From Sphingorhabdus contaminans (lineage in GTDB: Bacteria; Pseudomonadota; Alphaproteobacteria; Sphingomonadales; Sphingomonadaceae): a DNA stretch of 64,000 nt. How positions within the stretch are numbered: position 1 is the first letter of the stretch; each line of letters starts with the position of its first letter. Made by a program: the position numbers and the translations under genes. Where the stretch lies: positions 1,240,001-1,304,000 of the forward strand of contig NZ_VKKU01000001.1 of NCBI RefSeq assembly GCF_007280415.1, in the 5' to 3' direction. The notes under the pieces were generated by a model. It was not told the origin of the DNA. It saw only the letters and a program-made list of their open reading frames with translations, and did not search any database. Below, in pieces: positions 1-64,000 of the stretch.

Positions 1-643
1 TGGCCTTCGTTACGGTCACATCCCGCGTGCCGGAGGCATTGGAGATGCGCAGCACCCTGCTGGTGCCTGCCGTACTTGGTCCTAAAGCATCGGTAACGCC
101 GTTGGCACCCTGCGTCGCCAGAATGTCGCTGACATTGACCAGATTTGCGGTTGTCGTTCCGATGGCGAGGATTTCGGTACCGCGGTCAAGCCCGGCGGTA
201 AGGGCGGGTGCGCCTTCAAAAGCTTCGATCACAAACAGGCGGTTGCCCTGATAGGCGAAACGGACGCCAAAGCCAGCGGTCGACCCAGATGAGAAAAAGG
301 CATTCTCTTCCTGAATGGACGTCACATAGGTGAAGAACCGGTCCCGACCCTGCGCGCGTGCCGTCGCCGTCAGCGCGTCAATATAGGCCTGAACTGTCGT
401 GTAAGGTGCTGGGCTAAGGCTGGAGGGCAGCAATTCGGGAAACAGATACCATTCATTGAGAACGGCAAAGGCGAAATCCTGACGGTTACGCAGGCTGCAG
501 GCCGCCGTTGTGGGCGGAGGTGGTGGCGGGGTTGCGCTGGTGGGCGGGGCCGATCCGCCACCGCCGCCGCCACCTCCGCCGCCACAAGCTGTGGCACCTG
601 CGGCCAGAATGATGATGACGTTTTTGAGCTTCCCCAATTTCAT
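1..643 (-). CDS. S41-family peptidase lipoprotein, N-terminal part (runs off left edge)
   Basis: The reading frame is open from the start to the window edge, so about 214 residues are visible and the catalytic half is missing. A short signal peptide (KLGKLKNVIIILAAGATAC) ends in a lipobox-like AGATAC. The presumed lipidated Cys is followed by ten glycines and then a Pro/Thr-rich linker, a flexible tether to the membrane. Further in, PALTAGLDRGTEILAIG is typical of a PDZ domain, as found in C-terminal-processing (S41) peptidases. I chose ATG 643 because GAAAG lies at a usable distance upstream; an ATG at 652 is the alternative but sits almost on that purine tract. It follows the two-component operon by 43 nt in the same direction and may be co-transcribed. 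The S41 assignment rests on the N-terminal architecture only, since the Ser/Lys catalytic region is outside the window. Confidence 0.72.
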   Translation of the reverse strand, partial: MKLGKLKNVIIILAAGATACGGGGGGGGGGSAPPTSATPPPPPPTTAACSLRNRQDFAFAVLNEWYLFPELLPSSLSPAPYTTVQAYIDALTATARAQGRDRFFTYVTSIQEENAFFSSGSTAGFGVRFAYQGNRLFVIEAFEGAPALTAGLDRGTEILAIGTTTANLVNVSDILATQGANGVTDALGPSTAGTSRVLRISNASGTRDVTVTKA

Positions 644-686
644 ACCGGACATCTTTCGCGATTTTAATTGTACGTGCCGCCGGGAC

Positions 687-1124
687 TCACCCCTGCCTGA
701 GGCGTTCATACAATATGCGGGTCTCCAGCAAATTGGAAATCCGTAAAGCGACTTCGATGACGTCGAACGGTTTCGCGACAAAGTCCTTGGCACCAAGTGC
801 AAGGGCACGCCGACGTGTCTGCAGGGTGGTATCCGCGGTGAGGACCAGAACGGGGCGGAATTCATCCGGCTGATCATGGCGCGAGAAGGCCTCGAGCAAC
901 TGGAAACCGTCGACCTTGGGCATCATCAGGTCGAGCAGCACCAGATCGGGCGACAATTTGATATACATTTCCAGCGCCTCTTCCGGATTTGTCAGGCAAT
1001 GGACATCCCGATACCCTTCCCGGTCGAGCACATTTGCAAGCAGGAGGACGTTGGTTTCCTCGTCATCAATGGCCAATATGCGCCGACTAAGAAGTTCCTT
1101 ATTGCTGATCAGTCTGGCTGGCAT
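687..1124 (-). CDS. single-domain response regulator (CheY-like REC)
   Basis: This 145-residue protein is one receiver domain with no output domain. The acidic pocket is IDDEE (residues 19-23), the phosphoacceptor is Asp65 in LVLLDLMMPKVDG, and the conserved Thr (VLTAD) and Lys (VAKPFD) follow in order. Its start codon lies inside the 3' end of the upstream PAS histidine kinase gene (16-nt overlap), so the two are probably translationally coupled and function as a kinase-regulator pair. With no DNA-binding domain, it likely acts by protein-protein contact or as a phosphate sink or relay. Family assignment is firm; the target is unknown. Confidence 0.93.
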   Translation of the reverse strand: MPARLISNKELLSRRILAIDDEETNVLLLANVLDREGYRDVHCLTNPEEALEMYIKLSPDLVLLDLMMPKVDGFQLLEAFSRHDQPDEFRPVLVLTADTTLQTRRRALALGAKDFVAKPFDVIEVALRISNLLETRILYERLRQG

Positions 1125-3064
1125 GGATTTTCATCTTCCTTGATAGCTTTGGCGGCAGGCAGCGTGAACCAGAAGCATGCGCCCTTTTCACGGGCGTCAA
1201 AGCCGATTTCGCCGTGCATGGATTCGACCAGCCTTTTCGACAGGGCGAGCCCCAGTCCTGTTCCCTCAACCTTCGCGCGCGTCTGCTGGCCGAGGCGGTC
1301 GAAGGGGGTGAACAGGCGCGGAATGTCGGATGGGTCAATACCTTCACCATCATCTTCAACCAGCACCTGAACCATATCGTTCAATGACCGGCAGGACAGA
1401 CGGACCAGGGTTCCGCTGCGGTTATATTTCGCCGCATTGGCGACCAGATTCAAAACCACTTGTGTCGCACGCCGACGGTCGGCCAGCGCGACCAGATTGG
1501 GCGCAGGCAGGTCGAGAACAAATTGCAAGCTGGCCGACGCGACGATCGGTGATGCAAATGCGTGCACCTCCTGCAGCAATTCGCTCATATCGACATCTTC
1601 GGTCGAAACCTCGGTACCGCCGGCTTCGATACTTGAAATATCGAGAAGGTCGTTGATTAGGGAGAGCAAATGCCGTCCAGCCTTCATGATCTGGTGCACG
1701 GCCTCCTGATGCCTTGGCGAAAATTGTTCTTCGTCCAGTTCCAGCAACTGGCCGAAGCCCAGAATGGCGCTCAGGGGCGTGCGCAACTCATGACTCGTCC
1801 GCGACAGAAACTCGCTTTTTGCAAGACTGGCGGCAACCGCTTCTTCCCGCGCTATGCGGAGGGCTTCTTCCGATCGGCGGCGTTCCGTCATGTCGCGGGT
1901 CACTTTTGCAAAGCCCCTGAGATCGCCGCGATCGTCGTAAAGCGCGGTAATGACGACATTTGCCCAGAAACGTGATCCGTCCTTGCGGATACGCCACCCT
2001 TCATCCTCTGCGGTGCCCGCCTCGCTTGCCCGTTCAAGCATTTTCGAGGGCAGATAGTTGCGCGTTTCCTCCGGATAGAAGCGGCTGAAATGCTGTCCCA
2101 AAATCTCTTCGGCAGTCCAGCCCTTGATCCGCTCGGCTCCAAAGTTCCAGCTTACCACCACGCCGTCGGGATCAAGAACGAAAATCCCGTAGTCCCGCAC
2201 CCCTTCAATGACCAGACGGAAGCGTTCCTCACTATCACGCAGCGCCTGTTCGCGTGCGCGCAAAAGGGCGCTCGCCCTGTCCATACGCTGCCCCAGAGTG
2301 CCGATTTCGTCGGCATCATCGGGCATCGCCGTCAATGCCTCGCCCCGGGCCAGCAGTTCCGCATTATGTTCGAGCGTGCGGACACGGCGGACGATACCGG
2401 TGGAAAACAGATATACGGCGGCCAGACTGCCCAACAATCCGATCATCGCGCTGATCGCGGTCAGCAGCAGGAAACGGTTGCGCACCTCGTCCACCTTGGC
2501 CTGCCTCTGGTCAAGCAGGACGCGCTCGCGCCGCTGGATATTCTCAATCTCGCGCCGCATTCCGTCCAGGACGATCTTGTTCGAAATCAGTGCTTCTTCG
2601 ATGGCAATCGCATTGGAAGACCGGACAGCGGGCGTTCCTGCAAGGGCGACGATTTTCTTCAGACCTTCGCGTTTGCGCACTGTGGCCTGACGGATACGTT
2701 CGAAACGCTGCCTCACTTCGGCATCGCGGATCTCGGCATCAAGGCGCTCCATCGTCGCCGGCAATTCCGCCTCTGCCTTGCGGTAGGGTTCCAGAAAACG
2801 CGACTGGCTGGTGAGGACATAGCCGCGCACACCTGCCGCCGCTTCGGCCAGCAGCGCATGGACCTGATAGGTGTCGCGCTGGATTGCGAAGGCGCGGCGG
2901 ACATCGTCTTCCGCCCGCGATTCCGCATTACTTGCAAGATAAAGCGAGATCAGCGCACCGAACAAAATGCCGAGCGGCAGCGCGACCACGACCAGCCCTT
3001 TGAACGCAAGCGGCCTGTCGGTCCAATAGCTGGTTATGGCCCAGCTGGATTTTGCCGCCGCCAT
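1109..3064 (-). CDS. membrane sensor histidine kinase (CHASE3-HAMP-PAS-HisKA-HATPase)
   Basis: The protein has 651 residues. A first membrane segment lies at about residues 22-44 and a second at about 198-220, enclosing a helical periplasmic domain of CHASE3 type (RGYVLTSQSRFLEPYR). A HAMP linker is at about 220-275 and a PAS domain at about 285-395 (EERFRLVIEGVRDYGIFVLDPDG). The HisKA dimerisation helix carries the phospho-accepting His425 in SHELRTPLS. The HATPase domain has N (LNLVANAAKYN), G1 (DDGEGI) and G2 (GTGLGLAL) boxes. The gene begins 3 nt after the LuxR-type regulator gene and overlaps the REC-only regulator gene downstream. It likely autophosphorylates on an envelope signal and passes phosphate to one or both regulators. 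The signal is unknown. Confidence 0.93.
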   Translation of the reverse strand: MAAAKSSWAITSYWTDRPLAFKGLVVVALPLGILFGALISLYLASNAESRAEDDVRRAFAIQRDTYQVHALLAEAAAGVRGYVLTSQSRFLEPYRKAEAELPATMERLDAEIRDAEVRQRFERIRQATVRKREGLKKIVALAGTPAVRSSNAIAIEEALISNKIVLDGMRREIENIQRRERVLLDQRQAKVDEVRNRFLLLTAISAMIGLLGSLAAVYLFSTGIVRRVRTLEHNAELLARGEALTAMPDDADEIGTLGQRMDRASALLRAREQALRDSEERFRLVIEGVRDYGIFVLDPDGVVVSWNFGAERIKGWTAEEILGQHFSRFYPEETRNYLPSKMLERASEAGTAEDEGWRIRKDGSRFWANVVITALYDDRGDLRGFAKVTRDMTERRRSEEALRIAREEAVAASLAKSEFLSRTSHELRTPLSAILGFGQLLELDEEQFSPRHQEAVHQIMKAGRHLLSLINDLLDISSIEAGGTEVSTEDVDMSELLQEVHAFASPIVASASLQFVLDLPAPNLVALADRRRATQVVLNLVANAAKYNRSGTLVRLSCRSLNDMVQVLVEDDGEGIDPSDIPRLFTPFDRLGQQTRAKVEGTGLGLALSKRLVESMHGEIGFDAREKGACFWFTLPAAKAIKEDENPCQPD

Positions 3065-3067
3065 GGC

Positions 3068-3712
3068 TTAGGCGTCCTTTGCGCGGTCTTGGGTGGCAAC
3101 GACCGCGGCCTGCGTACGATCGGAAACGCCAAGTTTTGCAATGATCCGCTCGACATGCGCCTTTACCGTCGCAGGGCTTATGGTCAGCGTCCGTGCGATC
3201 TGCTTGTTGGTCATGCCTTGCGAGACCAGCATCAGCACCTCATGCTCACGTTCGGTCAAAACCGCTTTTGTATCAGCTGTGCGTGCGACACGTTCCGGCG
3301 CGCGCAACGCCGCATTCATCAAGTCCAGCGGCACGGCCGTATGCCCGTCCAGCACCTGCGTTACCGCACGGCGCAGGTCTTCGATGGCGGTATCTTTAAG
3401 GACATATCCCGCGGCGCCTGCGGCCAAAGCTTCCCGCACATAGGCGGGCATGTCGTGCAATGTCAGCATCAGCACTCGGGTGGGCAGACCCAGCGCGACA
3501 ATCTCCCGCGTTGCCTGCAGTCCGTCCATGCCGGGGCCCAGCCGGACATCCATCAGCACGATATCGGGCACGGTTTCCTGGACGAACGCAACGGCTTCTT
3601 CGCCGGTCGCCGCCTCTCCTACAATTTCGAAGCCTTCGCCTGCCAGAACCGCTTTCAAACCTTCCCGCGCAAGCGCGTGATCGTCGACAATCAATATACG
3701 AGCGAGCGCCAT
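3068..3712 (-). CDS. NarL/FixJ-family response regulator (REC + LuxR HTH)
   Basis: From ATG 3712 the protein has 214 residues. A receiver domain has its acidic pair in LIVDDHA (residues 7-13), phosphoacceptor Asp55 in IVLMDVRLGP and the KD motif in GYVLKDT. A C-terminal LuxR-type helix-turn-helix follows (LTEREHEVLMLVSQGMTNKQIA). I prefer ATG 3712, five bases after the upstream kinase stop, over an in-frame start 36 nt further upstream, because MALARILIVDD is the usual family N-terminus. It is encoded between the two histidine kinase genes, and the NarX-type kinase immediately upstream is its natural partner. It should act as a phosphorylation-dependent transcription factor; its regulon is unknown. 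Confidence 0.93.
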   Translation of the reverse strand: MALARILIVDDHALAREGLKAVLAGEGFEIVGEAATGEEAVAFVQETVPDIVLMDVRLGPGMDGLQATREIVALGLPTRVLMLTLHDMPAYVREALAAGAAGYVLKDTAIEDLRRAVTQVLDGHTAVPLDLMNAALRAPERVARTADTKAVLTEREHEVLMLVSQGMTNKQIARTLTISPATVKAHVERIIAKLGVSDRTQAAVVATQDRAKDA

Positions 3713-3714
3713 GA

Positions 3715-4821
3715 TCAGATGGTGACCGGAAACTGCGCGACCACGCAAACGCCGCCCTTGGGCACCGAAGTCCAGCGCAAACCGCCACCTATGGCCGTCA
3801 TCCTTTCACGCATGACCTCGATACCGACATGGCTGCCGGCATTTTCGGAATGGCTTTCCACCAGCGTCGACGGGCAACCTTTCCCGAAATCCTGAATGCG
3901 CAGGATAGAACCGTCGGCTTTTTCGGAAACCGCAAGCTCTATCTCCACCCGGCAGGAGGAACCTGCATGTTTGCGGATATTTGCCACAGCCTCCTGCGCC
4001 ACCCGGAACAGCGCGGTTTCGAGATGTGCGGGCCATGCAACCGGCTGCTTTGAAAGAGAGACGGAAACATCATAACCATCGGCACGAAGCGCGTCGGCGA
4101 GTGCAACCAGAGCGGCCTCCAGACCAAGATCATCCAGCAAAGTTGGCCGCAACCCGCCAATCACGCCGCGCAGTTCCGTCACCAAATCCCGCGCAATCGC
4201 CGCAAGCTTGGCACGTTCGGCGGCGGGAATGTCGGCATTGGGTTTTGTTGTCGTCCCTTCAAGTATCCGGACCAGAGCGGTTGCGGTCTGGGCCACACCG
4301 TCGTGCAGTTCCTGCGATACCCGGCGGCGCTCTTCCTCCTGCGCGGAGATCATACGCCCTACCAGATATTCAAGGCGCAGTTCGCGTTCCTGCAAGGTGC
4401 CGAGCAGCCGGTCGCGGTCATGCGCATCGTTCATCCGCGCAATGGTGGCCCCCATCAGTTCCAGATGCATGCGGAACGCCTCGGCATCTTCCCGGTCAGC
4501 AATCTGTTCCAGACCCGTCAGCCCGTCGATGTTGATCCGCCCGACGATATGGTTCCCCTCGCCCGGTGCATATATGGCGATGCCCGCATCTTCCGCGCGC
4601 ATGCTGATTTCGGCGCGCGACTTGCCTACAAAAAAGGCCAGCCGCTCGGCGCAGCGTTGCAGGACATCCACGCTATTTTCAGGCGTGGCCTGTGCCATTT
4701 CGCGTCCACTCGTCGACAGCAGGCGTAACCGCGCACCACGTGCTTCGGACGCACGATACAGCTCGCGCAGTTCCGTGATCGTATCGATCTGCTGGTCAAG
4801 AAGCGGTGACGAGATTCGCAT
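3715..4821 (-). CDS. cytoplasmic NarX/DegS-type histidine kinase (HisKA_3)
   Basis: The 368-residue protein has no membrane segment. The first 130 residues look like a GAF-type sensory fold (LQRCAERLAFFVGKSRAEISMR, then GEGNHIVGRINIDG). A coiled helix leads to the HisKA_3 H-box RRVSQELHDGVAQT with His173 as the phosphorylation site, followed by a HATPase domain (RVAQEAVANIRKHA as the N box). HisKA_3 kinases pair with LuxR-type regulators, and one is encoded directly downstream with a 2-nt gap. This is the first gene of the four-gene operon and an inverted repeat lies just upstream of its start. It probably senses a soluble cytoplasmic cue; the ligand is unknown. Confidence 0.92.
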   Translation of the reverse strand: MRISSPLLDQQIDTITELRELYRASEARGARLRLLSTSGREMAQATPENSVDVLQRCAERLAFFVGKSRAEISMRAEDAGIAIYAPGEGNHIVGRINIDGLTGLEQIADREDAEAFRMHLELMGATIARMNDAHDRDRLLGTLQERELRLEYLVGRMISAQEEERRRVSQELHDGVAQTATALVRILEGTTTKPNADIPAAERAKLAAIARDLVTELRGVIGGLRPTLLDDLGLEAALVALADALRADGYDVSVSLSKQPVAWPAHLETALFRVAQEAVANIRKHAGSSCRVEIELAVSEKADGSILRIQDFGKGCPSTLVESHSENAGSHVGIEVMRERMTAIGGGLRWTSVPKGGVCVVAQFPVTI

Positions 4822-4835
4822 CGCGCCGTTGTAGA

Positions 4836-4852
4836 CACTCCGTCACGGAGTG
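4836..4852. promoter_or_regulatory. 17-bp inverted repeat upstream of the two-component operon
   Basis: CACTCCGT and ACGGAGTG are perfect reverse complements separated by one base, 15 nt upstream of the first kinase start codon. A second small inverted repeat, TAGGCC-AACC-GGCCTA, follows at 4855-4870. The position fits an operator or a leader hairpin for the operon, possibly autoregulatory through the LuxR-type regulator. The binding protein is inference. Confidence 0.5.
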
Positions 4853-5013
4853 CATAGGCCAACCGGCCTAGGCCGCGCGGCGGGCCATCCGGCCAATTTT
4901 GGCACGCACCCAATCGCTCTATCTCCTCGTCATGGGCACCAAGTCCATTATTCGTGCCGCGCGCCCTGCAAACCAGCAGACTGCCGCGCGGCTTCAAATC
5001 GGGAGTGCAGATT

Positions 5014-5598
5014 ATGAAGAGTTTTCGTTTGAAGATGGCAGCCGCAGCGCTGCTTCCCCTATCGCTGATGGCTGCGCCTGCTGTCGCAGGAACGCAAACC
5101 GTTCACGCAGCAACGGCGCCCTATGCGCCGATTACGCTTGCCGAAGTGGAAGCCGCCCAGAAAGCATGGGGCGATGCGCTGGTTGCTATTTCGACCGAAT
5201 ATGACCGCAAGGGCTATGCCGCTGCAAAGCGTCTCGCTGAAACCGTTCTCGACACCGCCTATGGCTATAATATGGGTCCTGTCCTGTTCAAGCCGACGCT
5301 AACCGTGGCACCGCAGACATTCCGTACCCAGCGTGATGGCGCCCTCGCTTATTTTGTTGGCGGCGACAAAAGCTATCCTAAGGACACCGGCTTCGCACTG
5401 AAGGGCTGGCGCTCGTACAAGATCGAAAATGCGAGCGTGCTGATCACTGGCAACTCAGCGACATCGATGGGCAATGTGATGCTGACCGACGCTAAGGGCA
5501 ATGTGACCACGGTCGACAAGACCTGGGGCTATGTCCGCGACGGTGAAGGCAAGCTGCGGATCGTGCTGCACCATTCGTCCTTGCCCCACAAAGACTAA
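5014..5598 (+). CDS. exported NTF2/SnoaL-like protein
   Basis: Starting at ATG 5014 (GGGAG 9 nt upstream), a Sec signal peptide of about 26 residues (KSFRLKMAAAALLPLSLMAAPAVAG) precedes a roughly 165-residue domain. The body, with GDALVAISTEYDRKGY near its start and RTQRDGALAYF and VDKTWGYVRDGEGKLRIVLHHSS later, reads like an NTF2/SnoaL-type alpha+beta cone fold. Close homologues are often named phosphoribosyl-AMP cyclohydrolase in databases, as I recall, but the cyclohydrolase metal motifs are not evident, so I do not adopt that name. It should be periplasmic with an unknown small-molecule or protein-binding role. It stands alone upstream of a hairpin and an outer-membrane protein gene. Confidence 0.75.
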   Translation: MKSFRLKMAAAALLPLSLMAAPAVAGTQTVHAATAPYAPITLAEVEAAQKAWGDALVAISTEYDRKGYAAAKRLAETVLDTAYGYNMGPVLFKPTLTVAPQTFRTQRDGALAYFVGGDKSYPKDTGFALKGWRSYKIENASVLITGNSATSMGNVMLTDAKGNVTTVDKTWGYVRDGEGKLRIVLHHSSLPHKD

Positions 5599-5608
5599 TT
5601 TCCCCCAA

Positions 5609-5634
5609 GATGGTCGCCCCGAAGGGCGGCCATC
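5609..5634 (+). terminator. strong GC hairpin after the NTF2-like gene
   Basis: GATGGTCGCCC and GGGCGGCCATC form an 11-bp stem (one G-U pair) closed by the tetraloop CGAA, starting 11 nt after the stop codon. There is no U tract; a C-rich stretch follows. It could be a Rho-assisted terminator, a 3' mRNA stabiliser or an attenuator before ompW. Confidence 0.55.
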
Positions 5635-5690
5635 CCCCTCCCCCCAACAGGGATATTCCTCCCCAGAATTCCCCATAAGGAAATAGAACG

Positions 5691-6371
5691 ATGAAAAGGC
5701 ATAACCTCCTTTTTGCGGCCTGCTGTGCTGCCGCAATGACGCTTGCGACACCTGCATATGCCGGTGACAGTGAAGGCAAGATCCAGTTGAAGGCATTTGC
5801 AACCGGCGTGTTGCCTGACGGCGCGATTACCGATGTCAAAACCGACCTGATCGGCCTGCCTGCCGGGTCACAAACCCGCGCAACGGATTCTTATGTTCCC
5901 ACCATTGCCGCGGAATATTTCCTTTCGCCCAACTTCTCGATCGAAACCATTTGCTGCATCACACCCCATGATGTGCGTGGATCGGATGCACTGGCTGGCG
6001 CGCGTTTGATCGAAAATGCGATCATTCTGCCTGCGACCGTTACGGCGAAATATCATTTCAATCTGAGCGAGGGCGTAAAGCCCTATCTTGGCGCAGGGCC
6101 GACGCATTTCTTCATCTTCAGCGAAGATGTAGGCGCTGATGCCGCGGCATTGGGCGCTACCGATGTCAATCTGTCCGATGAACTCGGCTTCGTTCTTCAG
6201 GGCGGTCTCGACCTGAAACTGAACGACAAGGGCCTTGGTCTTTCGATTGACGCCAAACGCTATTTCGTAGGCACCACGGCAACATTCCGTGCGGGCGCTG
6301 CGACGGCGCTGCAAACAAAACATGACCTCGATCCGTGGGTCATTAGTGCCGGCCTGGCGTACCGCTTCTAA
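5691..6371 (+). CDS. ompW: OmpW-family outer membrane beta-barrel protein
   Basis: The 226-residue protein opens with a signal peptide (MKRHNLLFAACCAAAMTLATPAYA) cut at AYA-GD. The mature part has OmpW hallmarks: PTIAAEYFLSPNFSIETI, PATVTAKYHF, VKPYLGAGPTHFFIF, a late LDPWVISAGLAYRF strand and a terminal Phe for BAM recognition. OmpW proteins are eight-stranded barrels thought to let small hydrophobic molecules cross the outer membrane. CCITPHD in place of the more usual aliphatic sequence gives a cysteine pair in the barrel. Start ATG 5691 is preceded by AAGGAAATAGAACG, a good ribosome binding site. Confidence in the family is high; substrate unknown. Confidence 0.9.
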   Translation: MKRHNLLFAACCAAAMTLATPAYAGDSEGKIQLKAFATGVLPDGAITDVKTDLIGLPAGSQTRATDSYVPTIAAEYFLSPNFSIETICCITPHDVRGSDALAGARLIENAIILPATVTAKYHFNLSEGVKPYLGAGPTHFFIFSEDVGADAAALGATDVNLSDELGFVLQGGLDLKLNDKGLGLSIDAKRYFVGTTATFRAGAATALQTKHDLDPWVISAGLAYRF

Positions 6372-6450
6372 CGGTTCACCAGACCGTCGCGTGGAGGCTG
6401 TCTGCAACCGTCGATCCCACCGCAGGCAGCCAAAACGCTTTATAGACTTC

Positions 6451-6468
6451 GCGCAAAAACTATTGCGC
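6451..6468. terminator. short inverted repeat between convergent genes
   Basis: GCGCAA-AAACTA-TTGCGC is a perfect 6-bp stem lying between ompW and the convergent SDR gene and overlapping the last SDR codons. It could help end transcripts from either side, but there is no U tract, so support is weak. Confidence 0.25.
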
Positions 6469-7230
6469 GCGCGTTTTCAAACGCAAACTGTTCCAGCTGG
6501 CATCGCCGGTCCAGCCCCCGTCCACCGGCAGGCTGACCCCGTTGATGAAATTGTCTTCGGACGCCAAAAAGGCGATCGCTGCCGCCACATCCTCTGCCTT
6601 GGCAAAGCGGCCCATCGGAACCCGATCGATGATATCGGTATCATTATAGGCGCCCGTTGCCTGTGACATCACATCCATGTCGGTCTTTATCCAGCCGGGG
6701 CAAACCGCGTTGACACGAACGCCGCGTCCGCCCCATTCGGCGGCCAGTGTCCGGGTCAGACCGATCAGGCCATGCTTTGAGGCGTTATAGGCCGCCCGGT
6801 GTATAATCCCGTACAATCCGGCAATCGACGCGACATTGACGATACTGCCACTTCCCTGCGCCAGCATCTGGCGCCCAAAGGCCTGCGACAGGAAAAATGC
6901 CGCTTCCAGATTGATGGACATCACCTTGTGCCACTCGCTCCGTCCGATCTCTTCCGCAGGGACGATCATGCTGATGCCGGCATTGTTGACCAGCACATCG
7001 GCTGCGCCATGTTCGGCCGCAACCTGGGCAGCCAATGCGGCAACAAATTCTTCCGAAGCGATGTCGCCGCTAATGCCCTGAACCGACAATCCGGATGCCG
7101 CCAGTTCCGCAACAATGTTTTCCAATGGCTGCAGGTCGGTCATCACGACATGAAATCCGGTAGAGGCCAGTTTGACCGATGTCGCAAGGCCAACCCCCTG
7201 GGCTGCACCTGTCACTACTGCTGTCCTCAA
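6460..7230 (-). CDS. short-chain dehydrogenase/reductase
   Basis: The 256-residue classical SDR has the NAD(P)-binding TGAAQGVG near the N-terminus, NNAG (NNAGISMI), the catalytic Ser in NVASIAG and the YNASK catalytic Tyr/Lys pair, with CPGWIKTDM and a C-terminal LPVDGG. An Asp at the end of beta2 (VVMTDLQP) suggests NAD preference. The start appears to be TTG 7230, preceded by AGGGGAG; no ATG gives the expected N-terminus. It lies 40 nt downstream of the haloalkane dehalogenase on the same strand, so it may oxidise the alcohol released by dehalogenation. That role is inference from context. Confidence 0.92.
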   Translation of the reverse strand: MRTAVVTGAAQGVGLATSVKLASTGFHVVMTDLQPLENIVAELAASGLSVQGISGDIASEEFVAALAAQVAAEHGAADVLVNNAGISMIVPAEEIGRSEWHKVMSINLEAAFFLSQAFGRQMLAQGSGSIVNVASIAGLYGIIHRAAYNASKHGLIGLTRTLAAEWGGRGVRVNAVCPGWIKTDMDVMSQATGAYNDTDIIDRVPMGRFAKAEDVAAAIAFLASEDNFINGVSLPVDGGWTGDASWNSLRLKTRAQ

Positions 7231-7270
7231 CGCCCTGCACTCCCCTGATATTTCCGATACTGTTGCCCGG

Positions 7271-8167
7271 TCATGCCTTGGCGACTTTCAATATGCAGTC
7301 AACAAATCCTTTGGGATCATCCTCCTGAATGAAATGTCCGCCTTTCAATGTCGTGTGCGGCTGGCCTTCGGTTCCGGGAACGCGGCCAATCCACCGTGCT
7401 TCGCCCCCTCTGGTCACCGGGTCCCCGTCGCTGAAGCAGCAGAGAAAGGGTTTGTCGAATTTCTCGAGAACCGCCCATGCCTTTTTCTGGTCAGAGATCG
7501 CGACATTATTTTCAAACGGAACGAACGACGGGAAAATCCGCGCAGCAGCAGTGTAACGGCTGTCAGGGAACGGCGCATCATAGGCCGCGATCTCGGCTTC
7601 GCTCAATCCACGCTTGGTCCCTGTGCTCACAATCTTGCCGATCGGAAAGAAGGGGCTCCACTTCGAAAAGGCGCGCCAGATGGCAAAGGCACGCGGCGCC
7701 GGACCACCTTCGGGAAGGCCCCCATTCGACAATACAACGCCGGCAAAACGTTCCGGCATTTCGCCCAGCAGACGCAATCCGATCAGCGACCCCCAATCCT
7801 GGCAAACAAGGATGATATTGCGCAGATCAAGCTGTTCAAGCCATGCGTGCATCCAGGCAACATGCCGGGCATAGCTGTAATCGCTCTTTTTCGAAGGCTT
7901 ATCCGATTTGCCAAATCCGACGAGATCGGGTGCCACCACACGAAGCCCCCTTTGCGACACCGGCGGGATCATATGCCGGTACAGATAGGACCAGCTTGGT
8001 TCGCCATGCATCATCAGGACCACCTGTGCATCTTTTGGACCCTCGTCGACATAATGAACACGCAGGGCGGTTCCGTCCATCGGATCGGAAATCTCGGCAT
8101 AATGCGGCTGGAACGGGAAATCCGCGATATCCGCAAATGCGGAATCGGGTGTACGTAGGACCTTCAT
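7271..8167 (-). CDS. haloalkane dehalogenase (HLD-I type alpha/beta hydrolase)
   Basis: From ATG 8167 (GGCGGAG upstream) the enzyme has 298 residues. [14 protein letters not shown] is the HGxPT/S oxyanion motif and QDWGS carries the nucleophile Asp124 with the halide-binding Trp125, matching Xanthobacter DhlA numbering. WRAFSKW supplies a candidate second halide Trp (about 164), FSDGDPVT the catalytic acid and [11 protein letters not shown] the catalytic His278. The family hydrolyses carbon-halogen bonds of haloalkanes to alcohol plus halide in the cytoplasm. An SDR gene follows on the same strand. The upstream region carries the same half-site pattern as the tetR promoter, so the TetR protein encoded next door probably represses it. 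Epoxide hydrolase is excluded by the Trp after the nucleophile and by the lack of a lid Tyr pair that I can see, but substrate is unknown. Confidence 0.9.
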
Positions 8168-8177
8168 AGCAATCTCC

Positions 8178-8204
8178 GCCAATATATTGGCACGGGTCGT
8201 GCCA
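8178..8204. promoter_or_regulatory. predicted TetR operator upstream of the dehalogenase
   Basis: GCCAA-N4-TTGGC (a perfect 14-bp palindrome) overlaps TTGGCA-N7-TGCCA at 8187-8204. The same alternating half-sites, with the identical N7 spacing in the outer element, occur upstream of tetR at 8913-8942. The site lies 10-37 nt upstream of the dehalogenase start, where a repressor would block transcription or initiation. Confidence 0.6.
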
Positions 8205-8252
8205 TATTCTATTTTCGCGGTCAATCAGATGCGGGATAACGCGCTTTTGCGC

Positions 8253-8861
8253 TTACCTGTCGGGAAATTGCCGCAACGCATCTGTCAGCAAGCGGTTGAT
8301 GACCCGACGGGAGTCATCGTCGGACAAACCCTGATCATGGCGTAAAAGACGCCAGGTCTGAAAACTCAGAATGACGTTGAGACTGCGCAAGCCGGCCATA
8401 TCCTGCTTGACGCTGTCGGGTACCAGGGCCTCTATCCCGTCTACCTCCGCCTTCAGCAGGCGTTTATAATCCTCCATCAGATAGGATGACTGGAAACGCT
8501 TGAGATTTGCGGATATCCGGTAGGGCAGGATCGTTTCAAACACGACAGCGCGCCGTTCCGCGACCTCCAAAATGCGCGTCTTCCAATCAGCGCCTGTCAG
8601 CGGCGGCGCGATGATCGGCAGCACCCGCGTTTCAATCACGGCCGTCATTTCACGGTAAAGCGTGTCCATATCGTCGAAATGCCGGAACACGGTTCGCAAA
8701 CCGACGCCTGCAAATTCCGCGACACGTGCCGCGCTGGGCGCGACGTCGCCATTCTCCACCAGATGCAACATCGCCTCGACAATTTTGGACCGACTGGACC
8801 GGCTGCGTGCATGGCGGCCATCCAGTTGTAGGCTTTGCGGTGCTTTTTTCTTCACTGTCAT
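8253..8861 (-). CDS. TetR-family transcriptional regulator
   Basis: From ATG 8861 the protein has 202 residues (a TTG two codons upstream is possible). The N-terminal helix-turn-helix reads SKIVEAMLHLVENGD then RVAEFAGVGLRTVFRHFDDMDTLYREM, the TetR_N signature. The C-terminal ligand domain is not classifiable by eye. It lies between the dehalogenase gene (downstream, same strand) and a divergent plus-strand pair. Two inverted-repeat regions with the same TTGGCA/TGCCA half-sites, one in its own promoter and one before the dehalogenase, make it a likely autorepressor and dehalogenase repressor. The inducer, perhaps the haloalkane, is unknown. Confidence 0.9.
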   Translation of the reverse strand: MTVKKKAPQSLQLDGRHARSRSSRSKIVEAMLHLVENGDVAPSAARVAEFAGVGLRTVFRHFDDMDTLYREMTAVIETRVLPIIAPPLTGADWKTRILEVAERRAVVFETILPYRISANLKRFQSSYLMEDYKRLLKAEVDGIEALVPDSVKQDMAGLRSLNVILSFQTWRLLRHDQGLSDDDSRRVINRLLTDALRQFPDR

Positions 8862-8912
8862 GGGCAATGGTTTCGTTTCTTTTGGTTGCTTTTACAAGGC
8901 ACAAGCCAACTT

Positions 8913-8942
8913 GCCAAATTCTATTGGCATATATAATGCCAA
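8913..8942. promoter_or_regulatory. predicted TetR operator in the divergent tetR / Cys-rich gene promoter
   Basis: GCCAA-N6-TTGGC at 8913-8928 overlaps TTGGCA-N7-TGCCA at 8924-8941. A perfect TATAAT hexamer (8932-8937) lies inside the outer element, with TTGCCA as a possible -35 on the plus strand, though the 15-nt spacing is short. A repressor bound here would cover the promoter of the plus-strand gene pair and probably that of tetR as well. Confidence 0.62.
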
Positions 8943-8974
8943 TTTATTGAACAATATGAAGAGGAGCCGTCGCA

Positions 8975-9238
8975 ATGCAAAAAAGGTGGGTTTCAATCAT
9001 GTCCGGCATGGCGCTTTTGACGGCCGCCCCTGCCCCTGTACATGCAAATGTGCGTGAAGCGTGTATGGCCGATATACAGAAATTCTGCTCCCCCGAACTT
9101 GCGACATTCAGCAGGGATAAGGTCCGTGCCTGTCTGATCCGCAATATCCAGAAAGCCTCACCCGGCTGCAAGGAAGCGGCAAAGGCACAGCGTGACCGGC
9201 AACGTGCGGTAAAATCAGGCACGGCGGGACAAGAATGA
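8975..9238 (+). CDS. small secreted Cys-rich (GLG1-like repeat) protein
   Basis: The 87-residue protein has a signal peptide ending near HAN and a mature part with four cysteines spaced as in a single cysteine-rich GLG1-type repeat: ACMADIQKFC, then VRACLIRN and SPGCKEA. Such repeats occur in Golgi glycoprotein 1 and in small bacterial exported proteins and likely form two disulfides. The start is supported by GAGGAG 12 nt upstream. The stop overlaps the next start codon (ATGA), so both are translated together. The upstream TetR operator suggests inducible expression. Function unknown; periplasmic location predicted. Confidence 0.75.
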   Translation: MQKRWVSIMSGMALLTAAPAPVHANVREACMADIQKFCSPELATFSRDKVRACLIRNIQKASPGCKEAAKAQRDRQRAVKSGTAGQE

Positions 9239-9864
9239 TGGCCGTTGCAGTCATCTGGGGCACGGCGCTGGCACTCTATCTATTGTTCCGCCTCTGGTAC
9301 GATAGCTGGTCAGGTCCGCTGAAAGCACACGAAATCGACGCCTTCATCAATGCAACGCAGGACCGTTTCGAGGCATCGGGCAATGACGCATCTGTTTTGC
9401 GCACATTTCTCGAAGCCGATGATGGCCGTGAATTCGTGATGCTCAATCTGGTGAAAGCGCAGATGGATGATGTCAAAGATCCCTCAACCGGCCAGATGGT
9501 GCCGGGAATCAGCCTGCTCCAGCGTTACTCCAAACGGTTCATGCCGGTGCTTTTCCGCAATGGTGGCCATCCTGTGATGGTCGGGCGCAAGGTTGGCGGC
9601 TATATCGACGCATGGAATACCGAAGGCGATCCCGGCTGGACCATCTTCGGACTGATGCGCTACCGCAGCCGGCGCGATATGATAAAGCTGGTGATGGATC
9701 CCGCTTTCAAGGAAGGCCATCCCGACAAGATGCTGGGAACCCTTGCGACATTTTCATTCCCGACCCAAAGGGTGCTGTCGCTCTATCTGGGGCCCCGGGT
9801 CTCTGCAGCTCTTGTCATCGCCCTGGCCGCCGCCATTGCGCATATCATCTGGCTCAGCGCCTGA
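9235..9864 (+). CDS. membrane-anchored protein with DUF1330-like core
   Basis: The 209-residue protein has an N-terminal hydrophobic helix (AVIWGTALALYLLFRLWY) and a C-terminal one (VSAALVIALAAAIAHIIWL), with a soluble domain between. GREFVMLNLVKAQM, and later YRSRRDMIKLVMDPAF and KMLGTLATFSFPTQ, resembles the dimeric alpha-beta barrel of DUF1330/EthD-like proteins. It overlaps the preceding Cys-rich gene by four bases. The domain could bind or process a small organic molecule at the membrane, which would fit the nearby dehalogenase, but no catalytic residues are recognised and the function is unknown. Confidence 0.7.
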   Translation: MMAVAVIWGTALALYLLFRLWYDSWSGPLKAHEIDAFINATQDRFEASGNDASVLRTFLEADDGREFVMLNLVKAQMDDVKDPSTGQMVPGISLLQRYSKRFMPVLFRNGGHPVMVGRKVGGYIDAWNTEGDPGWTIFGLMRYRSRRDMIKLVMDPAFKEGHPDKMLGTLATFSFPTQRVLSLYLGPRVSAALVIALAAAIAHIIWLSA

Positions 9865-9881
9865 GCCTTTGCCCAACCGGC

Positions 9882-12224
9882 TTACCGGACCAGAAACAGC
9901 TCCGCCATCGCGTCGATCACCGCATCGGCGTCAAGTCTGTAGGTGCGATAAAGGTCGGGCAGGTCACCGGTCTGCCCAAAACGGTCGGTGCCGAGCGGGC
10001 TGATACGCATCCCCTTCACGCCGCCAATCCACGATAGCGCACCGGGCGATCCGTCAATTGCGGTCACGATTCCGGCCCCAGGTGAAAGTTCGGACAAGAG
10101 CGTCTCGATATGGCTTGTGGCGCCATGACGGCCTGTCCATCGCGCTGCCTTTTGCGCGGACCATTCGCGGTGCAACAGGTCGGGCGATGTGATGTTGAGC
10201 ACACCCAGACCCGGAATATCATCCGCCAACTGATCATAAGCCGACAGGATTTCAGGGGCAATTGCACCGGTAAAGGCAATTGCCGCCTGCGCGCCCGGTG
10301 CAGGTTTACGCAACCAATAGCCCCCTTTCAGGGCATCTTCCTCCCACCGTGTGTCGTCGCGGGTGACTTGTGGAATCTGCCTTGTGCTGAGCCGCAGATA
10401 GACCGAGCTGCCGTCCGGCTTCTGCAGATATTCAAACGCCCAGCGCATGAACAGCGCCACCTCGTCCGCATAAGCGGGTTCGAAATAGGCAAGGCCCGGC
10501 TGCCCCATACCGATCAGCGGCGTGTTGATCGATTGGTGCGCCCCACCCTCCGGTCCCAGCGTTAGGCCGGACGGTGTCCCCACCAGCAAAAAGCGTGCGT
10601 CCGAATAACATCCGTAATTCAGCGCATCGAGCCCGCGGGAGATAAAGGGATCATATACCGTGCCCACCGGTATCAACCGGGTCCCGAAATGTGGCGCGGC
10701 CAGACCGAGGGATGTCAGCAGCAGGAAAAAGTTGTTCTCTGCAATGCCGAGTTCAATATGCTGCCCTGCGGCATGGGCTGCCCATTTCTGGGCGGACGGA
10801 ATCTTGGCCTCGCGAAAGATATCCGCAACCTGTGACCGCCGGAACAGGCCCCGCTGATTGACGAACCCGCCCAGATTTGTCGTTTGGGTCACGTCGGGCG
10901 CGGTTGTGACAATATGGTCGGCCAATGGTTCGGATGACTTGGCAAGGTCCAGCAAGACATGGCCGAACGCCGCCTGTGTTGATTGCGTTTCGCCCGTCGG
11001 AACCGGCAGGCGCGCGGGCACGGATATCGGTGACGGCGCGGCTTCTTTGTCCTTTTTCGACAGCACGCTCTGGCCGACAAATTCCTTCAGGCGTGCCGCC
11101 ATATTGCCGCCCAGACCGGCAAAAGGTTCCCACTCCTGCCCGGCCTCGATCCCCAAAGATTCGCGCAACTGTTCGATTTGCGCAGGGTTCATCATGCCGG
11201 AATGGTTGTCCTTATGTCCCGCCAGCGGCAGGCCATAACCTTTGACGGTATAGGCAATGAACAGGGTGGGCCGGTCATCGTCCGCGCTGTCAAAGGCATC
11301 CATCAGCGAGGCAACGCAATGTCCGCCGAGATTGGTCATCAACATAGCGAGGCCATCATCGTCAAAACTGTCGAGCAGCTTTTTGACATGGGGTTTGTGG
11401 CCGATATCGTCGATCAACCGCGCGCGCCAGGCGGCACCGCCCTGATAGGTCAGCACGGCATATTCGGCATTGGGGCAGTTTTCGATCCAGTCCTCAAGCG
11501 ACTTTCCACCCGGCCGCGCAAAGGCCGCACGCAGCAGCTTTCCATGCTTCAGGGTAATGACACGCCAGCCACAGGTTTCGAAAATGTCATCGAAGCGGCG
11601 GAACATGCGGTCGGCGGTTGTGCTGTCGAGCGACTGGCGGTTGTAATCGACCACCCACCAGCAGTTGCGGATATCATGCTTATAGCCTTCGATCAGGCAC
11701 TCATAGATATTGCCCTCGTCCAGTTCGGCATCGCCCATCAGCGATATCATGCGTCCGGCATTGGCTTCGGCCATGGAACCATGCGCGACCAGATAGTCCT
11801 GAACAAGGCTTGAGAACGCGGTGATCGCGACACCCAGGCCAACCGAGCCGGTGGAAAAATCGACGGGGATTTTATCCTTGGTGCGCGAGGGATAGCTTTG
11901 CGCGCCGCCCAATGCGCGGAACTGCTGCAACTGCTCAAGCGACTGGTTGCCGAGCATATAATGGATCGCCTGCAACACAGGGCCTGCATGCGGCTTTACC
12001 GACACCTTGTCATTGGGGCGCAGGGCGTGAAAATAGAGCGCGGCCATGATCGCCGTCATCGACGCGCAACTGGCCTGATGCCCGCCTACTTTCAGACCGT
12101 CACGCTTTTTGCGGATATGGTTGGCGTTATGCACCGTCCAGGACGACAGCCAGCGCAGCCGCGTATCGAGCGCCTCAATCGCCGCTACTTTTTCTTCGCG
12201 CGCATCCGCAATTTTGGTCGCCAT
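9882..12224 (-). CDS. transketolase-like / homodimeric E1-type ThDP enzyme
   Basis: The enzyme has 780 residues from ATG 12224 (GGGGAC upstream). The N-terminal part has the ThDP site: GGHQASCASM, DFSTGSVGLG and the GDAELDEGNIYE...CWWVVDYN cofactor motif. The central transketolase Pyr domain has the conserved acid in ELGIAENNFF, and a transketolase C domain follows. The layout is closest to AceE-type homodimeric 2-oxoacid dehydrogenase E1 and the MdeB protein of the Pseudomonas methionine gamma-lyase locus, rather than to a sugar transketolase. It is divergent from an Lrp-type regulator, the same partner that mdeB has. It may oxidise a 2-oxo acid such as 2-oxobutyrate; this is inference. No E2/E3 genes are nearby. 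Confidence 0.82.
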   Translation of the reverse strand: MATKIADAREEKVAAIEALDTRLRWLSSWTVHNANHIRKKRDGLKVGGHQASCASMTAIMAALYFHALRPNDKVSVKPHAGPVLQAIHYMLGNQSLEQLQQFRALGGAQSYPSRTKDKIPVDFSTGSVGLGVAITAFSSLVQDYLVAHGSMAEANAGRMISLMGDAELDEGNIYECLIEGYKHDIRNCWWVVDYNRQSLDSTTADRMFRRFDDIFETCGWRVITLKHGKLLRAAFARPGGKSLEDWIENCPNAEYAVLTYQGGAAWRARLIDDIGHKPHVKKLLDSFDDDGLAMLMTNLGGHCVASLMDAFDSADDDRPTLFIAYTVKGYGLPLAGHKDNHSGMMNPAQIEQLRESLGIEAGQEWEPFAGLGGNMAARLKEFVGQSVLSKKDKEAAPSPISVPARLPVPTGETQSTQAAFGHVLLDLAKSSEPLADHIVTTAPDVTQTTNLGGFVNQRGLFRRSQVADIFREAKIPSAQKWAAHAAGQHIELGIAENNFFLLLTSLGLAAPHFGTRLIPVGTVYDPFISRGLDALNYGCYSDARFLLVGTPSGLTLGPEGGAHQSINTPLIGMGQPGLAYFEPAYADEVALFMRWAFEYLQKPDGSSVYLRLSTRQIPQVTRDDTRWEEDALKGGYWLRKPAPGAQAAIAFTGAIAPEILSAYDQLADDIPGLGVLNITSPDLLHREWSAQKAARWTGRHGATSHIETLLSELSPGAGIVTAIDGSPGALSWIGGVKGMRISPLGTDRFGQTGDLPDLYRTYRLDADAVIDAMAELFLVR

Positions 12225-12355
12225 GGTGATATGTCCCCGCAATCCTGAACGCGCAGAGTTTAGCCGGCAGACGTTAGCATGTCCTTGCGTATAGTCTGGT
12301 TATAGGGCATGTTTTTGGCAGAATATCCCATGAAGCGAGAAAATTGAGACAGATA

Positions 12356-12835
12356 ATGCCAGAAAATGCATTGGATGCGATAGACCGCAAAATAATCGAC
12401 CTGTTGCAGGCCGATGGCCGGATGTCCAATCAGGAGCTTTCCGACCATATCGGCCTGTCCCCCAGCCCGTGCCTGCGCCGGGTACGCCAGTTGGAGGCAA
12501 ATGGCACAATTGCGCGCTATGTCGCGCTGGTGGATCCGGACAAGGTCGGCCTGTCCGTCACTGCCTTCGTACGCGTTCGTCTTGACCAGCAGGACGACCG
12601 CCATTTGCAGGAATTCGAAACGGCTGTGGCAGGATTTCCCGAGGTTATGGATTGCTACCTGATGACGGGCGAAGCCGACTATCAGCTGCGTATATTGGTC
12701 AGCTCGCTCACCCAGTTTGAGGACTTCCTCCGCAGACGCCTGACCAAGGTCAACGGCGTCGCAAACGTCACCACCAGCTTTGCCTTGCGACCTGTCATTT
12801 ACAAAACCGCGGTACCGACGCTACAACCCCTTTGA
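12356..12835 (+). CDS. Lrp/AsnC-family transcriptional regulator
   Basis: The 159-residue protein from ATG 12356 has the Lrp helix-turn-helix (DAIDRKIIDLLQADGRMSNQELSDHIGLSPSPCLRRVRQLEANG) followed by the RAM/AsnC_trans ligand domain (VMDCYLMTGEADYQLRILV). Lrp-type proteins form octamers or higher forms and respond to amino acids. It is divergent from the E1-like gene and is followed within 20 nt by an amino-acid permease and then an omega-aminotransferase, so it probably controls amino-acid uptake and 2-oxoacid use. TTG 12344 is an alternative start. The 131-nt divergent promoter region shows no clear operator by eye. Confidence 0.93.
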   Translation: MPENALDAIDRKIIDLLQADGRMSNQELSDHIGLSPSPCLRRVRQLEANGTIARYVALVDPDKVGLSVTAFVRVRLDQQDDRHLQEFETAVAGFPEVMDCYLMTGEADYQLRILVSSLTQFEDFLRRRLTKVNGVANVTTSFALRPVIYKTAVPTLQPL

Positions 12836-12852
12836 AGAAGGGGGATATTTTG

Positions 12853-14229
12853 ATGGAATCAAGCATTGCGGCACCGAACGAGCTGAGCCGGTCCTTAAAA
12901 TCGCGCCATGTGTCGATGATCACATTTGGCGGAATCATCGGCGCAGGGTTGTTCGTTGGCTCCTCGACCGCGATCGGCAATATCGGTCCGGCTGCGGTGC
13001 TGAGTTATGCCATTGCCGGGTTTCTTGTGCTGCTCGTCATGCGGATGATCGCGGAAATGTCGGTCGCAATGCCGGGAACGCAGACCTTCCCCGATTTCGC
13101 GCGGCAGGGCGTCGGCGACTGGGCCGGCTATATGGTTGGCTGGCTTTACTGGTATTTCTGGGTCGTGGTGATCGCAATCGAGGCGATTGCCGGGGCCAAG
13201 ATCATCCACGGATGGTATCCGCAACTGGAGGTCTGGGAAATCGGTGTCGCGCTCATGGCGGTGTTGACGGCGATCAACCTGATGTCCGCAAAATCCTATG
13301 GCGAATTCGAATTCTGGTTTGCGTCGACCAAGGTTGTTGCAATTCTCGTCTTCATTCTTGTGGCCGGGGCTTATGCAACTGGCGTAACCTCGCCATCGGG
13401 ATCGACGTTCGCGAACCTCACAGCACATGGCGGTTTTGCACCGGCAGGCGTGGCCGCGATTTTTGCAGGTGTTGCAACCACCATTTTCTCGCTTTGCGGG
13501 GCCGAAATCGCGACGCTTGCGGCGGCGGAATCGGAAGAAGGTTCCAAGACAATCGCGAATATGACCATCTCGGTTTCCTTGCGGATCCTGATCTTTTTCG
13601 TGCTTTCCATTTTTCTGATTGTCTCGGTCGTTCCCTGGAACGAGATTGAGGCCGGCACCTCGCCTTTTGCCCATGCGCTGCGGGAAATGGGTTACCCGGG
13701 TGCCGACCTGATCATGGAAGCCATCGTCCTTGTTGCGGTACTGTCCTGCCTGAATTCAGGGATTTACATCACATCGCGCGCGATGTTCGGCCTCGCCCGA
13801 AATGGCGATGCGCCGCAATCCTGCATCAAGCTGAGCCGGGCACGCGTTCCGGCACGGGCGATCCTGATCGCCAGCCTCTTCAGCTATTTCGCCCTTGCGG
13901 CATCCATCCTGTCGCCGGACCAGGTGTTCAACTTCCTTGTCACATCCTCGGGCGCCATCATGCTGTTCATCTATATGCTCGTGGCATTTGCCCAGTTGCG
14001 CCTTCGCGCCCGGTTCGAGGCCGAAACGCCGGAGCGGTTGCAGGTTCGCATGTGGCTATACCCCTTTGGCACATGGTTCGCGATTGCCGGGATGGGCGGC
14101 GTGCTTGTGATGATGGCCCTGTCCCCCACAAGCTCAAAGGAATTATGGGCCAGCCTGATCGTAACCGCCGCTTTCCTGCTGGGTTATTGGGCGAAAAACC
14201 ATTTTGGTTCACGGTCAAAGGATGTCTGA
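12853..14229 (+). CDS. APC-family amino acid permease
   Basis: From ATG 12853, with GGGGGA 8 nt upstream, the protein has 458 residues and about 12 membrane segments. SRHVSMITFGGIIGAGLFVGSS is the APC TM1 substrate-binding signature, and FSLCGAEIATLAAAESEEG is the conserved TM6 loop region of GabP/CycA-type carriers. It starts 17 nt after the Lrp gene and precedes a class III aminotransferase gene, which suggests uptake of an omega-amino acid such as beta-alanine or GABA. The substrate is inferred from neighbours only. Confidence 0.9.
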   Translation: MESSIAAPNELSRSLKSRHVSMITFGGIIGAGLFVGSSTAIGNIGPAAVLSYAIAGFLVLLVMRMIAEMSVAMPGTQTFPDFARQGVGDWAGYMVGWLYWYFWVVVIAIEAIAGAKIIHGWYPQLEVWEIGVALMAVLTAINLMSAKSYGEFEFWFASTKVVAILVFILVAGAYATGVTSPSGSTFANLTAHGGFAPAGVAAIFAGVATTIFSLCGAEIATLAAAESEEGSKTIANMTISVSLRILIFFVLSIFLIVSVVPWNEIEAGTSPFAHALREMGYPGADLIMEAIVLVAVLSCLNSGIYITSRAMFGLARNGDAPQSCIKLSRARVPARAILIASLFSYFALAASILSPDQVFNFLVTSSGAIMLFIYMLVAFAQLRLRARFEAETPERLQVRMWLYPFGTWFAIAGMGGVLVMMALSPTSSKELWASLIVTAAFLLGYWAKNHFGSRSKDV

Positions 14230-14327
14230 CCGAAAGCAAAAATTTTCCAGTCGGAATAAAGATTTGAGTCGCGCCAAATTCACTGACCATTGCATAAGCG
14301 GCAGACGCGTTACGCCGGAGTCCGATT

Positions 14328-15644
14328 ATGAAACTTGAAAATGATCCTTTAGCCGCATTCTGGATGCCGTTCACGGCGAACCGGGCCTTCAAGAAAACGC
14401 CGCGGCAACTGAAGTCGGCGAAGGACATGCACTATACCAGCGACGACGGCCGGCAAATTCTGGACGGCACCGCCGGGCTGTGGGCGGTCAATGCAGGTCA
14501 CTGCCGCGCGCCCATTGTGGAAGCCATCCAGAAGACCGCTGCCGAACTGGACTATGCCCCGCCCTTCCAGCTCGGCCATCCGCTGGCGTTCGAGCTCGCC
14601 TCGCGTCTCGCGACGATCATGCCCGAGGGGCTGGACCGGATATTCTTTACGAACAGTGGGTCGGAATCGGTTGATACTGCACTGAAAATTGCGCTCGCCT
14701 ATCAGCGCGCCATCGGCCAGGGCAGCCGCACCCGCCTGATTGGCCGGGAACGGGGCTATAATGGCGTGGGCTTTGGCGGCATTTCGGTGGGCGGCATCGT
14801 CAACAACCGGCGGCAGTTCGGAACGCTGCTGACCGGCGTCGACCATCTGCCGCATACCCATAATCTGGAACATAACGCTTTTACCAAAGGGCGTCCCGAA
14901 TGGGGCGGGCATCTGGCGGATAATCTGGAGGCGATTATTGCCCTGCATGGCGCGGAAACCATTGCCGCCGTCATCGTAGAGCCGATGGCCGGATCGACGG
15001 GCGTGCTCGTGCCACCTGTGGGCTATCTTGAAAAGCTGCGCGAAATCACCCGCAAGCATGGCATTGTCCTGATCTTCGACGAAGTGATCACCGCCTTTGG
15101 CCGTGTCGGAGGGGCGACGGCTTCGGGAACGCTGGGCGTAACGCCCGACATCATCACCATGGCCAAGGGCCTGACCAACGCCGCTGTGCCCATGGGTGCG
15201 GTTGCGGTCAGCCGCCATATCCATGACGGCGTGGTCGAAGGCGGCCCGGACGGTATCGAGCTGTTCCACGGCTACACCTATTCCGGCCACCCGCTCGCCG
15301 CCGCTGCGGGTCTTGCAACACTTGACCTCTATAAGTCGGAAGGCATTTTCGAACATGCCACATCGCTCCACGGCTATTGGCAGGACGCTGTCCACAGCCT
15401 GAAAGGCAAGCGCCACATCATCGACATCCGCAATATGGGTATCGTCGCCGGTATCGAGCTGGAGGCGCATGCCGGCGGTGTGGGCAAACGGGGAATGCAA
15501 TTGTTCCACAAATGCTTCGATAACGGCCTGCTCGTCCGCGCAACCGGTGATATCATCGCCCTGTCGCCTCCGCTGATATTGGAAAAGGCGCATATCGACG
15601 AGATGATCGGCCGGATCGGGGAATTGGTCGAAACCGTAGACTAG
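14328..15644 (+). CDS. class III omega-aminotransferase (beta-alanine:pyruvate type)
   Basis: The 438-residue PLP enzyme starts MKLENDPLAAFWMPFTANRAFK, the N-terminus typical of beta-alanine/omega-amino acid:pyruvate aminotransferases. NSGSESVDTALKIA binds the cofactor phosphate, Asp251 (IFDEVITAFGR) contacts the pyridine nitrogen and Lys280 (MAKGLTN) is the Schiff-base lysine. It would move the amino group of an omega-amino acid to pyruvate, giving a semialdehyde and alanine. CGGAG upstream supports the start. The permease and Lrp genes upstream suggest one amino-acid utilisation unit, although a 98-nt gap allows a separate promoter. Confidence 0.92.
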   Translation: MKLENDPLAAFWMPFTANRAFKKTPRQLKSAKDMHYTSDDGRQILDGTAGLWAVNAGHCRAPIVEAIQKTAAELDYAPPFQLGHPLAFELASRLATIMPEGLDRIFFTNSGSESVDTALKIALAYQRAIGQGSRTRLIGRERGYNGVGFGGISVGGIVNNRRQFGTLLTGVDHLPHTHNLEHNAFTKGRPEWGGHLADNLEAIIALHGAETIAAVIVEPMAGSTGVLVPPVGYLEKLREITRKHGIVLIFDEVITAFGRVGGATASGTLGVTPDIITMAKGLTNAAVPMGAVAVSRHIHDGVVEGGPDGIELFHGYTYSGHPLAAAAGLATLDLYKSEGIFEHATSLHGYWQDAVHSLKGKRHIIDIRNMGIVAGIELEAHAGGVGKRGMQLFHKCFDNGLLVRATGDIIALSPPLILEKAHIDEMIGRIGELVETVD

Positions 15645-15738
15645 GCCGGGTAAAAACACCGGTCAATGTGGACGCATTCATCCCAAAGAAGGCGCTAAAG
15701 TTCGCCCCTAAAATGTCGTTAAACCAGTCCGGTGGGAC

Positions 15739-16839
15739 ATGGCGACACGAACTTTCTTCCTTTGGTTTTGCTTGTGGCAAATAGTGCTTACGGGCAGCGC
15801 ACATGCCCAGTCCATAACGACCTATTCCAATTCAACCGACTTTAATGCCGCAATGCCGACCACCGGCGTTGTCCAGAAGTCGGAAAATTTTGCCGCCGTC
15901 ACATCCAATTATGCGGTATCCCAAACCACTCCGAACAACTGGAACGGTTTGACCATTCTGGCCTCCGGATTTTCGCCCTGGGGTTCCTCGCAATATTGCA
16001 CAAGCCTCAGGGCCTGTCTTAACTGGACAACATCGCCGCCCACTACGCCCGGAATTTATGTCGCTATCGGTACGCCCGGCATAGACAATGGCACCGTGCG
16101 CTTCACACCCACCGGCCGCGCATTTGCCTTTGCGTTCAACTATTGGGACTGGAACGATGGCAGCCAACGTTCGGAGTTGCTTGTAACGCTCAGCAACGGG
16201 TCAACCTTTGTCATCACCGGCCCCACCACCGTATCCGGCAGCCCGGGCGGCTTCATGGGTTTCCGTATCGATACGGCGTCCATCTATTCCGGCATAACGA
16301 TATCGCATGTCACCTGGCGCGGCATCGGGTTCAATTCCGAAATCATCGGCATCAACAACATCCAGATCCGCGAAGCCGCCCCTGTGGTTCAGGTCAGCAA
16401 AAATTCCACCATATGGGACCCGAACCCGTCCAACGCAAAATCCCTGCCCGGCAACGATGTGCTGTACGAAATAAGCATCGCCAATGCCGGTCTGTCCGCG
16501 CCGGATGCAGGATCGATATTCATCGTGGATGCCCTGCCGTCGCAGCTGTCCTTCTGGAACGGCGATATCGACCAGGGCGGTTCGGAAACCTACGCGACCG
16601 TTGCACCCATCGGTTTCAACCAGACAGGCGGCGCAACCTTGTCCTTTGATCCCAGCACCGACCTCAGGGTCGCGTTCGGAGCAACGGCGCCGACCACATT
16701 CAGCCAGTGTTCAACCCTGCCGATGGATTCAAGCTACCGGTCCGATGTCAAATTCCTCTGCATCCGGCCCAGCGGCACCCTAAACGCAGGCCCCGCCGTC
16801 CCCCAAATGAAACTGAAATTCCGCGCCCAGATCAAGTAG
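15739..16839 (+). CDS. secreted protein with DUF11-like C-terminal domain
   Basis: The 366-residue protein has a signal peptide ending SAHAQ. The middle portion (residues about 60-200) contains VRFTPTGRAFAFAFNYWDWNDG and reads as a beta-rich domain with similarity to PEP-CTERM-associated extracellular proteins. The C-terminal 130 residues (VVQVSKNSTIWDPN then GNDVLYEISIANAG and IFIVDALPS) match the DUF11/conserved-repeat Ig-like fold used in surface proteins. There is no sorting motif or membrane anchor at the end. It is probably exported to the surface or medium; function unknown. It is the left member of a patch of small unassigned genes. Confidence 0.72.
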   Translation: MATRTFFLWFCLWQIVLTGSAHAQSITTYSNSTDFNAAMPTTGVVQKSENFAAVTSNYAVSQTTPNNWNGLTILASGFSPWGSSQYCTSLRACLNWTTSPPTTPGIYVAIGTPGIDNGTVRFTPTGRAFAFAFNYWDWNDGSQRSELLVTLSNGSTFVITGPTTVSGSPGGFMGFRIDTASIYSGITISHVTWRGIGFNSEIIGINNIQIREAAPVVQVSKNSTIWDPNPSNAKSLPGNDVLYEISIANAGLSAPDAGSIFIVDALPSQLSFWNGDIDQGGSETYATVAPIGFNQTGGATLSFDPSTDLRVAFGATAPTTFSQCSTLPMDSSYRSDVKFLCIRPSGTLNAGPAVPQMKLKFRAQIK

Positions 16840-16866
16840 GCTGGTTGAGGGTGTGCAGGCGCGAAG

Positions 16867-17436
16867 TTAACGTTCAAACTTCACCGCAAATCCAATTGAT
16901 TGGAGCGACACCCTGCCCCCTGTCGCCAACAGTTTAAGCTCGTCACATCGGAAAAACGAGATACCGACATACCCCGCAATTTTGTCACTATATTCGGGAG
17001 GCTTTTTGCTCCTAAAAAAATCTTCCAACTCCACTACCAGTTTTCCAGACCGATCCCGAAGTTGCAGATATTGTGTTGGATCATAACTGGTGTCTGCCCG
17101 GTAACTTCCCTTCTGGAACTCTTCATATGTCACATTACCGGTTTCGGTGATCAGCAATTCATCCCCGCGCCACGGCAATCGTTCGGAGATTCGCATGCTT
17201 GGATTGAAGTGCAGGCCAGCGCGGTCGACGCAAATTGGCGAACCATCCTGACGGTAATGAATGACCAGCTTCTCCCTTTTGCGTAACAACTGTTTCCCAA
17301 GGAATATCGTACTTCCGTCGGAGAAACTGGCCTTCTGAAAACCGATCCCGTACGGTTCAATATCGGCCTTGGGATTGAAGTCGCTGCAACCCGAAAGGAG
17401 GAGAACAATTGTAATAATTGGACTTCCTACTTTCAT
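16867..17436 (-). CDS. predicted lipoprotein, unknown function
   Basis: From ATG 17436 the protein has 189 residues and begins with a short lipoprotein signal (KVGSPIITIVLLLSGC), the lipobox LLSG|C placing the lipidated Cys at about residue 17. The rest is a mixed beta protein with no motif I recognise; two further cysteines (PICVD and FFRCDE) could form a disulfide. It is convergent with the DUF11 protein gene with only 27 nt between. An unusual TTG two codons upstream is an alternative start. Codon use looks AT-richer than in neighbouring metabolic genes. Confidence 0.65.
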   Translation of the reverse strand: MKVGSPIITIVLLLSGCSDFNPKADIEPYGIGFQKASFSDGSTIFLGKQLLRKREKLVIHYRQDGSPICVDRAGLHFNPSMRISERLPWRGDELLITETGNVTYEEFQKGSYRADTSYDPTQYLQLRDRSGKLVVELEDFFRSKKPPEYSDKIAGYVGISFFRCDELKLLATGGRVSLQSIGFAVKFER

Positions 17437-17550
17437 GATCAATCCCCGCCACTTGGCCTGTTAGATTTGTTGGCACCAGTCAGAACGTTTGGAAATCGAA
17501 AATTCCAGAAATGTATCGTGTAGCAAGATAGCAATATTCATCGCTCGCGT

Positions 17551-17613
17551 AATGTTTGCAATGTTGCCGGACCCAACGGATCAAATTTGGCAGCTTTGTT
17601 GAGAGAAGCGGAC
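17551..17613. repeat. degenerate intergenic repeat, copy A
   Basis: This 63-bp segment shares GCAATGTTG and GCAGCTTTGTTG...AAGCGGAC with copy C at 18661-18723 at about the same spacing. It lies between two lipoprotein genes. The similarity is partial, as expected for old, decaying copies of a small repeat. Confidence 0.5.
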
Positions 17614-17633
17614 GTCAAAGAATTACATAACAG

Positions 17634-18023
17634 TCAAAATGTGATGTTTGTCTTGCTCATACCGATGCCATCTACCCAGATTAAATAGGTTTTACCGCGT
17701 ACCGCAGAAAGGGCAGCGACCTCCTGCCAACCTGTAGGTGTCTCACCCACGCGAACAGAGGCGAGGTCGAGACACTGAATGTCGCCTTTCACCTCAATAA
17801 GCCAAACTGCGTGGTCCCGCTCCCACGATTCAGGTTCGTACAATCCAACTTCGCGGACACACGGGGCCTGCTTATCGCTGAAAATGAATCCCCAGTCTTG
17901 GGATAACTTGATATGTTTTCGACCAGCAACGTCCACCACGGAGACATCAATGTTGGGTGGCGAACACGACAATAGCAAACCCAAAGCCCCTAGGATTATG
18001 GTATATCTGGCGCTGGTATTCAC
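17634..18023 (-). CDS. small predicted lipoprotein, unknown function
   Basis: The 129-residue protein starts at GTG 18023 (TAGG 8 nt upstream). The signal sequence NTSARYTIILGALGLLLSC ends in a lipobox LLLSC, so it should be a membrane-tethered periplasmic protein. The mature part holds two further cysteines (PCVREV and IQCLDL) and AVWLIEVKGDIQCLDLASV, but no family is recognised. It is on the same strand as the other lipoprotein gene, 197 nt away, with a repeat copy between. Low-GC composition relative to the rest suggests acquired or fast-evolving sequence. Confidence 0.6.
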   Translation of the reverse strand: MNTSARYTIILGALGLLLSCSPPNIDVSVVDVAGRKHIKLSQDWGFIFSDKQAPCVREVGLYEPESWERDHAVWLIEVKGDIQCLDLASVRVGETPTGWQEVAALSAVRGKTYLIWVDGIGMSKTNITF

Positions 18024-18052
18024 AGATCTAACCTACCTTTAACTGAAAAATG

Positions 18053-18111
18053 CGTAAGTTTATCGTCTCCGGAAAACCCGCTTTAACTGCTGAATGCCCC
18101 AAAAGCCGACC
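18053..18111. repeat. degenerate intergenic repeat, copy B
   Basis: TCGTCTCCGGAAAACCCG...AAAAGCCGACC aligns along its length with copy C (TCGTTTCCGGAAAGTCCG...AAAGCGGACC) at roughly two-thirds identity by eye. It lies upstream of the GTG-start lipoprotein gene. A further fragment, GTCCGCAATGTTGT at 18169-18182, is identical to 14 bases of copy C. Confidence 0.5.
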
Positions 18112-18194
18112 TCTATTCAACTGATGAACGAACGTCAGGTAACGATAGCTGGAGCTTATGAGACGAAAGTCCGCAATGTTGTGGAAAGCTGCCC

Positions 18195-18398
18195 TCAGTC
18201 CAAGCCGTTTGGAAGCTTAGTCGCGCACCAAGGGCAGTATGAAATTGTGATGACCGAGTGGCCCCCGTCATGGATAATAAGCCCGTAGCTATCCTCAGAA
18301 TAATCGATGAGGCAATCAGGGCAATCAAATCGGTCTGGATGCATGTCACAAATATTCTCGACATTAGAGTGCATCATTTCACAACAGTGTTTGGTCAT
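18195..18398 (-). CDS. small Cys-rich protein of DUF6980 type
   Basis: The 67-residue protein begins MTKHCCEMM and contains DRFDCPDC, YGLIIHDGGHS and a C-terminal SYCPWCATKLP. This CC...CPDC...CPWC pattern with a central GLIIHDGG matches, as I recall, a widespread small bacterial family of unknown function (DUF6980). The cysteine pairs suggest zinc binding. It has no signal peptide and is probably cytoplasmic. Its gene is flanked by repeat fragments. The coding call is well supported by the motif pattern; no function is known. Confidence 0.72.
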   Translation of the reverse strand: MTKHCCEMMHSNVENICDMHPDRFDCPDCLIDYSEDSYGLIIHDGGHSVITISYCPWCATKLPNGLD

Positions 18399-18452
18399 GT
18401 TGCCATTTTCCCAGATTTATTGATTGACCGCAATCTAGTGCTATCGTGGCCA

Positions 18453-18635
18453 TCAGGCCCGATTAGCCAGTGCTCTTTCCAACCAGTGTATGCGTTTAAG
18501 CCATTGCTTCGACATTTTAGCTGACGGAGCGATGCTTAATCGCATGCGCGACCTCTCGATCTCAGACAGCAGTTCTTCATAGCTGAGTTTATCAAGCTCA
18601 TCGTCGCGATGGGGAATGGCTGACCTTTTACCCAT
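18453..18635 (-). CDS. conserved small helical protein, unknown function
   Basis: This 60-residue protein (GKRSAIPHRDDELDKLSYEE, then APSAKMSKQWLKRIHWLERAL) is charged, helical and cytoplasmic. I recognise the pattern as a short conserved hypothetical that recurs in proteobacterial accessory regions, often in this length. No clear ribosome binding site is seen. It sits 54 nt upstream of the DUF6980-type gene on the same strand. It is compact enough to be an adaptor, but no function is known. Confidence 0.6.
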   Translation of the reverse strand: MGKRSAIPHRDDELDKLSYEELLSEIERSRMRLSIAPSAKMSKQWLKRIHWLERALANRA

Positions 18636-18660
18636 GGGACAAGTGTATGCGACGGATCAA

Positions 18661-18723
18661 ACGTCCGCAATGTTGTCGTTTCCGGAAAGTCCGGTTTAGC
18701 AGCTTTGTTGTGGAAAGCGGACC
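18661..18723. repeat. degenerate intergenic repeat, copy C (best-preserved)
   Basis: Begins ACGTCCGCAATGTTGTCG and ends GTTGTGGAAAGCGGACC. Parts of it recur in copies A (17551), B (18053), the fragment at 18169 and D (19224). It touches the stop codon of the gene at 18723-19196. Confidence 0.55.
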
Positions 18724-19196
18724 TAAGCGTTGCGACTATAAATCGCTTCGACAGAGGGGTCTTGTTCCATCTGGAAGATCAGATGACACGGATGATTTCG
18801 CTTTTGCCACCCCGGCAACTGAAGCACCCAGACAGTGATGAGTTCGAACACCCACGATCTGGGATCGGTGAAAAGATTTGCCGCGTTATTGACGACAATG
18901 ACCATGCCCGACTCACGCTGGCTCAACGTTTCGAGGTCATCCATGAATCGATACCACCCCAATATCCCCGTAGGAGGGTGTGGTTCATAAGGCGGATTGT
19001 CCGTCCGCAGTTGCCGCCCAAGTGAATTTAGCGCTTCATATTCATTCACTTTGGTAGCATCGAGATACGCCCACACTATGCCCCGCTCCGCCAGCGTCTC
19101 GGGGCCTACATAGTCGGCCGGATCATCGTCCGACGCGGCGCGCCGGAAATGAACGCGTCCGCCAAAGTCAGGGTGATCTAGATACTCGTATGCCAT
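18723..19196 (-). CDS. hypothetical protein, barstar-like fold possible
   Basis: The 157-residue protein has no signal peptide. WYRFMDDLETLSQRESGMVIVVNN followed by WVFELITVWVLQLPGWQKRNHPCHLIFQ resembles the pattern of barstar-family inhibitors (a Trp/Asp-rich first helix, a hydrophobic strand, then a late basic strand), but this is a by-eye resemblance. If it is barstar-like it would be an immunity or ribonuclease-inhibitor protein; no partner toxin gene is seen next to it. No ribosome binding site is evident upstream of ATG 19196. It belongs to the same patch of orphan genes. Confidence 0.55.
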   Translation of the reverse strand: MAYEYLDHPDFGGRVHFRRAASDDDPADYVGPETLAERGIVWAYLDATKVNEYEALNSLGRQLRTDNPPYEPHPPTGILGWYRFMDDLETLSQRESGMVIVVNNAANLFTDPRSWVFELITVWVLQLPGWQKRNHPCHLIFQMEQDPSVEAIYSRNA

Positions 19197-19223
19197 CGAT
19201 TACGGCTGCTACAGCATCTTCAG

Positions 19224-19288
19224 AACATCCGCTACGTTATCGTGTCCTGACAGTCCGACTGTAACATCCGCCCTCACCCAAAGCCGCC
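19224..19288. repeat. degenerate intergenic repeat, copy D
   Basis: ACATCCGCTACGTTATCGTG with the following TCCTGACAGTCCGACT matches the first half of copy C at about three of four positions by eye. It lies in the 287-nt gap between the barstar-like gene and the MDR gene; the rest of that gap shows only the weak hairpin listed next. Confidence 0.5.
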
Positions 19289-19425
19289 AAAGGCAACTTG
19301 CCCCCTAGAAATGTAGGAAAAGATTTGAGAGCATCCCGCGGCATTCGCGAAAGCGGGTGCGGCTCTTTGAACTGTTGACACTTCGTGCATATTCGGACGA
19401 CCGGGCCGCGTTAATTTAAAGCAAC

Positions 19426-19470
19426 AAAGGATACATTTTCACGATGCGTTTGCGTGTCTTTTGTATCTTT
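19426..19470 (-). terminator. possible terminator of the MDR/Rieske/DMGDH transcript
   Basis: AAAGGATACA and TGTATCTTT pair over nine bases with one bulge, with a smaller CACG/CGTG stem inside the loop. It lies just downstream (minus strand) of the MDR stop codon and is followed by a T-rich stretch on that strand. Weak but well placed. Confidence 0.35.
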
Positions 19471-19483
19471 AAGTCTGGCTGGA

Positions 19484-20554
19484 TCAGAGGACCAGAACGA
19501 TTTTCCCCACATGGCGCTTTGTCAGGAACGCCTCCTGCGCTGCGGCGATGTCGGTGATGGGATAGGTGGCGGCGACCAGCGGTTTGATTTCGCCGCGTTC
19601 GATATAGCCGACAAGATTGGGAAACACCCCGGGCTCCAGCACGGTACAGCCGATGAGGCGGAGGTCTTTCAGGTATAGCGTCCGCAAATCAAGGTCGACC
19701 ACAGGGCCGGAGATAGCGCCCGAAACACCGTAACGCCCGCCGCGTTTCAGGCTGTTGAGTATGGGTCCGAACTGTTCCCCACCGACGATATCGACCGCGG
19801 CATCGAAATATTCGGGGCCGAAAAGCGATTCCAGATCAGCATCGCGCGGGACGACCTGGTGCGCGCCGAGGCCGCGCACCGTCTCTGCCTTTGCATCGGC
19901 GGCCATGGCGGTCACCTCTGCACCGCGCCGCTTTGCAAGCTGGACTGCGGCCGATCCGACACCGCCCGATGCCCCTGTGACCAGCAGGCGTTCGCCCGCC
20001 TGCAAACCGATGCGGGTCAATATGTTTTCGGCGGTGGCATAGGCGCAGGGAAAGCTTGCGAGTTCCACGTCGGAACAGGCGGATTCGATGCGGTGGGCGT
20101 GGACAGAGGGAACCCGTGCATAGTCGGCAAAGCCGCCGTCCACTTCCGAACCGAAATAGCGGATATCGAACGGGCTGCTGCCCCTGAATACCGGTTCGAC
20201 CAGCACCCGCTGCCCTATTCGTACCGGATCGACGCCTTCGCCCACGGCGACGAGTTGGCCGCAGGCATCCGCGCCCTGTATGCGAGGAAAGGTGAATGCG
20301 GCGCCCGACCAGCCATCGTCGCCGGCGCCTTCGATACCGGTGGCCGCGCCCGCATCGGTCGCTTCGGCAACGGCCTTTGAATACCAGCCGATACGGGTGT
20401 TGATATCGGTATTGTTCACCGCCGCCGCGCCTATGCGGATCAGGACCTCGTCCGTACCGGGTTGTGGGACGGGAACATCGGTTCGCCATTCCAGCCTGTC
20501 ATAACCGCCATAGCCGGTTAGCAAGACGGCGCGCATGACGGCGGGGACGGTCAT
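19484..20554 (-). CDS. MDR-family oxidoreductase (quinone oxidoreductase/alcohol dehydrogenase-like)
   Basis: The 356-residue medium-chain dehydrogenase/reductase has an N-terminal GroES-like domain (IRIGAAAVNNTDINTRIGWYS) and a Rossmann domain with LLVTGASGGVGSAAVQLAKRRGAEV. The zinc-ligand pattern of class III ADH is missing, so it is closer to zinc-free quinone-oxidoreductase-like members that use NADPH. Its start codon overlaps the Rieske oxygenase stop (ATGA), and it is the last gene of the DMGDH/DMGDH/Rieske transcript. It may reduce or oxidise a product of the Rieske reaction. It has no flavin or Fe-S site, so it cannot by itself serve as the Rieske reductase. Confidence 0.85.
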   Translation of the reverse strand: MTVPAVMRAVLLTGYGGYDRLEWRTDVPVPQPGTDEVLIRIGAAAVNNTDINTRIGWYSKAVAEATDAGAATGIEGAGDDGWSGAAFTFPRIQGADACGQLVAVGEGVDPVRIGQRVLVEPVFRGSSPFDIRYFGSEVDGGFADYARVPSVHAHRIESACSDVELASFPCAYATAENILTRIGLQAGERLLVTGASGGVGSAAVQLAKRRGAEVTAMAADAKAETVRGLGAHQVVPRDADLESLFGPEYFDAAVDIVGGEQFGPILNSLKRGGRYGVSGAISGPVVDLDLRTLYLKDLRLIGCTVLEPGVFPNLVGYIERGEIKPLVAATYPITDIAAAQEAFLTKRHVGKIVLVL

Positions 20555-21801
20555 TCGGCCCGCTCAAGCCCGAACTGGTTCAGATACCATTTCTGGAATT
20601 TGATGACGCTGCCTTCCTGATCGGAATAGCGTCCGGGACGGTAGCGGGTGGACATGATGCCGGTCTGGTTATTCTCGGTAATGACCTTGTCCTGCGTCGT
20701 GGTGGCATGATAGCCCCAGGTCATCTTGGGAATATCGACCTCGTCCTCCCCGGCCCGGCCATCGACAATCCAGATCATCTCAACATCGGTTTCCAGCGCG
20801 CTGCGCGGCGTGAACTGGAACAGGATCGCAAAATGATCGTCGGCGACAATCTGGCTGAAGGGGCTGAAACTCAGGTGCATCCGCCCGCCATCGGCTTTGG
20901 TCCGCTTGCCCATCAGGGGTGCCGGTGCCGACCCGTCCTGCGTTTCCGATGACCAGCCGTCTTTGTTCATACGCTGCATCATCAGGCGCAGATGGCTGCT
21001 GTCGGGGGCATCGTCGATATTGCCGATGGGACGCCCGGCGGCGGCAGCGCTTGCCTCCCATGCCTGTAACTTGGGGGTGAAGCTTGCAATGGCGTCGGCG
21101 GGTCCCGAACTTGGCCCTGCCCCCACCGCCACGATCGATTCCGCGGCATGCATCGAACAGAATTCGGGATGCGACGGGACGCAATGATAGCATTCGAAGA
21201 AATTCTCGACGACCAGCTTCCAATTGGCGGTGGTGGGATAGCTTCCGGCATGGGCGATACGGGCGGTATCAAAGCCGTGATAGTCAAGGATCGGGCCCAT
21301 ATCCCCAAAGGTCGCGTCGAAATCGACCGGCTCGTCCTCGCTCATATTGATGAAGATCAGGCCGTGGAATAGCCGGATATGGCACGCAAAAAGGCTGTTT
21401 TCCGCCTTGTCGAAATCCTCCGGCATAAGGCGCGCGGAAAGAAGCTTGCCATCCAGACCGAAGGTCCACGCATGGTAGGGGCACACCAGCCGCGGTGCGT
21501 TGCCGCTGTCCGCCTGGCAAATGGTCGATCCGCGATGGCGGCAGACGTTGAAAAAGGCGCGGACGCTGTCGTCATTTTCGCGGATGACGATGATCTGTTC
21601 GGCCCCGACGCGGAACAGGAAATAATCGCCCTTGTTCGGAATGCGGGAGATATGCCCGGCCAGCAGCCATTTCCGGCTGATGATGGTATCCATATCGGCC
21701 TTGAACACGGCATCGCTGCAGTAAAATTCCTGGTCGAAACTATATCCCACCCGGGTATTGGCGGCGAGCCTTTGCATCAGTTGGCTTTGCGTTTCAGTCA
21801 T
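20551..21801 (-). CDS. Rieske non-heme iron oxygenase, GbcA/stachydrine-demethylase type
   Basis: The 416-residue protein has a Rieske cluster site (Cys87, His89, Cys107, His110 in CRHRGS...LVCPYHAW) and a mononuclear iron centre (Glu203, His206, His211 in ECYHCVPSHPEF). The ANWKLVVEN lead-in and the Glu in place of the naphthalene-dioxygenase-type bridging Asp are typical of quaternary-amine demethylases such as GbcA, Stc2 and CntA. These oxidise an N-methyl group, releasing formaldehyde. Its start overlaps the upstream DMGDH stop (TGATG), so the two are coupled. No ribosome binding site is visible. Glycine betaine is the leading substrate guess; another betaine is possible. Confidence 0.88.
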   Translation of the reverse strand: MTETQSQLMQRLAANTRVGYSFDQEFYCSDAVFKADMDTIISRKWLLAGHISRIPNKGDYFLFRVGAEQIIVIRENDDSVRAFFNVCRHRGSTICQADSGNAPRLVCPYHAWTFGLDGKLLSARLMPEDFDKAENSLFACHIRLFHGLIFINMSEDEPVDFDATFGDMGPILDYHGFDTARIAHAGSYPTTANWKLVVENFFECYHCVPSHPEFCSMHAAESIVAVGAGPSSGPADAIASFTPKLQAWEASAAAAGRPIGNIDDAPDSSHLRLMMQRMNKDGWSSETQDGSAPAPLMGKRTKADGGRMHLSFSPFSQIVADDHFAILFQFTPRSALETDVEMIWIVDGRAGEDEVDIPKMTWGYHATTTQDKVITENNQTGIMSTRYRPGRYSDQEGSVIKFQKWYLNQFGLERAE

Positions 21802-24245
21802 CAGATTTTTATCCGTGCGTTGCTGGGGTCGTAAAGGGGTTTGAGCGAGGCGAGAGCGGGATAGCGCACACCGGCAATCTCGATTTCATAATCATCGGCA
21901 CCGATGGTACCGACGACGCCATTATCGGGGGCGGTAACATAGCCAAGTCCGCAGGCGCCGCCCAAGCTATGGGCATACATGCCAGACCGGATATAACCGG
22001 CGATCCGGTCACCCTGCCAGATGGGCTCATTATGGTAGAGCATAGGTTCCGGCGATTTCAGCAGGAACTGGACGAGCCGCTGTTTCAGCCCCGCCTCCTT
22101 CTGCCGCAACAGGGCTTCCCTGCCGATAAAGCCGCCGGCCTTGTCCATCCTGACCGCAAAGCCTAGCCCAGCCTCAAGCGGCGTGTCTTCGTCGGTAATG
22201 TCATGCCCCCAATGGCGGTAGGCCTTTTCCATCCGCAGCGCGTTAAGGGCATGGTATCCGCAATGCTTCAGCCCGAATGCAGTGCCCGCCGCGACAATCT
22301 CGTCATAGACGCCCGTCATGAATTCGGTCGGAATATAAAGTTCCCAACCCAGCTCACCCACATAGGTTATCCGCGACGCACGCACGAGGGCGTATCCCAG
22401 CTCAATCTCCTGCGACGTGGCAAATGGAAACGCTTCATGCGACAGGTCATTGGGACAGATCGACTGCAATAGATCACGCGCACGCGGACCCATGATCGAA
22501 ATCACTCCCATGGCCGAGGAAATATTGGTCAGGACAGCATGGGCGTCTTCCGGAATTTGCCGCTTCAGCCAGTTGAAATCCTTGACCTCTGTTTCGGCGC
22601 CCGTGACAATCAAATAGGCGGTTTCAGACAGGCGCGTGACCGTCAAGTCCGCCTCAATCCCGCCCTTTTCATTCAGCCATTGGGTATAGATCAGGCGTCC
22701 GGGGGCGACATCGATGTCATTAGCACACACCCGATTGAGGACGGCCATCGCGTCCCGCCCTTCCAAGCGGAACTTGGCGAAGGAACTCTGGTCGAACAAC
22801 CCGACGGCCTCGCGGACCGCCTTGCACTCCGCGGCGTTTGCCTCAAACCAGTTTTGCCGCCCATAGCTATATTCATAACGCGGTATACTACCCGGTTCGC
22901 CATACCAGTTGGGCCGTTCCCAGCCAAAGGCTTCACCATAACAGGCACCCGCTGCAACCAGGCGGTCATGAATCGCAGACCGGCGAACACCGCGCGCGGT
23001 TTCATATTGTTTGAACGGATAATGGGTTGCGTAGAGCAGCCCAAGGCTTTCGGTCACCCTTTCGCGCAGATATTTGCGGTTGATCTGGAAAGGCATGTTC
23101 CGGCGGATATCAACCGTCCACAAATCGGCAGGCGGGATGCCATCGCGAATCCAGTCGGCCATCACCTTACCGACGCCCCCTGCCGATTGAAGACCGATGG
23201 AATTCAGTCCTGCCGCAACAAAACAGCCTTTCAACTCGGCACTCTCGCCCAGATGGTATCGGACGTCCGGAGTAAAGCTTTCAGGACCACAGAAGAATTT
23301 CTGGATGCCGGCTTTTTCCAGGGCAGGCACACGGCGCATCGCATCCATCAAAAGCGGTTCGAAATGTTCGAAGCTGCCCGCAATTTCGTCGAAGCAGAAA
23401 TCTTCGGATATGCCGTCCATCCCCCATGGCCGTGCATTTGGTTCAAATGCTCCGACCAGAAGCTTCCCGGCGTCATATTTGTAATAACCGCAATAATCAT
23501 AGTCGCGCAAAACAGGCAGGGTGGAATCGATCCCCTCCACCCCTTCGAACAACACATAATAATGCTCGCAGGCATGCAACGGCGCAGTTACTCCGACACT
23601 GGCTGCCAAATCCCTGGTCCACATGCCGCCGCAAATGACGACATAGTCGGCGTCGATTGATCCCGTCTCGGTATCAACTCCCGTTACCCGTTCGCCATCG
23701 TGCCGAATTTTGGTGACTTTGGTATTCTCGAAAATGCGTGCACCGCCCGTTCTCGCACCTTTTGCCAAAGCCTGCGTAATATCTACAGCATTGGCATAGC
23801 CATCGCTGGGAATATGGATGCCGCCGACAACATCGTCGACATTAACGATTTTTGCGAGATCTTTGATCTCTTGCGGCGTGACCACATGGACCGGCAGATC
23901 AAACACCTTGGCCATAGAGGCGCTGCGCTTCAGTTCTTCAAAGCGCTCGGCATTGGTGGCCATCGAAATAGAACCGCATTGGCGATATCCGGTCGCCTGT
24001 CCCGTTTCTGCCTCCAGCCCACGATAAAGTTCGCCGGTGTATTTGGCGAGCTTCGTCATGTTAATGGAAGGCCGCAATTGCCCGACAAGACCCGCGGCAT
24101 GCCATGTGGTACCACTCGTCAACTGTTTACGTTCGAGCAGGACCACATCGTCCCAGCCGATTTTGGTTAGGTGATAGGCAATTGAGCAGCCGATGACCCC
24201 GCCACCTATAATGACGACACGTGCCTTATTGGGTAGTTCCGCCAC
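21801..24245 (-). CDS. dimethylglycine/sarcosine dehydrogenase-like flavoprotein 1
   Basis: The 814-residue protein begins with VVIIGGGVIGCSIAYHL (FAD Rossmann) and has TTWHAAG, with His49 at the position used for covalent FAD attachment in DMGDH. The DAO domain covers the first half; the second half is a GcvT-like folate-binding domain (YGEPGSIPRYEYSYG, then LGYALVRASRITYVGELGWELYIP and a C-terminal aminomethyltransferase beta barrel). Such enzymes oxidise an N-methyl amine and pass the C1 unit to tetrahydrofolate. The start is GTG 24245 with GAAGG upstream, 3 nt after the other DMGDH stop. Electron acceptor is probably ETF; substrate may be dimethylglycine, sarcosine or another N-methyl amino acid. 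Confidence 0.9.
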   Translation of the reverse strand: MAELPNKARVVIIGGGVIGCSIAYHLTKIGWDDVVLLERKQLTSGTTWHAAGLVGQLRPSINMTKLAKYTGELYRGLEAETGQATGYRQCGSISMATNAERFEELKRSASMAKVFDLPVHVVTPQEIKDLAKIVNVDDVVGGIHIPSDGYANAVDITQALAKGARTGGARIFENTKVTKIRHDGERVTGVDTETGSIDADYVVICGGMWTRDLAASVGVTAPLHACEHYYVLFEGVEGIDSTLPVLRDYDYCGYYKYDAGKLLVGAFEPNARPWGMDGISEDFCFDEIAGSFEHFEPLLMDAMRRVPALEKAGIQKFFCGPESFTPDVRYHLGESAELKGCFVAAGLNSIGLQSAGGVGKVMADWIRDGIPPADLWTVDIRRNMPFQINRKYLRERVTESLGLLYATHYPFKQYETARGVRRSAIHDRLVAAGACYGEAFGWERPNWYGEPGSIPRYEYSYGRQNWFEANAAECKAVREAVGLFDQSSFAKFRLEGRDAMAVLNRVCANDIDVAPGRLIYTQWLNEKGGIEADLTVTRLSETAYLIVTGAETEVKDFNWLKRQIPEDAHAVLTNISSAMGVISIMGPRARDLLQSICPNDLSHEAFPFATSQEIELGYALVRASRITYVGELGWELYIPTEFMTGVYDEIVAAGTAFGLKHCGYHALNALRMEKAYRHWGHDITDEDTPLEAGLGFAVRMDKAGGFIGREALLRQKEAGLKQRLVQFLLKSPEPMLYHNEPIWQGDRIAGYIRSGMYAHSLGGACGLGYVTAPDNGVVGTIGADDYEIEIAGVRYPALASLKPLYDPSNARIKI

Positions 24246-24248
24246 GTC

Positions 24249-26663
24249 TTAAACCTTCATTTTTGCATTATCGGGATCATAGGCAGGATGCTCCAGCACC
24301 CTAGCCGAACGGCGCTCTCCTTGAAGGTAGATATCGAAGGTGGAGCCCGGCGTCGCATGCTCCAGCGGCACGCATGCAAAGAACAGGCTTTTGCCCACGC
24401 GATGGCCATAGCCCCCCGATGTCGTCAGCCCGATGCAATTATCTCCAATCAGACAAGGCTCTGCACCGCGCACATCGACATTGCTGGCATCCACAGCGCC
24501 ATAAACAATACGGAACCGGTCCGGGGCATCTATCGTAGCCTGTTTGCCTACGAAATCTTCTTTTTTGAAGTTGATAAATCGCGGCATGTCAGCCTCAATC
24601 ATCGTCAATTCGTTAGTCAGCTCGCTCCCCCACGCCTTATAACCCTTTTCCATGCGCATCGTGTTAGCGGCGTAGAGACCGTAGTTTACGATGCCATATT
24701 CCTGCCCAGCTTCCCAAACGGCATCGTAAAGCGCGGGGAGTTTATCCATTGCCGGATGCAATTCCCAACCAAGTTCGCCCGCATAGGACACTCGAAGCGC
24801 CCGCATCTGGTTGCCTGCAACGATAATTTCTTGTCCGCTCAGCCAACGGAAACCGTCATTGCTCAGATCTGCATCCGTCAACTTAGCAAGCACATTTCGA
24901 GACCGCGGGCCATTCAGCACCAACACGCCAAGATCCATTGTCACATTGCGGAATGCCACATCTTCATGCGGCAACTTGCTCTGGATCAGAAAATCCCAAT
25001 CGCGTTGTTCGGCAGCCGCAGCAGACAGGCAGTAGAAGTGATCATCGGCGAGGCGCGTTACTGTCATTTCGCCATAGATGCGGCCCTGCTTTGACAGCAG
25101 GTGCACAAGGCCGATACCGCCCTGCTTCTTTGGCATGCGGTTGGCACAAATACGATTGAGAAATGTTTCAGCGTCCGGTCCGTTCACTTCATATTTGGCA
25201 AATCCGGAAAGGTCGAGCACGCCGACCTTTTCCATTACAGCCCTCACCTCAGCCGCCACCATATCGAAGCTGTTGGTGCGTTGATATCCGCCCTGCTCTG
25301 CCGCGCCGTCAAGCGCGAAATATTTCGGCCGCTCCCAACCATAGGTCTCCCCATAAACGGCACCTGAGGCCCTTAGCTTTTCATATAGCGGGCTGGTTTT
25401 GCATGGTCGTCCGTCCGGTTCTTCCTCACCCGGCAAACGGGTCGTGAAGGTCATGCGGTAATCGAGAAATACCTTGTCCCGACTATAGTCCTCGTCCGCA
25501 AAAGGCCCGTAACGGCGGGGATCAAATTCGGTCATATTGATGTCGGAGTCGCCATAGACCATCCACTGTGCAAGATATTTTCCGGACCCGCCGCCTTGCG
25601 CAATACCGAACGATGTGCCGCAACAATGCCAGAAATTTCTGAGTCCAGCAGCAGGTCCAAGCAGCGGTCCACCATCCGGTGTATGCGGGATGGCTCCATT
25701 GACGATCCTGCGGATTCCAACCTCGCCGAAAACCGGCATGCGTTCAATGGCACGTTCTAGCCATTTCGAAATACGATCCAGATCGTCAATGAACAATTCG
25801 CTCGTCGACTCCCATTCGGGATGCCCTTTGGGCGCCCAAGCCTCGGCAAGCCCCACATTTTCATATACGCCAATCAGACCGCTTTTCTGTTCCTGCCGGA
25901 AGTATCCAGAAACATAGGGACAGCGCATAACCGGAATTTCCTCGTCCCGCTCCAAAAAGGCAGGAATAGGATCTGTGACAATATAGTGATGCTCCATGTT
26001 CGTCACAGGAATATCGATGCCCGCCATTTGCGCGACTTGGCGGGCATAGCAGCCAGCGGCATTCACCACGATCTCGGCGCGTACGATACCCTGTTCGGTC
26101 ACAACATTCCATTCACCCGATGGCAGTTGGGTCAGTCCGGTTACGCGGTTTTTGCGGACAATCTTAGCGCCCATATTCTTAGCGCCGATAGCAAGTGCGT
26201 TACAGATGCCGGACGGATCCGCATGCCCATCACCCGTTGTCCGTGCACCAGCAATAACACCATCAGTTGTCACAAAAGGATTTATCCTGCGAATTTCTTC
26301 GGGATCGATAATTTCCATGTCGAACCCGACAATTTTGGAAAATCCGTGAATATATTTAAACCACGCCAGTTCACGCTCATTGGTTGCAAGGCGGATACCG
26401 CCCGACTTGTGCCAACTCACATATTGGCCTGTCAGACTTTCGAGGCGCGGATAAAGCTCGTTGCTATACGCATGGATTTTGGCGAGATTAAAGCTACCGG
26501 TGATACTGGGGCACTGACCCGCTGCATGCCAGGTGGAACCCGATGTCAGCTCGTCCTTTTCGATTAGCAAGCAATCCGTCCAGCCAAGTTCGGCAAGATG
26601 ATACAACAGGGAAGCCCCCATGATGCCGCCACCGATAATGACAACTCGTGCGTTGGTCTGCAT
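24249..26663 (-). CDS. dimethylglycine/sarcosine dehydrogenase-like flavoprotein 2
   Basis: The 804-residue paralogue has the same order: GGGIMGASLLYHLAELGW, STWHAAG with His46 for covalent FAD, a DAO domain, then a GcvT-like folate domain (YGETYGWERPKYFAL, VSYAGELGWELHPAMDKL, YGLYAANTMRMEKGYKAWG). It is the first gene of its transcript; CGGAG 7 nt before ATG 26663 fixes the start. It is clearly diverged from its neighbour, which suggests a different N-methyl substrate or a successive step (dimethylglycine, then sarcosine), not a recent duplication. Upstream lies the divergent plsC-like gene, with a perfect palindrome in the shared intergenic region. Confidence 0.9.
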   Translation of the reverse strand: MQTNARVVIIGGGIMGASLLYHLAELGWTDCLLIEKDELTSGSTWHAAGQCPSITGSFNLAKIHAYSNELYPRLESLTGQYVSWHKSGGIRLATNERELAWFKYIHGFSKIVGFDMEIIDPEEIRRINPFVTTDGVIAGARTTGDGHADPSGICNALAIGAKNMGAKIVRKNRVTGLTQLPSGEWNVVTEQGIVRAEIVVNAAGCYARQVAQMAGIDIPVTNMEHHYIVTDPIPAFLERDEEIPVMRCPYVSGYFRQEQKSGLIGVYENVGLAEAWAPKGHPEWESTSELFIDDLDRISKWLERAIERMPVFGEVGIRRIVNGAIPHTPDGGPLLGPAAGLRNFWHCCGTSFGIAQGGGSGKYLAQWMVYGDSDINMTEFDPRRYGPFADEDYSRDKVFLDYRMTFTTRLPGEEEPDGRPCKTSPLYEKLRASGAVYGETYGWERPKYFALDGAAEQGGYQRTNSFDMVAAEVRAVMEKVGVLDLSGFAKYEVNGPDAETFLNRICANRMPKKQGGIGLVHLLSKQGRIYGEMTVTRLADDHFYCLSAAAAEQRDWDFLIQSKLPHEDVAFRNVTMDLGVLVLNGPRSRNVLAKLTDADLSNDGFRWLSGQEIIVAGNQMRALRVSYAGELGWELHPAMDKLPALYDAVWEAGQEYGIVNYGLYAANTMRMEKGYKAWGSELTNELTMIEADMPRFINFKKEDFVGKQATIDAPDRFRIVYGAVDASNVDVRGAEPCLIGDNCIGLTTSGGYGHRVGKSLFFACVPLEHATPGSTFDIYLQGERRSARVLEHPAYDPDNAKMKV

Positions 26664-26839
26664 TTAAACTCCGTCTCTCCAGCGACATCCGACTTTTTCG
26701 ATATGTGAAGACATCCCGGAGGAATGACAAATGTGCAATTCGCCGCGACTGGTTCAAAAAATTTCATCGTTGCATGCTAAGCCCCTACCGAAATCAATGC
26801 AAAACGTCACAGCGGAGTCATAGTGCTGCTCCATCATTC

Positions 26840-26858
26840 GATTGATAGCTTATCAATC
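26840..26858. promoter_or_regulatory. perfect LysR-type palindrome between DMGDH 2 and plsC
   Basis: GATTGATA-GCT-TATCAATC has 8-bp arms and a 3-bp spacer and contains the T-N11-A form of LysR-regulator boxes. It lies 21 nt upstream of plsC and about 180 nt upstream of the DMGDH 2 start. The GcvA-like LysR at 28806-29735 is the likely binder. A looser pair of the same half-sites occurs at 40294-40322. Confidence 0.55.
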
Positions 26859-26878
26859 CAGCGTTAGGGCCGACTCGA

Positions 26879-27661
26879 ATGTCTACAATATCCATTTCGC
26901 TTCCGAAGGCTGATCCGCAGGCCTATTTGCTTTGCGCGATGCGTGCCGTCTGGATCGCAGTCCCGTTACTGTTTCTCTTGCCCTTGCACCTCGTCTGGCA
27001 CATTCTTAAGCTGCCCTCTCCTTGGGCAATGCTTTTTTTGCGAATTGCTGCGCGCGCCTTGGGAGCACGAGTTAAAGTATACGGAACCCCGTTGCGCCGG
27101 GATGTTTTCTTTGTTGCCAACCATCTTTCCTGGCACGACATTCCGATATTGGCTGGGATTACTGGCACGGCTTTTGTCGCTCAGGACGGTGTTCGCGACT
27201 GGCCGATTATCGGCTGGCTCGCTACGCTAAACCGCACCATTTTCGTAAGCCGGACCGAAAAGCAGAATGTCGCTGGACAAGTAGCCGAACTGCGGGAGGC
27301 AATTGCGGAAAACTGGTCTGTTACCCTGTTCCCGGAAGGCACCACCTCGGACGGTCGGCAATTGTTGCCTTTCAAACAGTCGCTTTTTGCAACTCTCGCA
27401 CCACCGCCTAAGCCGATGCTCATCCAACCGGTATTACTCGATTTCGGCGATGCTGGCCCGGATATTGCGTGGCTCGGCGAAGAGACCGGTTGGGAAAGCG
27501 CTTGGCGTGCTTTTACGCGACCCGGCACCTATGAGGTCGGCGTCCATTTTCTCGAACCATTTGATCCGGCAGAATTGGCCGATCGCAAAGCGGTATGCGC
27601 CCTTTCAAGGGCACGCCTGGCGTCGGCTTTGTCTTCAACGCTGGGATACACAGTTACGTGA
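26879..27661 (+). CDS. 1-acyl-sn-glycerol-3-phosphate acyltransferase (PlsC-like)
   Basis: The 260-residue membrane protein has an N-terminal hydrophobic segment (IAVPLLFLLPLHLVWHILKL) and the acyltransferase motifs NHLSWHD (H(X)4D catalytic box) and FPEGTT (substrate phosphate binding), as in LPA acyltransferases. It would acylate lysophosphatidate or a related lysolipid at the inner membrane. Its position between DMGDH and dehydrogenase genes is not explained by its function; it could modify ornithine- or betaine-type lipids, but that is speculation. Confidence 0.9.
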   Translation: MSTISISLPKADPQAYLLCAMRAVWIAVPLLFLLPLHLVWHILKLPSPWAMLFLRIAARALGARVKVYGTPLRRDVFFVANHLSWHDIPILAGITGTAFVAQDGVRDWPIIGWLATLNRTIFVSRTEKQNVAGQVAELREAIAENWSVTLFPEGTTSDGRQLLPFKQSLFATLAPPPKPMLIQPVLLDFGDAGPDIAWLGEETGWESAWRAFTRPGTYEVGVHFLEPFDPAELADRKAVCALSRARLASALSSTLGYTVT

Positions 27662-27695
27662 CACGCCAGGAAAGTGGCGGTGCAATAGTTGTCGG

Positions 27696-27736
27696 AATTG
27701 AAAAATAATTCACCCGATAAGCCAAATTTTTCAATT
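27696..27736 (+). terminator. AT-rich hairpin downstream of plsC
   Basis: AATTGAAAAAT and ATTTTTCAATT form a perfect 11-bp stem around a 19-nt loop, 35 nt after the plsC stop. The stem is AT-rich, so it could be a weak terminator or a regulatory dyad in front of the dehydrogenase gene at 27856. Confidence 0.4.
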
Positions 27737-27855
27737 GTTGTCCGCGACCGCTGCGGCTCTAACTTCCTTCCAAATTATGCAATTGCCGTGCCGTCCAGCG
27801 CCTAATTCTAATGGTGGTCTAGGACGACATTTTGGGGGATGGACGGGACGCTCAC

Positions 27856-28809
27856 ATGAAAATTGGATTTATCGGTCTTGGCAATGTCGGTGGGAAATTG
27901 GCGGGCAGCCTCATCCGGAACGGCCATGACGTCACCGTCCGTGACCTCGATGACCGTCTGGTTGCAGAATATGTTAGTCGCGGAGCAAAGTCGGCCTCGT
28001 CTCCTAAAGAACTTGGGGAAACAGTCGATCTGATCGTGACATGCCTGCCTTCACCCGCAGCAAGTTCCGCAGTTGCCGAAGGCGCAGACGGCTTTCTTCA
28101 GGTCATGCAACCGGGTCAGGTTTGGCTGGAAATGAGCACAACCGACTACAGCGAAATTATACGCTTAGGTGCCCTGGTCGAAGCGCGAGGCGCGATGTTT
28201 ATGGAATGCCCCGTCTCGGGTGGCTGCCATCGTGCCGACACCGGAAACATCGCAATATTTGCAGGCGGTCCAAGGGAAGCTTTTGAATTCGTTCTACCCG
28301 TCCTAACCACCATGGGACGGAGAATACTTCATACCGGGGCGCTGGGAACGGCATCCCAATTGAAGGTAATGACCAATTATCTGTGCACGGTACATCTGGT
28401 GGCATTGGCCGAAGCTTTGACGACCTGCAAAGCGATTGGACTTGATATGAACACGACCTATGAGGCGATCCGTATCTCCTCCGGGAATAGTTTCGTCCAT
28501 GAAACCGAAAGCCAGGTCATCCTGAATGGCAGCCGCGATATCAACTTCACTATGGACTTGGTAAGCAAGGATGTGGGCCTGTTCGACAAAATCGCCCATG
28601 AAGCGAATGTGCCGGTGGAGCTGTCACCGCTGATTGTCAAAATCTTCAAGGAAGGCGAAGCCGCCTATGGTGCACGGGAATTTTCACCCAACATCATCCG
28701 TCGGTATGAAGAGCCGTTAGGTATAAAGGTTTTGGGCACAGGTTTCCCCGCCGAAATGGTTGATGATGAACCCGAAGAGCCGGGATATGAAGTGGTGCCG
28801 AAGCGTTAA
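27856..28809 (+). CDS. beta-hydroxyacid dehydrogenase family (HIBADH/GLYR-like)
   Basis: From ATG 27856 (GACGGGA upstream) the enzyme has 317 residues. GFIGLGNVGGKLAGSL is the NAD(P) fold, VSGG in MECPVSGGCHRAD is the substrate-binding motif and the catalytic Lys lies in QLKVMTNYL, as in 3-hydroxyisobutyrate dehydrogenases and tartronate semialdehyde reductases. An unusual acidic C-terminal tail (DDEPEEPGYEVVPKR) extends beyond the family core. Its 3' end overlaps the convergent LysR gene by four bases. It likely reduces or oxidises a small hydroxyacid from the amine pathway; the exact substrate is unknown. Confidence 0.88.
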   Translation: MKIGFIGLGNVGGKLAGSLIRNGHDVTVRDLDDRLVAEYVSRGAKSASSPKELGETVDLIVTCLPSPAASSAVAEGADGFLQVMQPGQVWLEMSTTDYSEIIRLGALVEARGAMFMECPVSGGCHRADTGNIAIFAGGPREAFEFVLPVLTTMGRRILHTGALGTASQLKVMTNYLCTVHLVALAEALTTCKAIGLDMNTTYEAIRISSGNSFVHETESQVILNGSRDINFTMDLVSKDVGLFDKIAHEANVPVELSPLIVKIFKEGEAAYGAREFSPNIIRRYEEPLGIKVLGTGFPAEMVDDEPEEPGYEVVPKR

Positions 28810-29735
28810 GCTGCGGCCGTCCCAAGGCTCGCTTCAACATTTTTCGTAATCCAGTCCATAAATGTCCGGATTCGCAAATTTTCTTTCATATCGGCGCGGC
28901 AAATCAATCCCCATGCGCCAGGACAGATAGCTTTGTGATCCACAGGCTGAACCAGGCGGCCAGTCGCCAGGTCCTGATCAACAAATGGACCATTTACCAA
29001 CGCCACGCCTTCACCATTTAACGCCATTTCAAGTGCGACAGCCAAGGTATCGACCATGAGATATGGAGCCGTCGGCTCAAACTTCTCGCCCGCTGATACA
29101 AACCAAGTTTCCCAATTCTGAACCTCAGTGTAAATCGCAACCAGCGGTTTTGACATCAGTGCGCCCGCACCAGAATTGGGACCCAATGTCTTGGCGACAT
29201 CCGGGCTACACACTGGGAACAGCGCATATTCGTAAAGCGGAACCCAGTGATATTTGGCGGGATCCGGTACAGTTTCACAATAAACGAGCCCGACATCGGC
29301 ATGCACATCATCGAATTCCCACTCGACCGCACATGTATTCAGCGTCAGCTTAATTTCTGGATGATCGGCCAAAAACTGCGGAACACGTTTTGCCAGCCAG
29401 CGAATGGATGCCGTTACATATGTCTGCACCCGTAAGGGTTTGTCCAAAGCGCTCCGGTGAACTTCTTCGACACCTTCCAAAAGGGATTCAAAGGCGGCAC
29501 GGACATAAGGATAAAGCACCCTGCCTTCTTCAGTCGAAACAATATGTCGCCCTTCTTGGGCAAAGAGACTTACGCCTAAGGCATCTTCAATCAACTGAAC
29601 CTGATGACTGACAGCGGGGTGTGTAAGACAGAGCTCATCCGCAGCATCCCGGATACTCTGGTGTCGTGTCGCCGCCTCGAAACCCTTGAGCGCCTTCAGC
29701 GGCGGCAATTGTCGAAGATCTATCTTTGGATGCAT
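28806..29735 (-). CDS. LysR-family regulator (GcvA-like)
   Basis: From ATG 29735 (GGGAAGGGCG upstream) the protein has 309 residues. The N-terminal winged helix reads LPPLKALKGFEAATRHQSIRDAADELCLTHPAVSHQVQLIED, the GcvA-type LysR signature, followed by an effector-binding domain (ADVGLVYC...DTLAVALEMALNGEGVALVNGPF). GcvA-like regulators often respond to glycine or other amino-acid-like ligands and sit next to folate-linked glycine genes, as here. Likely targets are the DMGDH operon and the GMC/ALDH operon on either side. A 12-bp palindrome (TAAATTAATTTA at 29794-29805) lies just upstream of the gene. Confidence 0.9.
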   Translation of the reverse strand: MHPKIDLRQLPPLKALKGFEAATRHQSIRDAADELCLTHPAVSHQVQLIEDALGVSLFAQEGRHIVSTEEGRVLYPYVRAAFESLLEGVEEVHRSALDKPLRVQTYVTASIRWLAKRVPQFLADHPEIKLTLNTCAVEWEFDDVHADVGLVYCETVPDPAKYHWVPLYEYALFPVCSPDVAKTLGPNSGAGALMSKPLVAIYTEVQNWETWFVSAGEKFEPTAPYLMVDTLAVALEMALNGEGVALVNGPFVDQDLATGRLVQPVDHKAICPGAWGLICRADMKENLRIRTFMDWITKNVEASLGTAAA

Positions 29736-29793
29736 CGCCCTTCCCTCCCCGGACTCGCGTTGCATCGGAATTAGCATAGCCGGGGAGAACTGG

Positions 29794-29805
29794 TAAATTA
29801 ATTTA
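29794..29805. promoter_or_regulatory. AT-rich palindrome before the GcvA-like lysR
   Basis: TAAATTAATTTA is a perfect 12-bp palindrome in the 75-nt gap between the GMC stop and the lysR start, about 60-70 nt upstream of the latter. It could be part of an autoregulatory LysR site or a promoter AT element. Confidence 0.35.
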
Positions 29806-29810
29806 ACGCA

Positions 29811-31427
29811 TCAATTTGCGTCCGCGAGGACCATTTCTGCACCTTTTTCTGCCACCATGACAGTCGGCGCATTTGTATTGCCCGAGGTAATCGTCGGGAA
29901 TACGGATGCGTCGATAACGCGCAAGGCAGACAAACCATGCACTTTTAGGCGCGCATCAACGACTGACGAAATGGGATCTGGCCCCATCATGCAGGTGCTC
30001 GTCGGATGATAAACCGTATCGGCTCGAGCGCGAAAATCGGCGAGCAGAGCTTCGTCGCCCTCTACATGGGCGCCAGGGATGAGTTCTTCGGTAATGATGT
30101 CGGCCAATGGGCGCGTTTTCACAAGCTGGCGCAGCAATCGGTTGCCCGCCAGAACATCGTCGATATCGTCCTGCGTAGCGAGATAATTGGGATGGATCAT
30201 TGGATATGTTTGCGGATCGGGGCTCGCGAGTTCAAGATGCCCCCTGCTCGTCGGGCGACATGGATTGTGCGAGAGCAAAAAGGCCGAAAAGGGATCGGGG
30301 TTCAATAGCTTTCGTTCAGACAGCGGCGTCTTGGTGTAGCTGACGGGGCTAAAATAAAGCTGCAAATTGGGGTGAGCTTTCTTCGGATCACTGCGAACGA
30401 AGCCGCCACTCTGATTAACACTAAGTGACAGCGGACCGGCACGGTCGGCCATGTAGCGCAGGCCAGCGCGTATCTTTCCCATCAGGGGATGCAGCAAGTC
30501 GTTCAGCGTTGCGGTGCGCACTTTGTAGAAATATGAGACCGCAATATGGTCTTGCAGATTTCGACCGACTGCAGGTGCGTTCACAACCGGCTCTAATCCG
30601 AGATTTGCAAGGTGTTGCGCGTCACCCACGCCCGACAGCATGAGCAATTGAGGCGAGTTAATCGCGCCACCTGACAAAATAACTTCCCGGCGCGCCTTCG
30701 CCTCGCATACACGCCCCTTATGGGCATATTCAACGCCTACTGCACGGCGACCGCTAAACAGGATGCGGTGCGCATGCGCGTGAGTAAGGAGCGTCAGCGA
30801 ACGTCTTTTCCGTGCTGGATGCAGAAAGGCATTGGCAGTTGATGCACGCCAACCGCCTTTGGTATTGATCTGGTAATAGCCGACCCCTTCGGGCTTTCCG
30901 CCGTTAAAATCGCTGCTGGCCGGAAAGCCAAGCGCCTGCGCCGTTTCAACGAAGCTGTGGCAAACTGGATGCACATAGGGCGAAATATCGGTCACATGCT
31001 GCGGGCCACCTCGTCCGTGGTGTGCGCTATGCCAGTCAAAATCCTCCGATTTCTTGAAAAAGGGCAAGACATCGTCCCAGCCCCATCCGGGATTTCCAAG
31101 AGCTTTCCAGTCGTCAAAATCTCTGGGTTGTCCGCGCACATAGACCATTGCATTGATCGACCCTGACCCGCCAATCACTTTGCCACGCGGCCAATAACTT
31201 CGCCGTCCGTCTAATGCCTCAACAGGTTCGGTATCGTACATCCAGTTGATGCGCCGGTCAAAGAAGGTCCGGCCATAGCCAATGGGCATTTGTATCCAGA
31301 TGGAGCGGTCGCTACCTCCGGCTTCTAGGAGAAGAACCGTAAAGCGCCCGTCTTCGGTTAAACGGTTGGCAAGGACACAACCCGCCGTCCCAGCGCCTAC
31401 GACAATATAATCAAATTCTTCGGTCAC
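29811..31427 (-). CDS. GMC-family FAD oxidoreductase (choline-dehydrogenase-like)
   Basis: The 538-residue flavoprotein has FDYIVVGAGTAGCVLANRLTE (FAD fold), the GMC signatures SYWPRGKVIGGSGSINAMVYVRG and GAINSPQLLMLSGVG, the C-terminal His/His region in YHPTSTCMMGPD and the TSGNTNAPTVMVAEKGAEMVL ending. These place it with choline dehydrogenase BetA and alcohol dehydrogenases of the family. The start is GTG 31427, overlapping the upstream stop (GTGA). With the aldehyde dehydrogenase gene in the same transcript it could turn choline to betaine aldehyde and on to glycine betaine. Other alcohols are possible, since GMC substrate choice cannot be read from sequence. Confidence 0.88.
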   Translation of the reverse strand: MTEEFDYIVVGAGTAGCVLANRLTEDGRFTVLLLEAGGSDRSIWIQMPIGYGRTFFDRRINWMYDTEPVEALDGRRSYWPRGKVIGGSGSINAMVYVRGQPRDFDDWKALGNPGWGWDDVLPFFKKSEDFDWHSAHHGRGGPQHVTDISPYVHPVCHSFVETAQALGFPASSDFNGGKPEGVGYYQINTKGGWRASTANAFLHPARKRRSLTLLTHAHAHRILFSGRRAVGVEYAHKGRVCEAKARREVILSGGAINSPQLLMLSGVGDAQHLANLGLEPVVNAPAVGRNLQDHIAVSYFYKVRTATLNDLLHPLMGKIRAGLRYMADRAGPLSLSVNQSGGFVRSDPKKAHPNLQLYFSPVSYTKTPLSERKLLNPDPFSAFLLSHNPCRPTSRGHLELASPDPQTYPMIHPNYLATQDDIDDVLAGNRLLRQLVKTRPLADIITEELIPGAHVEGDEALLADFRARADTVYHPTSTCMMGPDPISSVVDARLKVHGLSALRVIDASVFPTITSGNTNAPTVMVAEKGAEMVLADAN

Positions 31428-32611
31428 CGGACTGGATGCTGCGTCATTTCGAGATGGAGCATGGTACCGGTGTAAGGATTTGCATTGGCCACATCCTCGT
31501 TCAATTCGACACCAAGACCCGGCTCGGATGAGGGGATAACATGTCCATCTTCAAAGCGGATGGGTTTATTCAATATCGCACTATGGAAGCCACCCCATGA
31601 TTCAATGCTTTCCAGAATGAGGAAATTGGGCGAACAGGTCGCAATCTGGATGTTCGCAGCGCCTACGACCGGACCGCAATAGAGATGCGGCGCAATCTGC
31701 ACATGATCAACTTCGGCCATGGACGCGATTTTCTTTGCCTCCAATATTCCACCAACGCGTCCCAGATTCATTTGCAGGATCGCAGCCGCCCCCACCCGGA
31801 GCAAACGCGCAAAATCATATTTGGTCGTCAGGCGTTCGCCGGTTGCGATCGGGATAGACGTTGCACGCGCAACTTTTGCCATTTCCTCTGGCGCATCAGG
31901 CGGAACGGGCTCTTCCAACCATAGAGGATCATGCGGCTCCAGACGCTTTGCAAGGCGGATAGCTCCGGCAGCAGTCATCTGGCCATGCGTCCCGAACAAA
32001 AGGTCCGCTTTTGTGCCAACGGCCTGACGCAATTGACAGGCAAATCGCTCACACAAATCAAGCGCCTCGAGCGACAACTGCCGTCCATCAAATGCCGAAT
32101 AGGGTCCGGCTGGATCGAACTTAAGCGCTGTGAAGCCCTGTTCGAGATATTCCGCCGCCCGTGTCGCGGCCAGATCGGGATCATGATAGACGTCGCTCTT
32201 ATCACCGGGTCTTGGGTAGATATAGGTGTAGGCACGCAGCCGTTCGTGCACTTTCCCGCCCAGCAACTTGTAAACCGGTTTGCTGGCCTCTTTGCCGATA
32301 ATGTCCCAACAAGCCATCTCGAGCGCGGACAAGACACCCATTAATGTCAGGTCCGGATGCTGGGTAAAACCGCTGGAGTAAACACGGCGCCACATGTTTT
32401 CGATATCGTGCGGATCTTGGCCGACTACATAGCGCGCAAAGACATCCTCAATCATCTGTGCAACCAGATGCGGATCAAAAGGAACGCAATAGGCTTCGCC
32501 GATACCGGACACGCCGCTGTCCGTCGTCAATTTTACAAAAACAAAATAGCGTCCGCCAAAATGGGGTGGCGGATTGCCGACGACGAACGTCTGGATGTCA
32601 GTCAGCTTCAT
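31424..32611 (-). CDS. enolase-superfamily enzyme (mandelate racemase/dehydratase group)
   Basis: The 395-residue protein has the N-terminal capping domain and a beta barrel with GFTALKFDPAGPY, WLEEPVPP, IPIATGERLTT and HVQIAPHLYCGPV, the pattern of the sugar-acid dehydratase/racemase subgroup. Metal ligands Glu (LEEP) and Glu (GERL) are visible, but the first canonical Asp position reads FGTHGQ, with Gly where Asp is expected. I recall this FGTHGQ form in a real subgroup, so it is not a sequencing artefact. It starts with an ATGA overlap on the ALDH gene. In a betaine cluster it may dehydrate or epimerise a hydroxy acid or betaine, as in the hydroxyproline-betaine pathway; the reaction is unknown. 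Confidence 0.85.
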   Translation of the reverse strand: MKLTDIQTFVVGNPPPHFGGRYFVFVKLTTDSGVSGIGEAYCVPFDPHLVAQMIEDVFARYVVGQDPHDIENMWRRVYSSGFTQHPDLTLMGVLSALEMACWDIIGKEASKPVYKLLGGKVHERLRAYTYIYPRPGDKSDVYHDPDLAATRAAEYLEQGFTALKFDPAGPYSAFDGRQLSLEALDLCERFACQLRQAVGTKADLLFGTHGQMTAAGAIRLAKRLEPHDPLWLEEPVPPDAPEEMAKVARATSIPIATGERLTTKYDFARLLRVGAAAILQMNLGRVGGILEAKKIASMAEVDHVQIAPHLYCGPVVGAANIQIATCSPNFLILESIESWGGFHSAILNKPIRFEDGHVIPSSEPGLGVELNEDVANANPYTGTMLHLEMTQHPVR

Positions 32612-34044
32612 CCTTCAAAGCCGTTTATGACTTTAATCTCGAGAAAGTCATGAAGACCCCACTCTCCCCACTCCCTTCCGTTTCCGGATTGCTTATAGCC
32701 TCCGAATGGCGATGCATAATCCTGGCCGGCACCATTAATGCTGACCCCGCCCGCGCGCATCCGGCGGGAAACGCGTCGAGCACGTTCCAGATCGCCACTC
32801 TGCACATAGGCAGCGAGGCCATACGGCGTGTCGTTGGCTATCTCGATCGCGTCAGCCTCATCCTTGAAAGGGATCATTACCAGCACGGGACCAAATACTT
32901 CTTCCTGCGCGATCGTCATCTTATTATGGACGCCTGCAAAAACGGTCGGCTTCACGTAATAGCCACGGTCGAAGCCCTCGGCACGTCCAACGCCGCCCGC
33001 GACGACCTGTGCACCTTCGTCGATACCAATCTGTATGAGGCGCTGTATCTTATCGAACTGCAGCTTACTGACGACGGGACCGAAATGGCGTCCCTTTTCC
33101 ATAGGGTCGCCAAGTTTGGCTGCCTTGGCAACTTCAGCCGCTATCGCAACCGCTTCGTCATAAACCGATGCCTCCACCAGCATACGCGTTGGCGCATTGC
33201 AGGACTGTCCAGCATTTTCAAAACAATGCAACACACCCCGCTTAACCGCAGCGGGCAAGTCGGAGTCAGCAAATACGATGTTGGCTGACTTACCACCGAG
33301 TTCCTGAGACACGCGCTTGACCGTATCGGCAGCCGACTTGGCAACTTGGATTCCCGCCCGGGTAGACCCTGTGAAGGAGATCATGTCGACTTCAGGATGA
33401 CTGGTGAGTGCATCACCAATAGCAGGACCAGTGCCGTGCACCATATTGAAAACGCCTGCCGGAAAACCTGCCTCGTCGATGAATTCAGCAAAAAGCTGGG
33501 CCGATAGCGGAGCAACCTCGCTGGGCTTCAAAATCATCGTGCATCCGGCAACCAAGGCCGGGCCGATTTTTGCAGCGAGCTGGTTTACAGGCCAGTTCCA
33601 CGGTGTGATCAAAACGCATACGCCGATGGGTTCACGGACGAGCCGGGCGTTACTGCCGATCTTGCGCTCCCATTCCATTTCGCGCGCGGCAATGATTGTT
33701 TCTTTTAGGTGACCTGGGCCACATTCGGCCTGAGCATTGTAGGACAGGTCATAAGGCGCGCCCATCTCGGTCGAAATCGCCGTTACCATTTCATCATAGC
33801 GACGTTCAAATATCGCGATCAGCTTTTCGACTAAGGCGATACGCTGATCCAACGTAAGTGCTGCATAGTCATCAAAGGCGGCACGTGCGGCACGGGCGGC
33901 CCGATCCACGTCATCATGCCCGCAGACCGCTACCGTCGCACAGATTTCTTCCGTTGCCGGATTTATTGCCGTCACCAAATCGGTCGACGTGGCCGGAAGA
34001 ACCCATTCGCCGTCTATATAAGATTTCAACACTGCTTCAGACAT
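32608..34044 (-). CDS. NAD(P)-dependent aldehyde dehydrogenase
   Basis: From ATG 34044 (AAGAGAG upstream) the enzyme has 478 residues. Motifs are PWNWPVNQLAAKIGPALVAGC (cofactor binding), FTGSTRAG, the general base Glu in VSQELGGKSANIVF and the nucleophile Cys in FENAGQSCNAPTRML. The length and motifs fit betaine-aldehyde or general aldehyde dehydrogenases. It overlaps the MFS transporter gene by eight bases and the next gene by ATGA. Together with the GMC oxidoreductase gene it could form a two-step alcohol to acid route, for example choline to glycine betaine. Specificity is not readable. Confidence 0.93.
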   Translation of the reverse strand: MSEAVLKSYIDGEWVLPATSTDLVTAINPATEEICATVAVCGHDDVDRAARAARAAFDDYAALTLDQRIALVEKLIAIFERRYDEMVTAISTEMGAPYDLSYNAQAECGPGHLKETIIAAREMEWERKIGSNARLVREPIGVCVLITPWNWPVNQLAAKIGPALVAGCTMILKPSEVAPLSAQLFAEFIDEAGFPAGVFNMVHGTGPAIGDALTSHPEVDMISFTGSTRAGIQVAKSAADTVKRVSQELGGKSANIVFADSDLPAAVKRGVLHCFENAGQSCNAPTRMLVEASVYDEAVAIAAEVAKAAKLGDPMEKGRHFGPVVSKLQFDKIQRLIQIGIDEGAQVVAGGVGRAEGFDRGYYVKPTVFAGVHNKMTIAQEEVFGPVLVMIPFKDEADAIEIANDTPYGLAAYVQSGDLERARRVSRRMRAGGVSINGAGQDYASPFGGYKQSGNGREWGEWGLHDFLEIKVINGFEG

Positions 34045-35344
34045 AGCCGCATGCTCTCTTCTGATCTTCGATAATATATTTCTCGGCACGCCAATAATGC
34101 CAAGCGGCCCACAAGCCGGTAGGCGCCAAAATCAGTTGGGCCAAACGCAACGAATCGGCATCGGCACCCGAGGGTCCTGCAAAAAAGTCACTGAGCGACC
34201 CGACGATCCAGGGGGCAACAATGAGGTTCAGTAGATTTGCAATCAGAAGCGAAATCGCGATCGCCATTGCCCGCATTTTTGGTGCTGCAAGATTTTGACA
34301 TAAAGCCATTGCCGGACCGATGTAGAAATAGATCGCGGGGATGAAGAGCCACCACATAAACTTTGCGAAAGCTAGGTCATGTGTATAATATGCTAGAAAC
34401 GATGGCAGGGTAGCAACAGCCGTCACGACAGCCAAAAGTCGGGAGATTTTGCGTGGGTCCGTATAGCTGGGCCGTGCAACAACATAGGCTGTAATTAGCG
34501 AAGCGCCGATCCCACCGACGAGATAGATTTCACCCAGCAATGACCCGGCCGCGCCCTCGTCCATTCCATAGGTGCGTTGAAGAAAGAGAGGCGTGAACCA
34601 CATTAGCCCCCAGCCCCAAAACGCCGAAAGTCCGGCACCGGTCATGGCATGTACTGCTGATTTTTGCGACCATATGAACTTTAACGTTTCCATGACGGTC
34701 GGCGCTTTTTCTTCATCAACAATATCCAGTCGGCCACGCTTGGGTTCTTTAATGGTCACCATGATGATAAGCGCCAGCAAGATACCGGGAATTCCCAGAA
34801 CCATAAAAGCCGAGCGCCAGCCGTGAATTGTTGATACCATACCTGCGATATCGGTTCCTAACCACGCTCCGATAGGTGCACCCAGTGCGAATACCGTCAT
34901 AGCCATTGAACGTCGGTTTGCTGGAAAATAGTCGGCAATAATGGAGTTGCACGCAGGTGTGCCGCCCGCCTCACCAATGCCCACACCAATCCGTGCCAAC
35001 AGCAAATCAATGTAACCACGGGTAAAACCAGTCAGAGCTGTCATGAACGACCATACAGCGACCGATGCCGCCAGCAGGTTTCGGCGATTTGTGCGATCAC
35101 AGAGCCAGGAAAGCGGTATCCCCATGGTAACATAGAACAGCGCCAGAGGTATCCCCAACGATGCTGCTCCTGTGTCTGTAAGGTTCAGTTCATCGCTGAT
35201 AGGGCCAAGTAGGGTCGACAGAACATAACGGTCCGCGATACTTATCGTATAAACCAGCATCATGATAATGAGGACGTACCACCTCTGTCCCAATGTCGAG
35301 ACTTCGTCGGCATTGACCGGTGTGGTCGGTGCATTACTCGCCAT
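34037..35344 (-). CDS. MFS transporter
   Basis: The 435-residue protein has 12 predicted membrane helices. The TM2-3 loop motif (GIPLSWLCDRTNRRNLL) and GIGEAGGTPACNSIIADYFP match the MFS spinster/hexuronate-like group. GGGGAGAGAATA precedes the start codon closely. It lies in the run TPR-sulfotransferase, MFS, ALDH, enolase-superfamily, GMC on one strand and is probably the inner-membrane importer for the substrate handled by those enzymes, or an exporter of a product. Substrate unknown. Confidence 0.92.
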   Translation of the reverse strand: MASNAPTTPVNADEVSTLGQRWYVLIIMMLVYTISIADRYVLSTLLGPISDELNLTDTGAASLGIPLALFYVTMGIPLSWLCDRTNRRNLLAASVAVWSFMTALTGFTRGYIDLLLARIGVGIGEAGGTPACNSIIADYFPANRRSMAMTVFALGAPIGAWLGTDIAGMVSTIHGWRSAFMVLGIPGILLALIIMVTIKEPKRGRLDIVDEEKAPTVMETLKFIWSQKSAVHAMTGAGLSAFWGWGLMWFTPLFLQRTYGMDEGAAGSLLGEIYLVGGIGASLITAYVVARPSYTDPRKISRLLAVVTAVATLPSFLAYYTHDLAFAKFMWWLFIPAIYFYIGPAMALCQNLAAPKMRAMAIAISLLIANLLNLIVAPWIVGSLSDFFAGPSGADADSLRLAQLILAPTGLWAAWHYWRAEKYIIEDQKRACGYV

Positions 35345-35357
35345 TATTCTCTCCCCC

Positions 35358-37364
35358 TCAGGTAGATGCCAATTGCGGCCCTAATATTGTACGTAATGGG
35401 TCAAGGTGGTTGCTGAAATGCTCCCATTGATCCACGCCGCTTTTAAAAATCGGTTGGCGCACCTGTTCCGAGCTCGCTGTACGGACAGCACGCTCGGTCT
35501 GGTGAAAATTGATGCAAGCGTCTTCGAAGGGAAGCTCGCAATAATTGAGAAGTCGGCGGACTTGCGTTTCAAGGTCGGCGACAACATCTTCGTAACGGAC
35601 ACGCAGGATTTTGCCCGGCAGAACTTGATCCCAATGGTCCATCAGGTCGACATAGTCCCGATAATATTGCCCGACTTCATTCAGACCGTAAGTGAACTCC
35701 TGTCCTTCTGCGAAAAGCTGTTTGAAACCCGAAAAACAGCACCCCATGGCACCGCGCCGCGCATCAATGATTTTCGCATTGGGCAAAATCATGTGGATCA
35801 GCCCTATATGACGAAAGTTGTTTGGCATTTTATCAATGAAATAGGGTGTGCCTTCCTTGCGATAAACGCGTGTATCGCGGATAAACTCTTCACCAAATTG
35901 AAGTAAATTTTCTGGCGTCAGGTTGCCCAGATTACCTGGATATTCGGGTTCTTCGCCCACCAACCGTTGCCGATCCAAGCGATAGGCAAGCGCGAAAATG
36001 TTCGGTAACTCCATCGTGCCTTCGACCTGACTATGTGAAGCCAATATCTGCTCTAGCAAAGTCGAACCAGCACGCGGCAATCCAACGATGAAAATAGGAT
36101 CGCGCGCCGGGCAACCTGCGCCGGAATGGCGTTCCAGCAGTTCGGCAGTTACCAAGTCACGCTGCAATTGCATTTCTTTGGTCAGCCGCGCGGGATCATA
36201 TTTCAGCTCTTCGCGTTTCAGGCGGTTTCCACGTTCATAATATTCAAATGAACGGTCATATTCGCCCCTGTCTTCCAACGCCTTTCCTAAGGCAAAGCAA
36301 AGGTGGTAACGGTCATCCAATGCTGTCACGGGTGACGCTTCGCGTGCCTGCATCTGTGCAATTTCATCGTCGGTGAAACGGTAAGTTTTAAGATTGGCCA
36401 GACTCCAGAATGCATCTCCGCAATCAGGCCTAGCTTCATAAGCCCGGCGATAGGCCGAAATAGCATCCTCCTGCCGGCCGACTGTTTTTAGCGCATGTCC
36501 ATATGTCAGGTTGATTCCAGGATTGTTCGGCATGGAACCTAGCAGTGCTTCATAAACGAGCATCGCTTGGTCGAAATTGCCCACCGCCAGATTCTCGTTG
36601 GCGAAAAGCATTTCAAATTCCGGATTACCCGGCTCTTTTTCCCGCAATTCCGAAGCTTCGGCGAGAGCCTGTTCAAACTTCTGCCGTTTGCGTAAAACCT
36701 TCACATAATCGAAATGCGCGCTGACATTTTCAGGCTCCAGAACCTTGCATGATTCAAGCAGGAACTCCGCTTCGTCATATGCATTGAATTTCATGCCAAT
36801 CTCGGCGAGCAACCGCATTGCCTCAATATGATGTCCGTTGCGTTGCAAAAAAGCACGGCAAAGCTGTTCTGCTTTGAAAATGCGCCCTTCCTGAATGAAG
36901 CTGGCCACGCTCAACAATTCAGGTGGCAATTGGGAAAGATGCGTAAATTGTGCACGAGCAAAATCAGCCGGACCATCGCGACCCGCAGCACCGTGCATCT
37001 CGCTCAGCATTCGCCAACTCGCCACCAGAGCACCATTGTGCGTTACTGCGCGCTGGTAGGCCGCGATGGCATCTTCACGCCGCCCGCTGTCCCGCAGACA
37101 ATGTCCCCGTTCCTGCCAGGCCCGGCCATAGGTCGGATCGATGGCAATAAGTTGATCCAGCGTCGCAAGCGCCGCCGGGATATCCCGCGTCATCCTCTGG
37201 GCCACTGACAAAGTATATAGTGCATCAATATTTTCCGGCGCGGTGCCGAGCACCTGACGGCATGCAGCCATTGCTTCTGCCATCCGAGCATTTTGCAAAT
37301 GCGTTCGCGCTTCGCGCAAAGTCGCGTCGATTGTTTCCGGCGAAGCCTCCGCCAATATTGTCAC
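35358..37364 (-). CDS. TPR-repeat sulfotransferase
   Basis: The 668-residue protein has about ten TPR-like repeats in the first 400 residues (AWQERGHCLRDSGRREDAIAAYQRA is a clear one). A sulfotransferase domain follows, with the PAPS 5'-phosphosulfate loop IFIVGLPRAGSTLLEQIL and IIDARRGAMGCC as the 3'-phosphate-binding strand. Such fusions are frequent next to TonB receptors in sphingomonads. A GTG start with a perfect AGGAGGT just upstream fixes the N-terminus. The acceptor is unknown; it may sulfate a surface or extracellular molecule. It follows the TonB receptor gene after a strong hairpin, so some read-through or a separate promoter is required. Confidence 0.87.
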   Translation of the reverse strand: MTILAEASPETIDATLREARTHLQNARMAEAMAACRQVLGTAPENIDALYTLSVAQRMTRDIPAALATLDQLIAIDPTYGRAWQERGHCLRDSGRREDAIAAYQRAVTHNGALVASWRMLSEMHGAAGRDGPADFARAQFTHLSQLPPELLSVASFIQEGRIFKAEQLCRAFLQRNGHHIEAMRLLAEIGMKFNAYDEAEFLLESCKVLEPENVSAHFDYVKVLRKRQKFEQALAEASELREKEPGNPEFEMLFANENLAVGNFDQAMLVYEALLGSMPNNPGINLTYGHALKTVGRQEDAISAYRRAYEARPDCGDAFWSLANLKTYRFTDDEIAQMQAREASPVTALDDRYHLCFALGKALEDRGEYDRSFEYYERGNRLKREELKYDPARLTKEMQLQRDLVTAELLERHSGAGCPARDPIFIVGLPRAGSTLLEQILASHSQVEGTMELPNIFALAYRLDRQRLVGEEPEYPGNLGNLTPENLLQFGEEFIRDTRVYRKEGTPYFIDKMPNNFRHIGLIHMILPNAKIIDARRGAMGCCFSGFKQLFAEGQEFTYGLNEVGQYYRDYVDLMDHWDQVLPGKILRVRYEDVVADLETQVRRLLNYCELPFEDACINFHQTERAVRTASSEQVRQPIFKSGVDQWEHFSNHLDPLRTILGPQLAST

Positions 37365-37447
37365 ACGACCTCCTGTGTAGTGACGAACAGTGGTGGGATT
37401 ACTGCCGCACTTCGTGCATCGGACGCAATGCCGAAATGGGATTGTGA

Positions 37448-37478
37448 CGGGGCATCTGCATTTTTAGCAGATGCCCCG
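37448..37478 (-). terminator. strong hairpin after the TonB-dependent receptor gene
   Basis: CGGGGCATCTGC and GCAGATGCCCCG form a perfect 12-bp stem around a 7-nt loop, starting 10 nt after the receptor stop on the minus strand. No U tract follows on that strand. It probably ends or stabilises the receptor transcript and limits read-through into the sulfotransferase gene. Confidence 0.65.
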
Positions 37479-37487
37479 ACCTTGTCG

Positions 37488-40193
37488 TCAGATCTTGTAA
37501 GAGAAACGAAGACCAATTGTACGTGGCCGTGACGTTGTTGTCCGCAGCTCACCGTCATTGCCACTCTTATAAAGTTCGGGCCGTTCATCGGTCAGATTGT
37601 CACCAAAAAGCTCAATCCTCCATTCATCCTTCGACACGCCGAAGGCGGCCGAGAAGGTAGCGTAGGAATCAAGCTCCTGTGCCGCCTGAATGGGCGCAAT
37701 CACATCACCCGGACGGACGAGGACGCCGTTATAAGTTACCGGAATCGACGGGGCATATCCGAGTGTAGGGTTGGATGCCTGATACCGGATGTCGACATTG
37801 TCGATAACGTCCGAGATGCTCTTGCCCACATAATGGAACCCGACTTGCGCGAACGGAGCGAGGCCTGATGCCAGTTCCTTCTCCCAGAAAAGCCGGGCAT
37901 TGAACTGGAACTTGGGGCTCAGTGCGAGCGGTCCGCCCAAAGGACGCAAGACCTGCGTATTCTTGCGATATTTGGTCAACTCGGAGTCGTTATACGAGAA
38001 TGCACTGTTCAAAGTGAGTTCGTCGGTTGCACGCCAGGTAATATCGCCTTCAAGCCCCCGAATACGCGCATCAACCAGGTTGGTGGTGAATGTCTGGTTC
38101 GAGATGTTCTGGTCGAATACGGTAATCTGGATGTTGCTCCAGTCGATCTGGTATGCGGCAACATTAACCTGCAGACTACGATTCAGCAGCGCAAACTTAC
38201 CACCGATTTCGTAGTTTTTCACCTTATCAGGCACATAGGTGCCCAAGCGGACGAAGTCTGCGTTCGTCGGGCAGATCGCACTTGGGACGCGGCAAGGACG
38301 ACGGTTAAAGCCACCCGGACGGAAGCCATCCGAATAGGTTGCATAAACCAGCGAACCATCGCCGATACGATAGGTCAGGTTACCTTTGAACAAAACGCCG
38401 GTGTATTTCGCAGGCGAAGCATCGGCATAAAGCTGGTTCAGGTTTGCACTGACATTGTAGAAGGCCGGCGGCGTTGCCGATGGCGAATAAGTGCCGGTCG
38501 CAGGGTTATACACCCCACGTGCTCCACCGAAGCTGCCATTGGACGACCCGTTAATGGATGCCTTCTCATTATAGTAACGCAGACCGCCGGTAAGGGTCAG
38601 TTTTTCCGGGATGATATCGAAGGAAGCTTCACCATAAGCGGCGAACTGTTTGTCCTTACGCTGGATATCGTTGAAGAAGCCGACCTTAACCGGACGTACA
38701 CTGGTGTCATTTGCGTTGACCGACGCGTTTGGCGCACGGCGGTAGATGAAGCCGGCGGCTTCCTGCAGATAGGACCAGTCGGTGTTGTCGAACAATTTAT
38801 TATTGTCGTAGAACAAACCAAATGTACCGCGGAGCCGTTTGTCGGCAGGGGTCGTAATCCGGAATTCCTGCGTGAAGCGCTTTGTCCGGTTACGAACCTG
38901 ATAGCTCTTGTTCGGAGCGTAGCAGGTGTTGCCGATGTTCCCGTTATATGCAGCGGTATAATATACGCCGCGATCGCATTCATAATAGGGCAAATACAGA
39001 CCGATGTTCGAGTAACCGGCATAGTCGGCAACCTGAGTTGCACGATGGTTCATATATGAACCGGTGTAAATCAGATCGAGCGCGCCCAGACGTCCGTTGA
39101 TCGTAAGTGTCGAAAGGTCAACCTTGTCACGCAACGAGTTTTCGTTGAATTTCGTGACCTTCAAATCGCCGACGTCAGGCTCAAAATCGAACACGCCGTC
39201 GGTGTCCAGCTCCTGGCGGACGTGCATGAGGTCAAGCGACCAGTCATCAGTGACCTTCCAGGTCAGCGCGAGACGCCCGCCGCGATAGGTCGCATCGTTA
39301 TAGTTCTTTTCAACGAACTTGTCGTTGTTGATCACTTGCCGGGTCGGCGGCGTATAGAGGCTGCCGGTGCAGTTCGGAACAGCAGTAGTAGCCGTTGCCT
39401 GACAGGACTGGATAGCCCGCATAACGAGAAGTGGGTTACCTGTTGGCAACCGGCCTGCAATACCGACATTTCCGTTAAACGGCATTTGGAATGTGCCGGG
39501 GACGTTGTCGATGTAACCGCCCTGCCGATCGGTATAGAATACGGCACGCAGTGCAAGCTTGTCCTTGATGATCGGCACGTTGATAAAGGCGTCGCCGGCT
39601 ACGCTTTCGTCACCGCTTTTGGTGAATGCATAGCTGGCGTTGAAGCCGGCATGAAACTCGCTCGTGTCCGGCTTGTTGGTGATGTACCGAACGGCACCAC
39701 CCATGGCGCTTGCACCAAATAGGGTGCCCTGCGGACCGGCAAGCACTTCGACGCGCTGCAGGTCAACGGCATAGAGGTCAAGGTTACGACCAACGAGCGA
39801 AGCCGGCGCATCATTTACATAGAGCGCCACGGTCGGTTGTGCACCAGCAGTACCGGCAATCTGAAGGCCGGGAGAGTCCGTCGATAGTCCGCGGATAAAG
39901 ATCGAAGAGGCACCCGGGCCGCGCGAAGCCGAGCGCACGTTAGGCAGATATTCAATCAGCTTGTCGAACTTGGTGATGTTGAGATCGCCCAAGGTATCAC
40001 CGCCCAGTGCTGTAATCGCAAGAGGAACCCTGTTTGCAGATTCTTCACGCCTCGTCGCGGTGACGACGATGTCTTCGATGCCACGATCGTTTTCTTCGGC
40101 CGCTTGCTGTGCAAAGGCCGGTGCGGCACCTGCACCGGCACCAAGCGATGCAAGCACAATCGCCGCAGTCGATATCTTTAAATAGGTTTTCAA
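37488..40193 (-). CDS. TonB-dependent outer membrane receptor
   Basis: The 901-residue receptor starts at TTG 40193, supported by GAGGGG seven bases upstream; an earlier in-frame start would add a non-signal-like extension. A signal peptide (KTYLKISTAAIVLASLGAGAGAAPAFAQQ) precedes a TonB-box-like IEDIVVTATRR, a plug domain (NVPLAITALGGDTL-like, ending with GTLFGASAMGGAVRYI) and a 22-stranded barrel closing with RTIGLRFSYKI. Energised import of a substrate across the outer membrane, probably the nutrient processed by the adjacent genes, is likely. The ligand (a methylated amine, sulfated compound or iron chelate) is not readable. Confidence 0.94.
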   Translation of the reverse strand: MKTYLKISTAAIVLASLGAGAGAAPAFAQQAAEENDRGIEDIVVTATRREESANRVPLAITALGGDTLGDLNITKFDKLIEYLPNVRSASRGPGASSIFIRGLSTDSPGLQIAGTAGAQPTVALYVNDAPASLVGRNLDLYAVDLQRVEVLAGPQGTLFGASAMGGAVRYITNKPDTSEFHAGFNASYAFTKSGDESVAGDAFINVPIIKDKLALRAVFYTDRQGGYIDNVPGTFQMPFNGNVGIAGRLPTGNPLLVMRAIQSCQATATTAVPNCTGSLYTPPTRQVINNDKFVEKNYNDATYRGGRLALTWKVTDDWSLDLMHVRQELDTDGVFDFEPDVGDLKVTKFNENSLRDKVDLSTLTINGRLGALDLIYTGSYMNHRATQVADYAGYSNIGLYLPYYECDRGVYYTAAYNGNIGNTCYAPNKSYQVRNRTKRFTQEFRITTPADKRLRGTFGLFYDNNKLFDNTDWSYLQEAAGFIYRRAPNASVNANDTSVRPVKVGFFNDIQRKDKQFAAYGEASFDIIPEKLTLTGGLRYYNEKASINGSSNGSFGGARGVYNPATGTYSPSATPPAFYNVSANLNQLYADASPAKYTGVLFKGNLTYRIGDGSLVYATYSDGFRPGGFNRRPCRVPSAICPTNADFVRLGTYVPDKVKNYEIGGKFALLNRSLQVNVAAYQIDWSNIQITVFDQNISNQTFTTNLVDARIRGLEGDITWRATDELTLNSAFSYNDSELTKYRKNTQVLRPLGGPLALSPKFQFNARLFWEKELASGLAPFAQVGFHYVGKSISDVIDNVDIRYQASNPTLGYAPSIPVTYNGVLVRPGDVIAPIQAAQELDSYATFSAAFGVSKDEWRIELFGDNLTDERPELYKSGNDGELRTTTSRPRTIGLRFSYKI

Positions 40194-40280
40194 TTTTCTT
40201 CCCCTCAACCATCCCCCGGCAATGCGGGGTTTGCAAATCTCCGCAGGCAGACTGAAACTGGAGTCCCCCTCAAGCAACTG

Positions 40281-40322
40281 ACCAAATTTTCATGATTGGT
40301 AAAATAAATTCCGTGATCAATC
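40281..40322. promoter_or_regulatory. candidate LysR-type half-sites between receptor and purU
   Basis: ACCAA-N10-TTGGT (40281-40300) overlaps GATTGGTA and GATCAATC, separated by 13 bases (40294-40322). The latter half-sites resemble the GATTGATA/TATCAATC arms at 26840-26858. The site sits in the 230-nt divergent region of the receptor and the purU operon and may be a shared operator. Confidence 0.35.
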
Positions 40323-40423
40323 ACATCATCTACATGTTGCGATTAGAAGGGCTAATATATGCGTCAGGATATAGATAGCGCGCAAAGGCGGCGCTAGGCG
40401 GTCACCGGATTGAGAGGGTATAG

Positions 40424-41287
40424 ATGATGGTGCAAACGGGGGCAGACTTTGTTCTTCTAATAGCTTGCGAAGACCGCAAGGGCATTGTTGCCGCAGTGGC
40501 CAACTCCATTGCAAGTCAGGACTGCAACATCATCGAAAGCTCTCAATATGGCGACGCCAGTACCGGCCGCTTCTTCATGCGTGTTGCTATCTCCTGTCCG
40601 GAAGACATGACGTCGGAACGTTTTACTTCTGCATTTCTTCCAGTGGCCACTGCCTTTCGCCTTGACTGGCGGATTTATGACCTGCGTAAAAAGCTGCGTG
40701 CGATGATCATGGTCAGCCAGGGCGGTCACTGCCTGAATGATCTTTTATACCGGACGTCGACCAAAAGGCTGCCGATGGAGGTGACCAGCATCGTATCCAA
40801 CCATATGACTTGGAAACGCCGCGCTGACCATGAAGGTATCAACTTTCATCATTTGCCAATCACACCCGAAAACAAGCTGGAGCAAGAAGCCAAATTGCTT
40901 GCTATGGTGGAAGAGCAGCAGGTCGATCTGATCATCTTGGCGCGTTACATGCAGGTTCTATCCGACCAGCTGTGCCGGAAGCTGGACGGACGTGTCATCA
41001 ATATCCACCACAGCTTCCTGCCCGGTTTCAAAGGCGCAAAACCTTACCATCGCGCTTATGAACGTGGGGTCAAAATGGTCGGGGCGACAGCACATTATGT
41101 CACTCCCGATCTGGATGAAGGACCCATTATCACGCAGGATGTGTCCGTCGTCGATCATGCCGATACCGTCGAGGACCTCATTGCTCAAGGTCAGGATACC
41201 GAAAGCCGAGTTCTGGCACGCGCCGTCAAGTTACATCTGGAACACCGCGTTATGCTGAACGGAAACCGCACAATTGTTTTCAAATAG
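40424..41287 (+). CDS. purU: formyltetrahydrofolate deformylase
   Basis: The 287-residue enzyme has an N-terminal ACT-like domain ([21 protein letters not shown]) and a formyltransferase-like domain with [25 protein letters not shown] and GPIITQDV, where the His and Asp are catalytic. PurU hydrolyses 10-formyl-THF to formate plus THF. It is the first gene of a plus-strand run with formaldehyde and formate dehydrogenases, so its role here is most likely C1 dissimilation: THF-bound methylene from DMGDH/sarcosine oxidation, after conversion to 10-formyl-THF, is released as formate. GAGAGGG precedes the start. Confidence 0.95.
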
Positions 41288-41343
41288 TTGAATCGCGTTT
41301 ATGCAAATATGAAACTGCATTATTCGAATTGGAGAAGACCGAA

Positions 41344-42453
41344 ATGAAGACCCGCGCTGCCGTAGCTTTTGAAGCGAAGAAGCCATTGGAGATTGTCGAG
41401 CTGGATCTCGAAGGACCTAAGCCGGGCGAGGTTTTGGTTGAGATTATGGCGACTGGTATTTGCCATACGGATGCCTACACGCTCGATGGACTGGACAGCG
41501 AAGGTCTTTTCCCCAGCGTTTTAGGACATGAAGGTGCAGGTATCGTGCGCGAAGTGGGTGCGGGCGTCACCAGTGTAAAACCCGGCGATCACGTCATTCC
41601 GCTTTACACCCCCGAATGTGGCAAGTGCAAAACCTGCCTGTCAGGTAAGTCAAACCTGTGCACGGCGATCCGCGCAACGCAGGGCAAGGGTTTGATGCCA
41701 GACGGGACAACACGGTTCAGCTATAAAGGACAACCGATCTACCATTATATGGGATGCTCAACCTTTTCGAATTTTACGGTTTTACCGGAAATTGCTGTTG
41801 CGAAGATCCGTGACGACGCGCCTTTCCAGACAAGTTGCTATATCGGCTGCGGCGTGACGACGGGCGTAGGCGCTGTCACAAATACCGCAAAGGTCCAGCC
41901 GGGCGACAATGTGATCGTCTTCGGCTTGGGCGGCATCGGTTTGAACGTGCTGCAGGGCGCAAAAATGGCTGGAGCCAACATGATTGTCGGCGTCGACATC
42001 AATCCGGCGCGTGAAGAATGGGGCAAGAAATTCGGTATGACCCACTTCGTCAATCCCAATGATGTCGAAGGCGACATTGTCCAGCATCTAGTCGCGCTGA
42101 CGGACGGTGGAGCGGAATATACGTTCGACTGCACAGGTAACACTACAGTGATGCGGCAGGCACTCGAAGCATGCCACCGCGGTTGGGGCACGAGCATCAT
42201 CATCGGTGTCGCCGAAGCTGGCAAAGAAATCAGCACACGTCCGTTCCAACTTGTTACCGGCCGCAACTGGCGCGGGACAGCCTTTGGCGGGGCTAAGGGC
42301 CGCACGGATGTCCCGAAAATTGTGGATCTCTATATGGACGGAACGATCCAGATCGATCCAATGATCACGCATGTTCTGTCGCTTGATGAAATCAACAAAG
42401 GCTTCGACCTTATGCATGCCGGAGAAAGCATCCGAAGCGTCGTCGTTTACTGA
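41344..42453 (+). CDS. frmA: S-(hydroxymethyl)glutathione dehydrogenase (class III ADH)
   Basis: From ATG 41344 (GGAGAAG upstream) the enzyme has 369 residues. [17 protein letters not shown], the catalytic-zinc Cys40 region, GHEGAGIV, and the structural zinc cluster [15 protein letters not shown] are all present; [19 protein letters not shown] binds NAD. It oxidises the spontaneous formaldehyde-glutathione adduct to S-formylglutathione, removing formaldehyde from the Rieske and demethylation steps. The fdsG start follows directly on its stop codon. No S-formylglutathione hydrolase gene is in the window. Confidence 0.95.
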
Positions 42454-42864
42454 ATGGGTTCGCTAGCCGACATTCTGGCCGAACATGCAGGGCGCGAAGG
42501 CGCGTTGCTTCCCATTTTGCATGATGTGCAGAAAATATACGGCCATGTCAGCGAAGATGCGATGCGGGAGATTGCCCACGCCCTGAATTTGACCCGCGCC
42601 GAGGTCTATGGTGTAGTCAGTTTCTATCACGATTTCCGAACAGAGGCAGAAACTCGACCTGTTCTGAAGCTCTGCCGCGCAGAAGCCTGCAAAGCAAGGG
42701 GTGTGGAGGCATTGGTTTCGGTTGCAGAGGACCAAACCCGCGTCAAGGTTGAGCCTGTCTATTGCCTTGGACTTTGCTCCGTAGGTCCTGCCGCACTGGT
42801 TGGTAAAACTGTGCACGCTCGTTTGGATAGCACGCGGCTCACGGCATTGCTGGCCAACCTATGA
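42454..42864 (+). CDS. fdsG: NAD-dependent formate dehydrogenase gamma subunit
   Basis: The 136-residue protein has the NuoE-like thioredoxin fold with [2Fe-2S] ligands in KLCRAEACKARG and YCLGLCSVGPA, and LPILHDVQKIYGHVS near the N-terminus. It passes electrons between the FMN/NADH subunit and the molybdenum subunit of the soluble Fds complex. It overlaps fdsB by four bases and directly follows the adh stop codon. Confidence 0.94.
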   Translation: MGSLADILAEHAGREGALLPILHDVQKIYGHVSEDAMREIAHALNLTRAEVYGVVSFYHDFRTEAETRPVLKLCRAEACKARGVEALVSVAEDQTRVKVEPVYCLGLCSVGPAALVGKTVHARLDSTRLTALLANL

Positions 42865-44303
42865 AAATCCGTGTTTCTGACGATGCCCTTGCAATAGCAT
42901 GTGGTGCCGATACCGTAGCAGAGGCTTTTGCGCGCTCGGGCGCCGCAGTGGAACGCGTGTCGAGCTGGGGAATGCATTGGCTTGAGCCATTGGTGGATAT
43001 TGATGGTTTGGGCTATGCAAATGTAACTGCCGATCAGGTTGTAGCCATATTGGCAGGCGAAGTGGAATCCATCGGACTAATCGCAGAACATCCCTTCCTC
43101 ACCCGCCAAACCCGCCTTACGTTCGCGCGAGCCGGTAAGACGCGACCGACATCGCTGGACGATTATTATGCCAATGAAGGCTGGCTAGGACTCGCCAAAG
43201 CACGTGCCATTGGTGCGGAAGCGACGGTAGAAGAAGTACTGGCATCGGGGCTACGCGGCCGCGGAGGCGCAGGGTTTCCTGCAGGCATTAAATGGAAGAC
43301 AGTCGCATCGGCCCCGGCGGACACCAAATACATCGTTTGCAACGCGGACGAAGGTGACAGCGCCACATTTGCCGATCGTATGATCATGGAGGGTGATCCT
43401 TTCATGCTGATCGAAGGCATGGCCATTGCCGCTTTGGCGGTGGGCGCAAATAAGGGATATGTGTACATCCGGTCAGAATATCCGCATGCCATCGCAAAGA
43501 TGGAAGCGGCCATTGCGGCGTCCGCGCATCTTATAGCGCCATTCGTCGTTGAGGTCCGCGTTGGCGCCGGTGCTTATGTATGCGGCGAGGAGACATCCCT
43601 GCTGAACAGCCTCGAGGGCAAGCGGGGCGAAGTGCGCGCCAAGCCGCCCCTACCCGCGCTTGAGGGACTTTTCGGCAAACCGACTGTCGTCAATAACGTC
43701 CTGACTTTGGCCGCCGTTCCCTGGATTTTGACGCATGGCGGCGAAGCTTATGCATCCTTCGGCATGGGGCGGTCCAAAGGAACAATGCCCGTCCAGTTGG
43801 CGGGGAATGTTAAATATGGCGGGCTTTTTGAGGTTGGCTTTGGCATCACGCTCGGCGAATTGGTCAATGATATAGGCGGCGGCACCGCAAGCGGACGGCC
43901 GGTCCGTTGCGTTCAGGTCGGCGGACCGTTGGGGGCCTATATTCCCCCTTCCCGTTTTGATCTGCCATTCGATTATGAAGCTTTTGCAGAAGCTGATGCC
44001 CTGATCGGTCATGCCGGGATTACTGTTTTTGACGACACTGTCGACATGGCTCAAATGGCGCGGTTCGCCATGGAATTCTGTGCAGTAGAAAGCTGCGGAA
44101 AATGCACCCCCTGTCGTTTGGGTAGCACCCGCGGCGTCGAAACGCTGGACCAGATAATCGCAGGCAAGAATGTCGAAGCCAATCTCGCTCTTTTGACCGA
44201 TTTGTCCGAGACCATGAAATTTGGTTCGCTCTGCGCCCTTGGCGGCTTTACACCCTATCCGGTGATGTCGGCGATAACCCATTTTCCGGAGGATTTCCGG
44301 TGA
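42861..44303 (+). CDS. fdsB: NAD-dependent formate dehydrogenase beta subunit
   Basis: The 480-residue NuoF-like protein has a thioredoxin-like N-terminal domain and the NADH/FMN-binding GLRGRGGAGFPAGIKWK, then DEGDSATFADRMIMEGDP, and a [4Fe-4S] site in ESCGKCTPCRLGSTRG. It reduces NAD+ with electrons from formate. Its stop overlaps the GTG start of mobA (GTGA). Confidence 0.95.
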   Translation: MKIRVSDDALAIACGADTVAEAFARSGAAVERVSSWGMHWLEPLVDIDGLGYANVTADQVVAILAGEVESIGLIAEHPFLTRQTRLTFARAGKTRPTSLDDYYANEGWLGLAKARAIGAEATVEEVLASGLRGRGGAGFPAGIKWKTVASAPADTKYIVCNADEGDSATFADRMIMEGDPFMLIEGMAIAALAVGANKGYVYIRSEYPHAIAKMEAAIAASAHLIAPFVVEVRVGAGAYVCGEETSLLNSLEGKRGEVRAKPPLPALEGLFGKPTVVNNVLTLAAVPWILTHGGEAYASFGMGRSKGTMPVQLAGNVKYGGLFEVGFGITLGELVNDIGGGTASGRPVRCVQVGGPLGAYIPPSRFDLPFDYEAFAEADALIGHAGITVFDDTVDMAQMARFAMEFCAVESCGKCTPCRLGSTRGVETLDQIIAGKNVEANLALLTDLSETMKFGSLCALGGFTPYPVMSAITHFPEDFR

Positions 44304-44839
44304 GAAAACTGGGTGCTATCCTAGCCGGGGGGAAATCAACTCGTTTCGGAAGCGACAAGGCAGCCGCAATGTTCAACGGGCGTCCTTTGATCGACCATGT
44401 TGCCGAGGCTCTGTCGACGCAAGTCGATGCTGTCATCATCTGCGGTCGAGTATGGCCCGGCATGCAATGCGTGGCCGACCGCCCCCATGCGGATATGGGT
44501 CCTTTGGGGGGCTTGAATGCAGCATTGCATTTTGCCCGGGACAATGGCTTCGGTCATGTCCTTTCCGCTGGATGCGATATGCTGCCCATCCCCGAAATCC
44601 CGGCCCCTGAGGATCCGGAAAAAGCCTGCTTTGTCGACGGCCATTATCTGTTCGGCCTCTGGCCTGTGTCACTCGCGGCCACATTGGACCGGCATTTGGA
44701 TCAGCAATCCAACCTCTCGATGCGGCACTGGGTCGACACCATTGCCGCGCATGCGGTCCCTGCAACCAGCGTTCATGCAAACTTCAATACACCGGCCGAT
44801 TTGGAAGAATATGCCTGCAAATTGGCGGGACAAGGGTGA
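44300..44839 (+). CDS. mobA: molybdenum cofactor guanylyltransferase
   Basis: The 179-residue protein begins KLGAILAGGKSTRFGSDKA, the MobA nucleotide-binding motif, with later GPLGGLNAAL and LSAGCDMLPIP. It attaches GMP to Mo-molybdopterin, making the bis-MGD cofactor that FdsA needs. It starts at GTG overlapping the fdsB stop, so it is inserted between fdsB and fdsA; this placement ties cofactor maturation to enzyme synthesis. It is shorter than E. coli MobA (194). Confidence 0.92.
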   Translation: MRKLGAILAGGKSTRFGSDKAAAMFNGRPLIDHVAEALSTQVDAVIICGRVWPGMQCVADRPHADMGPLGGLNAALHFARDNGFGHVLSAGCDMLPIPEIPAPEDPEKACFVDGHYLFGLWPVSLAATLDRHLDQQSNLSMRHWVDTIAAHAVPATSVHANFNTPADLEEYACKLAGQG

Positions 44840-44870
44840 TGAATTCCACGTTTTCGTGTAAGGTGACTAT

Positions 44871-47729
44871 ATGACCTATCAGCCGCAAAAAGATTTCGGC
44901 ACACCGGCTAGCGGGGCGAACGAACTGGTAACGTGCACCATTGATGGTCGGCAGGTCACCGTTCCGGCAGGCACAAGCGTGATGCGCGCGGCAGCGGAAC
45001 AGGGCACTTCAATCCCCAAGCTTTGCGCCACCGATAGTTTGAAGAGCTTCGGTTCTTGCCGCCTGTGTCTTGTGGAAATTGATGGCCGTCGGGGTACGCC
45101 CGCAAGTTGCACCACGCCTGTCGAACCGGGGATGGTTGTTCGCACACAAACGCCGCATCTGCAAAAATTGCGTAAAGGCGTGATGGAACTCTATATTTCG
45201 GACCATCCGCTCGACTGTCTGACATGCGCCGCAAATGGCGATTGTGAGTTGCAGGATCAGGCAGGCGCGGTTGGTCTGCGTGATGTGCGTTATGACGTGC
45301 AAAGCACCCATTTGGGTCAGGAAAAAGACCATTCGAATCCCTATTTCGACTTCGACCCCAGCAAGTGCATTGCTTGTTCGCGTTGTATTCGCGCTTGCGA
45401 CGAGGTTCAGGGAACGCTTGCCCTAACCATGGAGGGTCGGGGATGGGATTCTAAAATATCGGCGGGGCTTGCATCCGATGATTTTCTAGGATCCGAATGT
45501 GTATCTTGCGGCGCCTGTGTGCAAGCATGCCCGACCGCAACTCTTGTCGAGAAAAAAGTTGTCGAGATAGGTACGCCCGAACGCAGCTTCGTTACCACAT
45601 GCGCCTATTGCGGTGTGGGGTGCACCTTCCGTGCCGAAATGCGCGGTGAACAACTGGTCCGCATGGTGCCATACAAGGACGGCAAGGCCAACCGGGGACA
45701 TAGCTGCGTCAAAGGACGTTTTGCGTGGGGCTATGCCCAGCATCAGGATCGCATTCTGAAGCCGATGATCCGCAAATCCATCAACGATCCATGGCGTGAA
45801 GTGGAATGGGACGAGGCATTTGCCTACACCGCGTCAGAACTCAAGCGCATTGCGGACACTTATGGCCGACATGCCCTCGGCGGGATAACCTCCAGCCGGT
45901 GTACCAACGAAGAAACCTTCTTGGTGCAGAAACTTGTCCGTGCAGGCTTCGGGAACAACAATGTCGACACCTGCGCGCGCGTTTGTCATTCACCCACAGG
46001 TTACGGGTTGAAAACAACCTTCGGGACCAGCGCAGGTACTCAGGATTTCGACAGCGTCCAGGAATGCGATGTCATTCTGATAATCGGCGCCAACCCGACA
46101 GACGGCCATCCGGTTTTCGCAAGCCGTATGAAGCGGCGGCTGCGTGGTCAGGATGGACGGCCGCCTGCAAAACTGATCGTGATCGACCCCCGGCGAACCG
46201 ATATCGTGCGCTCGCCCCATATCGAAGCAGAGCATCATCTGCCCCTACGCCCAGGAACCAATGTTGCAGTACTGACGGCAATGGCGCATGTCATTGTTAG
46301 CGAGAAGCTTATGGACGAAGCCTTCATCCGCGAACGCTGCGACTGGGATGAATTTAGCCACTGGGCCGAATTTGTGTCGCAGCCACGCAACAGCCCCGAA
46401 AGCTTGCAGCCGGTTACCCTGGTCGATCCTGAAGAGTTGCGTGCAGCAGCGCGCCTTTATGCCACCGGCGGTAATGCGGCGATTTATTACGGATTGGGTG
46501 TTACCGAACATTCGCAAGGCAGTTCGACGGTTATGGCGATTGCAAACCTCGCAATGGCGACCGGGAATATCGGACGCCGCGGTGTCGGGGTTAATCCCCT
46601 GCGCGGCCAGAACAATGTGCAAGGTGCCTGTGATATGGGCAGTTTTCCGCACGAATTATCCGGTTATCGGCATATCAGTGACGGCCCGACCCGGCAATTG
46701 TTCGAAAATGATTGGGGTGTTTCGCTTGACCCGGAACCCGGACTACGCATTCCTAATATGCTCGATGCCGCGGTAGATGGCGTATTCAAGGCGCTTTACG
46801 TACAAGGCGAAGACATTTTGCAGTCCGACCCCAATACCAAACATGTATCCGCAGGTCTGGCCGCAATGGAGTGCGTCATCGTGCATGACCTATTCCTCAA
46901 CGAAACGGCTAACTACGCCCACATCTTTTTGCCCGGATCAACATTTTTGGAAAAGAACGGCACATTCACCAACGCAGAGCGGCGGATACAGCCCGTGCGC
47001 AAGGTCATGTCGCCGATCAACGGTCTTGAAGATTGGCAGGTAACGCAGCGCCTTGCGCAAGCTATGGGGCTGGACTGGAACTACCAACATCCATCCGAAA
47101 TCATGGACGAAATTGCCCGGCTTACGCCAACATTTGCTGGTGTTTCCTTTGCGCGCCTCGATGAAGAAGGTTCGCTGCAATGGCCGGTCAACGATGCCGC
47201 ACCAGATGGATCGCCCATCATGCATGTTGATGGATTTGTCAGGGGCAAAGGCAAATTTGTCGTGACCGATTATGTCCCGACCGATGAAAAGACCGGTCCG
47301 CGTTTTCCGCTTTTGCTTACAACCGGTCGCATCTTGTCACATTACAATGTCGGCGCGCAGACGCGGCGCACTGAAAATGTCGCATGGCACCCTGAAGATC
47401 TTCTCGAAATACATCCGGTCGATGCCGAAGATCGTGGCATCAAATCGGGCGATTGGGTCAAACTTGCGAGCCGCGCGGGCGAAACAACATTGCGCGCCAC
47501 GGTCACGGACCGGGTTGCACCGGGAGTCGTTTACACCACCTTCCACCATGCAGTCACGCAGGCGAATGTGGTCACGACAGACTATAGCGACTGGGCCACG
47601 AACTGCCCCGAATATAAGGTGACGGCAGTCCAGATCAGCCCCTCCAACGGTCCCACAGACTGGCAAGAAGAGTATGAAGCTCTTTCCGAACGGGCCCGAC
47701 GGATTGCAACCAAGGTTCCGGCGGAATGA
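44871..47729 (+). CDS. fdsA: NAD-dependent formate dehydrogenase alpha (Mo) subunit
   Basis: The 952-residue catalytic subunit has an N-terminal NuoG-like [2Fe-2S] domain (FGSCRLCLVE), a His/Cys cluster (DHPLDCLTCAANGDC), two [4Fe-4S] sites (CIACSRCIRAC and CVSCGACVQAC), a further Cys cluster near residue 244 and the molybdopterin domain. The active-site Mo ligand is Cys372 in CARVCHSPTG, followed by His373. It oxidises formate to CO2. A 31-nt gap separates it from mobA. It uses Cys, not selenocysteine, as is usual for the oxygen-tolerant soluble Fds enzymes. Confidence 0.96.
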   Translation: MTYQPQKDFGTPASGANELVTCTIDGRQVTVPAGTSVMRAAAEQGTSIPKLCATDSLKSFGSCRLCLVEIDGRRGTPASCTTPVEPGMVVRTQTPHLQKLRKGVMELYISDHPLDCLTCAANGDCELQDQAGAVGLRDVRYDVQSTHLGQEKDHSNPYFDFDPSKCIACSRCIRACDEVQGTLALTMEGRGWDSKISAGLASDDFLGSECVSCGACVQACPTATLVEKKVVEIGTPERSFVTTCAYCGVGCTFRAEMRGEQLVRMVPYKDGKANRGHSCVKGRFAWGYAQHQDRILKPMIRKSINDPWREVEWDEAFAYTASELKRIADTYGRHALGGITSSRCTNEETFLVQKLVRAGFGNNNVDTCARVCHSPTGYGLKTTFGTSAGTQDFDSVQECDVILIIGANPTDGHPVFASRMKRRLRGQDGRPPAKLIVIDPRRTDIVRSPHIEAEHHLPLRPGTNVAVLTAMAHVIVSEKLMDEAFIRERCDWDEFSHWAEFVSQPRNSPESLQPVTLVDPEELRAAARLYATGGNAAIYYGLGVTEHSQGSSTVMAIANLAMATGNIGRRGVGVNPLRGQNNVQGACDMGSFPHELSGYRHISDGPTRQLFENDWGVSLDPEPGLRIPNMLDAAVDGVFKALYVQGEDILQSDPNTKHVSAGLAAMECVIVHDLFLNETANYAHIFLPGSTFLEKNGTFTNAERRIQPVRKVMSPINGLEDWQVTQRLAQAMGLDWNYQHPSEIMDEIARLTPTFAGVSFARLDEEGSLQWPVNDAAPDGSPIMHVDGFVRGKGKFVVTDYVPTDEKTGPRFPLLLTTGRILSHYNVGAQTRRTENVAWHPEDLLEIHPVDAEDRGIKSGDWVKLASRAGETTLRATVTDRVAPGVVYTTFHHAVTQANVVTTDYSDWATNCPEYKVTAVQISPSNGPTDWQEEYEALSERARRIATKVPAE

Positions 47730-47938
47730 CCAGCCTTGAACGCCTTGTGTACATGCTCAACCAGATTGCGGCCAATCTGGCGACGGAAGACGACGCTGTG
47801 ACCGCGACTGCCGAGCATGTCCGGCAATTCTGGGATCCGCGGATGAAGCAGATTATTAGTGAGAGCGACCGGCAAGGGCTTTCTCCCGTAGCATCAGCGG
47901 CTGTGCTGCGCCTGGCACAATCACATGCCTCGACCTGA
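47726..47938 (+). CDS. fdsD: formate dehydrogenase delta subunit
   Basis: The 70-residue protein (ERLVYMLNQIAANLATEDDA, then HVRQFWDPRMKQII) is the small FdsD subunit or assembly factor. It overlaps fdsA by four bases and fdhD by 14 bases. Confidence 0.93.
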   Translation: MTSLERLVYMLNQIAANLATEDDAVTATAEHVRQFWDPRMKQIISESDRQGLSPVASAAVLRLAQSHAST

Positions 47939-48728
47939 GGACGGTGCAAGGACTCTGCACTTTGCCGTCATCAAACCCGATGGCAGCGCCTCCACTCAGC
48001 TTGAACGGGACACAATAATCGAGGCAGCGGTTGCGATCGAATATAACGGTATCGGCTATGCCGTCATGATGGCGACACCCATTGATCTCAAGGATTATGC
48101 TGTAGGTTTCAGCCTTTCCGAAGGTTTGATCGATAACCCTGACCAGATTTTGGCCGTTGATATTCATGAAGCCGAATTGGGCTGGATTGTCCGGATAGAG
48201 TTGCCCAATGCCAATGCCGAAAAAGTTATAGAGCGCGCTCGACAACGAGTTTCCGAAAGCAGTTGCGGACTCTGTGGCATGGATAATCTGCACGAGGTCA
48301 TGCGCGCTCTTCCGCCGATCCGGAGCGCCATCGAGGTTTCAGATACCGCCATTTTCAAAGCCCTGTCGTCCCTGCGTGAGCACCAGACACTGAATAGATT
48401 AACGGGATCGGCGCACGCGGCGGCGTTTTGCGCGCCGGACGGGTCAATTCAGATGACACGCGAAGATGTTGGCAGGCACAATGCGCTCGACAAGCTGATC
48501 GGTGCACTCGCTGTGGCAGGGATAGCGCCGGCATCGGGATTCATTCTGTTGACCGCACGTTGCAGCCTTGAACTGGTGCAAAAGGCGATAGTTGCCCAAT
48601 GTCCGATGCTGGTGACAATTTCGGCGGCGACTGACCTAGCCATTCGTGTCGCGAAAGAGAACGGTTTAAGGTTGGTCAGCCTTGCGCGTCCAGACGCGGC
48701 TCTGGTCGCAATGCCCCAAACCGGCTGA
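47925..48728 (+). CDS. fdhD: formate dehydrogenase sulfurtransferase (FdsC/FdhD)
   Basis: The 267-residue protein has the FdhD features CGLCGMDN (CxxC sulfur-carrier pair), SAHAAAFC and DVGRHNALDKLIGA. FdhD/FdsC proteins transfer sulfur to the Mo cofactor before insertion into FdsA. Here it lies after fdsD rather than before it. Its last 53 bases overlap, antisense, the 3' end of the convergent LysR gene, so both C-termini share the same DNA. Confidence 0.93.
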   Translation: MPRPEDGARTLHFAVIKPDGSASTQLERDTIIEAAVAIEYNGIGYAVMMATPIDLKDYAVGFSLSEGLIDNPDQILAVDIHEAELGWIVRIELPNANAEKVIERARQRVSESSCGLCGMDNLHEVMRALPPIRSAIEVSDTAIFKALSSLREHQTLNRLTGSAHAAAFCAPDGSIQMTREDVGRHNALDKLIGALAVAGIAPASGFILLTARCSLELVQKAIVAQCPMLVTISAATDLAIRVAKENGLRLVSLARPDAALVAMPQTG

Positions 48729-49626
48729 TAAGCCAGCTCCGGATCATCGATATGGCGGGATCAGCCAAATCATCGGCGTGCAGTTTCAGATAATAGCCAT
48801 AACCGTCTTCGATGATCGCTTCATACGGCATCACAAGCCGTCCGTCGGCAATTTCCTGTGCAAACATGTCTACGTCACCCAAGAACACGCCATTGGCGGT
48901 CATCGCATATTGGGCCGCGGCGATAGTGGTATCGAAGGCTAGGCCGCCCTGTGTCGACACGGCAAGCCCACATTGCCGCAAATAGGCCAGCCAAAGAAGG
49001 TCGCGTGGTTCGCCATCCAGTTTAAGATGCAACAATTCCTGACTGCCGAGAAATTGCTCCAGCGATTTTCCTTCACTTGCTTTAGCTGTTTCTGCTGAGC
49101 AAAGCGGAGCCACGCGGACCATCCAAAGCAAGTCGGTCACACGGTCATCGACATTGGGCCGGTCATAGGCGATGGCCATATCGAAATCGGTGGGTGGAAG
49201 TCCGGTGACATGTGCGCTCGATACATCAAGGCGGATATCCGGATGCTCAGCCCGAAAATCGCGCAGCATCGGAAGAAACAATTGCTGCAACAGGGACGGC
49301 GGCACATGCAATCGCAACGAACGTCCGGTCATTTCATCATCACGGATTGAATTCATCGTTTGCTCAAGTCGGTCCAGACATTTGCTCACTACAGGCAAAA
49401 GCTCTTCACCTGCGGCAGTTAGCGTCAGCCGCGACGCATCACGAATAAATAACTGTTTTCCAAGTAATTCTTCAAGGCCACCGACATGTCGGCTCATCGC
49501 ACTTTGCGATACGGAAAGGGCGGACGCGCCACCGGTAAAACTCAAATTCTGTCCCACGGCCTCGAACGCGCGCAAAGCGTTGAGTGGTAACCAGCGGCGA
49601 TTGATTGTGCTACGATTGGAAATGAT
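48676..49626 (-). CDS. LysR-family regulator with rare (ATC/ATT) start
   Basis: The GcvA-like HTH reads NRRWLPLNALRAFEAVGQNLSFTGGASALSVSQSAMSRHV and an effector domain follows. Homologues start a few residues before RRWLPLNALRAFE, but here no ATG, GTG or TTG precedes that part after the upstream in-frame TGA; only ATC (49626) or ATT (49623) codons are available, with AAAGG at a suitable distance. A TTG at 49575 would cut off the first part of the DNA-binding domain. It is divergent from the Rieske 2 gene across an inverted repeat and probably regulates the right-arm operon. Confidence 0.85.
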   Translation of the reverse strand: MISNRSTINRRWLPLNALRAFEAVGQNLSFTGGASALSVSQSAMSRHVGGLEELLGKQLFIRDASRLTLTAAGEELLPVVSKCLDRLEQTMNSIRDDEMTGRSLRLHVPPSLLQQLFLPMLRDFRAEHPDIRLDVSSAHVTGLPPTDFDMAIAYDRPNVDDRVTDLLWMVRVAPLCSAETAKASEGKSLEQFLGSQELLHLKLDGEPRDLLWLAYLRQCGLAVSTQGGLAFDTTIAAAQYAMTANGVFLGDVDMFAQEIADGRLVMPYEAIIEDGYGYYLKLHADDLADPAISMIRSWLISRFGALRPEPRLDAQG

Positions 49627-49667
49627 CCTGGCCTTTCAACGTAACGGGACAAAATTGAACAAATGGT

Positions 49668-49689
49668 GCCCTACATTTTGACATAGGGC
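49668..49689. promoter_or_regulatory. inverted repeat with embedded -35 element before Rieske 2
   Basis: GCCCTA-N10-TAGGGC in the divergent region between the LysR gene and the Rieske 2 gene; a consensus TTGACA (49678-49683) lies within the spacer, reading toward the Rieske gene. The nearest -10-like sequence (TTTTAT at 49705) is spaced longer than normal, so the promoter may need an activator. LysR binding is inference. Confidence 0.5.
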
Positions 49690-49766
49690 TATGCGAAAAT
49701 GCGATTTTATTACACCGCTCAACTGGACCATTCCAGCATTGGAGAGAATTGAGCAAGGGTCAAATC

Positions 49767-50978
49767 ATGGATTTGAAGCGGATAGAGTCGCTGTTCGGGC
49801 AGCGTCGCGAAGGGCATACTTTGCCGCAGGGTTTATACACGGAACAGAATAGTTTCGATTTCGACATGATCGCAATCTATGGCCAGAGCTGGTTGATGGT
49901 AGGCTTGGAATGCGAACTGCCTAAAACTGGTAGCTATATTTCCATGATGGTCGGGCGATGGCCGGTGCTCATTACGCGTGACCGAAATGGAGAAATCCGT
50001 GCATTTCATAACAGTTGCCGTCATCGCGGATCGATGATCTGTTCACCGGGGAGCGGCACTTCACCCAAACTCGTATGCCCCTACCACCGCTGGACTTATG
50101 ATCTGGATGGATCGCTTTTTGCCGCAGGGCGCATGCCGGATGATTTTGACAAAAGTGCGCATGGCCTGAAGCCTGTTGCGATCGAATGTATATCGGGGAC
50201 GATCTTTATCTGCCTTTCCGATACGCCGCCCCCGATCGATGATTTCCGGGAGAAGCTGGAACTCTATGCCGCGCCGCATCAGTTGAAAAACGCAAAACTC
50301 GCATTCGAGAGCGTATTGGTGGAAAATGCCAACTGGAAACTGGTGATGGAAAATGGCCGCGAATGCTATCATTGCAGCACCGGCCATCCCGAGCTCTCCA
50401 AGACCTTCCCGGTCGGCATGTCGAAGCATTTTGACAGCGGTCAGGACCCGCGTGTGATCGCCTTTGAGCAGGCGATGGATGCGCATGGCTTGCCCCAGAC
50501 TCCGGTCGAAGGCCATTGGTGGCAGGTGGCGCGCTTTGCCCTGAACGAAGGCTGCGTTTCGATTTCGGGCGATGGGCAGCACCTGTCCAAAAAACTAATG
50601 TGTGAAGCAAATGGCGGCGACATTGGTTCCATGCGGTGGGCCGTCGATCCCCATTGCTTTGTCCATTGCACAGCTGATCATGTTTTCATGTTCAGCGCCA
50701 TGCCTGTCGGGCCAGAAGAAACGCATGTAACCGGCAAATGGTATGTCCACAAAGACGCTGTGGAAGGGGTCGACTATGATGTCGAAAAGCTTTCCGCCCT
50801 TTGGACCGTGACCAATTTGGAAGACAAGCAACTTGCGGAGAACAACCAAATTGGCGTTCTGAGTCCCGGCTACACACCTGGACCTTATTCGCAGGAAGCC
50901 GAAATGCTCGCGCAACGATTTACCGACTGGTATTGCGACAAGGGGCGCGCATATATTGCGGCGCATGCCAATGGATAA
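49767..50978 (+). CDS. Rieske non-heme iron oxygenase 2 (quaternary-amine demethylase type)
   Basis: From ATG 49767 (AAGGG 7 nt upstream) the protein has 403 residues. The Rieske site is Cys84/His86/Cys104/His107 in SCRHRGS...LVCPYHRW, and the iron centre is Glu/His/His in RECYHCSTGHPEL, preceded by NANWKLVMEN. It is clearly different from the Rieske 1 protein. It heads a run in which every gene overlaps the next: PLP enzyme, OoxA/HcnB-like, DAO and SoxB-D-A-G. It likely opens a catabolic route for an N-methylated compound, releasing formaldehyde. Its reductase is not encoded nearby. Confidence 0.88.
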   Translation: MDLKRIESLFGQRREGHTLPQGLYTEQNSFDFDMIAIYGQSWLMVGLECELPKTGSYISMMVGRWPVLITRDRNGEIRAFHNSCRHRGSMICSPGSGTSPKLVCPYHRWTYDLDGSLFAAGRMPDDFDKSAHGLKPVAIECISGTIFICLSDTPPPIDDFREKLELYAAPHQLKNAKLAFESVLVENANWKLVMENGRECYHCSTGHPELSKTFPVGMSKHFDSGQDPRVIAFEQAMDAHGLPQTPVEGHWWQVARFALNEGCVSISGDGQHLSKKLMCEANGGDIGSMRWAVDPHCFVHCTADHVFMFSAMPVGPEETHVTGKWYVHKDAVEGVDYDVEKLSALWTVTNLEDKQLAENNQIGVLSPGYTPGPYSQEAEMLAQRFTDWYCDKGRAYIAAHANG

Positions 50979-52224
50979 ACCAAAGGGGATGCGCCCCGAA
51001 ACGCTTGCTGTTGCCTATGGCTATGAAGCGCAAATGGGGATGGGATCCGTAAAGCCACCTATCTTCATGACTTCGACTTTTGTGTATCCTTCGGCACAGC
51101 ACGCCAAGGATGTGCACGAAGCCTATTTCGATGGCACTGGGCCGCTCGTCGGGCAGACCAACCACATCTATTCGCGTCTTGGCCACCCCGGCCTGGACTT
51201 TCTGGAAAAGCGACTTGCCGCAATTGACGGTGCGGAAGAAGCCGTCGCCTATTGCAGTGGCATGGCCGCCCATTCCAGCATTGCGCTGGCTCATGTCCGC
51301 ACAGGCGATAGTGTACTGCACGGCCGTCCGATCTATGGCGGCGTCGATATGCTGTACAACAGCATCATGCCTCAATTCGGATCGCATGCGACAGCTTATC
51401 TGGACGGTACGGATGAAAGCGATGTGCGCAACGCGGCACAGGCGGCAATGGCGAAAGGCCCATTGAAACTGATCATTGCAGAAACGCCTGCCAATCCGAC
51501 GGCCGCTATGGTTGATCTGGATCTGATGGTCCGGATGGCAGACGAAGTAGCTGGTGTTCAGGGCCATCGCCCATTGGTTGTCGTTGACAACACCCTGCTC
51601 GGTCCATTTGCCCAACGTCCCATCGAACATGGTGTCGACCTGTGCATGACCTCACTCACCAAATATTGCGGCGGGCATAGTGACTTGCTGGCGGGTGGTG
51701 TAAGCGGCCGGAAAGACCTTATCGATCAGTTGCGGATGCAACGCACAACCTGGGGCAATCATCTGGATCCCTACACATCCTGGCTGGTCCTCCGATCGTT
51801 GGAGTCTGTTGCCGTCCGTACCGAACGTGCCATGTCCAACGCCCGATCGGTCGCCGAATTCTTGCGCGAACATGCCAAGGTCGCCGGAGTTACCTATCTC
51901 GGCTTTCTCGAAGAGGGCAGTAGGCCACGCGAAGTATATGACCGCCAGTGCAAGGCAGCGGGATCGACATTCTCTTTCCATCTTCATGGAGGAGAAGCAG
52001 AGGCGTTTCGTATGCTCGACAATCTAAAATTGTTGAAGGTTGCAGTCAGTCTCGGTGGTTCGGAAACGTTGATCTGCCATTCGGCAAGTACAACCCATTA
52101 TGCTGTACCGCCCGAACAGAGGCGGGCCGGCGGAATAACCGACGGGACAATGCGATTGTCGGTCGGGCTCGAGCATGTGGATGATCTGATCGCCGATTTG
52201 GCGCAGGCACTGGAGGCGGTGTAA
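50965..52224 (+). CDS. Cys/Met-metabolism PLP enzyme (methionine gamma-lyase/cystathionine synthase-like)
   Basis: The roughly 419-residue protein has the family motifs HIYSRLGHPGLDFLEKRLA, YCSGMAAHSS, ETPANPTAAM, VVVDNTLLGPFAQRP and the PLP Lys in MTSLTKYCGGHSDLLAGG. The family includes methionine gamma-lyase, cystathionine gamma-synthase/lyase and O-acetylhomoserine sulfhydrylases. Start choice is uncertain (ATG 50965 or 50971; both overlap the Rieske stop). Located between a Rieske demethylase gene and an N-methyl amino-acid oxidase set, it may cleave a demethylated sulfur- or oxygen-substituted amino acid by gamma-elimination. Confidence 0.88.
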   Translation: MPMDKPKGMRPETLAVAYGYEAQMGMGSVKPPIFMTSTFVYPSAQHAKDVHEAYFDGTGPLVGQTNHIYSRLGHPGLDFLEKRLAAIDGAEEAVAYCSGMAAHSSIALAHVRTGDSVLHGRPIYGGVDMLYNSIMPQFGSHATAYLDGTDESDVRNAAQAAMAKGPLKLIIAETPANPTAAMVDLDLMVRMADEVAGVQGHRPLVVVDNTLLGPFAQRPIEHGVDLCMTSLTKYCGGHSDLLAGGVSGRKDLIDQLRMQRTTWGNHLDPYTSWLVLRSLESVAVRTERAMSNARSVAEFLREHAKVAGVTYLGFLEEGSRPREVYDRQCKAAGSTFSFHLHGGEAEAFRMLDNLKLLKVAVSLGGSETLICHSASTTHYAVPPEQRRAGGITDGTMRLSVGLEHVDDLIADLAQALEAV

Positions 52225-53687
52225 TGGAATTGAATTTTACCGGAACAGATCTCTGCGCCATCAATGGCACGCGCAGCGCGCCAGAGGCGCATTATGAACT
52301 GGTTGTCGTTGGTGCGGGGCCTAGTGGCGTTGCCGCCGCCATCGACGCGGCAAAGGCAGGCACCAAGGTACTTCTGGTCGATGAAAATCCCGTATCCGGC
52401 GCGCTAATGGGTAATGACGTCCCGCTCTACTTCGGCGGACGGATGACGGCAGCGACCCAAAATAGCGAACGTATGCTGGAAGCTATTTTCATGAGCATGC
52501 CCGAACTCGAAACGGCGATGGAGGCCGGGGTCGAACTTCTGCTGGGGACAACCGCATGGGGTGTTTACCGCAACGGCCCGGGGGTCGCCAGCCTGCCAGA
52601 ACAAGTAGTCGGCCTTGCCGATAATGAACGATCCTGGCTCGTGGGTTTCGACCATATCACGCTCGCGACCGGAGCACGGGATCTTTCATTCGCCTTTCCC
52701 GGCTGGAATCAGCCGGGCGTCATGGGTGCTGCGGCTTTGCAGATGTTGCTGACGAGATATGACGCCTTTGCGGGACGCCGTATTTTGATACTGGGATCGC
52801 ATGATCTTGCCATCGAAACCGCGCTACTGGCGCATTCGCGCGGTGTCGAAGTAGCAGGTCTGGTCGAAGTTCGCGGAGAGCCGCAGGCATCTCCTGCCCT
52901 GCAAGCAAAACTTGCCGAGACGGATATCGCACTACATCGCGGCACCGCCATCACGTCGGCCAAGGGCGGTATTGATGGCGTTGAATCCGCGATGCTATCC
53001 AACGGCGAAGAGGTGGTGTGCGATACCATATGTGTGGCGATAGGGCTGGTGCCTTCCATTGAGCTGGTCGACGCCATGCATAGCGGGCGTATGCTGGATC
53101 CCAACCGCGGGGGCTATATTCCCGCCGGCGAAGCAACAGTTTCTGCTGTCGGTGACTGTGCCGGTCTTGCCGCCACCGGATTTGATCACATCGCCTATCG
53201 TATGGAGTGGATGCAGGCCCTAACCGCCAACAGCACCGACGATACCATTATTTGCCAGTGCGAAGAAGTTACGCGCGCAGACCTGATCGGTGTGCAGCCA
53301 CCCAATTATCTGGCCCGCCCTGCCCCCATGTGCGCCCGGTCGCTCGAAACCCTGCTGCAGGATGGCCCTGCCAATCCCGACCAGATCAAGCGCCTTACCC
53401 GCGCCGGTATGGGCGTGTGCCAGGGTCGTCGCTGCAGAGATCAGGTCGCGATGTTGCTCGCGCTCGAAGCTGGAAAGCCCTTTGGTACAATTCCTCTAGC
53501 AACGCACCGCGCACCCGTTCGCCCGTTGCCCATGAAAATCATGGCCGACTGGAACGAGCCCGAAGCCATGTCGGCAGCGTGGGACGTCTGGTTCGGTATA
53601 CCGACCCAATGGGTACCGGTTGAAGATATCGGCACGCAATATGAAGGGGAGCATCGCCAGATGCTTTATACGGGGATGTACGAATGA
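52224..53687 (+). CDS. FAD/NAD-binding oxidoreductase with BFD-like [2Fe-2S] site (OoxA/HcnB type)
   Basis: The 487-residue protein has LVVVGAGPSGVAAAIDAAKAG (FAD Rossmann), a second Rossmann segment (ILILGSHDLAIETALLA), TVSAVGDCAG (Asp contact to FAD) and a C-terminal BFD-like cluster in CQCEEVT...GMGVCQGRRC. This matches the alpha subunit of opine oxidase, hydrogen cyanide synthase HcnB and heteromeric proline/hydroxyproline dehydrogenases. It overlaps its neighbours by one (TAATG) and four bases and pairs with the DAO protein encoded next. It may also be able to donate electrons to the Rieske oxygenase, but that is speculation. Confidence 0.86.
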   Translation: MELNFTGTDLCAINGTRSAPEAHYELVVVGAGPSGVAAAIDAAKAGTKVLLVDENPVSGALMGNDVPLYFGGRMTAATQNSERMLEAIFMSMPELETAMEAGVELLLGTTAWGVYRNGPGVASLPEQVVGLADNERSWLVGFDHITLATGARDLSFAFPGWNQPGVMGAAALQMLLTRYDAFAGRRILILGSHDLAIETALLAHSRGVEVAGLVEVRGEPQASPALQAKLAETDIALHRGTAITSAKGGIDGVESAMLSNGEEVVCDTICVAIGLVPSIELVDAMHSGRMLDPNRGGYIPAGEATVSAVGDCAGLAATGFDHIAYRMEWMQALTANSTDDTIICQCEEVTRADLIGVQPPNYLARPAPMCARSLETLLQDGPANPDQIKRLTRAGMGVCQGRRCRDQVAMLLALEAGKPFGTIPLATHRAPVRPLPMKIMADWNEPEAMSAAWDVWFGIPTQWVPVEDIGTQYEGEHRQMLYTGMYE

Positions 53688-54820
53688 GCGGGTCGGACGT
53701 AGTTATCGTTGGTGGTGGCGTCACGGGTTTAAGCGCAGGCTGGTGGCTGGCTCGCTCGGGCGTCAAGGTCACTGTCCTCGACAAATTCATTGTCGGTTGG
53801 GAAGCGTCGGGCCGCAACGGCGGCGGAGCATCGCATTATCAAAGTCCGCTTTTCGATGAAGAGCAACGTCTTTGGCCGCAGATGGATGAACTGCTCGGCT
53901 ACCCGACCGAGCATCAGAAAGAGCGGATCATCATCGCGATGACGGAACGGCAGTGGGAGCAATATCGCTTCGTTGCCGAACGCCACCACCGCCTAGGCCA
54001 TCCGGTCGAGGTGCTGGACGTCAAGCAGGTACAAGAAGCGGTACCGTTGGCGGGCGATAATTGTTTTGGCGGTGTCCATTATAAATTCGGCGGGCATGCG
54101 AACCCGCAACGCAGCGTTCAGGCCTATGCCTGGGCGTTGCAGGACCTCGGCGGAAAGATTGTCCAGCATAGTCCGGTTACCGGCTTTGAAACTGCGGGCG
54201 GGAAAGTAACCGCGGTCAAAACCGCGACAACAACCTACGGCTGCGATGCGGTGGTAGTAGCTGCTGGCCCGCAAATCCCGCAATTGATGGCGCAACTGGG
54301 CATAGACGTGCCGCTTGCCCCTGCCCGTGCGGAAATGATTATCACCGAACCTGCACCCATGATGCCCATCGGCGGTGTGGACGGGCATAAACTTTATGGC
54401 CGTCAGACGATGCGTGGCAATCTTGCTTATGGTGGCGGTCCGCACGAATGGATCGATGTTGATGCAACAGGCCCCAAGGCCCGGCCATCGACGCCGTTGA
54501 TGCGCAATCTTGCCAGCCGTCTGGCTGAGCTGTTGCCAAAGGCTGCGCATCTGAACATCATTCGTAGCTGGGCCGGAGTCATTGAAAACTCACCCGATGG
54601 GCGTCCGATTATCGACCGCCTTACCAGTCCTGACAATGTCGTTGTTGCATCCATGTCGGGCGTCGGATTTGGCCTGTCGCCGGCATCGGGCCACGCCATA
54701 CGCGACCTCGTAATTGACGGAGCCTGCTCCTTTGCGAACATCGACATGCTGAAGCTGTCGCGTTTCGACAATCTGGAATCCGATTGGCGCCAAAAGCGCG
54801 GGTGGATGCCGATTCCATGA
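53684..54820 (+). CDS. DAO-family FAD oxidoreductase (OoxB/HcnC-like subunit)
   Basis: The 378-residue protein has VVIVGGGVTGLSAGWWLARSGVKVTVLDK (FAD) and the C-terminal GVGFGLSPASGHAIRDLVIDG typical of DAO enzymes such as glycine oxidase, HcnC and OoxB. It likely forms a complex with the BFD-containing protein encoded upstream and oxidises an N-substituted amino acid to an imine. Its stop overlaps the soxB start (ATGA). Confidence 0.87.
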   Translation: MSGSDVVIVGGGVTGLSAGWWLARSGVKVTVLDKFIVGWEASGRNGGGASHYQSPLFDEEQRLWPQMDELLGYPTEHQKERIIIAMTERQWEQYRFVAERHHRLGHPVEVLDVKQVQEAVPLAGDNCFGGVHYKFGGHANPQRSVQAYAWALQDLGGKIVQHSPVTGFETAGGKVTAVKTATTTYGCDAVVVAAGPQIPQLMAQLGIDVPLAPARAEMIITEPAPMMPIGGVDGHKLYGRQTMRGNLAYGGGPHEWIDVDATGPKARPSTPLMRNLASRLAELLPKAAHLNIIRSWAGVIENSPDGRPIIDRLTSPDNVVVASMSGVGFGLSPASGHAIRDLVIDGACSFANIDMLKLSRFDNLESDWRQKRGWMPIP

Positions 54821-56073
54821 ATCGCTATTCGGCTTTCGGATTATTGCGGGGTGCTTTGAACGGGCAGAAGCATTGGCAACCTGCATGGCGCGATCCGGAG
54901 CCGAAGGCGCATTATGACATAATCATCATCGGTGGTGGCGGACATGGTCTGGCGACTGCTTACTATCTCGCCAAGGTCCACGGCTTGCGCAACATTGCTG
55001 TGCTGGAAAAAGGCTGGATCGGCGGCGGAAACACTGGACGTAACACCACGATCGTCCGGTCAAACTACCGTTTGAAACCCTTGCACGACTTTTTCGAGTT
55101 CGGCCTGAAATTGTGGCACCACCTGAGCGACGAGTTGAACTACAACGTCATGTTCAGCCCGCGAGGCGCGATGTTTCTCGGCCATAGCGATGCCGATATG
55201 GTCAAGCTGGCCGAGCGTGGGGACGCCATGCGCTGTGATGGAATTGATGCCGATCTGATGACACGGGACGAGGTCGCAAAGCTTGAACCGTTGCTCGACA
55301 TGTCCCGCAGCGCCCGATTTCCTATTGAAGGCGGATTGATTCAGCGGCGCGGCGGAACGGCGCGGCACGATGCAGTTGCATGGGGATATGCGCGCGGGGC
55401 CGACTCCTTCGGAGTGGACATCATCCAGAAATGCGAGGTCACCGGGTTTGTCCGTAACGGTAATGCGGTCGTCGGCGTAGAAACTACACGCGGACGCATC
55501 GGCGCAGGCCGGGTGGGGATTTGCGTCGCCGGACACAGTGGCCATGTCGCAGGGCTTGCCGGTCTGAAACTGCCCATTGAATCGCAAACATTGCAAGCCA
55601 TGGTGACTGAGGGCGTCAAACCGATGATCAACAGCGTCATCATGTCCCAATCACTGCATTGCTATATCAGCCAGTCGGACAAGGGCGGCATAGTCTTTGG
55701 CGGCGATCCGGACAACTGGCCGAGTTACGCGCAACGTGGCCACCCGATGGTGATGGAAGGTGCCATTGCGCAAGGATTGGCGCTTGTCCCTTCCTTGTCC
55801 CGATTGCGGATGGTGCGCACATGGTCAGGCGTAACTGATATGAGCTTCGACGGATCCCCGATCATCGGGGAAACACCGGTCCGCAACCTCTATCTGAACG
55901 GTGGCTGGTGCTATGGCGGTTTCAAGGCAACGCCTGCATCGGGATGGACCTACGCGCACACACTTGCCACGGGATCCCCCCATCCACTGAACGCGCCATT
56001 CTCGCTTGAACGCTTCATGACAGGGGCGACAATCGATGAAACAGGGACCGGCCCGATGCCGAGCAGCCGCTAA
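54817..56073 (+). CDS. soxB: sarcosine oxidase beta subunit
   Basis: From ATG 54817 the protein has 418 residues. It carries the FAD fold (DIIIIGGGGHGLATAYYLAKVHG), NTGRNTTIVRSNYRL near the active site and TARHDAVAWGYARGAD, whose His184 is at the position used for covalent FMN in heterotetrameric sarcosine oxidases. The family oxidises sarcosine to glycine with transfer of the C1 unit to folate. It overlaps the DAO gene by four bases and soxD by one. Confidence 0.95.
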   Translation: MNRYSAFGLLRGALNGQKHWQPAWRDPEPKAHYDIIIIGGGGHGLATAYYLAKVHGLRNIAVLEKGWIGGGNTGRNTTIVRSNYRLKPLHDFFEFGLKLWHHLSDELNYNVMFSPRGAMFLGHSDADMVKLAERGDAMRCDGIDADLMTRDEVAKLEPLLDMSRSARFPIEGGLIQRRGGTARHDAVAWGYARGADSFGVDIIQKCEVTGFVRNGNAVVGVETTRGRIGAGRVGICVAGHSGHVAGLAGLKLPIESQTLQAMVTEGVKPMINSVIMSQSLHCYISQSDKGGIVFGGDPDNWPSYAQRGHPMVMEGAIAQGLALVPSLSRLRMVRTWSGVTDMSFDGSPIIGETPVRNLYLNGGWCYGGFKATPASGWTYAHTLATGSPHPLNAPFSLERFMTGATIDETGTGPMPSSR

Positions 56074-56336
56074 TGATGTTAATCCACTGCCCCCATTGCG
56101 GCCCGCGTGCACAGAGCGAATTTGTCTATGAGCGGACCGTTGATTCTGTTGCTCCGACGGATGCAACCACCGATCAGGCCATGCAGACGCTATTCACCCG
56201 AAATAACCCGCGGGGCGTTGATGACGAGATTTGGCGCCATAGCTTTGGGTGCCGCGCGTGGATGGTTATCACCCGCCACCGTGTCACAAACGAGATTTCG
56301 CACGTCCGCGCGGTCGGGCCGGAGACGCTGCCATGA
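56073..56336 (+). CDS. soxD: sarcosine oxidase delta subunit
   Basis: The 87-residue protein has the CPHCG zinc motif (IHCPHCGPRAQSEF) and the IWRHSFGCRAWMVITRH part that provides the His and Cys zinc ligands. SoxD binds zinc and stabilises the complex. It overlaps soxB by one base and soxA by four; ATG 56076 is an alternative start. Confidence 0.95.
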   Translation: MMLIHCPHCGPRAQSEFVYERTVDSVAPTDATTDQAMQTLFTRNNPRGVDDEIWRHSFGCRAWMVITRHRVTNEISHVRAVGPETLP

Positions 56337-59101
56337 CCGGCCCTTCCCGTCCAAGCTCCGCAACAGACATCAACTTCACCTTCGACGGAAAGCGCTACAG
56401 CGCACGTAGGGGCGATACGCTCGCTGCCGCATTGCTGGCCAATGGGATTGGTCTGGTCGGACGGAGCTTTAAATATCATCGTCCCCGCGGCATCATGACC
56501 GCCGGTGTTGAAGAACCCAGTGCTCTCGTAACCGTGGGTGAAGGTGGGCGGACCGAACCGAACACACGCGCTACCGATGTTTTTGTCTATGACGGGCTGG
56601 TTGCAAACAGCCAAAATCGGTGGCCCAGCCTGTCACTTGACTTCGGCGCCATATTCGGACTTGCGGCCCCATTATTCTCGGCAGGCTTCTACTACAAAAC
56701 CTTTTTTGGCTCGGCGAAGCGATGGATGTTTTATGAACATTTCATCCGCAAAGCGGCAGGTCTTGGCAATGCGCCGACGGAATCCGACCCGGATCGTTTC
56801 AGCCAGCGCGCCGCCTTCTGCGACGTCCTGGTCGTGGGTGCAGGTCCCTCCGGTCTTGCAGCAGCAGTGGATGCCGCTGAAGCTGGACAGCGCGTCATAC
56901 TGGTTGAGCAGGACGAAATCCTCGGGGCTTCGCTTATCCGTGATCCGCAAGAACTGTATAGCGTATGGGTGCAAAATTGTGCAGAACGCATTCGCGCAGC
57001 AGGCGGCCGCATCTTAACGCGCACTACCGCGTCCGGATATTGGGAACATGATCTGGTAACATTGACCCAGAGACTAGCCGAGCCCGGGCAAGTACCACAC
57101 AATGGTGTCGCGCAGCGGCTTTGGCATGTGCGCGCCGGTCAGGTCCTTTTGGCGACGGGCTCTATCGAGCGGCCTGTTGCCTTTCCTAACAATGACCGGC
57201 CCGGTGTGATGCTGTCTCAGGCGGTGCGGACTTATGTCCGGCGATACGGCGTCTGCCCCGGACAGCGGGTGGTTATCGCAACGAACAATGACGACGCCTA
57301 TCTGACCGCCCATGCCTTACAGGAGGCTGGTGCGCAGATTGTTGCCATTCTCGAAGCCCGCCCTGCTCCGGCCGGTCAGGGACAAAACCTCCCCGTTTTC
57401 AACAACGCCCATCCACTGTCCACCAAGGGCGCACGCCATTGTTTGAAGAATGTTTCAGGCAGCGTGGACGGCGTAACAAAAAGCTGGGATGCCGATTTGC
57501 TTGCGGTTTCCGGAGGATTTACGCCCGTTGTCCATCTGCATTGCCAGGCCGGTGGGACGCTGGAATGGAATGATGCGGCACAAGCCTTTGTCCCCGCGCA
57601 GTCCCGACAGAATGTCAAAACCATCGGCGGCGCAGCGGCCCCTGCCCCTGTCTTTAATGCAACCCCCGTCGCTCCGGCAAAAAAGAGCTTTGTCGATTTC
57701 CAGAACGACGTAACGCTGGCCGATGTCGATCTTGCATGGGCCGAGGGATACCGGTCGGTCGAACATCTCAAACGATATACCACCTTGGGCATGGCCACCG
57801 ATCAGGGCAAGACCAGCAATATGGGCGCGCTGGCACGTCTTGCAGAAAAGCAGGGCGTCGCGATACCCGAAGCCGGCCTGACGACTTTCCGCCCGCCCTA
57901 CACGCCTGTTACCATGGGTCTCTTTGCAGGTGCCGGGGCGAAAGACGCGGGCGCTCATAAGCGTCGGCTGGCCCTTTACGACGTGCATGCCGCCAAAAAC
58001 CCGATCTGGCAGCCGCTTGGCTATTGGTTCCGGCCACGTGCTTATCCGATGGCGGGCGAAACGCTGGCCGACGCTGCGATGCGCGAAGCCCGATCGGTAC
58101 GCACAAGTGCTGGGTTAACCGACGTATCCACTTTGGCGAAATTCGAAGTCAGCGGACCCGACGCTGTGGCGCTGCTGGAAACCATATGTGCCACCACCGT
58201 CGGGAAACTGGCCGTGGGGCGTGGACGCTATACCTTCATGCTGCGCGAAGATGGCTTTGTTTTTGATGACGGTACCGTCTGGCGCATTGACGAAAACCGC
58301 TATCTGTTGACCAGTTCCACTGGTGGAGCAGACCGGATGGCGACACATTTGTCCTATGTGCGCAATTATCTCCATCCGTCCTGGCATGTTTCGGTCGTCA
58401 ATGTACAGGAACACTATGCAGGCATCGCGATCGCAGGTCCAAAAGCCAAATCGGCGGTGGCGAAGCTAATTGGCGAAGAACCTCCCCGTCACATGTCAAC
58501 CATATCCGCAAAGATTGCAGGCGTTTCGGTTCTGGTGCTCGCCGCGAGCTATAGCGGGGAACGTGCCTTTGAAATCTACGTTGATGCGCGAAACGCGGAA
58601 CCGGTCTGGACGCATTGCGAAACAGCAGTGATCGCGGAAGGAGGATGCCTCTACGGTCTGGAGGCGATGGAGTTCTTGCGCATTGAAAAAGGCCATCTGG
58701 TTGTAGGAGGAGAAATCGACGGACGCACGACACCGCAGGATCTCGCGCTCGACAAGATGCTGAACAAGGCGGGCGGATTTATCGGCGCATCCGGTCTCGG
58801 CCGTTCGGCTCTATCCGAGCCCGGTCGCCGACAGCTTGTAGGGCTTGAAGCGATTGAAGGTTCCATTCCCGAAGGTTCCATGCTGGTCACCGCAGATGGA
58901 AAATCTCCCGAAGGCCATGTGACGGCATCGGCATTTCGCATAATGGAAGGCGGGTCTATCGCTTTGGCACATTTGGCAGACGGATTTGATCGCCATGGAG
59001 AGGAGTTGATAGCCACTTCGCCAACCCGGGGACAAAGGGCACGTGTTCGCGTGATTGCGCCACATTTCTATGACAGCGCGGGGGAACGCTACCGTGACTG
59101 A
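56333..59101 (+). CDS. soxA: sarcosine oxidase alpha subunit
   Basis: The 922-residue protein has an N-terminal ferredoxin-like domain without Fe-S cysteines, a FAD/NAD-binding domain (VLVVGAGPSGLAAAVDAAEAGQ, residues 169-174 GAGPSG) and a C-terminal GcvT-like folate domain (ARSVRTSAGLTDVSTLAKFEVSG...EFLRIEKGHLVVGGEIDGRTTP). It holds the NAD+ and folate sites; the C1 unit from sarcosine is passed to THF here. It overlaps soxD by four bases. Length matches the family. Confidence 0.95.
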   Translation: MTGPSRPSSATDINFTFDGKRYSARRGDTLAAALLANGIGLVGRSFKYHRPRGIMTAGVEEPSALVTVGEGGRTEPNTRATDVFVYDGLVANSQNRWPSLSLDFGAIFGLAAPLFSAGFYYKTFFGSAKRWMFYEHFIRKAAGLGNAPTESDPDRFSQRAAFCDVLVVGAGPSGLAAAVDAAEAGQRVILVEQDEILGASLIRDPQELYSVWVQNCAERIRAAGGRILTRTTASGYWEHDLVTLTQRLAEPGQVPHNGVAQRLWHVRAGQVLLATGSIERPVAFPNNDRPGVMLSQAVRTYVRRYGVCPGQRVVIATNNDDAYLTAHALQEAGAQIVAILEARPAPAGQGQNLPVFNNAHPLSTKGARHCLKNVSGSVDGVTKSWDADLLAVSGGFTPVVHLHCQAGGTLEWNDAAQAFVPAQSRQNVKTIGGAAAPAPVFNATPVAPAKKSFVDFQNDVTLADVDLAWAEGYRSVEHLKRYTTLGMATDQGKTSNMGALARLAEKQGVAIPEAGLTTFRPPYTPVTMGLFAGAGAKDAGAHKRRLALYDVHAAKNPIWQPLGYWFRPRAYPMAGETLADAAMREARSVRTSAGLTDVSTLAKFEVSGPDAVALLETICATTVGKLAVGRGRYTFMLREDGFVFDDGTVWRIDENRYLLTSSTGGADRMATHLSYVRNYLHPSWHVSVVNVQEHYAGIAIAGPKAKSAVAKLIGEEPPRHMSTISAKIAGVSVLVLAASYSGERAFEIYVDARNAEPVWTHCETAVIAEGGCLYGLEAMEFLRIEKGHLVVGGEIDGRTTPQDLALDKMLNKAGGFIGASGLGRSALSEPGRRQLVGLEAIEGSIPEGSMLVTADGKSPEGHVTASAFRIMEGGSIALAHLADGFDRHGEELIATSPTRGQRARVRVIAPHFYDSAGERYRD

Positions 59102-59582
59102 CGTAACCGTTTCGATCTTGCCGTCTGCGCCGCTGTGGGCGCTGGAGATATGGAGCAATCCCGACGCCGTTGCGGCGCGCTTTAAAGCAGCGACGGGCTT
59201 TGCCCTCCCCAAAATGGGATCATCGGATGGCAGTGAAGCCTTACGCCTGATCCGGTACGAACCAACTGTCTGGCTTGTGGAGGGCGATGCGTCAGCATTG
59301 CCGTCAATCCTAGCCAATGACGGTACTCAGACGGCAATTGGCGGCGGCATCGTGCGGATGTTACTCTCGGGCAAAGGCTGGCGGCGCTTGTTGATGGAAG
59401 GCGGCGTGTTCGATGCCGAAAGCCCGGCCTTTACCACCGGTTCAAGCGCGGCAACCATTATCGATCATGTCAACATCCGGCTGCATGTGCACAGCGACGA
59501 CGCTTGCCTCGCCTATGTGCCGCTCAGCTACGCGCGAGGGATCCTCCATTTCTGGGAAGAGGCGGCAAAGGCTCTGGATTAA
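59094..59582 (+). CDS. soxG: sarcosine oxidase gamma subunit
   Basis: The 162-residue protein starts at GTG 59094 with GGGGGAA seven bases upstream and overlaps soxA by eight bases. The C-terminal part (SAATIIDHVNIRLHVHSDDACLAYVPLSYARGILHFWEEAAKAL) matches the SoxG tail. It completes the B-D-A-G set in the usual order. Its stop is only three bases from the convergent hydrolase stop. Confidence 0.93.
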   Translation: MTDVTVSILPSAPLWALEIWSNPDAVAARFKAATGFALPKMGSSDGSEALRLIRYEPTVWLVEGDASALPSILANDGTQTAIGGGIVRMLLSGKGWRRLLMEGGVFDAESPAFTTGSSAATIIDHVNIRLHVHSDDACLAYVPLSYARGILHFWEEAAKALD

Positions 59583-59585
59583 GAG

Positions 59586-60890
59586 CTATTTCGCTGGCGG
59601 TGCATGGCGCAATTCCATGCCACGCGCATGGCGCCGCTGGAATCCCTTCCACAATGTCGCCTCAGGTGAACCGGGACTATATGCCCCCCACGGAGTTCCT
59701 GCCAGCGCATTCCATTCGCCTGTGTCGGAATCGGAATCCTCAACAGTGAGATAGCTTTGTTTGTCGATATCCCCGCGAAGATGGACCGCCAAAAACGCGG
59801 TGATGAAATGCAGGTTGATGGCGTTAATGCGGTCCTGCCGCCATATCGGATCCTCGAACCAGTCCATATCCCATACCGAACCGCGCATTTCTTCGGGTAC
59901 GGGATTAAGTGCGATGGAATGTCCAGCTTGCTTGTAGGTCAGCAGATAACGTTCTGCATTGATCGCCGCGCCGAAAACCGCAAGCGCACCGCTTTTATAA
60001 TCCACAACCGGGTCCTGATCGCCCTGAATAAGCAATAGCGGGGCGGTAATTTCCTTCAGGCCTTCTGCGCCCCACGCACTTTTGGGCATTCCTCCTGCCG
60101 GTGCCAGTGCAACGATTGCTTTGACGCCGGGTACCTTCAGGCTTTCGGCACCTTTCGTCCCCCGCGCGACTTTCTTCAGCCATCCGCCTGCAACCAGAGA
60201 CATGTTCGGACCGTCCGGATCCAGGCCCGCACCGCCAGAAGTCAGAACGCCATAACCCCCCTGTGAATAGCCAATGAGCGCTACTTTGGCGGGATCGATC
60301 TGATCCCCCAGATCCGTGCGGAGCCGCGCGGTTACAAATGCAATGTCGCGGGGCCGGTAAAAATTGGGCGCCGCCCGTGTGGTTGCCGAAGATGTATAGG
60401 GATTGGGGTCCTGATGATGGATTGCAGCAACGACATAACCCTTGGACGCCAGATTTTCTGACAACCATGTCATCACTGCCGGATTGTTGCTGTACCCGTG
60501 GCTGATTATAACCAGCGGGTGGCCGTGCCCTTGTGCCACGGCATTGGCAATGGCCATACCTTTTTGTGAAAAGGCGACCGGTTCGCGGGGTGGTTCACCC
60601 CATAATGAATCGCGATACACGACCGGTGTTGCGTCCGCTTTGGGTTCCTGCGCTGGGTACCAGAGCGATACGCGTAACGGACGATCCCGCATCACGACGG
60701 GTGCTTCGACGCCGACCGCATTTTCGACGTCAGGCTGTTCCTTGTGAATGAAGGTCAGCGTCCGGTAGCCGACATGTGAAGGGCCCATAAAGGCGAGCTC
60801 AGGTGCATCCACACCGGGTTTACTTGGGACTTGGGCTTGAACCGGTAGCGCGCATAAGACCAACGTCCAGCACAGCAGAGCACGGATCAT
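59586..60890 (-). CDS. exported alpha/beta hydrolase
   Basis: The 434-residue protein has a signal peptide (IRALLCWTLVLCALPVQAQ). LVIISHGYSNN (oxyanion), IGYSQGGYG (nucleophile Ser), LIQGDQDPVV (acid) and QAGHSIAL (His) complete a hydrolase triad. The layout resembles platelet-activating-factor-acetylhydrolase/dienelactone-hydrolase-like exported enzymes that cleave small esters. It starts with an ATGA overlap on the LysR gene, so it is regulated with it. Substrate unknown. Confidence 0.85.
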   Translation of the reverse strand: MIRALLCWTLVLCALPVQAQVPSKPGVDAPELAFMGPSHVGYRTLTFIHKEQPDVENAVGVEAPVVMRDRPLRVSLWYPAQEPKADATPVVYRDSLWGEPPREPVAFSQKGMAIANAVAQGHGHPLVIISHGYSNNPAVMTWLSENLASKGYVVAAIHHQDPNPYTSSATTRAAPNFYRPRDIAFVTARLRTDLGDQIDPAKVALIGYSQGGYGVLTSGGAGLDPDGPNMSLVAGGWLKKVARGTKGAESLKVPGVKAIVALAPAGGMPKSAWGAEGLKEITAPLLLIQGDQDPVVDYKSGALAVFGAAINAERYLLTYKQAGHSIALNPVPEEMRGSVWDMDWFEDPIWRQDRINAINLHFITAFLAVHLRGDIDKQSYLTVEDSDSDTGEWNALAGTPWGAYSPGSPEATLWKGFQRRHARGMELRHAPPAK

Positions 60891-61876
60891 GCAATCAACT
60901 CATGATCTTCGGCATTCATATTAGGCCAGCTTAGCTGATGCGCCATCCAGGGATATTGTTCGAACACCGGCGGAAAAGTCTTTTCCTGCAGGACCTGCTG
61001 ACACAAGCTGGCCGTAAGACGCGGAATATCACCAAGCTCGTTGGTACGCGCGACAACCTGCACTGAGCGCGAAAAGCGTCCTCTCCGCATGGGTTCGGCG
61101 CGCAACTGCGGGAACAATTCCTGCACGGATGCAAAACAGACCGGCGTCGTGATAGTCCAGCCAAGGCCCGCCGCTACAAGCGCCATCTGCTGGTGCGAGG
61201 ATTCGACCTCTACAATCTGCGGGAGCTTCAGTTTCATGCGGACAATCTGCCGCTCGATCTGTTGCCCTGTTCCTGTCAGACGCGAAAAGCGGATGAACGG
61301 AAGGTAGGACGGTACACCTACTATATCGAGCGGTTCGTTAAAGTCCTTCGGGAAAACCAGAATGAAGCTTTCTTCGAAGATCGGATGAAGCTCGACTGTA
61401 TCCCGATGCTCCAGATTGAAACTGCCCGTCACCAGCATATCGATGTCGCGGGCCAGAAACTCCCCTTGGTGCTCCAGCGATATTCCGGACCGGATATTCC
61501 AACGGTCCGCCCGGGAGCCAAGCTGGCTTAAAATCGGGGCAGTAAGCTGATTTGCAAGGCTGAAGGACATCGCGACAGTCACGCTCGATATGGGCAGATT
61601 TGCCCCCTCGCGCACTTCGTCATAGGCCATGCGGGCATGGGCAATCAGCTTTTGCCCACGCGCAAAAAGCGACTTTCCACTCGCCGTCAAACCGAGTGGC
61701 CGCATAGTGCGATCAAATAGCGGAGCGCCAATGCCGGTTTCGAGTTTCGCAATGGTCTGCGATACGGCAGATTGCGTCACCTGAAGATGGTTGGCGCATT
61801 GCGACATCCCGCCAAGTTCGACGGTCATCACAAATACCTCTAACGCATGTAAATCAAATTCCTGCGGCAATTTCAC
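60887..61876 (-). CDS. LysR-family regulator
   Basis: The 329-residue protein starts at GTG 61876 (GGAGGG upstream). The HTH reads LHALEVFVMTVELGGMSQCANHLQVTQSAVSQTIAKLE, followed by a periplasmic-binding-like effector domain. It overlaps the hydrolase gene and probably controls it and the MFS gene upstream. The inverted repeat at 61915-61938, 39 nt upstream, is a plausible binding site. Effector unknown. Confidence 0.92.
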   Translation of the reverse strand: MKLPQEFDLHALEVFVMTVELGGMSQCANHLQVTQSAVSQTIAKLETGIGAPLFDRTMRPLGLTASGKSLFARGQKLIAHARMAYDEVREGANLPISSVTVAMSFSLANQLTAPILSQLGSRADRWNIRSGISLEHQGEFLARDIDMLVTGSFNLEHRDTVELHPIFEESFILVFPKDFNEPLDIVGVPSYLPFIRFSRLTGTGQQIERQIVRMKLKLPQIVEVESSHQQMALVAAGLGWTITTPVCFASVQELFPQLRAEPMRRGRFSRSVQVVARTNELGDIPRLTASLCQQVLQEKTFPPVFEQYPWMAHQLSWPNMNAEDHELIA

Positions 61877-61914
61877 GCGGCTGCCCTCCCAAGCGCGCTT
61901 GCCAGAAAGCTGGC

Positions 61915-61938
61915 TAGCATTACCTCGGCTAATGGCTA
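61915..61938. promoter_or_regulatory. inverted repeat upstream of the LysR gene
   Basis: TAGCATTA and TAATGGCTA pair with one bulged base across a 7-nt spacer. The site lies in the 115-nt gap between the MFS stop and the LysR start, where an autoregulatory LysR operator would be expected. Confidence 0.4.
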
Positions 61939-61991
61939 ATCGACAGCGTTGGTAATAGTGTCATGCATTTTCGATATACGCCCATAATTTT

Positions 61992-63269
61992 TCAGTGGCG
62001 TTGCATGGATACATCACTTTGCAGGATTTCCCGCGCTTCTATGCCCTTCCCCGGCTGTCGCCGTTCCCGCATCAGAAGCAAAACTGTCGATATAAAGGCG
62101 ACGAAGCTGAGCAACGCGAACATCAATAGCATCGCGTCATAGCCTTCGGGATTGTCGGGTCCGGCATCGAATAAATCGTTGAGATGCCCGGCCCCATAAT
62201 TTGCGGCAGCAAGGCCAAGCGACTGGATCATGTTGATCAACCCGAAAGCGGTCCCCACCCGGTGTTTTTCCACAAGCATCGCCGTAGAAGGCCAGATGAC
62301 CGCCGGAATGACCGAAAAACTAAGCCCCATCAAAATGGTCGTCACCCACAAACCATAATCGGTGGTCACCAATAGGACGAAGGTCAGCGGCATCAAGGCG
62401 GCGGCAAATGTCAAAAGACTTGCGCGCCGTCCGATCCGGTCAGCAAGCAGCCCAAACAGGGGCGTGGCAAAAATGGCGGCAGCGAAAACATAGGAATTGG
62501 CCGTCCCCGCATCAGCAAGGTTCATACCCTTCACATCCATGAAATACTGGATCGAAAATGTGGAGCGGAACGGGAAAAACACACTCGCGAAAAGGACATT
62601 GAGCCATAAAATATACCAGAAAGAACGACTGAATCCGGTCAGATCCTTTAACCGGAAACGTTCCGATTTCTGGCCGACCGCGCGAAGCTGAGGCAGTTTC
62701 CTGTCGATAAGATAATAAATAAAGGCGGTTAGGACACCGGTGGCCGTCAGCCCTGCCGCAAGCCATAGGGGCGCTTGCCAGCCTTGGGCATATACTTCTG
62801 CAAACCAGCTTGTCGACTTGTCCGCGCTATAGGATCCGACACGCGCCATCGAGAAAAACAGGGCAATAGCAAGCGCACCGCCGCCCAGATGGAACCATTG
62901 GGCGATCCCGACCAGCAAGGCGATATAAAGCGTCTCATTACCCAGTCCGAACAGCAGTCGTCCCACCAGCATCAAACCATAAGGTTCGCCCACAGCCGTC
63001 AAAGTCGCACCAATGGTACAGATGAATGATGCGATCAGAATCGCTTTGGCGGCACCGATGCGGTCGATCAAAATGCCGCCGATCAATGCCAGTGCGATAT
63101 TTGGAAGATTGAACACAGCGTTGAGCAGGCCGATCTGGCTTTGCGTAAAGCCGCGTTCATCCCGCAACAGTCCGGCAACGGGCGCGATGGAGTCATAGGT
63201 GTAATAGCTACCCATGATCGTAAGTGCCGCAAGCGCCAGCATGAACCATTTTACATGATCGTCCCGCAT
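61992..63269 (-). CDS. MFS transporter
   Basis: The 425-residue protein from ATG 63269 (GGAG 9 nt upstream) has 12 predicted membrane segments and the TM2-3 loop GGILIDRIGAAKAILIASF. A longer in-frame extension upstream has no signal-like or membrane character, so the shorter start is preferred. It starts 10 nt after the upstream oxidoreductase stop and likely transports the substrate or product of that enzyme. Substrate unknown. Confidence 0.9.
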   Translation of the reverse strand: MRDDHVKWFMLALAALTIMGSYYTYDSIAPVAGLLRDERGFTQSQIGLLNAVFNLPNIALALIGGILIDRIGAAKAILIASFICTIGATLTAVGEPYGLMLVGRLLFGLGNETLYIALLVGIAQWFHLGGGALAIALFFSMARVGSYSADKSTSWFAEVYAQGWQAPLWLAAGLTATGVLTAFIYYLIDRKLPQLRAVGQKSERFRLKDLTGFSRSFWYILWLNVLFASVFFPFRSTFSIQYFMDVKGMNLADAGTANSYVFAAAIFATPLFGLLADRIGRRASLLTFAAALMPLTFVLLVTTDYGLWVTTILMGLSFSVIPAVIWPSTAMLVEKHRVGTAFGLINMIQSLGLAAANYGAGHLNDLFDAGPDNPEGYDAMLLMFALLSFVAFISTVLLLMRERRQPGKGIEAREILQSDVSMQRH

Positions 63270-63279
63270 GAACCCGCTC

Positions 63280-64000
63280 CTAGGCAATTCGCGCACCTTG
63301 TCGACGCAGTTCCTGTTGCAGCATGACAATATCGATTTCGCCAAACCCCCGGTCCGTTTTGACGCCGAGGGCAGCGGCAACGCCCGCACCCTGCCCCGCA
63401 ACGGCGCAGCACATCATATTGCGGACAGCGGCATGGCTGATCTTGTCGCCGCCGATCGTTCGTCCTGTGACGATCAAATTGCGTACCTTTTTGGGTAGCA
63501 TGGCGCGGTAGGGGACGTGGAAATAGCGGCCCGTCGTGGGCAATATCAGGTAGCCATAGCCGTCGATGAATTCCGGGAAGATGCCGATGCTGTCGCTGAA
63601 CCGCGCTTCTCCCTGCACATCGGCGGCAGTCATATTATAGGCGGCATCGATTTTACGCGTATCGCGGATACCAAGCGTCATGCCGAAATTGCGGAGCTTT
63701 GCATCCTCGCACCCCGGCATGAATGCCTTCAATGCGTTTACGGCGTGCATAGCCTGTTTCCGCCCTTCCATTTCCCCGTGGGTCAGCGCGTCAGGATCTG
63801 TGCCGTCGAGATAAAGATGGCACATGTTCAGATAGGTCAAATCCCCCTGGTCCGACACAGTGCCCCATGTGCCTGCCATGGTCCTAACACTATCCGGGAT
63901 CAGCCCGGCCTCCAGCGCTTTCTGAAAGGGCTTGCGCAGGAATGGCGAGAACATCGCGTCTTCTTTTCCGGATGTCGTAACTTCCCATTCACCTCCTGCG
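63280..64000 (-). CDS. FAD-dependent oxidoreductase, C-terminal part (runs off right edge)
   Basis: The frame is open through the window edge (AGGEWEVTTSGKEDA precedes the first visible Met), so the N-terminal FAD fold lies outside and about 240 residues are seen. GTWGTVSDQGDLTYLNMCHLYLDG, and later YGYLILPTTGRYFHVPYRAMLPKKVRNLIVTGRTIGGD and HAAVRNMMCCAVAGQGAGVAAALG, match the C-terminal part of FAD_oxidored (PF12831)-type oxidoreductases. It directly precedes the MFS gene in the same direction. The substrate is unknown. Confidence 0.85.
   Translation of the reverse strand, partial: AGGEWEVTTSGKEDAMFSPFLRKPFQKALEAGLIPDSVRTMAGTWGTVSDQGDLTYLNMCHLYLDGTDPDALTHGEMEGRKQAMHAVNALKAFMPGCEDAKLRNFGMTLGIRDTRKIDAAYNMTAADVQGEARFSDSIGIFPEFIDGYGYLILPTTGRYFHVPYRAMLPKKVRNLIVTGRTIGGDKISHAAVRNMMCCAVAGQGAGVAAALGVKTDRGFGEIDIVMLQQELRRQGARIA

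Follow-up and report, generated by a model that had tools for sequence, protein, structure and literature searches.

A conserved Rieske demethylase, PLP enzyme and FAD oxidoreductase gene unit in Sphingorhabdus contaminans and other Alphaproteobacteria, with a possible role in catabolism of a betaine-type amino acid

Pathways of betaine catabolism have been described for glycine betaine, carnitine, stachydrine and a small number of other compounds. The glycine betaine catabolism region of Pseudomonas contains gbcA/gbcB, dgcAB, soxBDAG, purU and fdhA, with glyA and ltaA located in the same region, and the sarcosine oxidase (Sox) genes, purU, frmA and formate dehydrogenase are the usual companions of this catabolism. 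We examined a 64,000-nucleotide stretch of the Sphingorhabdus contaminans genome (referred to as the window, to which all positions below refer) that carries eight overlapping genes at 49767-59582, encoding a Rieske demethylase, a Cys/Met-type PLP enzyme, a pair of FAD proteins here called oxA and oxB, and SoxBDAG. Similar to the Pseudomonas region, the locus combines a Rieske demethylase, a heterotetrameric sarcosine oxidase and genes for C1 disposal. However, the core in the window adds the PLP enzyme and the oxA/oxB pair, its operon lacks a gbcB-type reductase, Gly or Ala replaces Asn near the iron site of the PLP-linked Rieske proteins, and Sox is dispensable to units of this type.

All eight genes lie on the forward strand, and overlaps of 1 to 32 bases occur at all seven junctions from the Rieske gene to soxG, bearing out the initial annotation, which had described these genes as coupled. 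That annotation placed the operon at 49668-56336. The genes are real, but there is no start codon at 49668, the first TTG of the frame being at 49749 and the first ATG at 49767, and position 56336 is the end of soxD, which leaves soxA and soxG outside. The Rieske gene (49767..50978, ATG 49767, TAA 50978; Rieske and Ring_hydroxyl_A domains) is followed by the PLP gene (50965..52224, ATG 50965 or 50971, TAA 52224; PF01053, 325 bits). Next is oxA (52224..53687), identified by domain match as an FAD oxidoreductase with a BFD/SO_alpha_A3 region and the presumed partner of oxB (53684..54820), a DAO-fold amine oxidoreductase (PF01266, 220 bits). The label OoxA/HcnB-like that the pair had been given holds at the domain level only (Pyr_redox_2 plus BFD/SO_alpha_A3, and DAO), whereas the best matches among solved structures are the alpha subunit of heterotetrameric sarcosine oxidase for oxA and 1y56_B for oxB. 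The four subunits of heterotetrameric sarcosine oxidase then follow in the order SoxB, the beta subunit (54817..56073; TIGR01373, 649 bits, cut-off 529), SoxD (56073..56336; PF04267, 79 bits, cut-off 27; TIGR01374, 80 bits), SoxA (56333..59101; TIGR01372, 1007 bits, cut-off 1164) and SoxG (about 59070..59582; TIGR01375, 38 bits), with SoxB passing its NCBIfam cut-off and the other three scoring below theirs.

Profile matches upstream of the operon, on the same strand at 40424..48728, identify genes for C1 disposal, namely purU, frmA, formate dehydrogenase beta and alpha, a mobA-like gene and fdhD. Among relatives, fdhA is found upstream of the Rieske-PLP pair at 14 of 26 loci, several of the remainder being too short to tell. 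A LysR regulator (48676..49575, reverse strand; HTH_1 and LysR_substrate) is divergent from the operon and has a homologue at the same divergent site in L081, L119, L137 and L140; locus comparison gave no match to it at L023, L024 or L026-L029. On the other side, synteny shows that the gene for an alpha/beta hydrolase resembling PAF-AH and PETase (59586..60890, reverse strand; PF12740, PF03403), with a putative N-terminal signal peptide, adjoins the operon in many Sphingorhabdus-type loci.

The nearest solved relatives of the Rieske protein are 3vca and 4qup (365 bits), which we take to be the stachydrine demethylase Stc2; we know of no PLP lyase in stachydrine catabolism. The window protein carries the CRH...CPYH and ECYHC...H motifs of Group V quaternary-amine Rieske enzymes, the latter shared with Stc2 and retained in the other PLP-linked Rieske proteins. 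In PMC7948474, E205, C206, H208 and C209 are given for this motif in CntA and Stc2 is named as stachydrine demethylase; Asn is expected at the position of CntA Y203 in Group Vb (GbcA, Stc2). We mapped this position onto the Rieske proteins from the bridging Glu and read the Asn of Stc2 from the alignment. Asn is found in Stc2, in the Rieske protein of a separate betaine cluster in the same genome and in all three Rieske proteins that are not adjacent to a PLP gene. In contrast, the PLP-linked Rieske proteins have Gly (23, including that of the window) or Ala (10) in 33 of 33 cases. A search of the genome for a GbcB-type reductase returned a single match of 31% identity (C2:1549450), and we rejected this protein as partner of the Rieske enzyme.

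These observations bear on whether the locus is a second glycine betaine and sarcosine operon, its PLP enzyme handling a downstream or neighbouring serine, threonine or sulfur amino acid. Such a role would account for the presence of Sox, purU, frmA and formate dehydrogenase, and GbcA is the best named model for the window Rieske protein, even though its 436 bits fall below the cut-off of 670 for the equivalog NF058607. This score does not discriminate, because the Rieske protein of the canonical-looking betaine cluster also falls short, at 419 bits. That cluster (L044) is situated just past the edge of the window, at approximately 5-17 kb from the operon, and contains betA, BCCT, sox, Rieske and DMGDH-like genes, with orf459 an FAD oxidoreductase by Pfam. 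Given this separate choline/betaine cluster nearby and the replacement of Asn by Gly or Ala in 33/33 proteins, glycine betaine is probably not the main substrate. The lack of Sox in the stretch retrieved at L137, L081 and L140 also argues against a second glycine betaine operon, which we regard as rather unlikely.

The PLP enzyme scores just above the cut-off of the NF005455/PRK07049 "cystathionine gamma-synthase family" (510 bits, cut-off 504), which includes 5ijg, its closest solved relative (420 bits), and 7swh. Among the best 25 of 44 families this is the only cut-off passed, those of the metB, metC and metZ models not being reached. Unlike canonical PRK07049 proteins, it belongs to a separate clade (support 95/95) distinguished by 16 clade-specific positions and by different gene surroundings: all 23 loci examined for canonical PRK07049 were free of matches to Rieske, oxA, oxB and Sox within the retrieved stretch. 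Of 23 canonical-type genomes from the class, 15 entered the context comparison. Elsewhere, the same genome encodes a canonical PRK07049, a metC that passes its cut-off and a metZ-like gene that stays below the cut-offs. Since the clade is distinct and these genes are found elsewhere, the enzyme probably does not serve methionine biosynthesis, in keeping with the initial annotation, which had set it apart from ordinary enzymes of that pathway. Methionine gamma-lyase belongs to the same Pfam family, and the two enzymes align at the PLP lysine, the C-terminal arginine, the active-site Tyr and the YxR pair. However, the score against the methionine gamma-lyase model is 335 bits against a cut-off of 550. 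Moreover, Gly occupies what we take to be the position of the lyase's active-site Cys, where the aligned lyase chain has Ala, and Arg/Thr align with a Lys/Asp pair that we presume to be functional in the lyase. Gamma-lyase activity is therefore not assured, and we count these residues against the pathway proposed below.

Is the association between the PLP enzyme and its neighbours fortuitous? The Rieske gene is directly upstream of the PLP gene in all 25 assessable named relatives and upstream of it in seven of eight further loci, an arrangement that for this reason is not due to chance; at L081 a reductase gene lies between the two. These loci exclude L045, L049 and L050, and three of 168 plasmid records were examined. 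Rieske-PLP-oxA-oxB is the conserved unit, kept across Alphaproteobacteria of several families with PLP enzyme identity down to 56%, and the tie of the PLP enzyme to the Rieske and oxA/oxB genes that had been proposed from the window alone is thus upheld. In one genome that is 99% complete (G867), a genome search found PLP-oxA-oxB-Sox and no Rieske match at E 1e-40, which counts against the proposed pathway. Counted in favour of it is the cluster of G040, which includes a Fer2/FAD/NAD reductase and adjoins an OpuAC betaine-type binding protein. The persistence of PLP-oxA-oxB without Rieske in G867, together with the methionine gamma-lyases in its family, would suit a scavenging Met/Cys lyase that is co-transcribed by chance and has no part in the pathway. 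We consider this highly improbable, as the PLP gene sits between Rieske and oxA at every examined locus that has both, despite differing surroundings among genera, and the enzyme forms its own clade with Gly at the Cys position.

Sox had been regarded as an integral step, a view that did not survive comparison with relatives. No Sox is present in the retrieved stretch at L137, L081 or L140, and at L119 the Sox genes are approximately 5 kb away on the opposite strand. We therefore rejected Sox as a core part of the unit. At L081 and L140 another DAO-type oxidase takes its place, which fits a step of N-methyl oxidation. The domain make-up of oxA/oxB is that of two-subunit amine dehydrogenases, and the pair could be an opine-type oxidase cleaving an N-carboxyalkyl amine, in which case the compound degraded would be an opine-like amino acid alkylated on its nitrogen, with the Rieske enzyme acting on another N-substituent. 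However, Sox or another DAO protein follows oxB at most loci where this is visible, as serial N-demethylation predicts, and no opine-specific gene came to notice in passing, making an opine-type oxidase very doubtful.

Reading substrate, step order and products from these genes, we infer with modest confidence, slightly favouring it over its negation, that the operon serves catabolism of an alpha-amino acid of the betaine type that is not glycine betaine and has a leaving group at the side-chain C-gamma (or C-beta), by demethylation followed by PLP-dependent elimination. The Rieske enzyme would remove the first methyl group from the quaternary nitrogen, and oxA/oxB with SoxBDAG (or the other DAO-type oxidase in relatives) would remove the rest as formaldehyde or methylene-THF, to be disposed of by PurU, FrmA and formate dehydrogenase. 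The PLP enzyme would then act on the freed primary amine and eliminate the side-chain substituent, giving ammonia and a 2-oxo acid, which would be 2-oxobutyrate in the case of gamma-elimination. The initial annotation had put elimination before the sarcosine-type oxidation; this order is chemically unlikely, since PLP chemistry requires a free primary amine and elimination should therefore follow loss of all N-methyl groups. The leading candidate substrate would be N,N,N-trimethylhomoserine or its glyceryl ether, and the methionine- or homoserine-type betaine suggested in the initial annotation may hold.

A second group of genes, identified by profile matches, neighbourhood and co-occurrence, lies at 28806..40277 on the reverse strand. 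It runs from a GcvA-like LysR through a GMC oxidoreductase (29811-31427), an enolase-superfamily acid dehydratase (31424-32611), an ALDH (32608-34089), an MFS transporter (34037-35344) and a TPR-sulfotransferase (35358-37364) to a TonB receptor (37488-40277). A further member, a beta-hydroxyacid dehydrogenase of the 3-hydroxyisobutyrate/threonate type (27832..28809, forward strand; below curated cut-offs), is also found at L023, L162 and L163. The module is near the Rieske-PLP genes in Novosphingobium-type loci and in G356. Among 246 sampled genomes of the order the dehydratase is present in seven, all of which are among the eight with the PLP enzyme, and the TonB/MFS/ALDH/dehydratase/GMC module is therefore linked to the operon. 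G805, G853 and G903 were included in the co-occurrence counts and left out of the neighbourhood reading. The dehydratase is missing from three of 11 PLP-bearing genomes tested, which we count against the proposed pathway.

DGTS is a betaine lipid of algae, and, taken as one island (27.8-61 kb of the window), these genes might encode every step in the degradation of its headgroup. We regard this reading as speculative and think it more likely wrong than right by a wide margin. The lipid would be deacylated by secreted hydrolases, and glyceryl-N,N,N-trimethylhomoserine would be imported by the TonB receptor and MFS transporter. Oxidation by the GMC and ALDH enzymes would convert the glyceryl end to a 3-O-alkylglycerate, from which beta-elimination by the enolase-superfamily enzyme would release pyruvate and N,N,N-trimethylhomoserine. 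The methyl groups would be stripped by Rieske, oxAB and Sox, and the PLP enzyme would turn homoserine into 2-oxobutyrate and ammonia. As a sign of the organism's own DGTS we considered BtaA (PF11899), which a profile search did not find in this genome and which is present in one of 11 PLP-bearing genomes (G907), lending no support. Among the matches listed in our literature search, judged by title and the opening of the abstract, none appeared to concern the Rieske-PLP-oxA-oxB-Sox gene combination or bacterial breakdown of the DGTS headgroup.

Breakdown of a betaine by a demethylase together with a lyase may be a route undescribed so far. With the conserved unit, betaine catabolism would extend to a class of compounds in which PLP chemistry opens the carbon skeleton, and the unit would point to functions for this unassigned PLP clade and for a family of the enolase superfamily whose solved members 4e5t and 4e4u have titles that name no substrate. 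Should the DGTS headgroup prove to be the substrate, the unit would serve as a genetic marker with which to trace how bacteria turn over an algal lipid that contains no phosphorus.

Eight overlapping genes on the plus strand of the window make up the operon, which opens with the ATG of the Rieske gene (49767) and closes with the stop codon of soxG (59582). Domain searches identify, in order, a Rieske protein (Rieske and Ring_hydroxyl_A), a PLP enzyme (50965-52224; Cys_Met_Meta_PP), oxA (Pyr_redox_2 with a BFD/SO_alpha_A3 tail), oxB (DAO), SoxB, SoxD, SoxA and SoxG. The initial annotation had placed the span at 49668-56336, but there is no start codon at 49668, and 56336 holds only as the end of soxD. 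A LysR gene lies in front of the operon in opposite orientation, and purU, frmA, formate dehydrogenase and fdhD are located upstream. The genes for the beta and alpha subunits of formate dehydrogenase are separated by a MobA-like gene (44300-44839, plus strand).

A scan with the PLP protein as query returned 26 loci at 78-95% identity from Sphingorhabdus, Novosphingobium and other sphingomonad records. The Rieske gene lies immediately 5' of the PLP gene in all 25 loci with upstream sequence (L022 starts within the PLP gene), and oxA follows in 25 of 25 (L030 is cut off within the PLP gene, and L010 matches oxA in two pieces). Likewise, oxB is found in 23/23 and soxB in 22/22, the remaining loci stopping too early. 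Among eight additional loci (L119, L081, L140, L137, L143, L144, L145 and L146), Rieske precedes PLP in seven and oxA-oxB follows in all eight, while SoxBDAG comes directly after oxB in four. In L119 the Sox genes are ~5 kb away on the opposite strand, no Sox gene is present in the fetched stretches of L137, L081 and L140, and a different DAO protein takes their place in L081 and L140. L081 differs further: a Fer2/FAD/NAD reductase separates Rieske from PLP, and the LysR gene there adjoins an OpuAC betaine-type binding protein. Based on this comparison, the conserved unit is Rieske-(reductase)-PLP-oxA-oxB with Sox optional, and the integral place first proposed for Sox is not supported; Sox is probably one among several routes to complete demethylation. 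One exception weakens the claim of strict Rieske-PLP coupling: genome G867 (L143) has LysR followed by PLP-oxA-oxB-SoxBDAG with the Rieske gene missing at the locus, and no Rieske was detected anywhere in that genome at E 1e-40. There the unit may begin with a substrate carrying fewer methyl groups, or a different demethylase may serve it.

The PLP enzyme passes the NF005455/PRK07049 cut-off narrowly (510 versus 504 bits), whereas the other PRK07049 copy in the same genome scores 679 bits. In a tree of 55 proteins, 30 window-type rows (the window plus 29 selected loci, omitting L008, L010, L011, L022 and L030, five of the 26 scan loci) split from 23 canonical rows with branch support of 95/95, and 16 positions separate the two clades at the thresholds applied. 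A single NF005455 cut-off, and with it one name, covers two clearly distinct clades (window 50965-52224 and locus L047). It had been considered that the PLP protein could be an ordinary methionine-biosynthesis enzyme occurring in the same context without Rieske and Sox. No sign of this was found: of the canonical loci examined, 23 of 23 show no Rieske, oxA, oxB or Sox match in the fetched stretch (5.8 to 19 kb; L083 and L124 cover barely more than one flank). Elsewhere in the genome are metC, which passes TIGR01324, and a metZ-like gene that stays under the cut-offs of the O-succinylhomoserine sulfhydrylase models. A dimethylglycine-dehydrogenase-like gene of full length (46% to window 21801-24245) lies near the canonical PRK07049 gene of L086 (genome G178). 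In alignment, the window enzyme retains the PLP lysine, C-terminal arginine, active-site tyrosine and YxR pair. Methionine gamma-lyase has an active-site Cys where the window enzyme has Gly (Ala in the aligned methionine gamma-lyase chain), and its Lys/Asp pair is replaced by Arg/Thr.

Quaternary-amine Rieske proteins are described as two groups: Va, for carnitine and choline, has an aromatic residue at the CntA Tyr203 position, which Vb, for glycine betaine and stachydrine, lacks; proline, a substrate analogue, is bound to the iron of Stc2 via its carboxylate (PMC7948474). We mapped this position as two residues N-terminal of the bridging Glu, where Stc2 has Asn. All 33 PLP-linked Rieskes (window plus 32 loci) carry Gly (23) or Ala (10). 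Asn occupies the position in all three Rieskes not adjoining a PLP gene (G040, G356 and G738; that of G356 shares a contig with the PLP gene, at a distance of 26 kb), and in the genome's own Rieske of L044 (G000:C1 1303000-1322000), ~5-17 kb past the operon and just beyond the window. Gly or Ala instead of Asn suggests that the PLP-linked substrate differs from glycine betaine. L044 also carries betA (over cut-off), a BCCT transporter, sox genes, a dimethylglycine-dehydrogenase-like protein and an FAD oxidoreductase (orf459), and neither betB nor gbcB was seen in this cluster. It is a canonical-looking choline/glycine betaine cluster, and glycine betaine appears to be already catered for. A second, different amine cluster at window 19484-26663 (minus strand) contains a Rieske, a zinc-type alcohol dehydrogenase and two GcvT-domain dimethylglycine-dehydrogenase-like proteins; its Rieske is group Va-like at the CntA Tyr203 position because it has Phe there.

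A further module is linked to the unit. The six Novosphingobium-type loci compared (L023, L024, L026-L029) all have homologues of the dehydratase and MFS upstream of Rieske in divergent orientation; five have ALDH (not L024), and five the TonB receptor and TPR-sulfotransferase (not L023). The sequence extends to GMC in L023 and L024, and as far as a beta-hydroxyacid dehydrogenase in L023; elsewhere it stops short. G356, from another family, has the block TonB-TPR-MFS-ALDH-dehydratase-GMC-LysR upstream on the same contig, and in G867 the module is present with the dehydratase ~27 kb from the PLP gene. The order was sampled with 246 genomes: eight have the PLP enzyme (E 1e-140) and seven the dehydratase (E 1e-100), all seven falling within those eight (Fisher p 8e-13 by genome and 7e-5 by genus, uncorrected for kinship; five of the seven belong to one genus). 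Counting against linkage, G040, G738 and G907 possess the PLP enzyme but no dehydratase at E 1e-60; G356 has both, and the dehydratase thus occurs in 8 of the 11 PLP-bearing genomes checked. The window dehydratase (31424-32611, minus strand) is of the enolase superfamily and scores 604 bits against 4e5t and 586 against 4e4u, whose titles name no substrate; 3t4w, 3rcy and 4j3z likewise lack a functional title. Its GTHGQ stretch stands where DgoD-type enzymes carry a metal-ligand Asp. A TPR-sulfotransferase fusion (35358-37364, minus strand) adjoins the TonB receptor, a pairing kept in several relatives. A second aldehyde dehydrogenase next to the beta-hydroxyacid dehydrogenase in G356 (L162, 10698-12107) and G867 (L163, 12941-14347) suggests that a 3-hydroxy acid is converted via the semialdehyde to an acid.

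PLP chemistry requires a free amine, so the lyase would act after the demethylations, and not between demethylation and sarcosine-type oxidation as initially envisaged; its products would be a 2-oxo acid and ammonia. Homoserine is a substrate of cystathionine gamma-lyase. E. coli MetB, a relative, is described as cleaving O-succinylhomoserine to 2-ketobutyrate (PMC7476758). A glycerol-bearing substrate would occupy GMC, ALDH, dehydratase and beta-hydroxyacid dehydrogenase alike. A candidate natural compound is the headgroup of the algal betaine lipid DGTS, a homoserine that bears three N-methyls and a glyceryl group. DGTS is described from green algae (PMC8752610). The esterase-like gene adjoining the operon (59586-60890) lends this reading weak support, since such neighbours vary among genera (CocE-type in L137).

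The clade is rare: among sampled genomes it occurs in 3 of 385 at class level (G000, the genome itself, G356 and G040, at identity of at least 58%), 4 of 398 at phylum level (G000, G656, G356 and G738) and 8 of 246 at order level. Literature searches, with thin coverage of subscription papers, returned nothing recognisable on this unit. It is a real, conserved and probably betaine-catabolic unit, and apparently one new to the literature.
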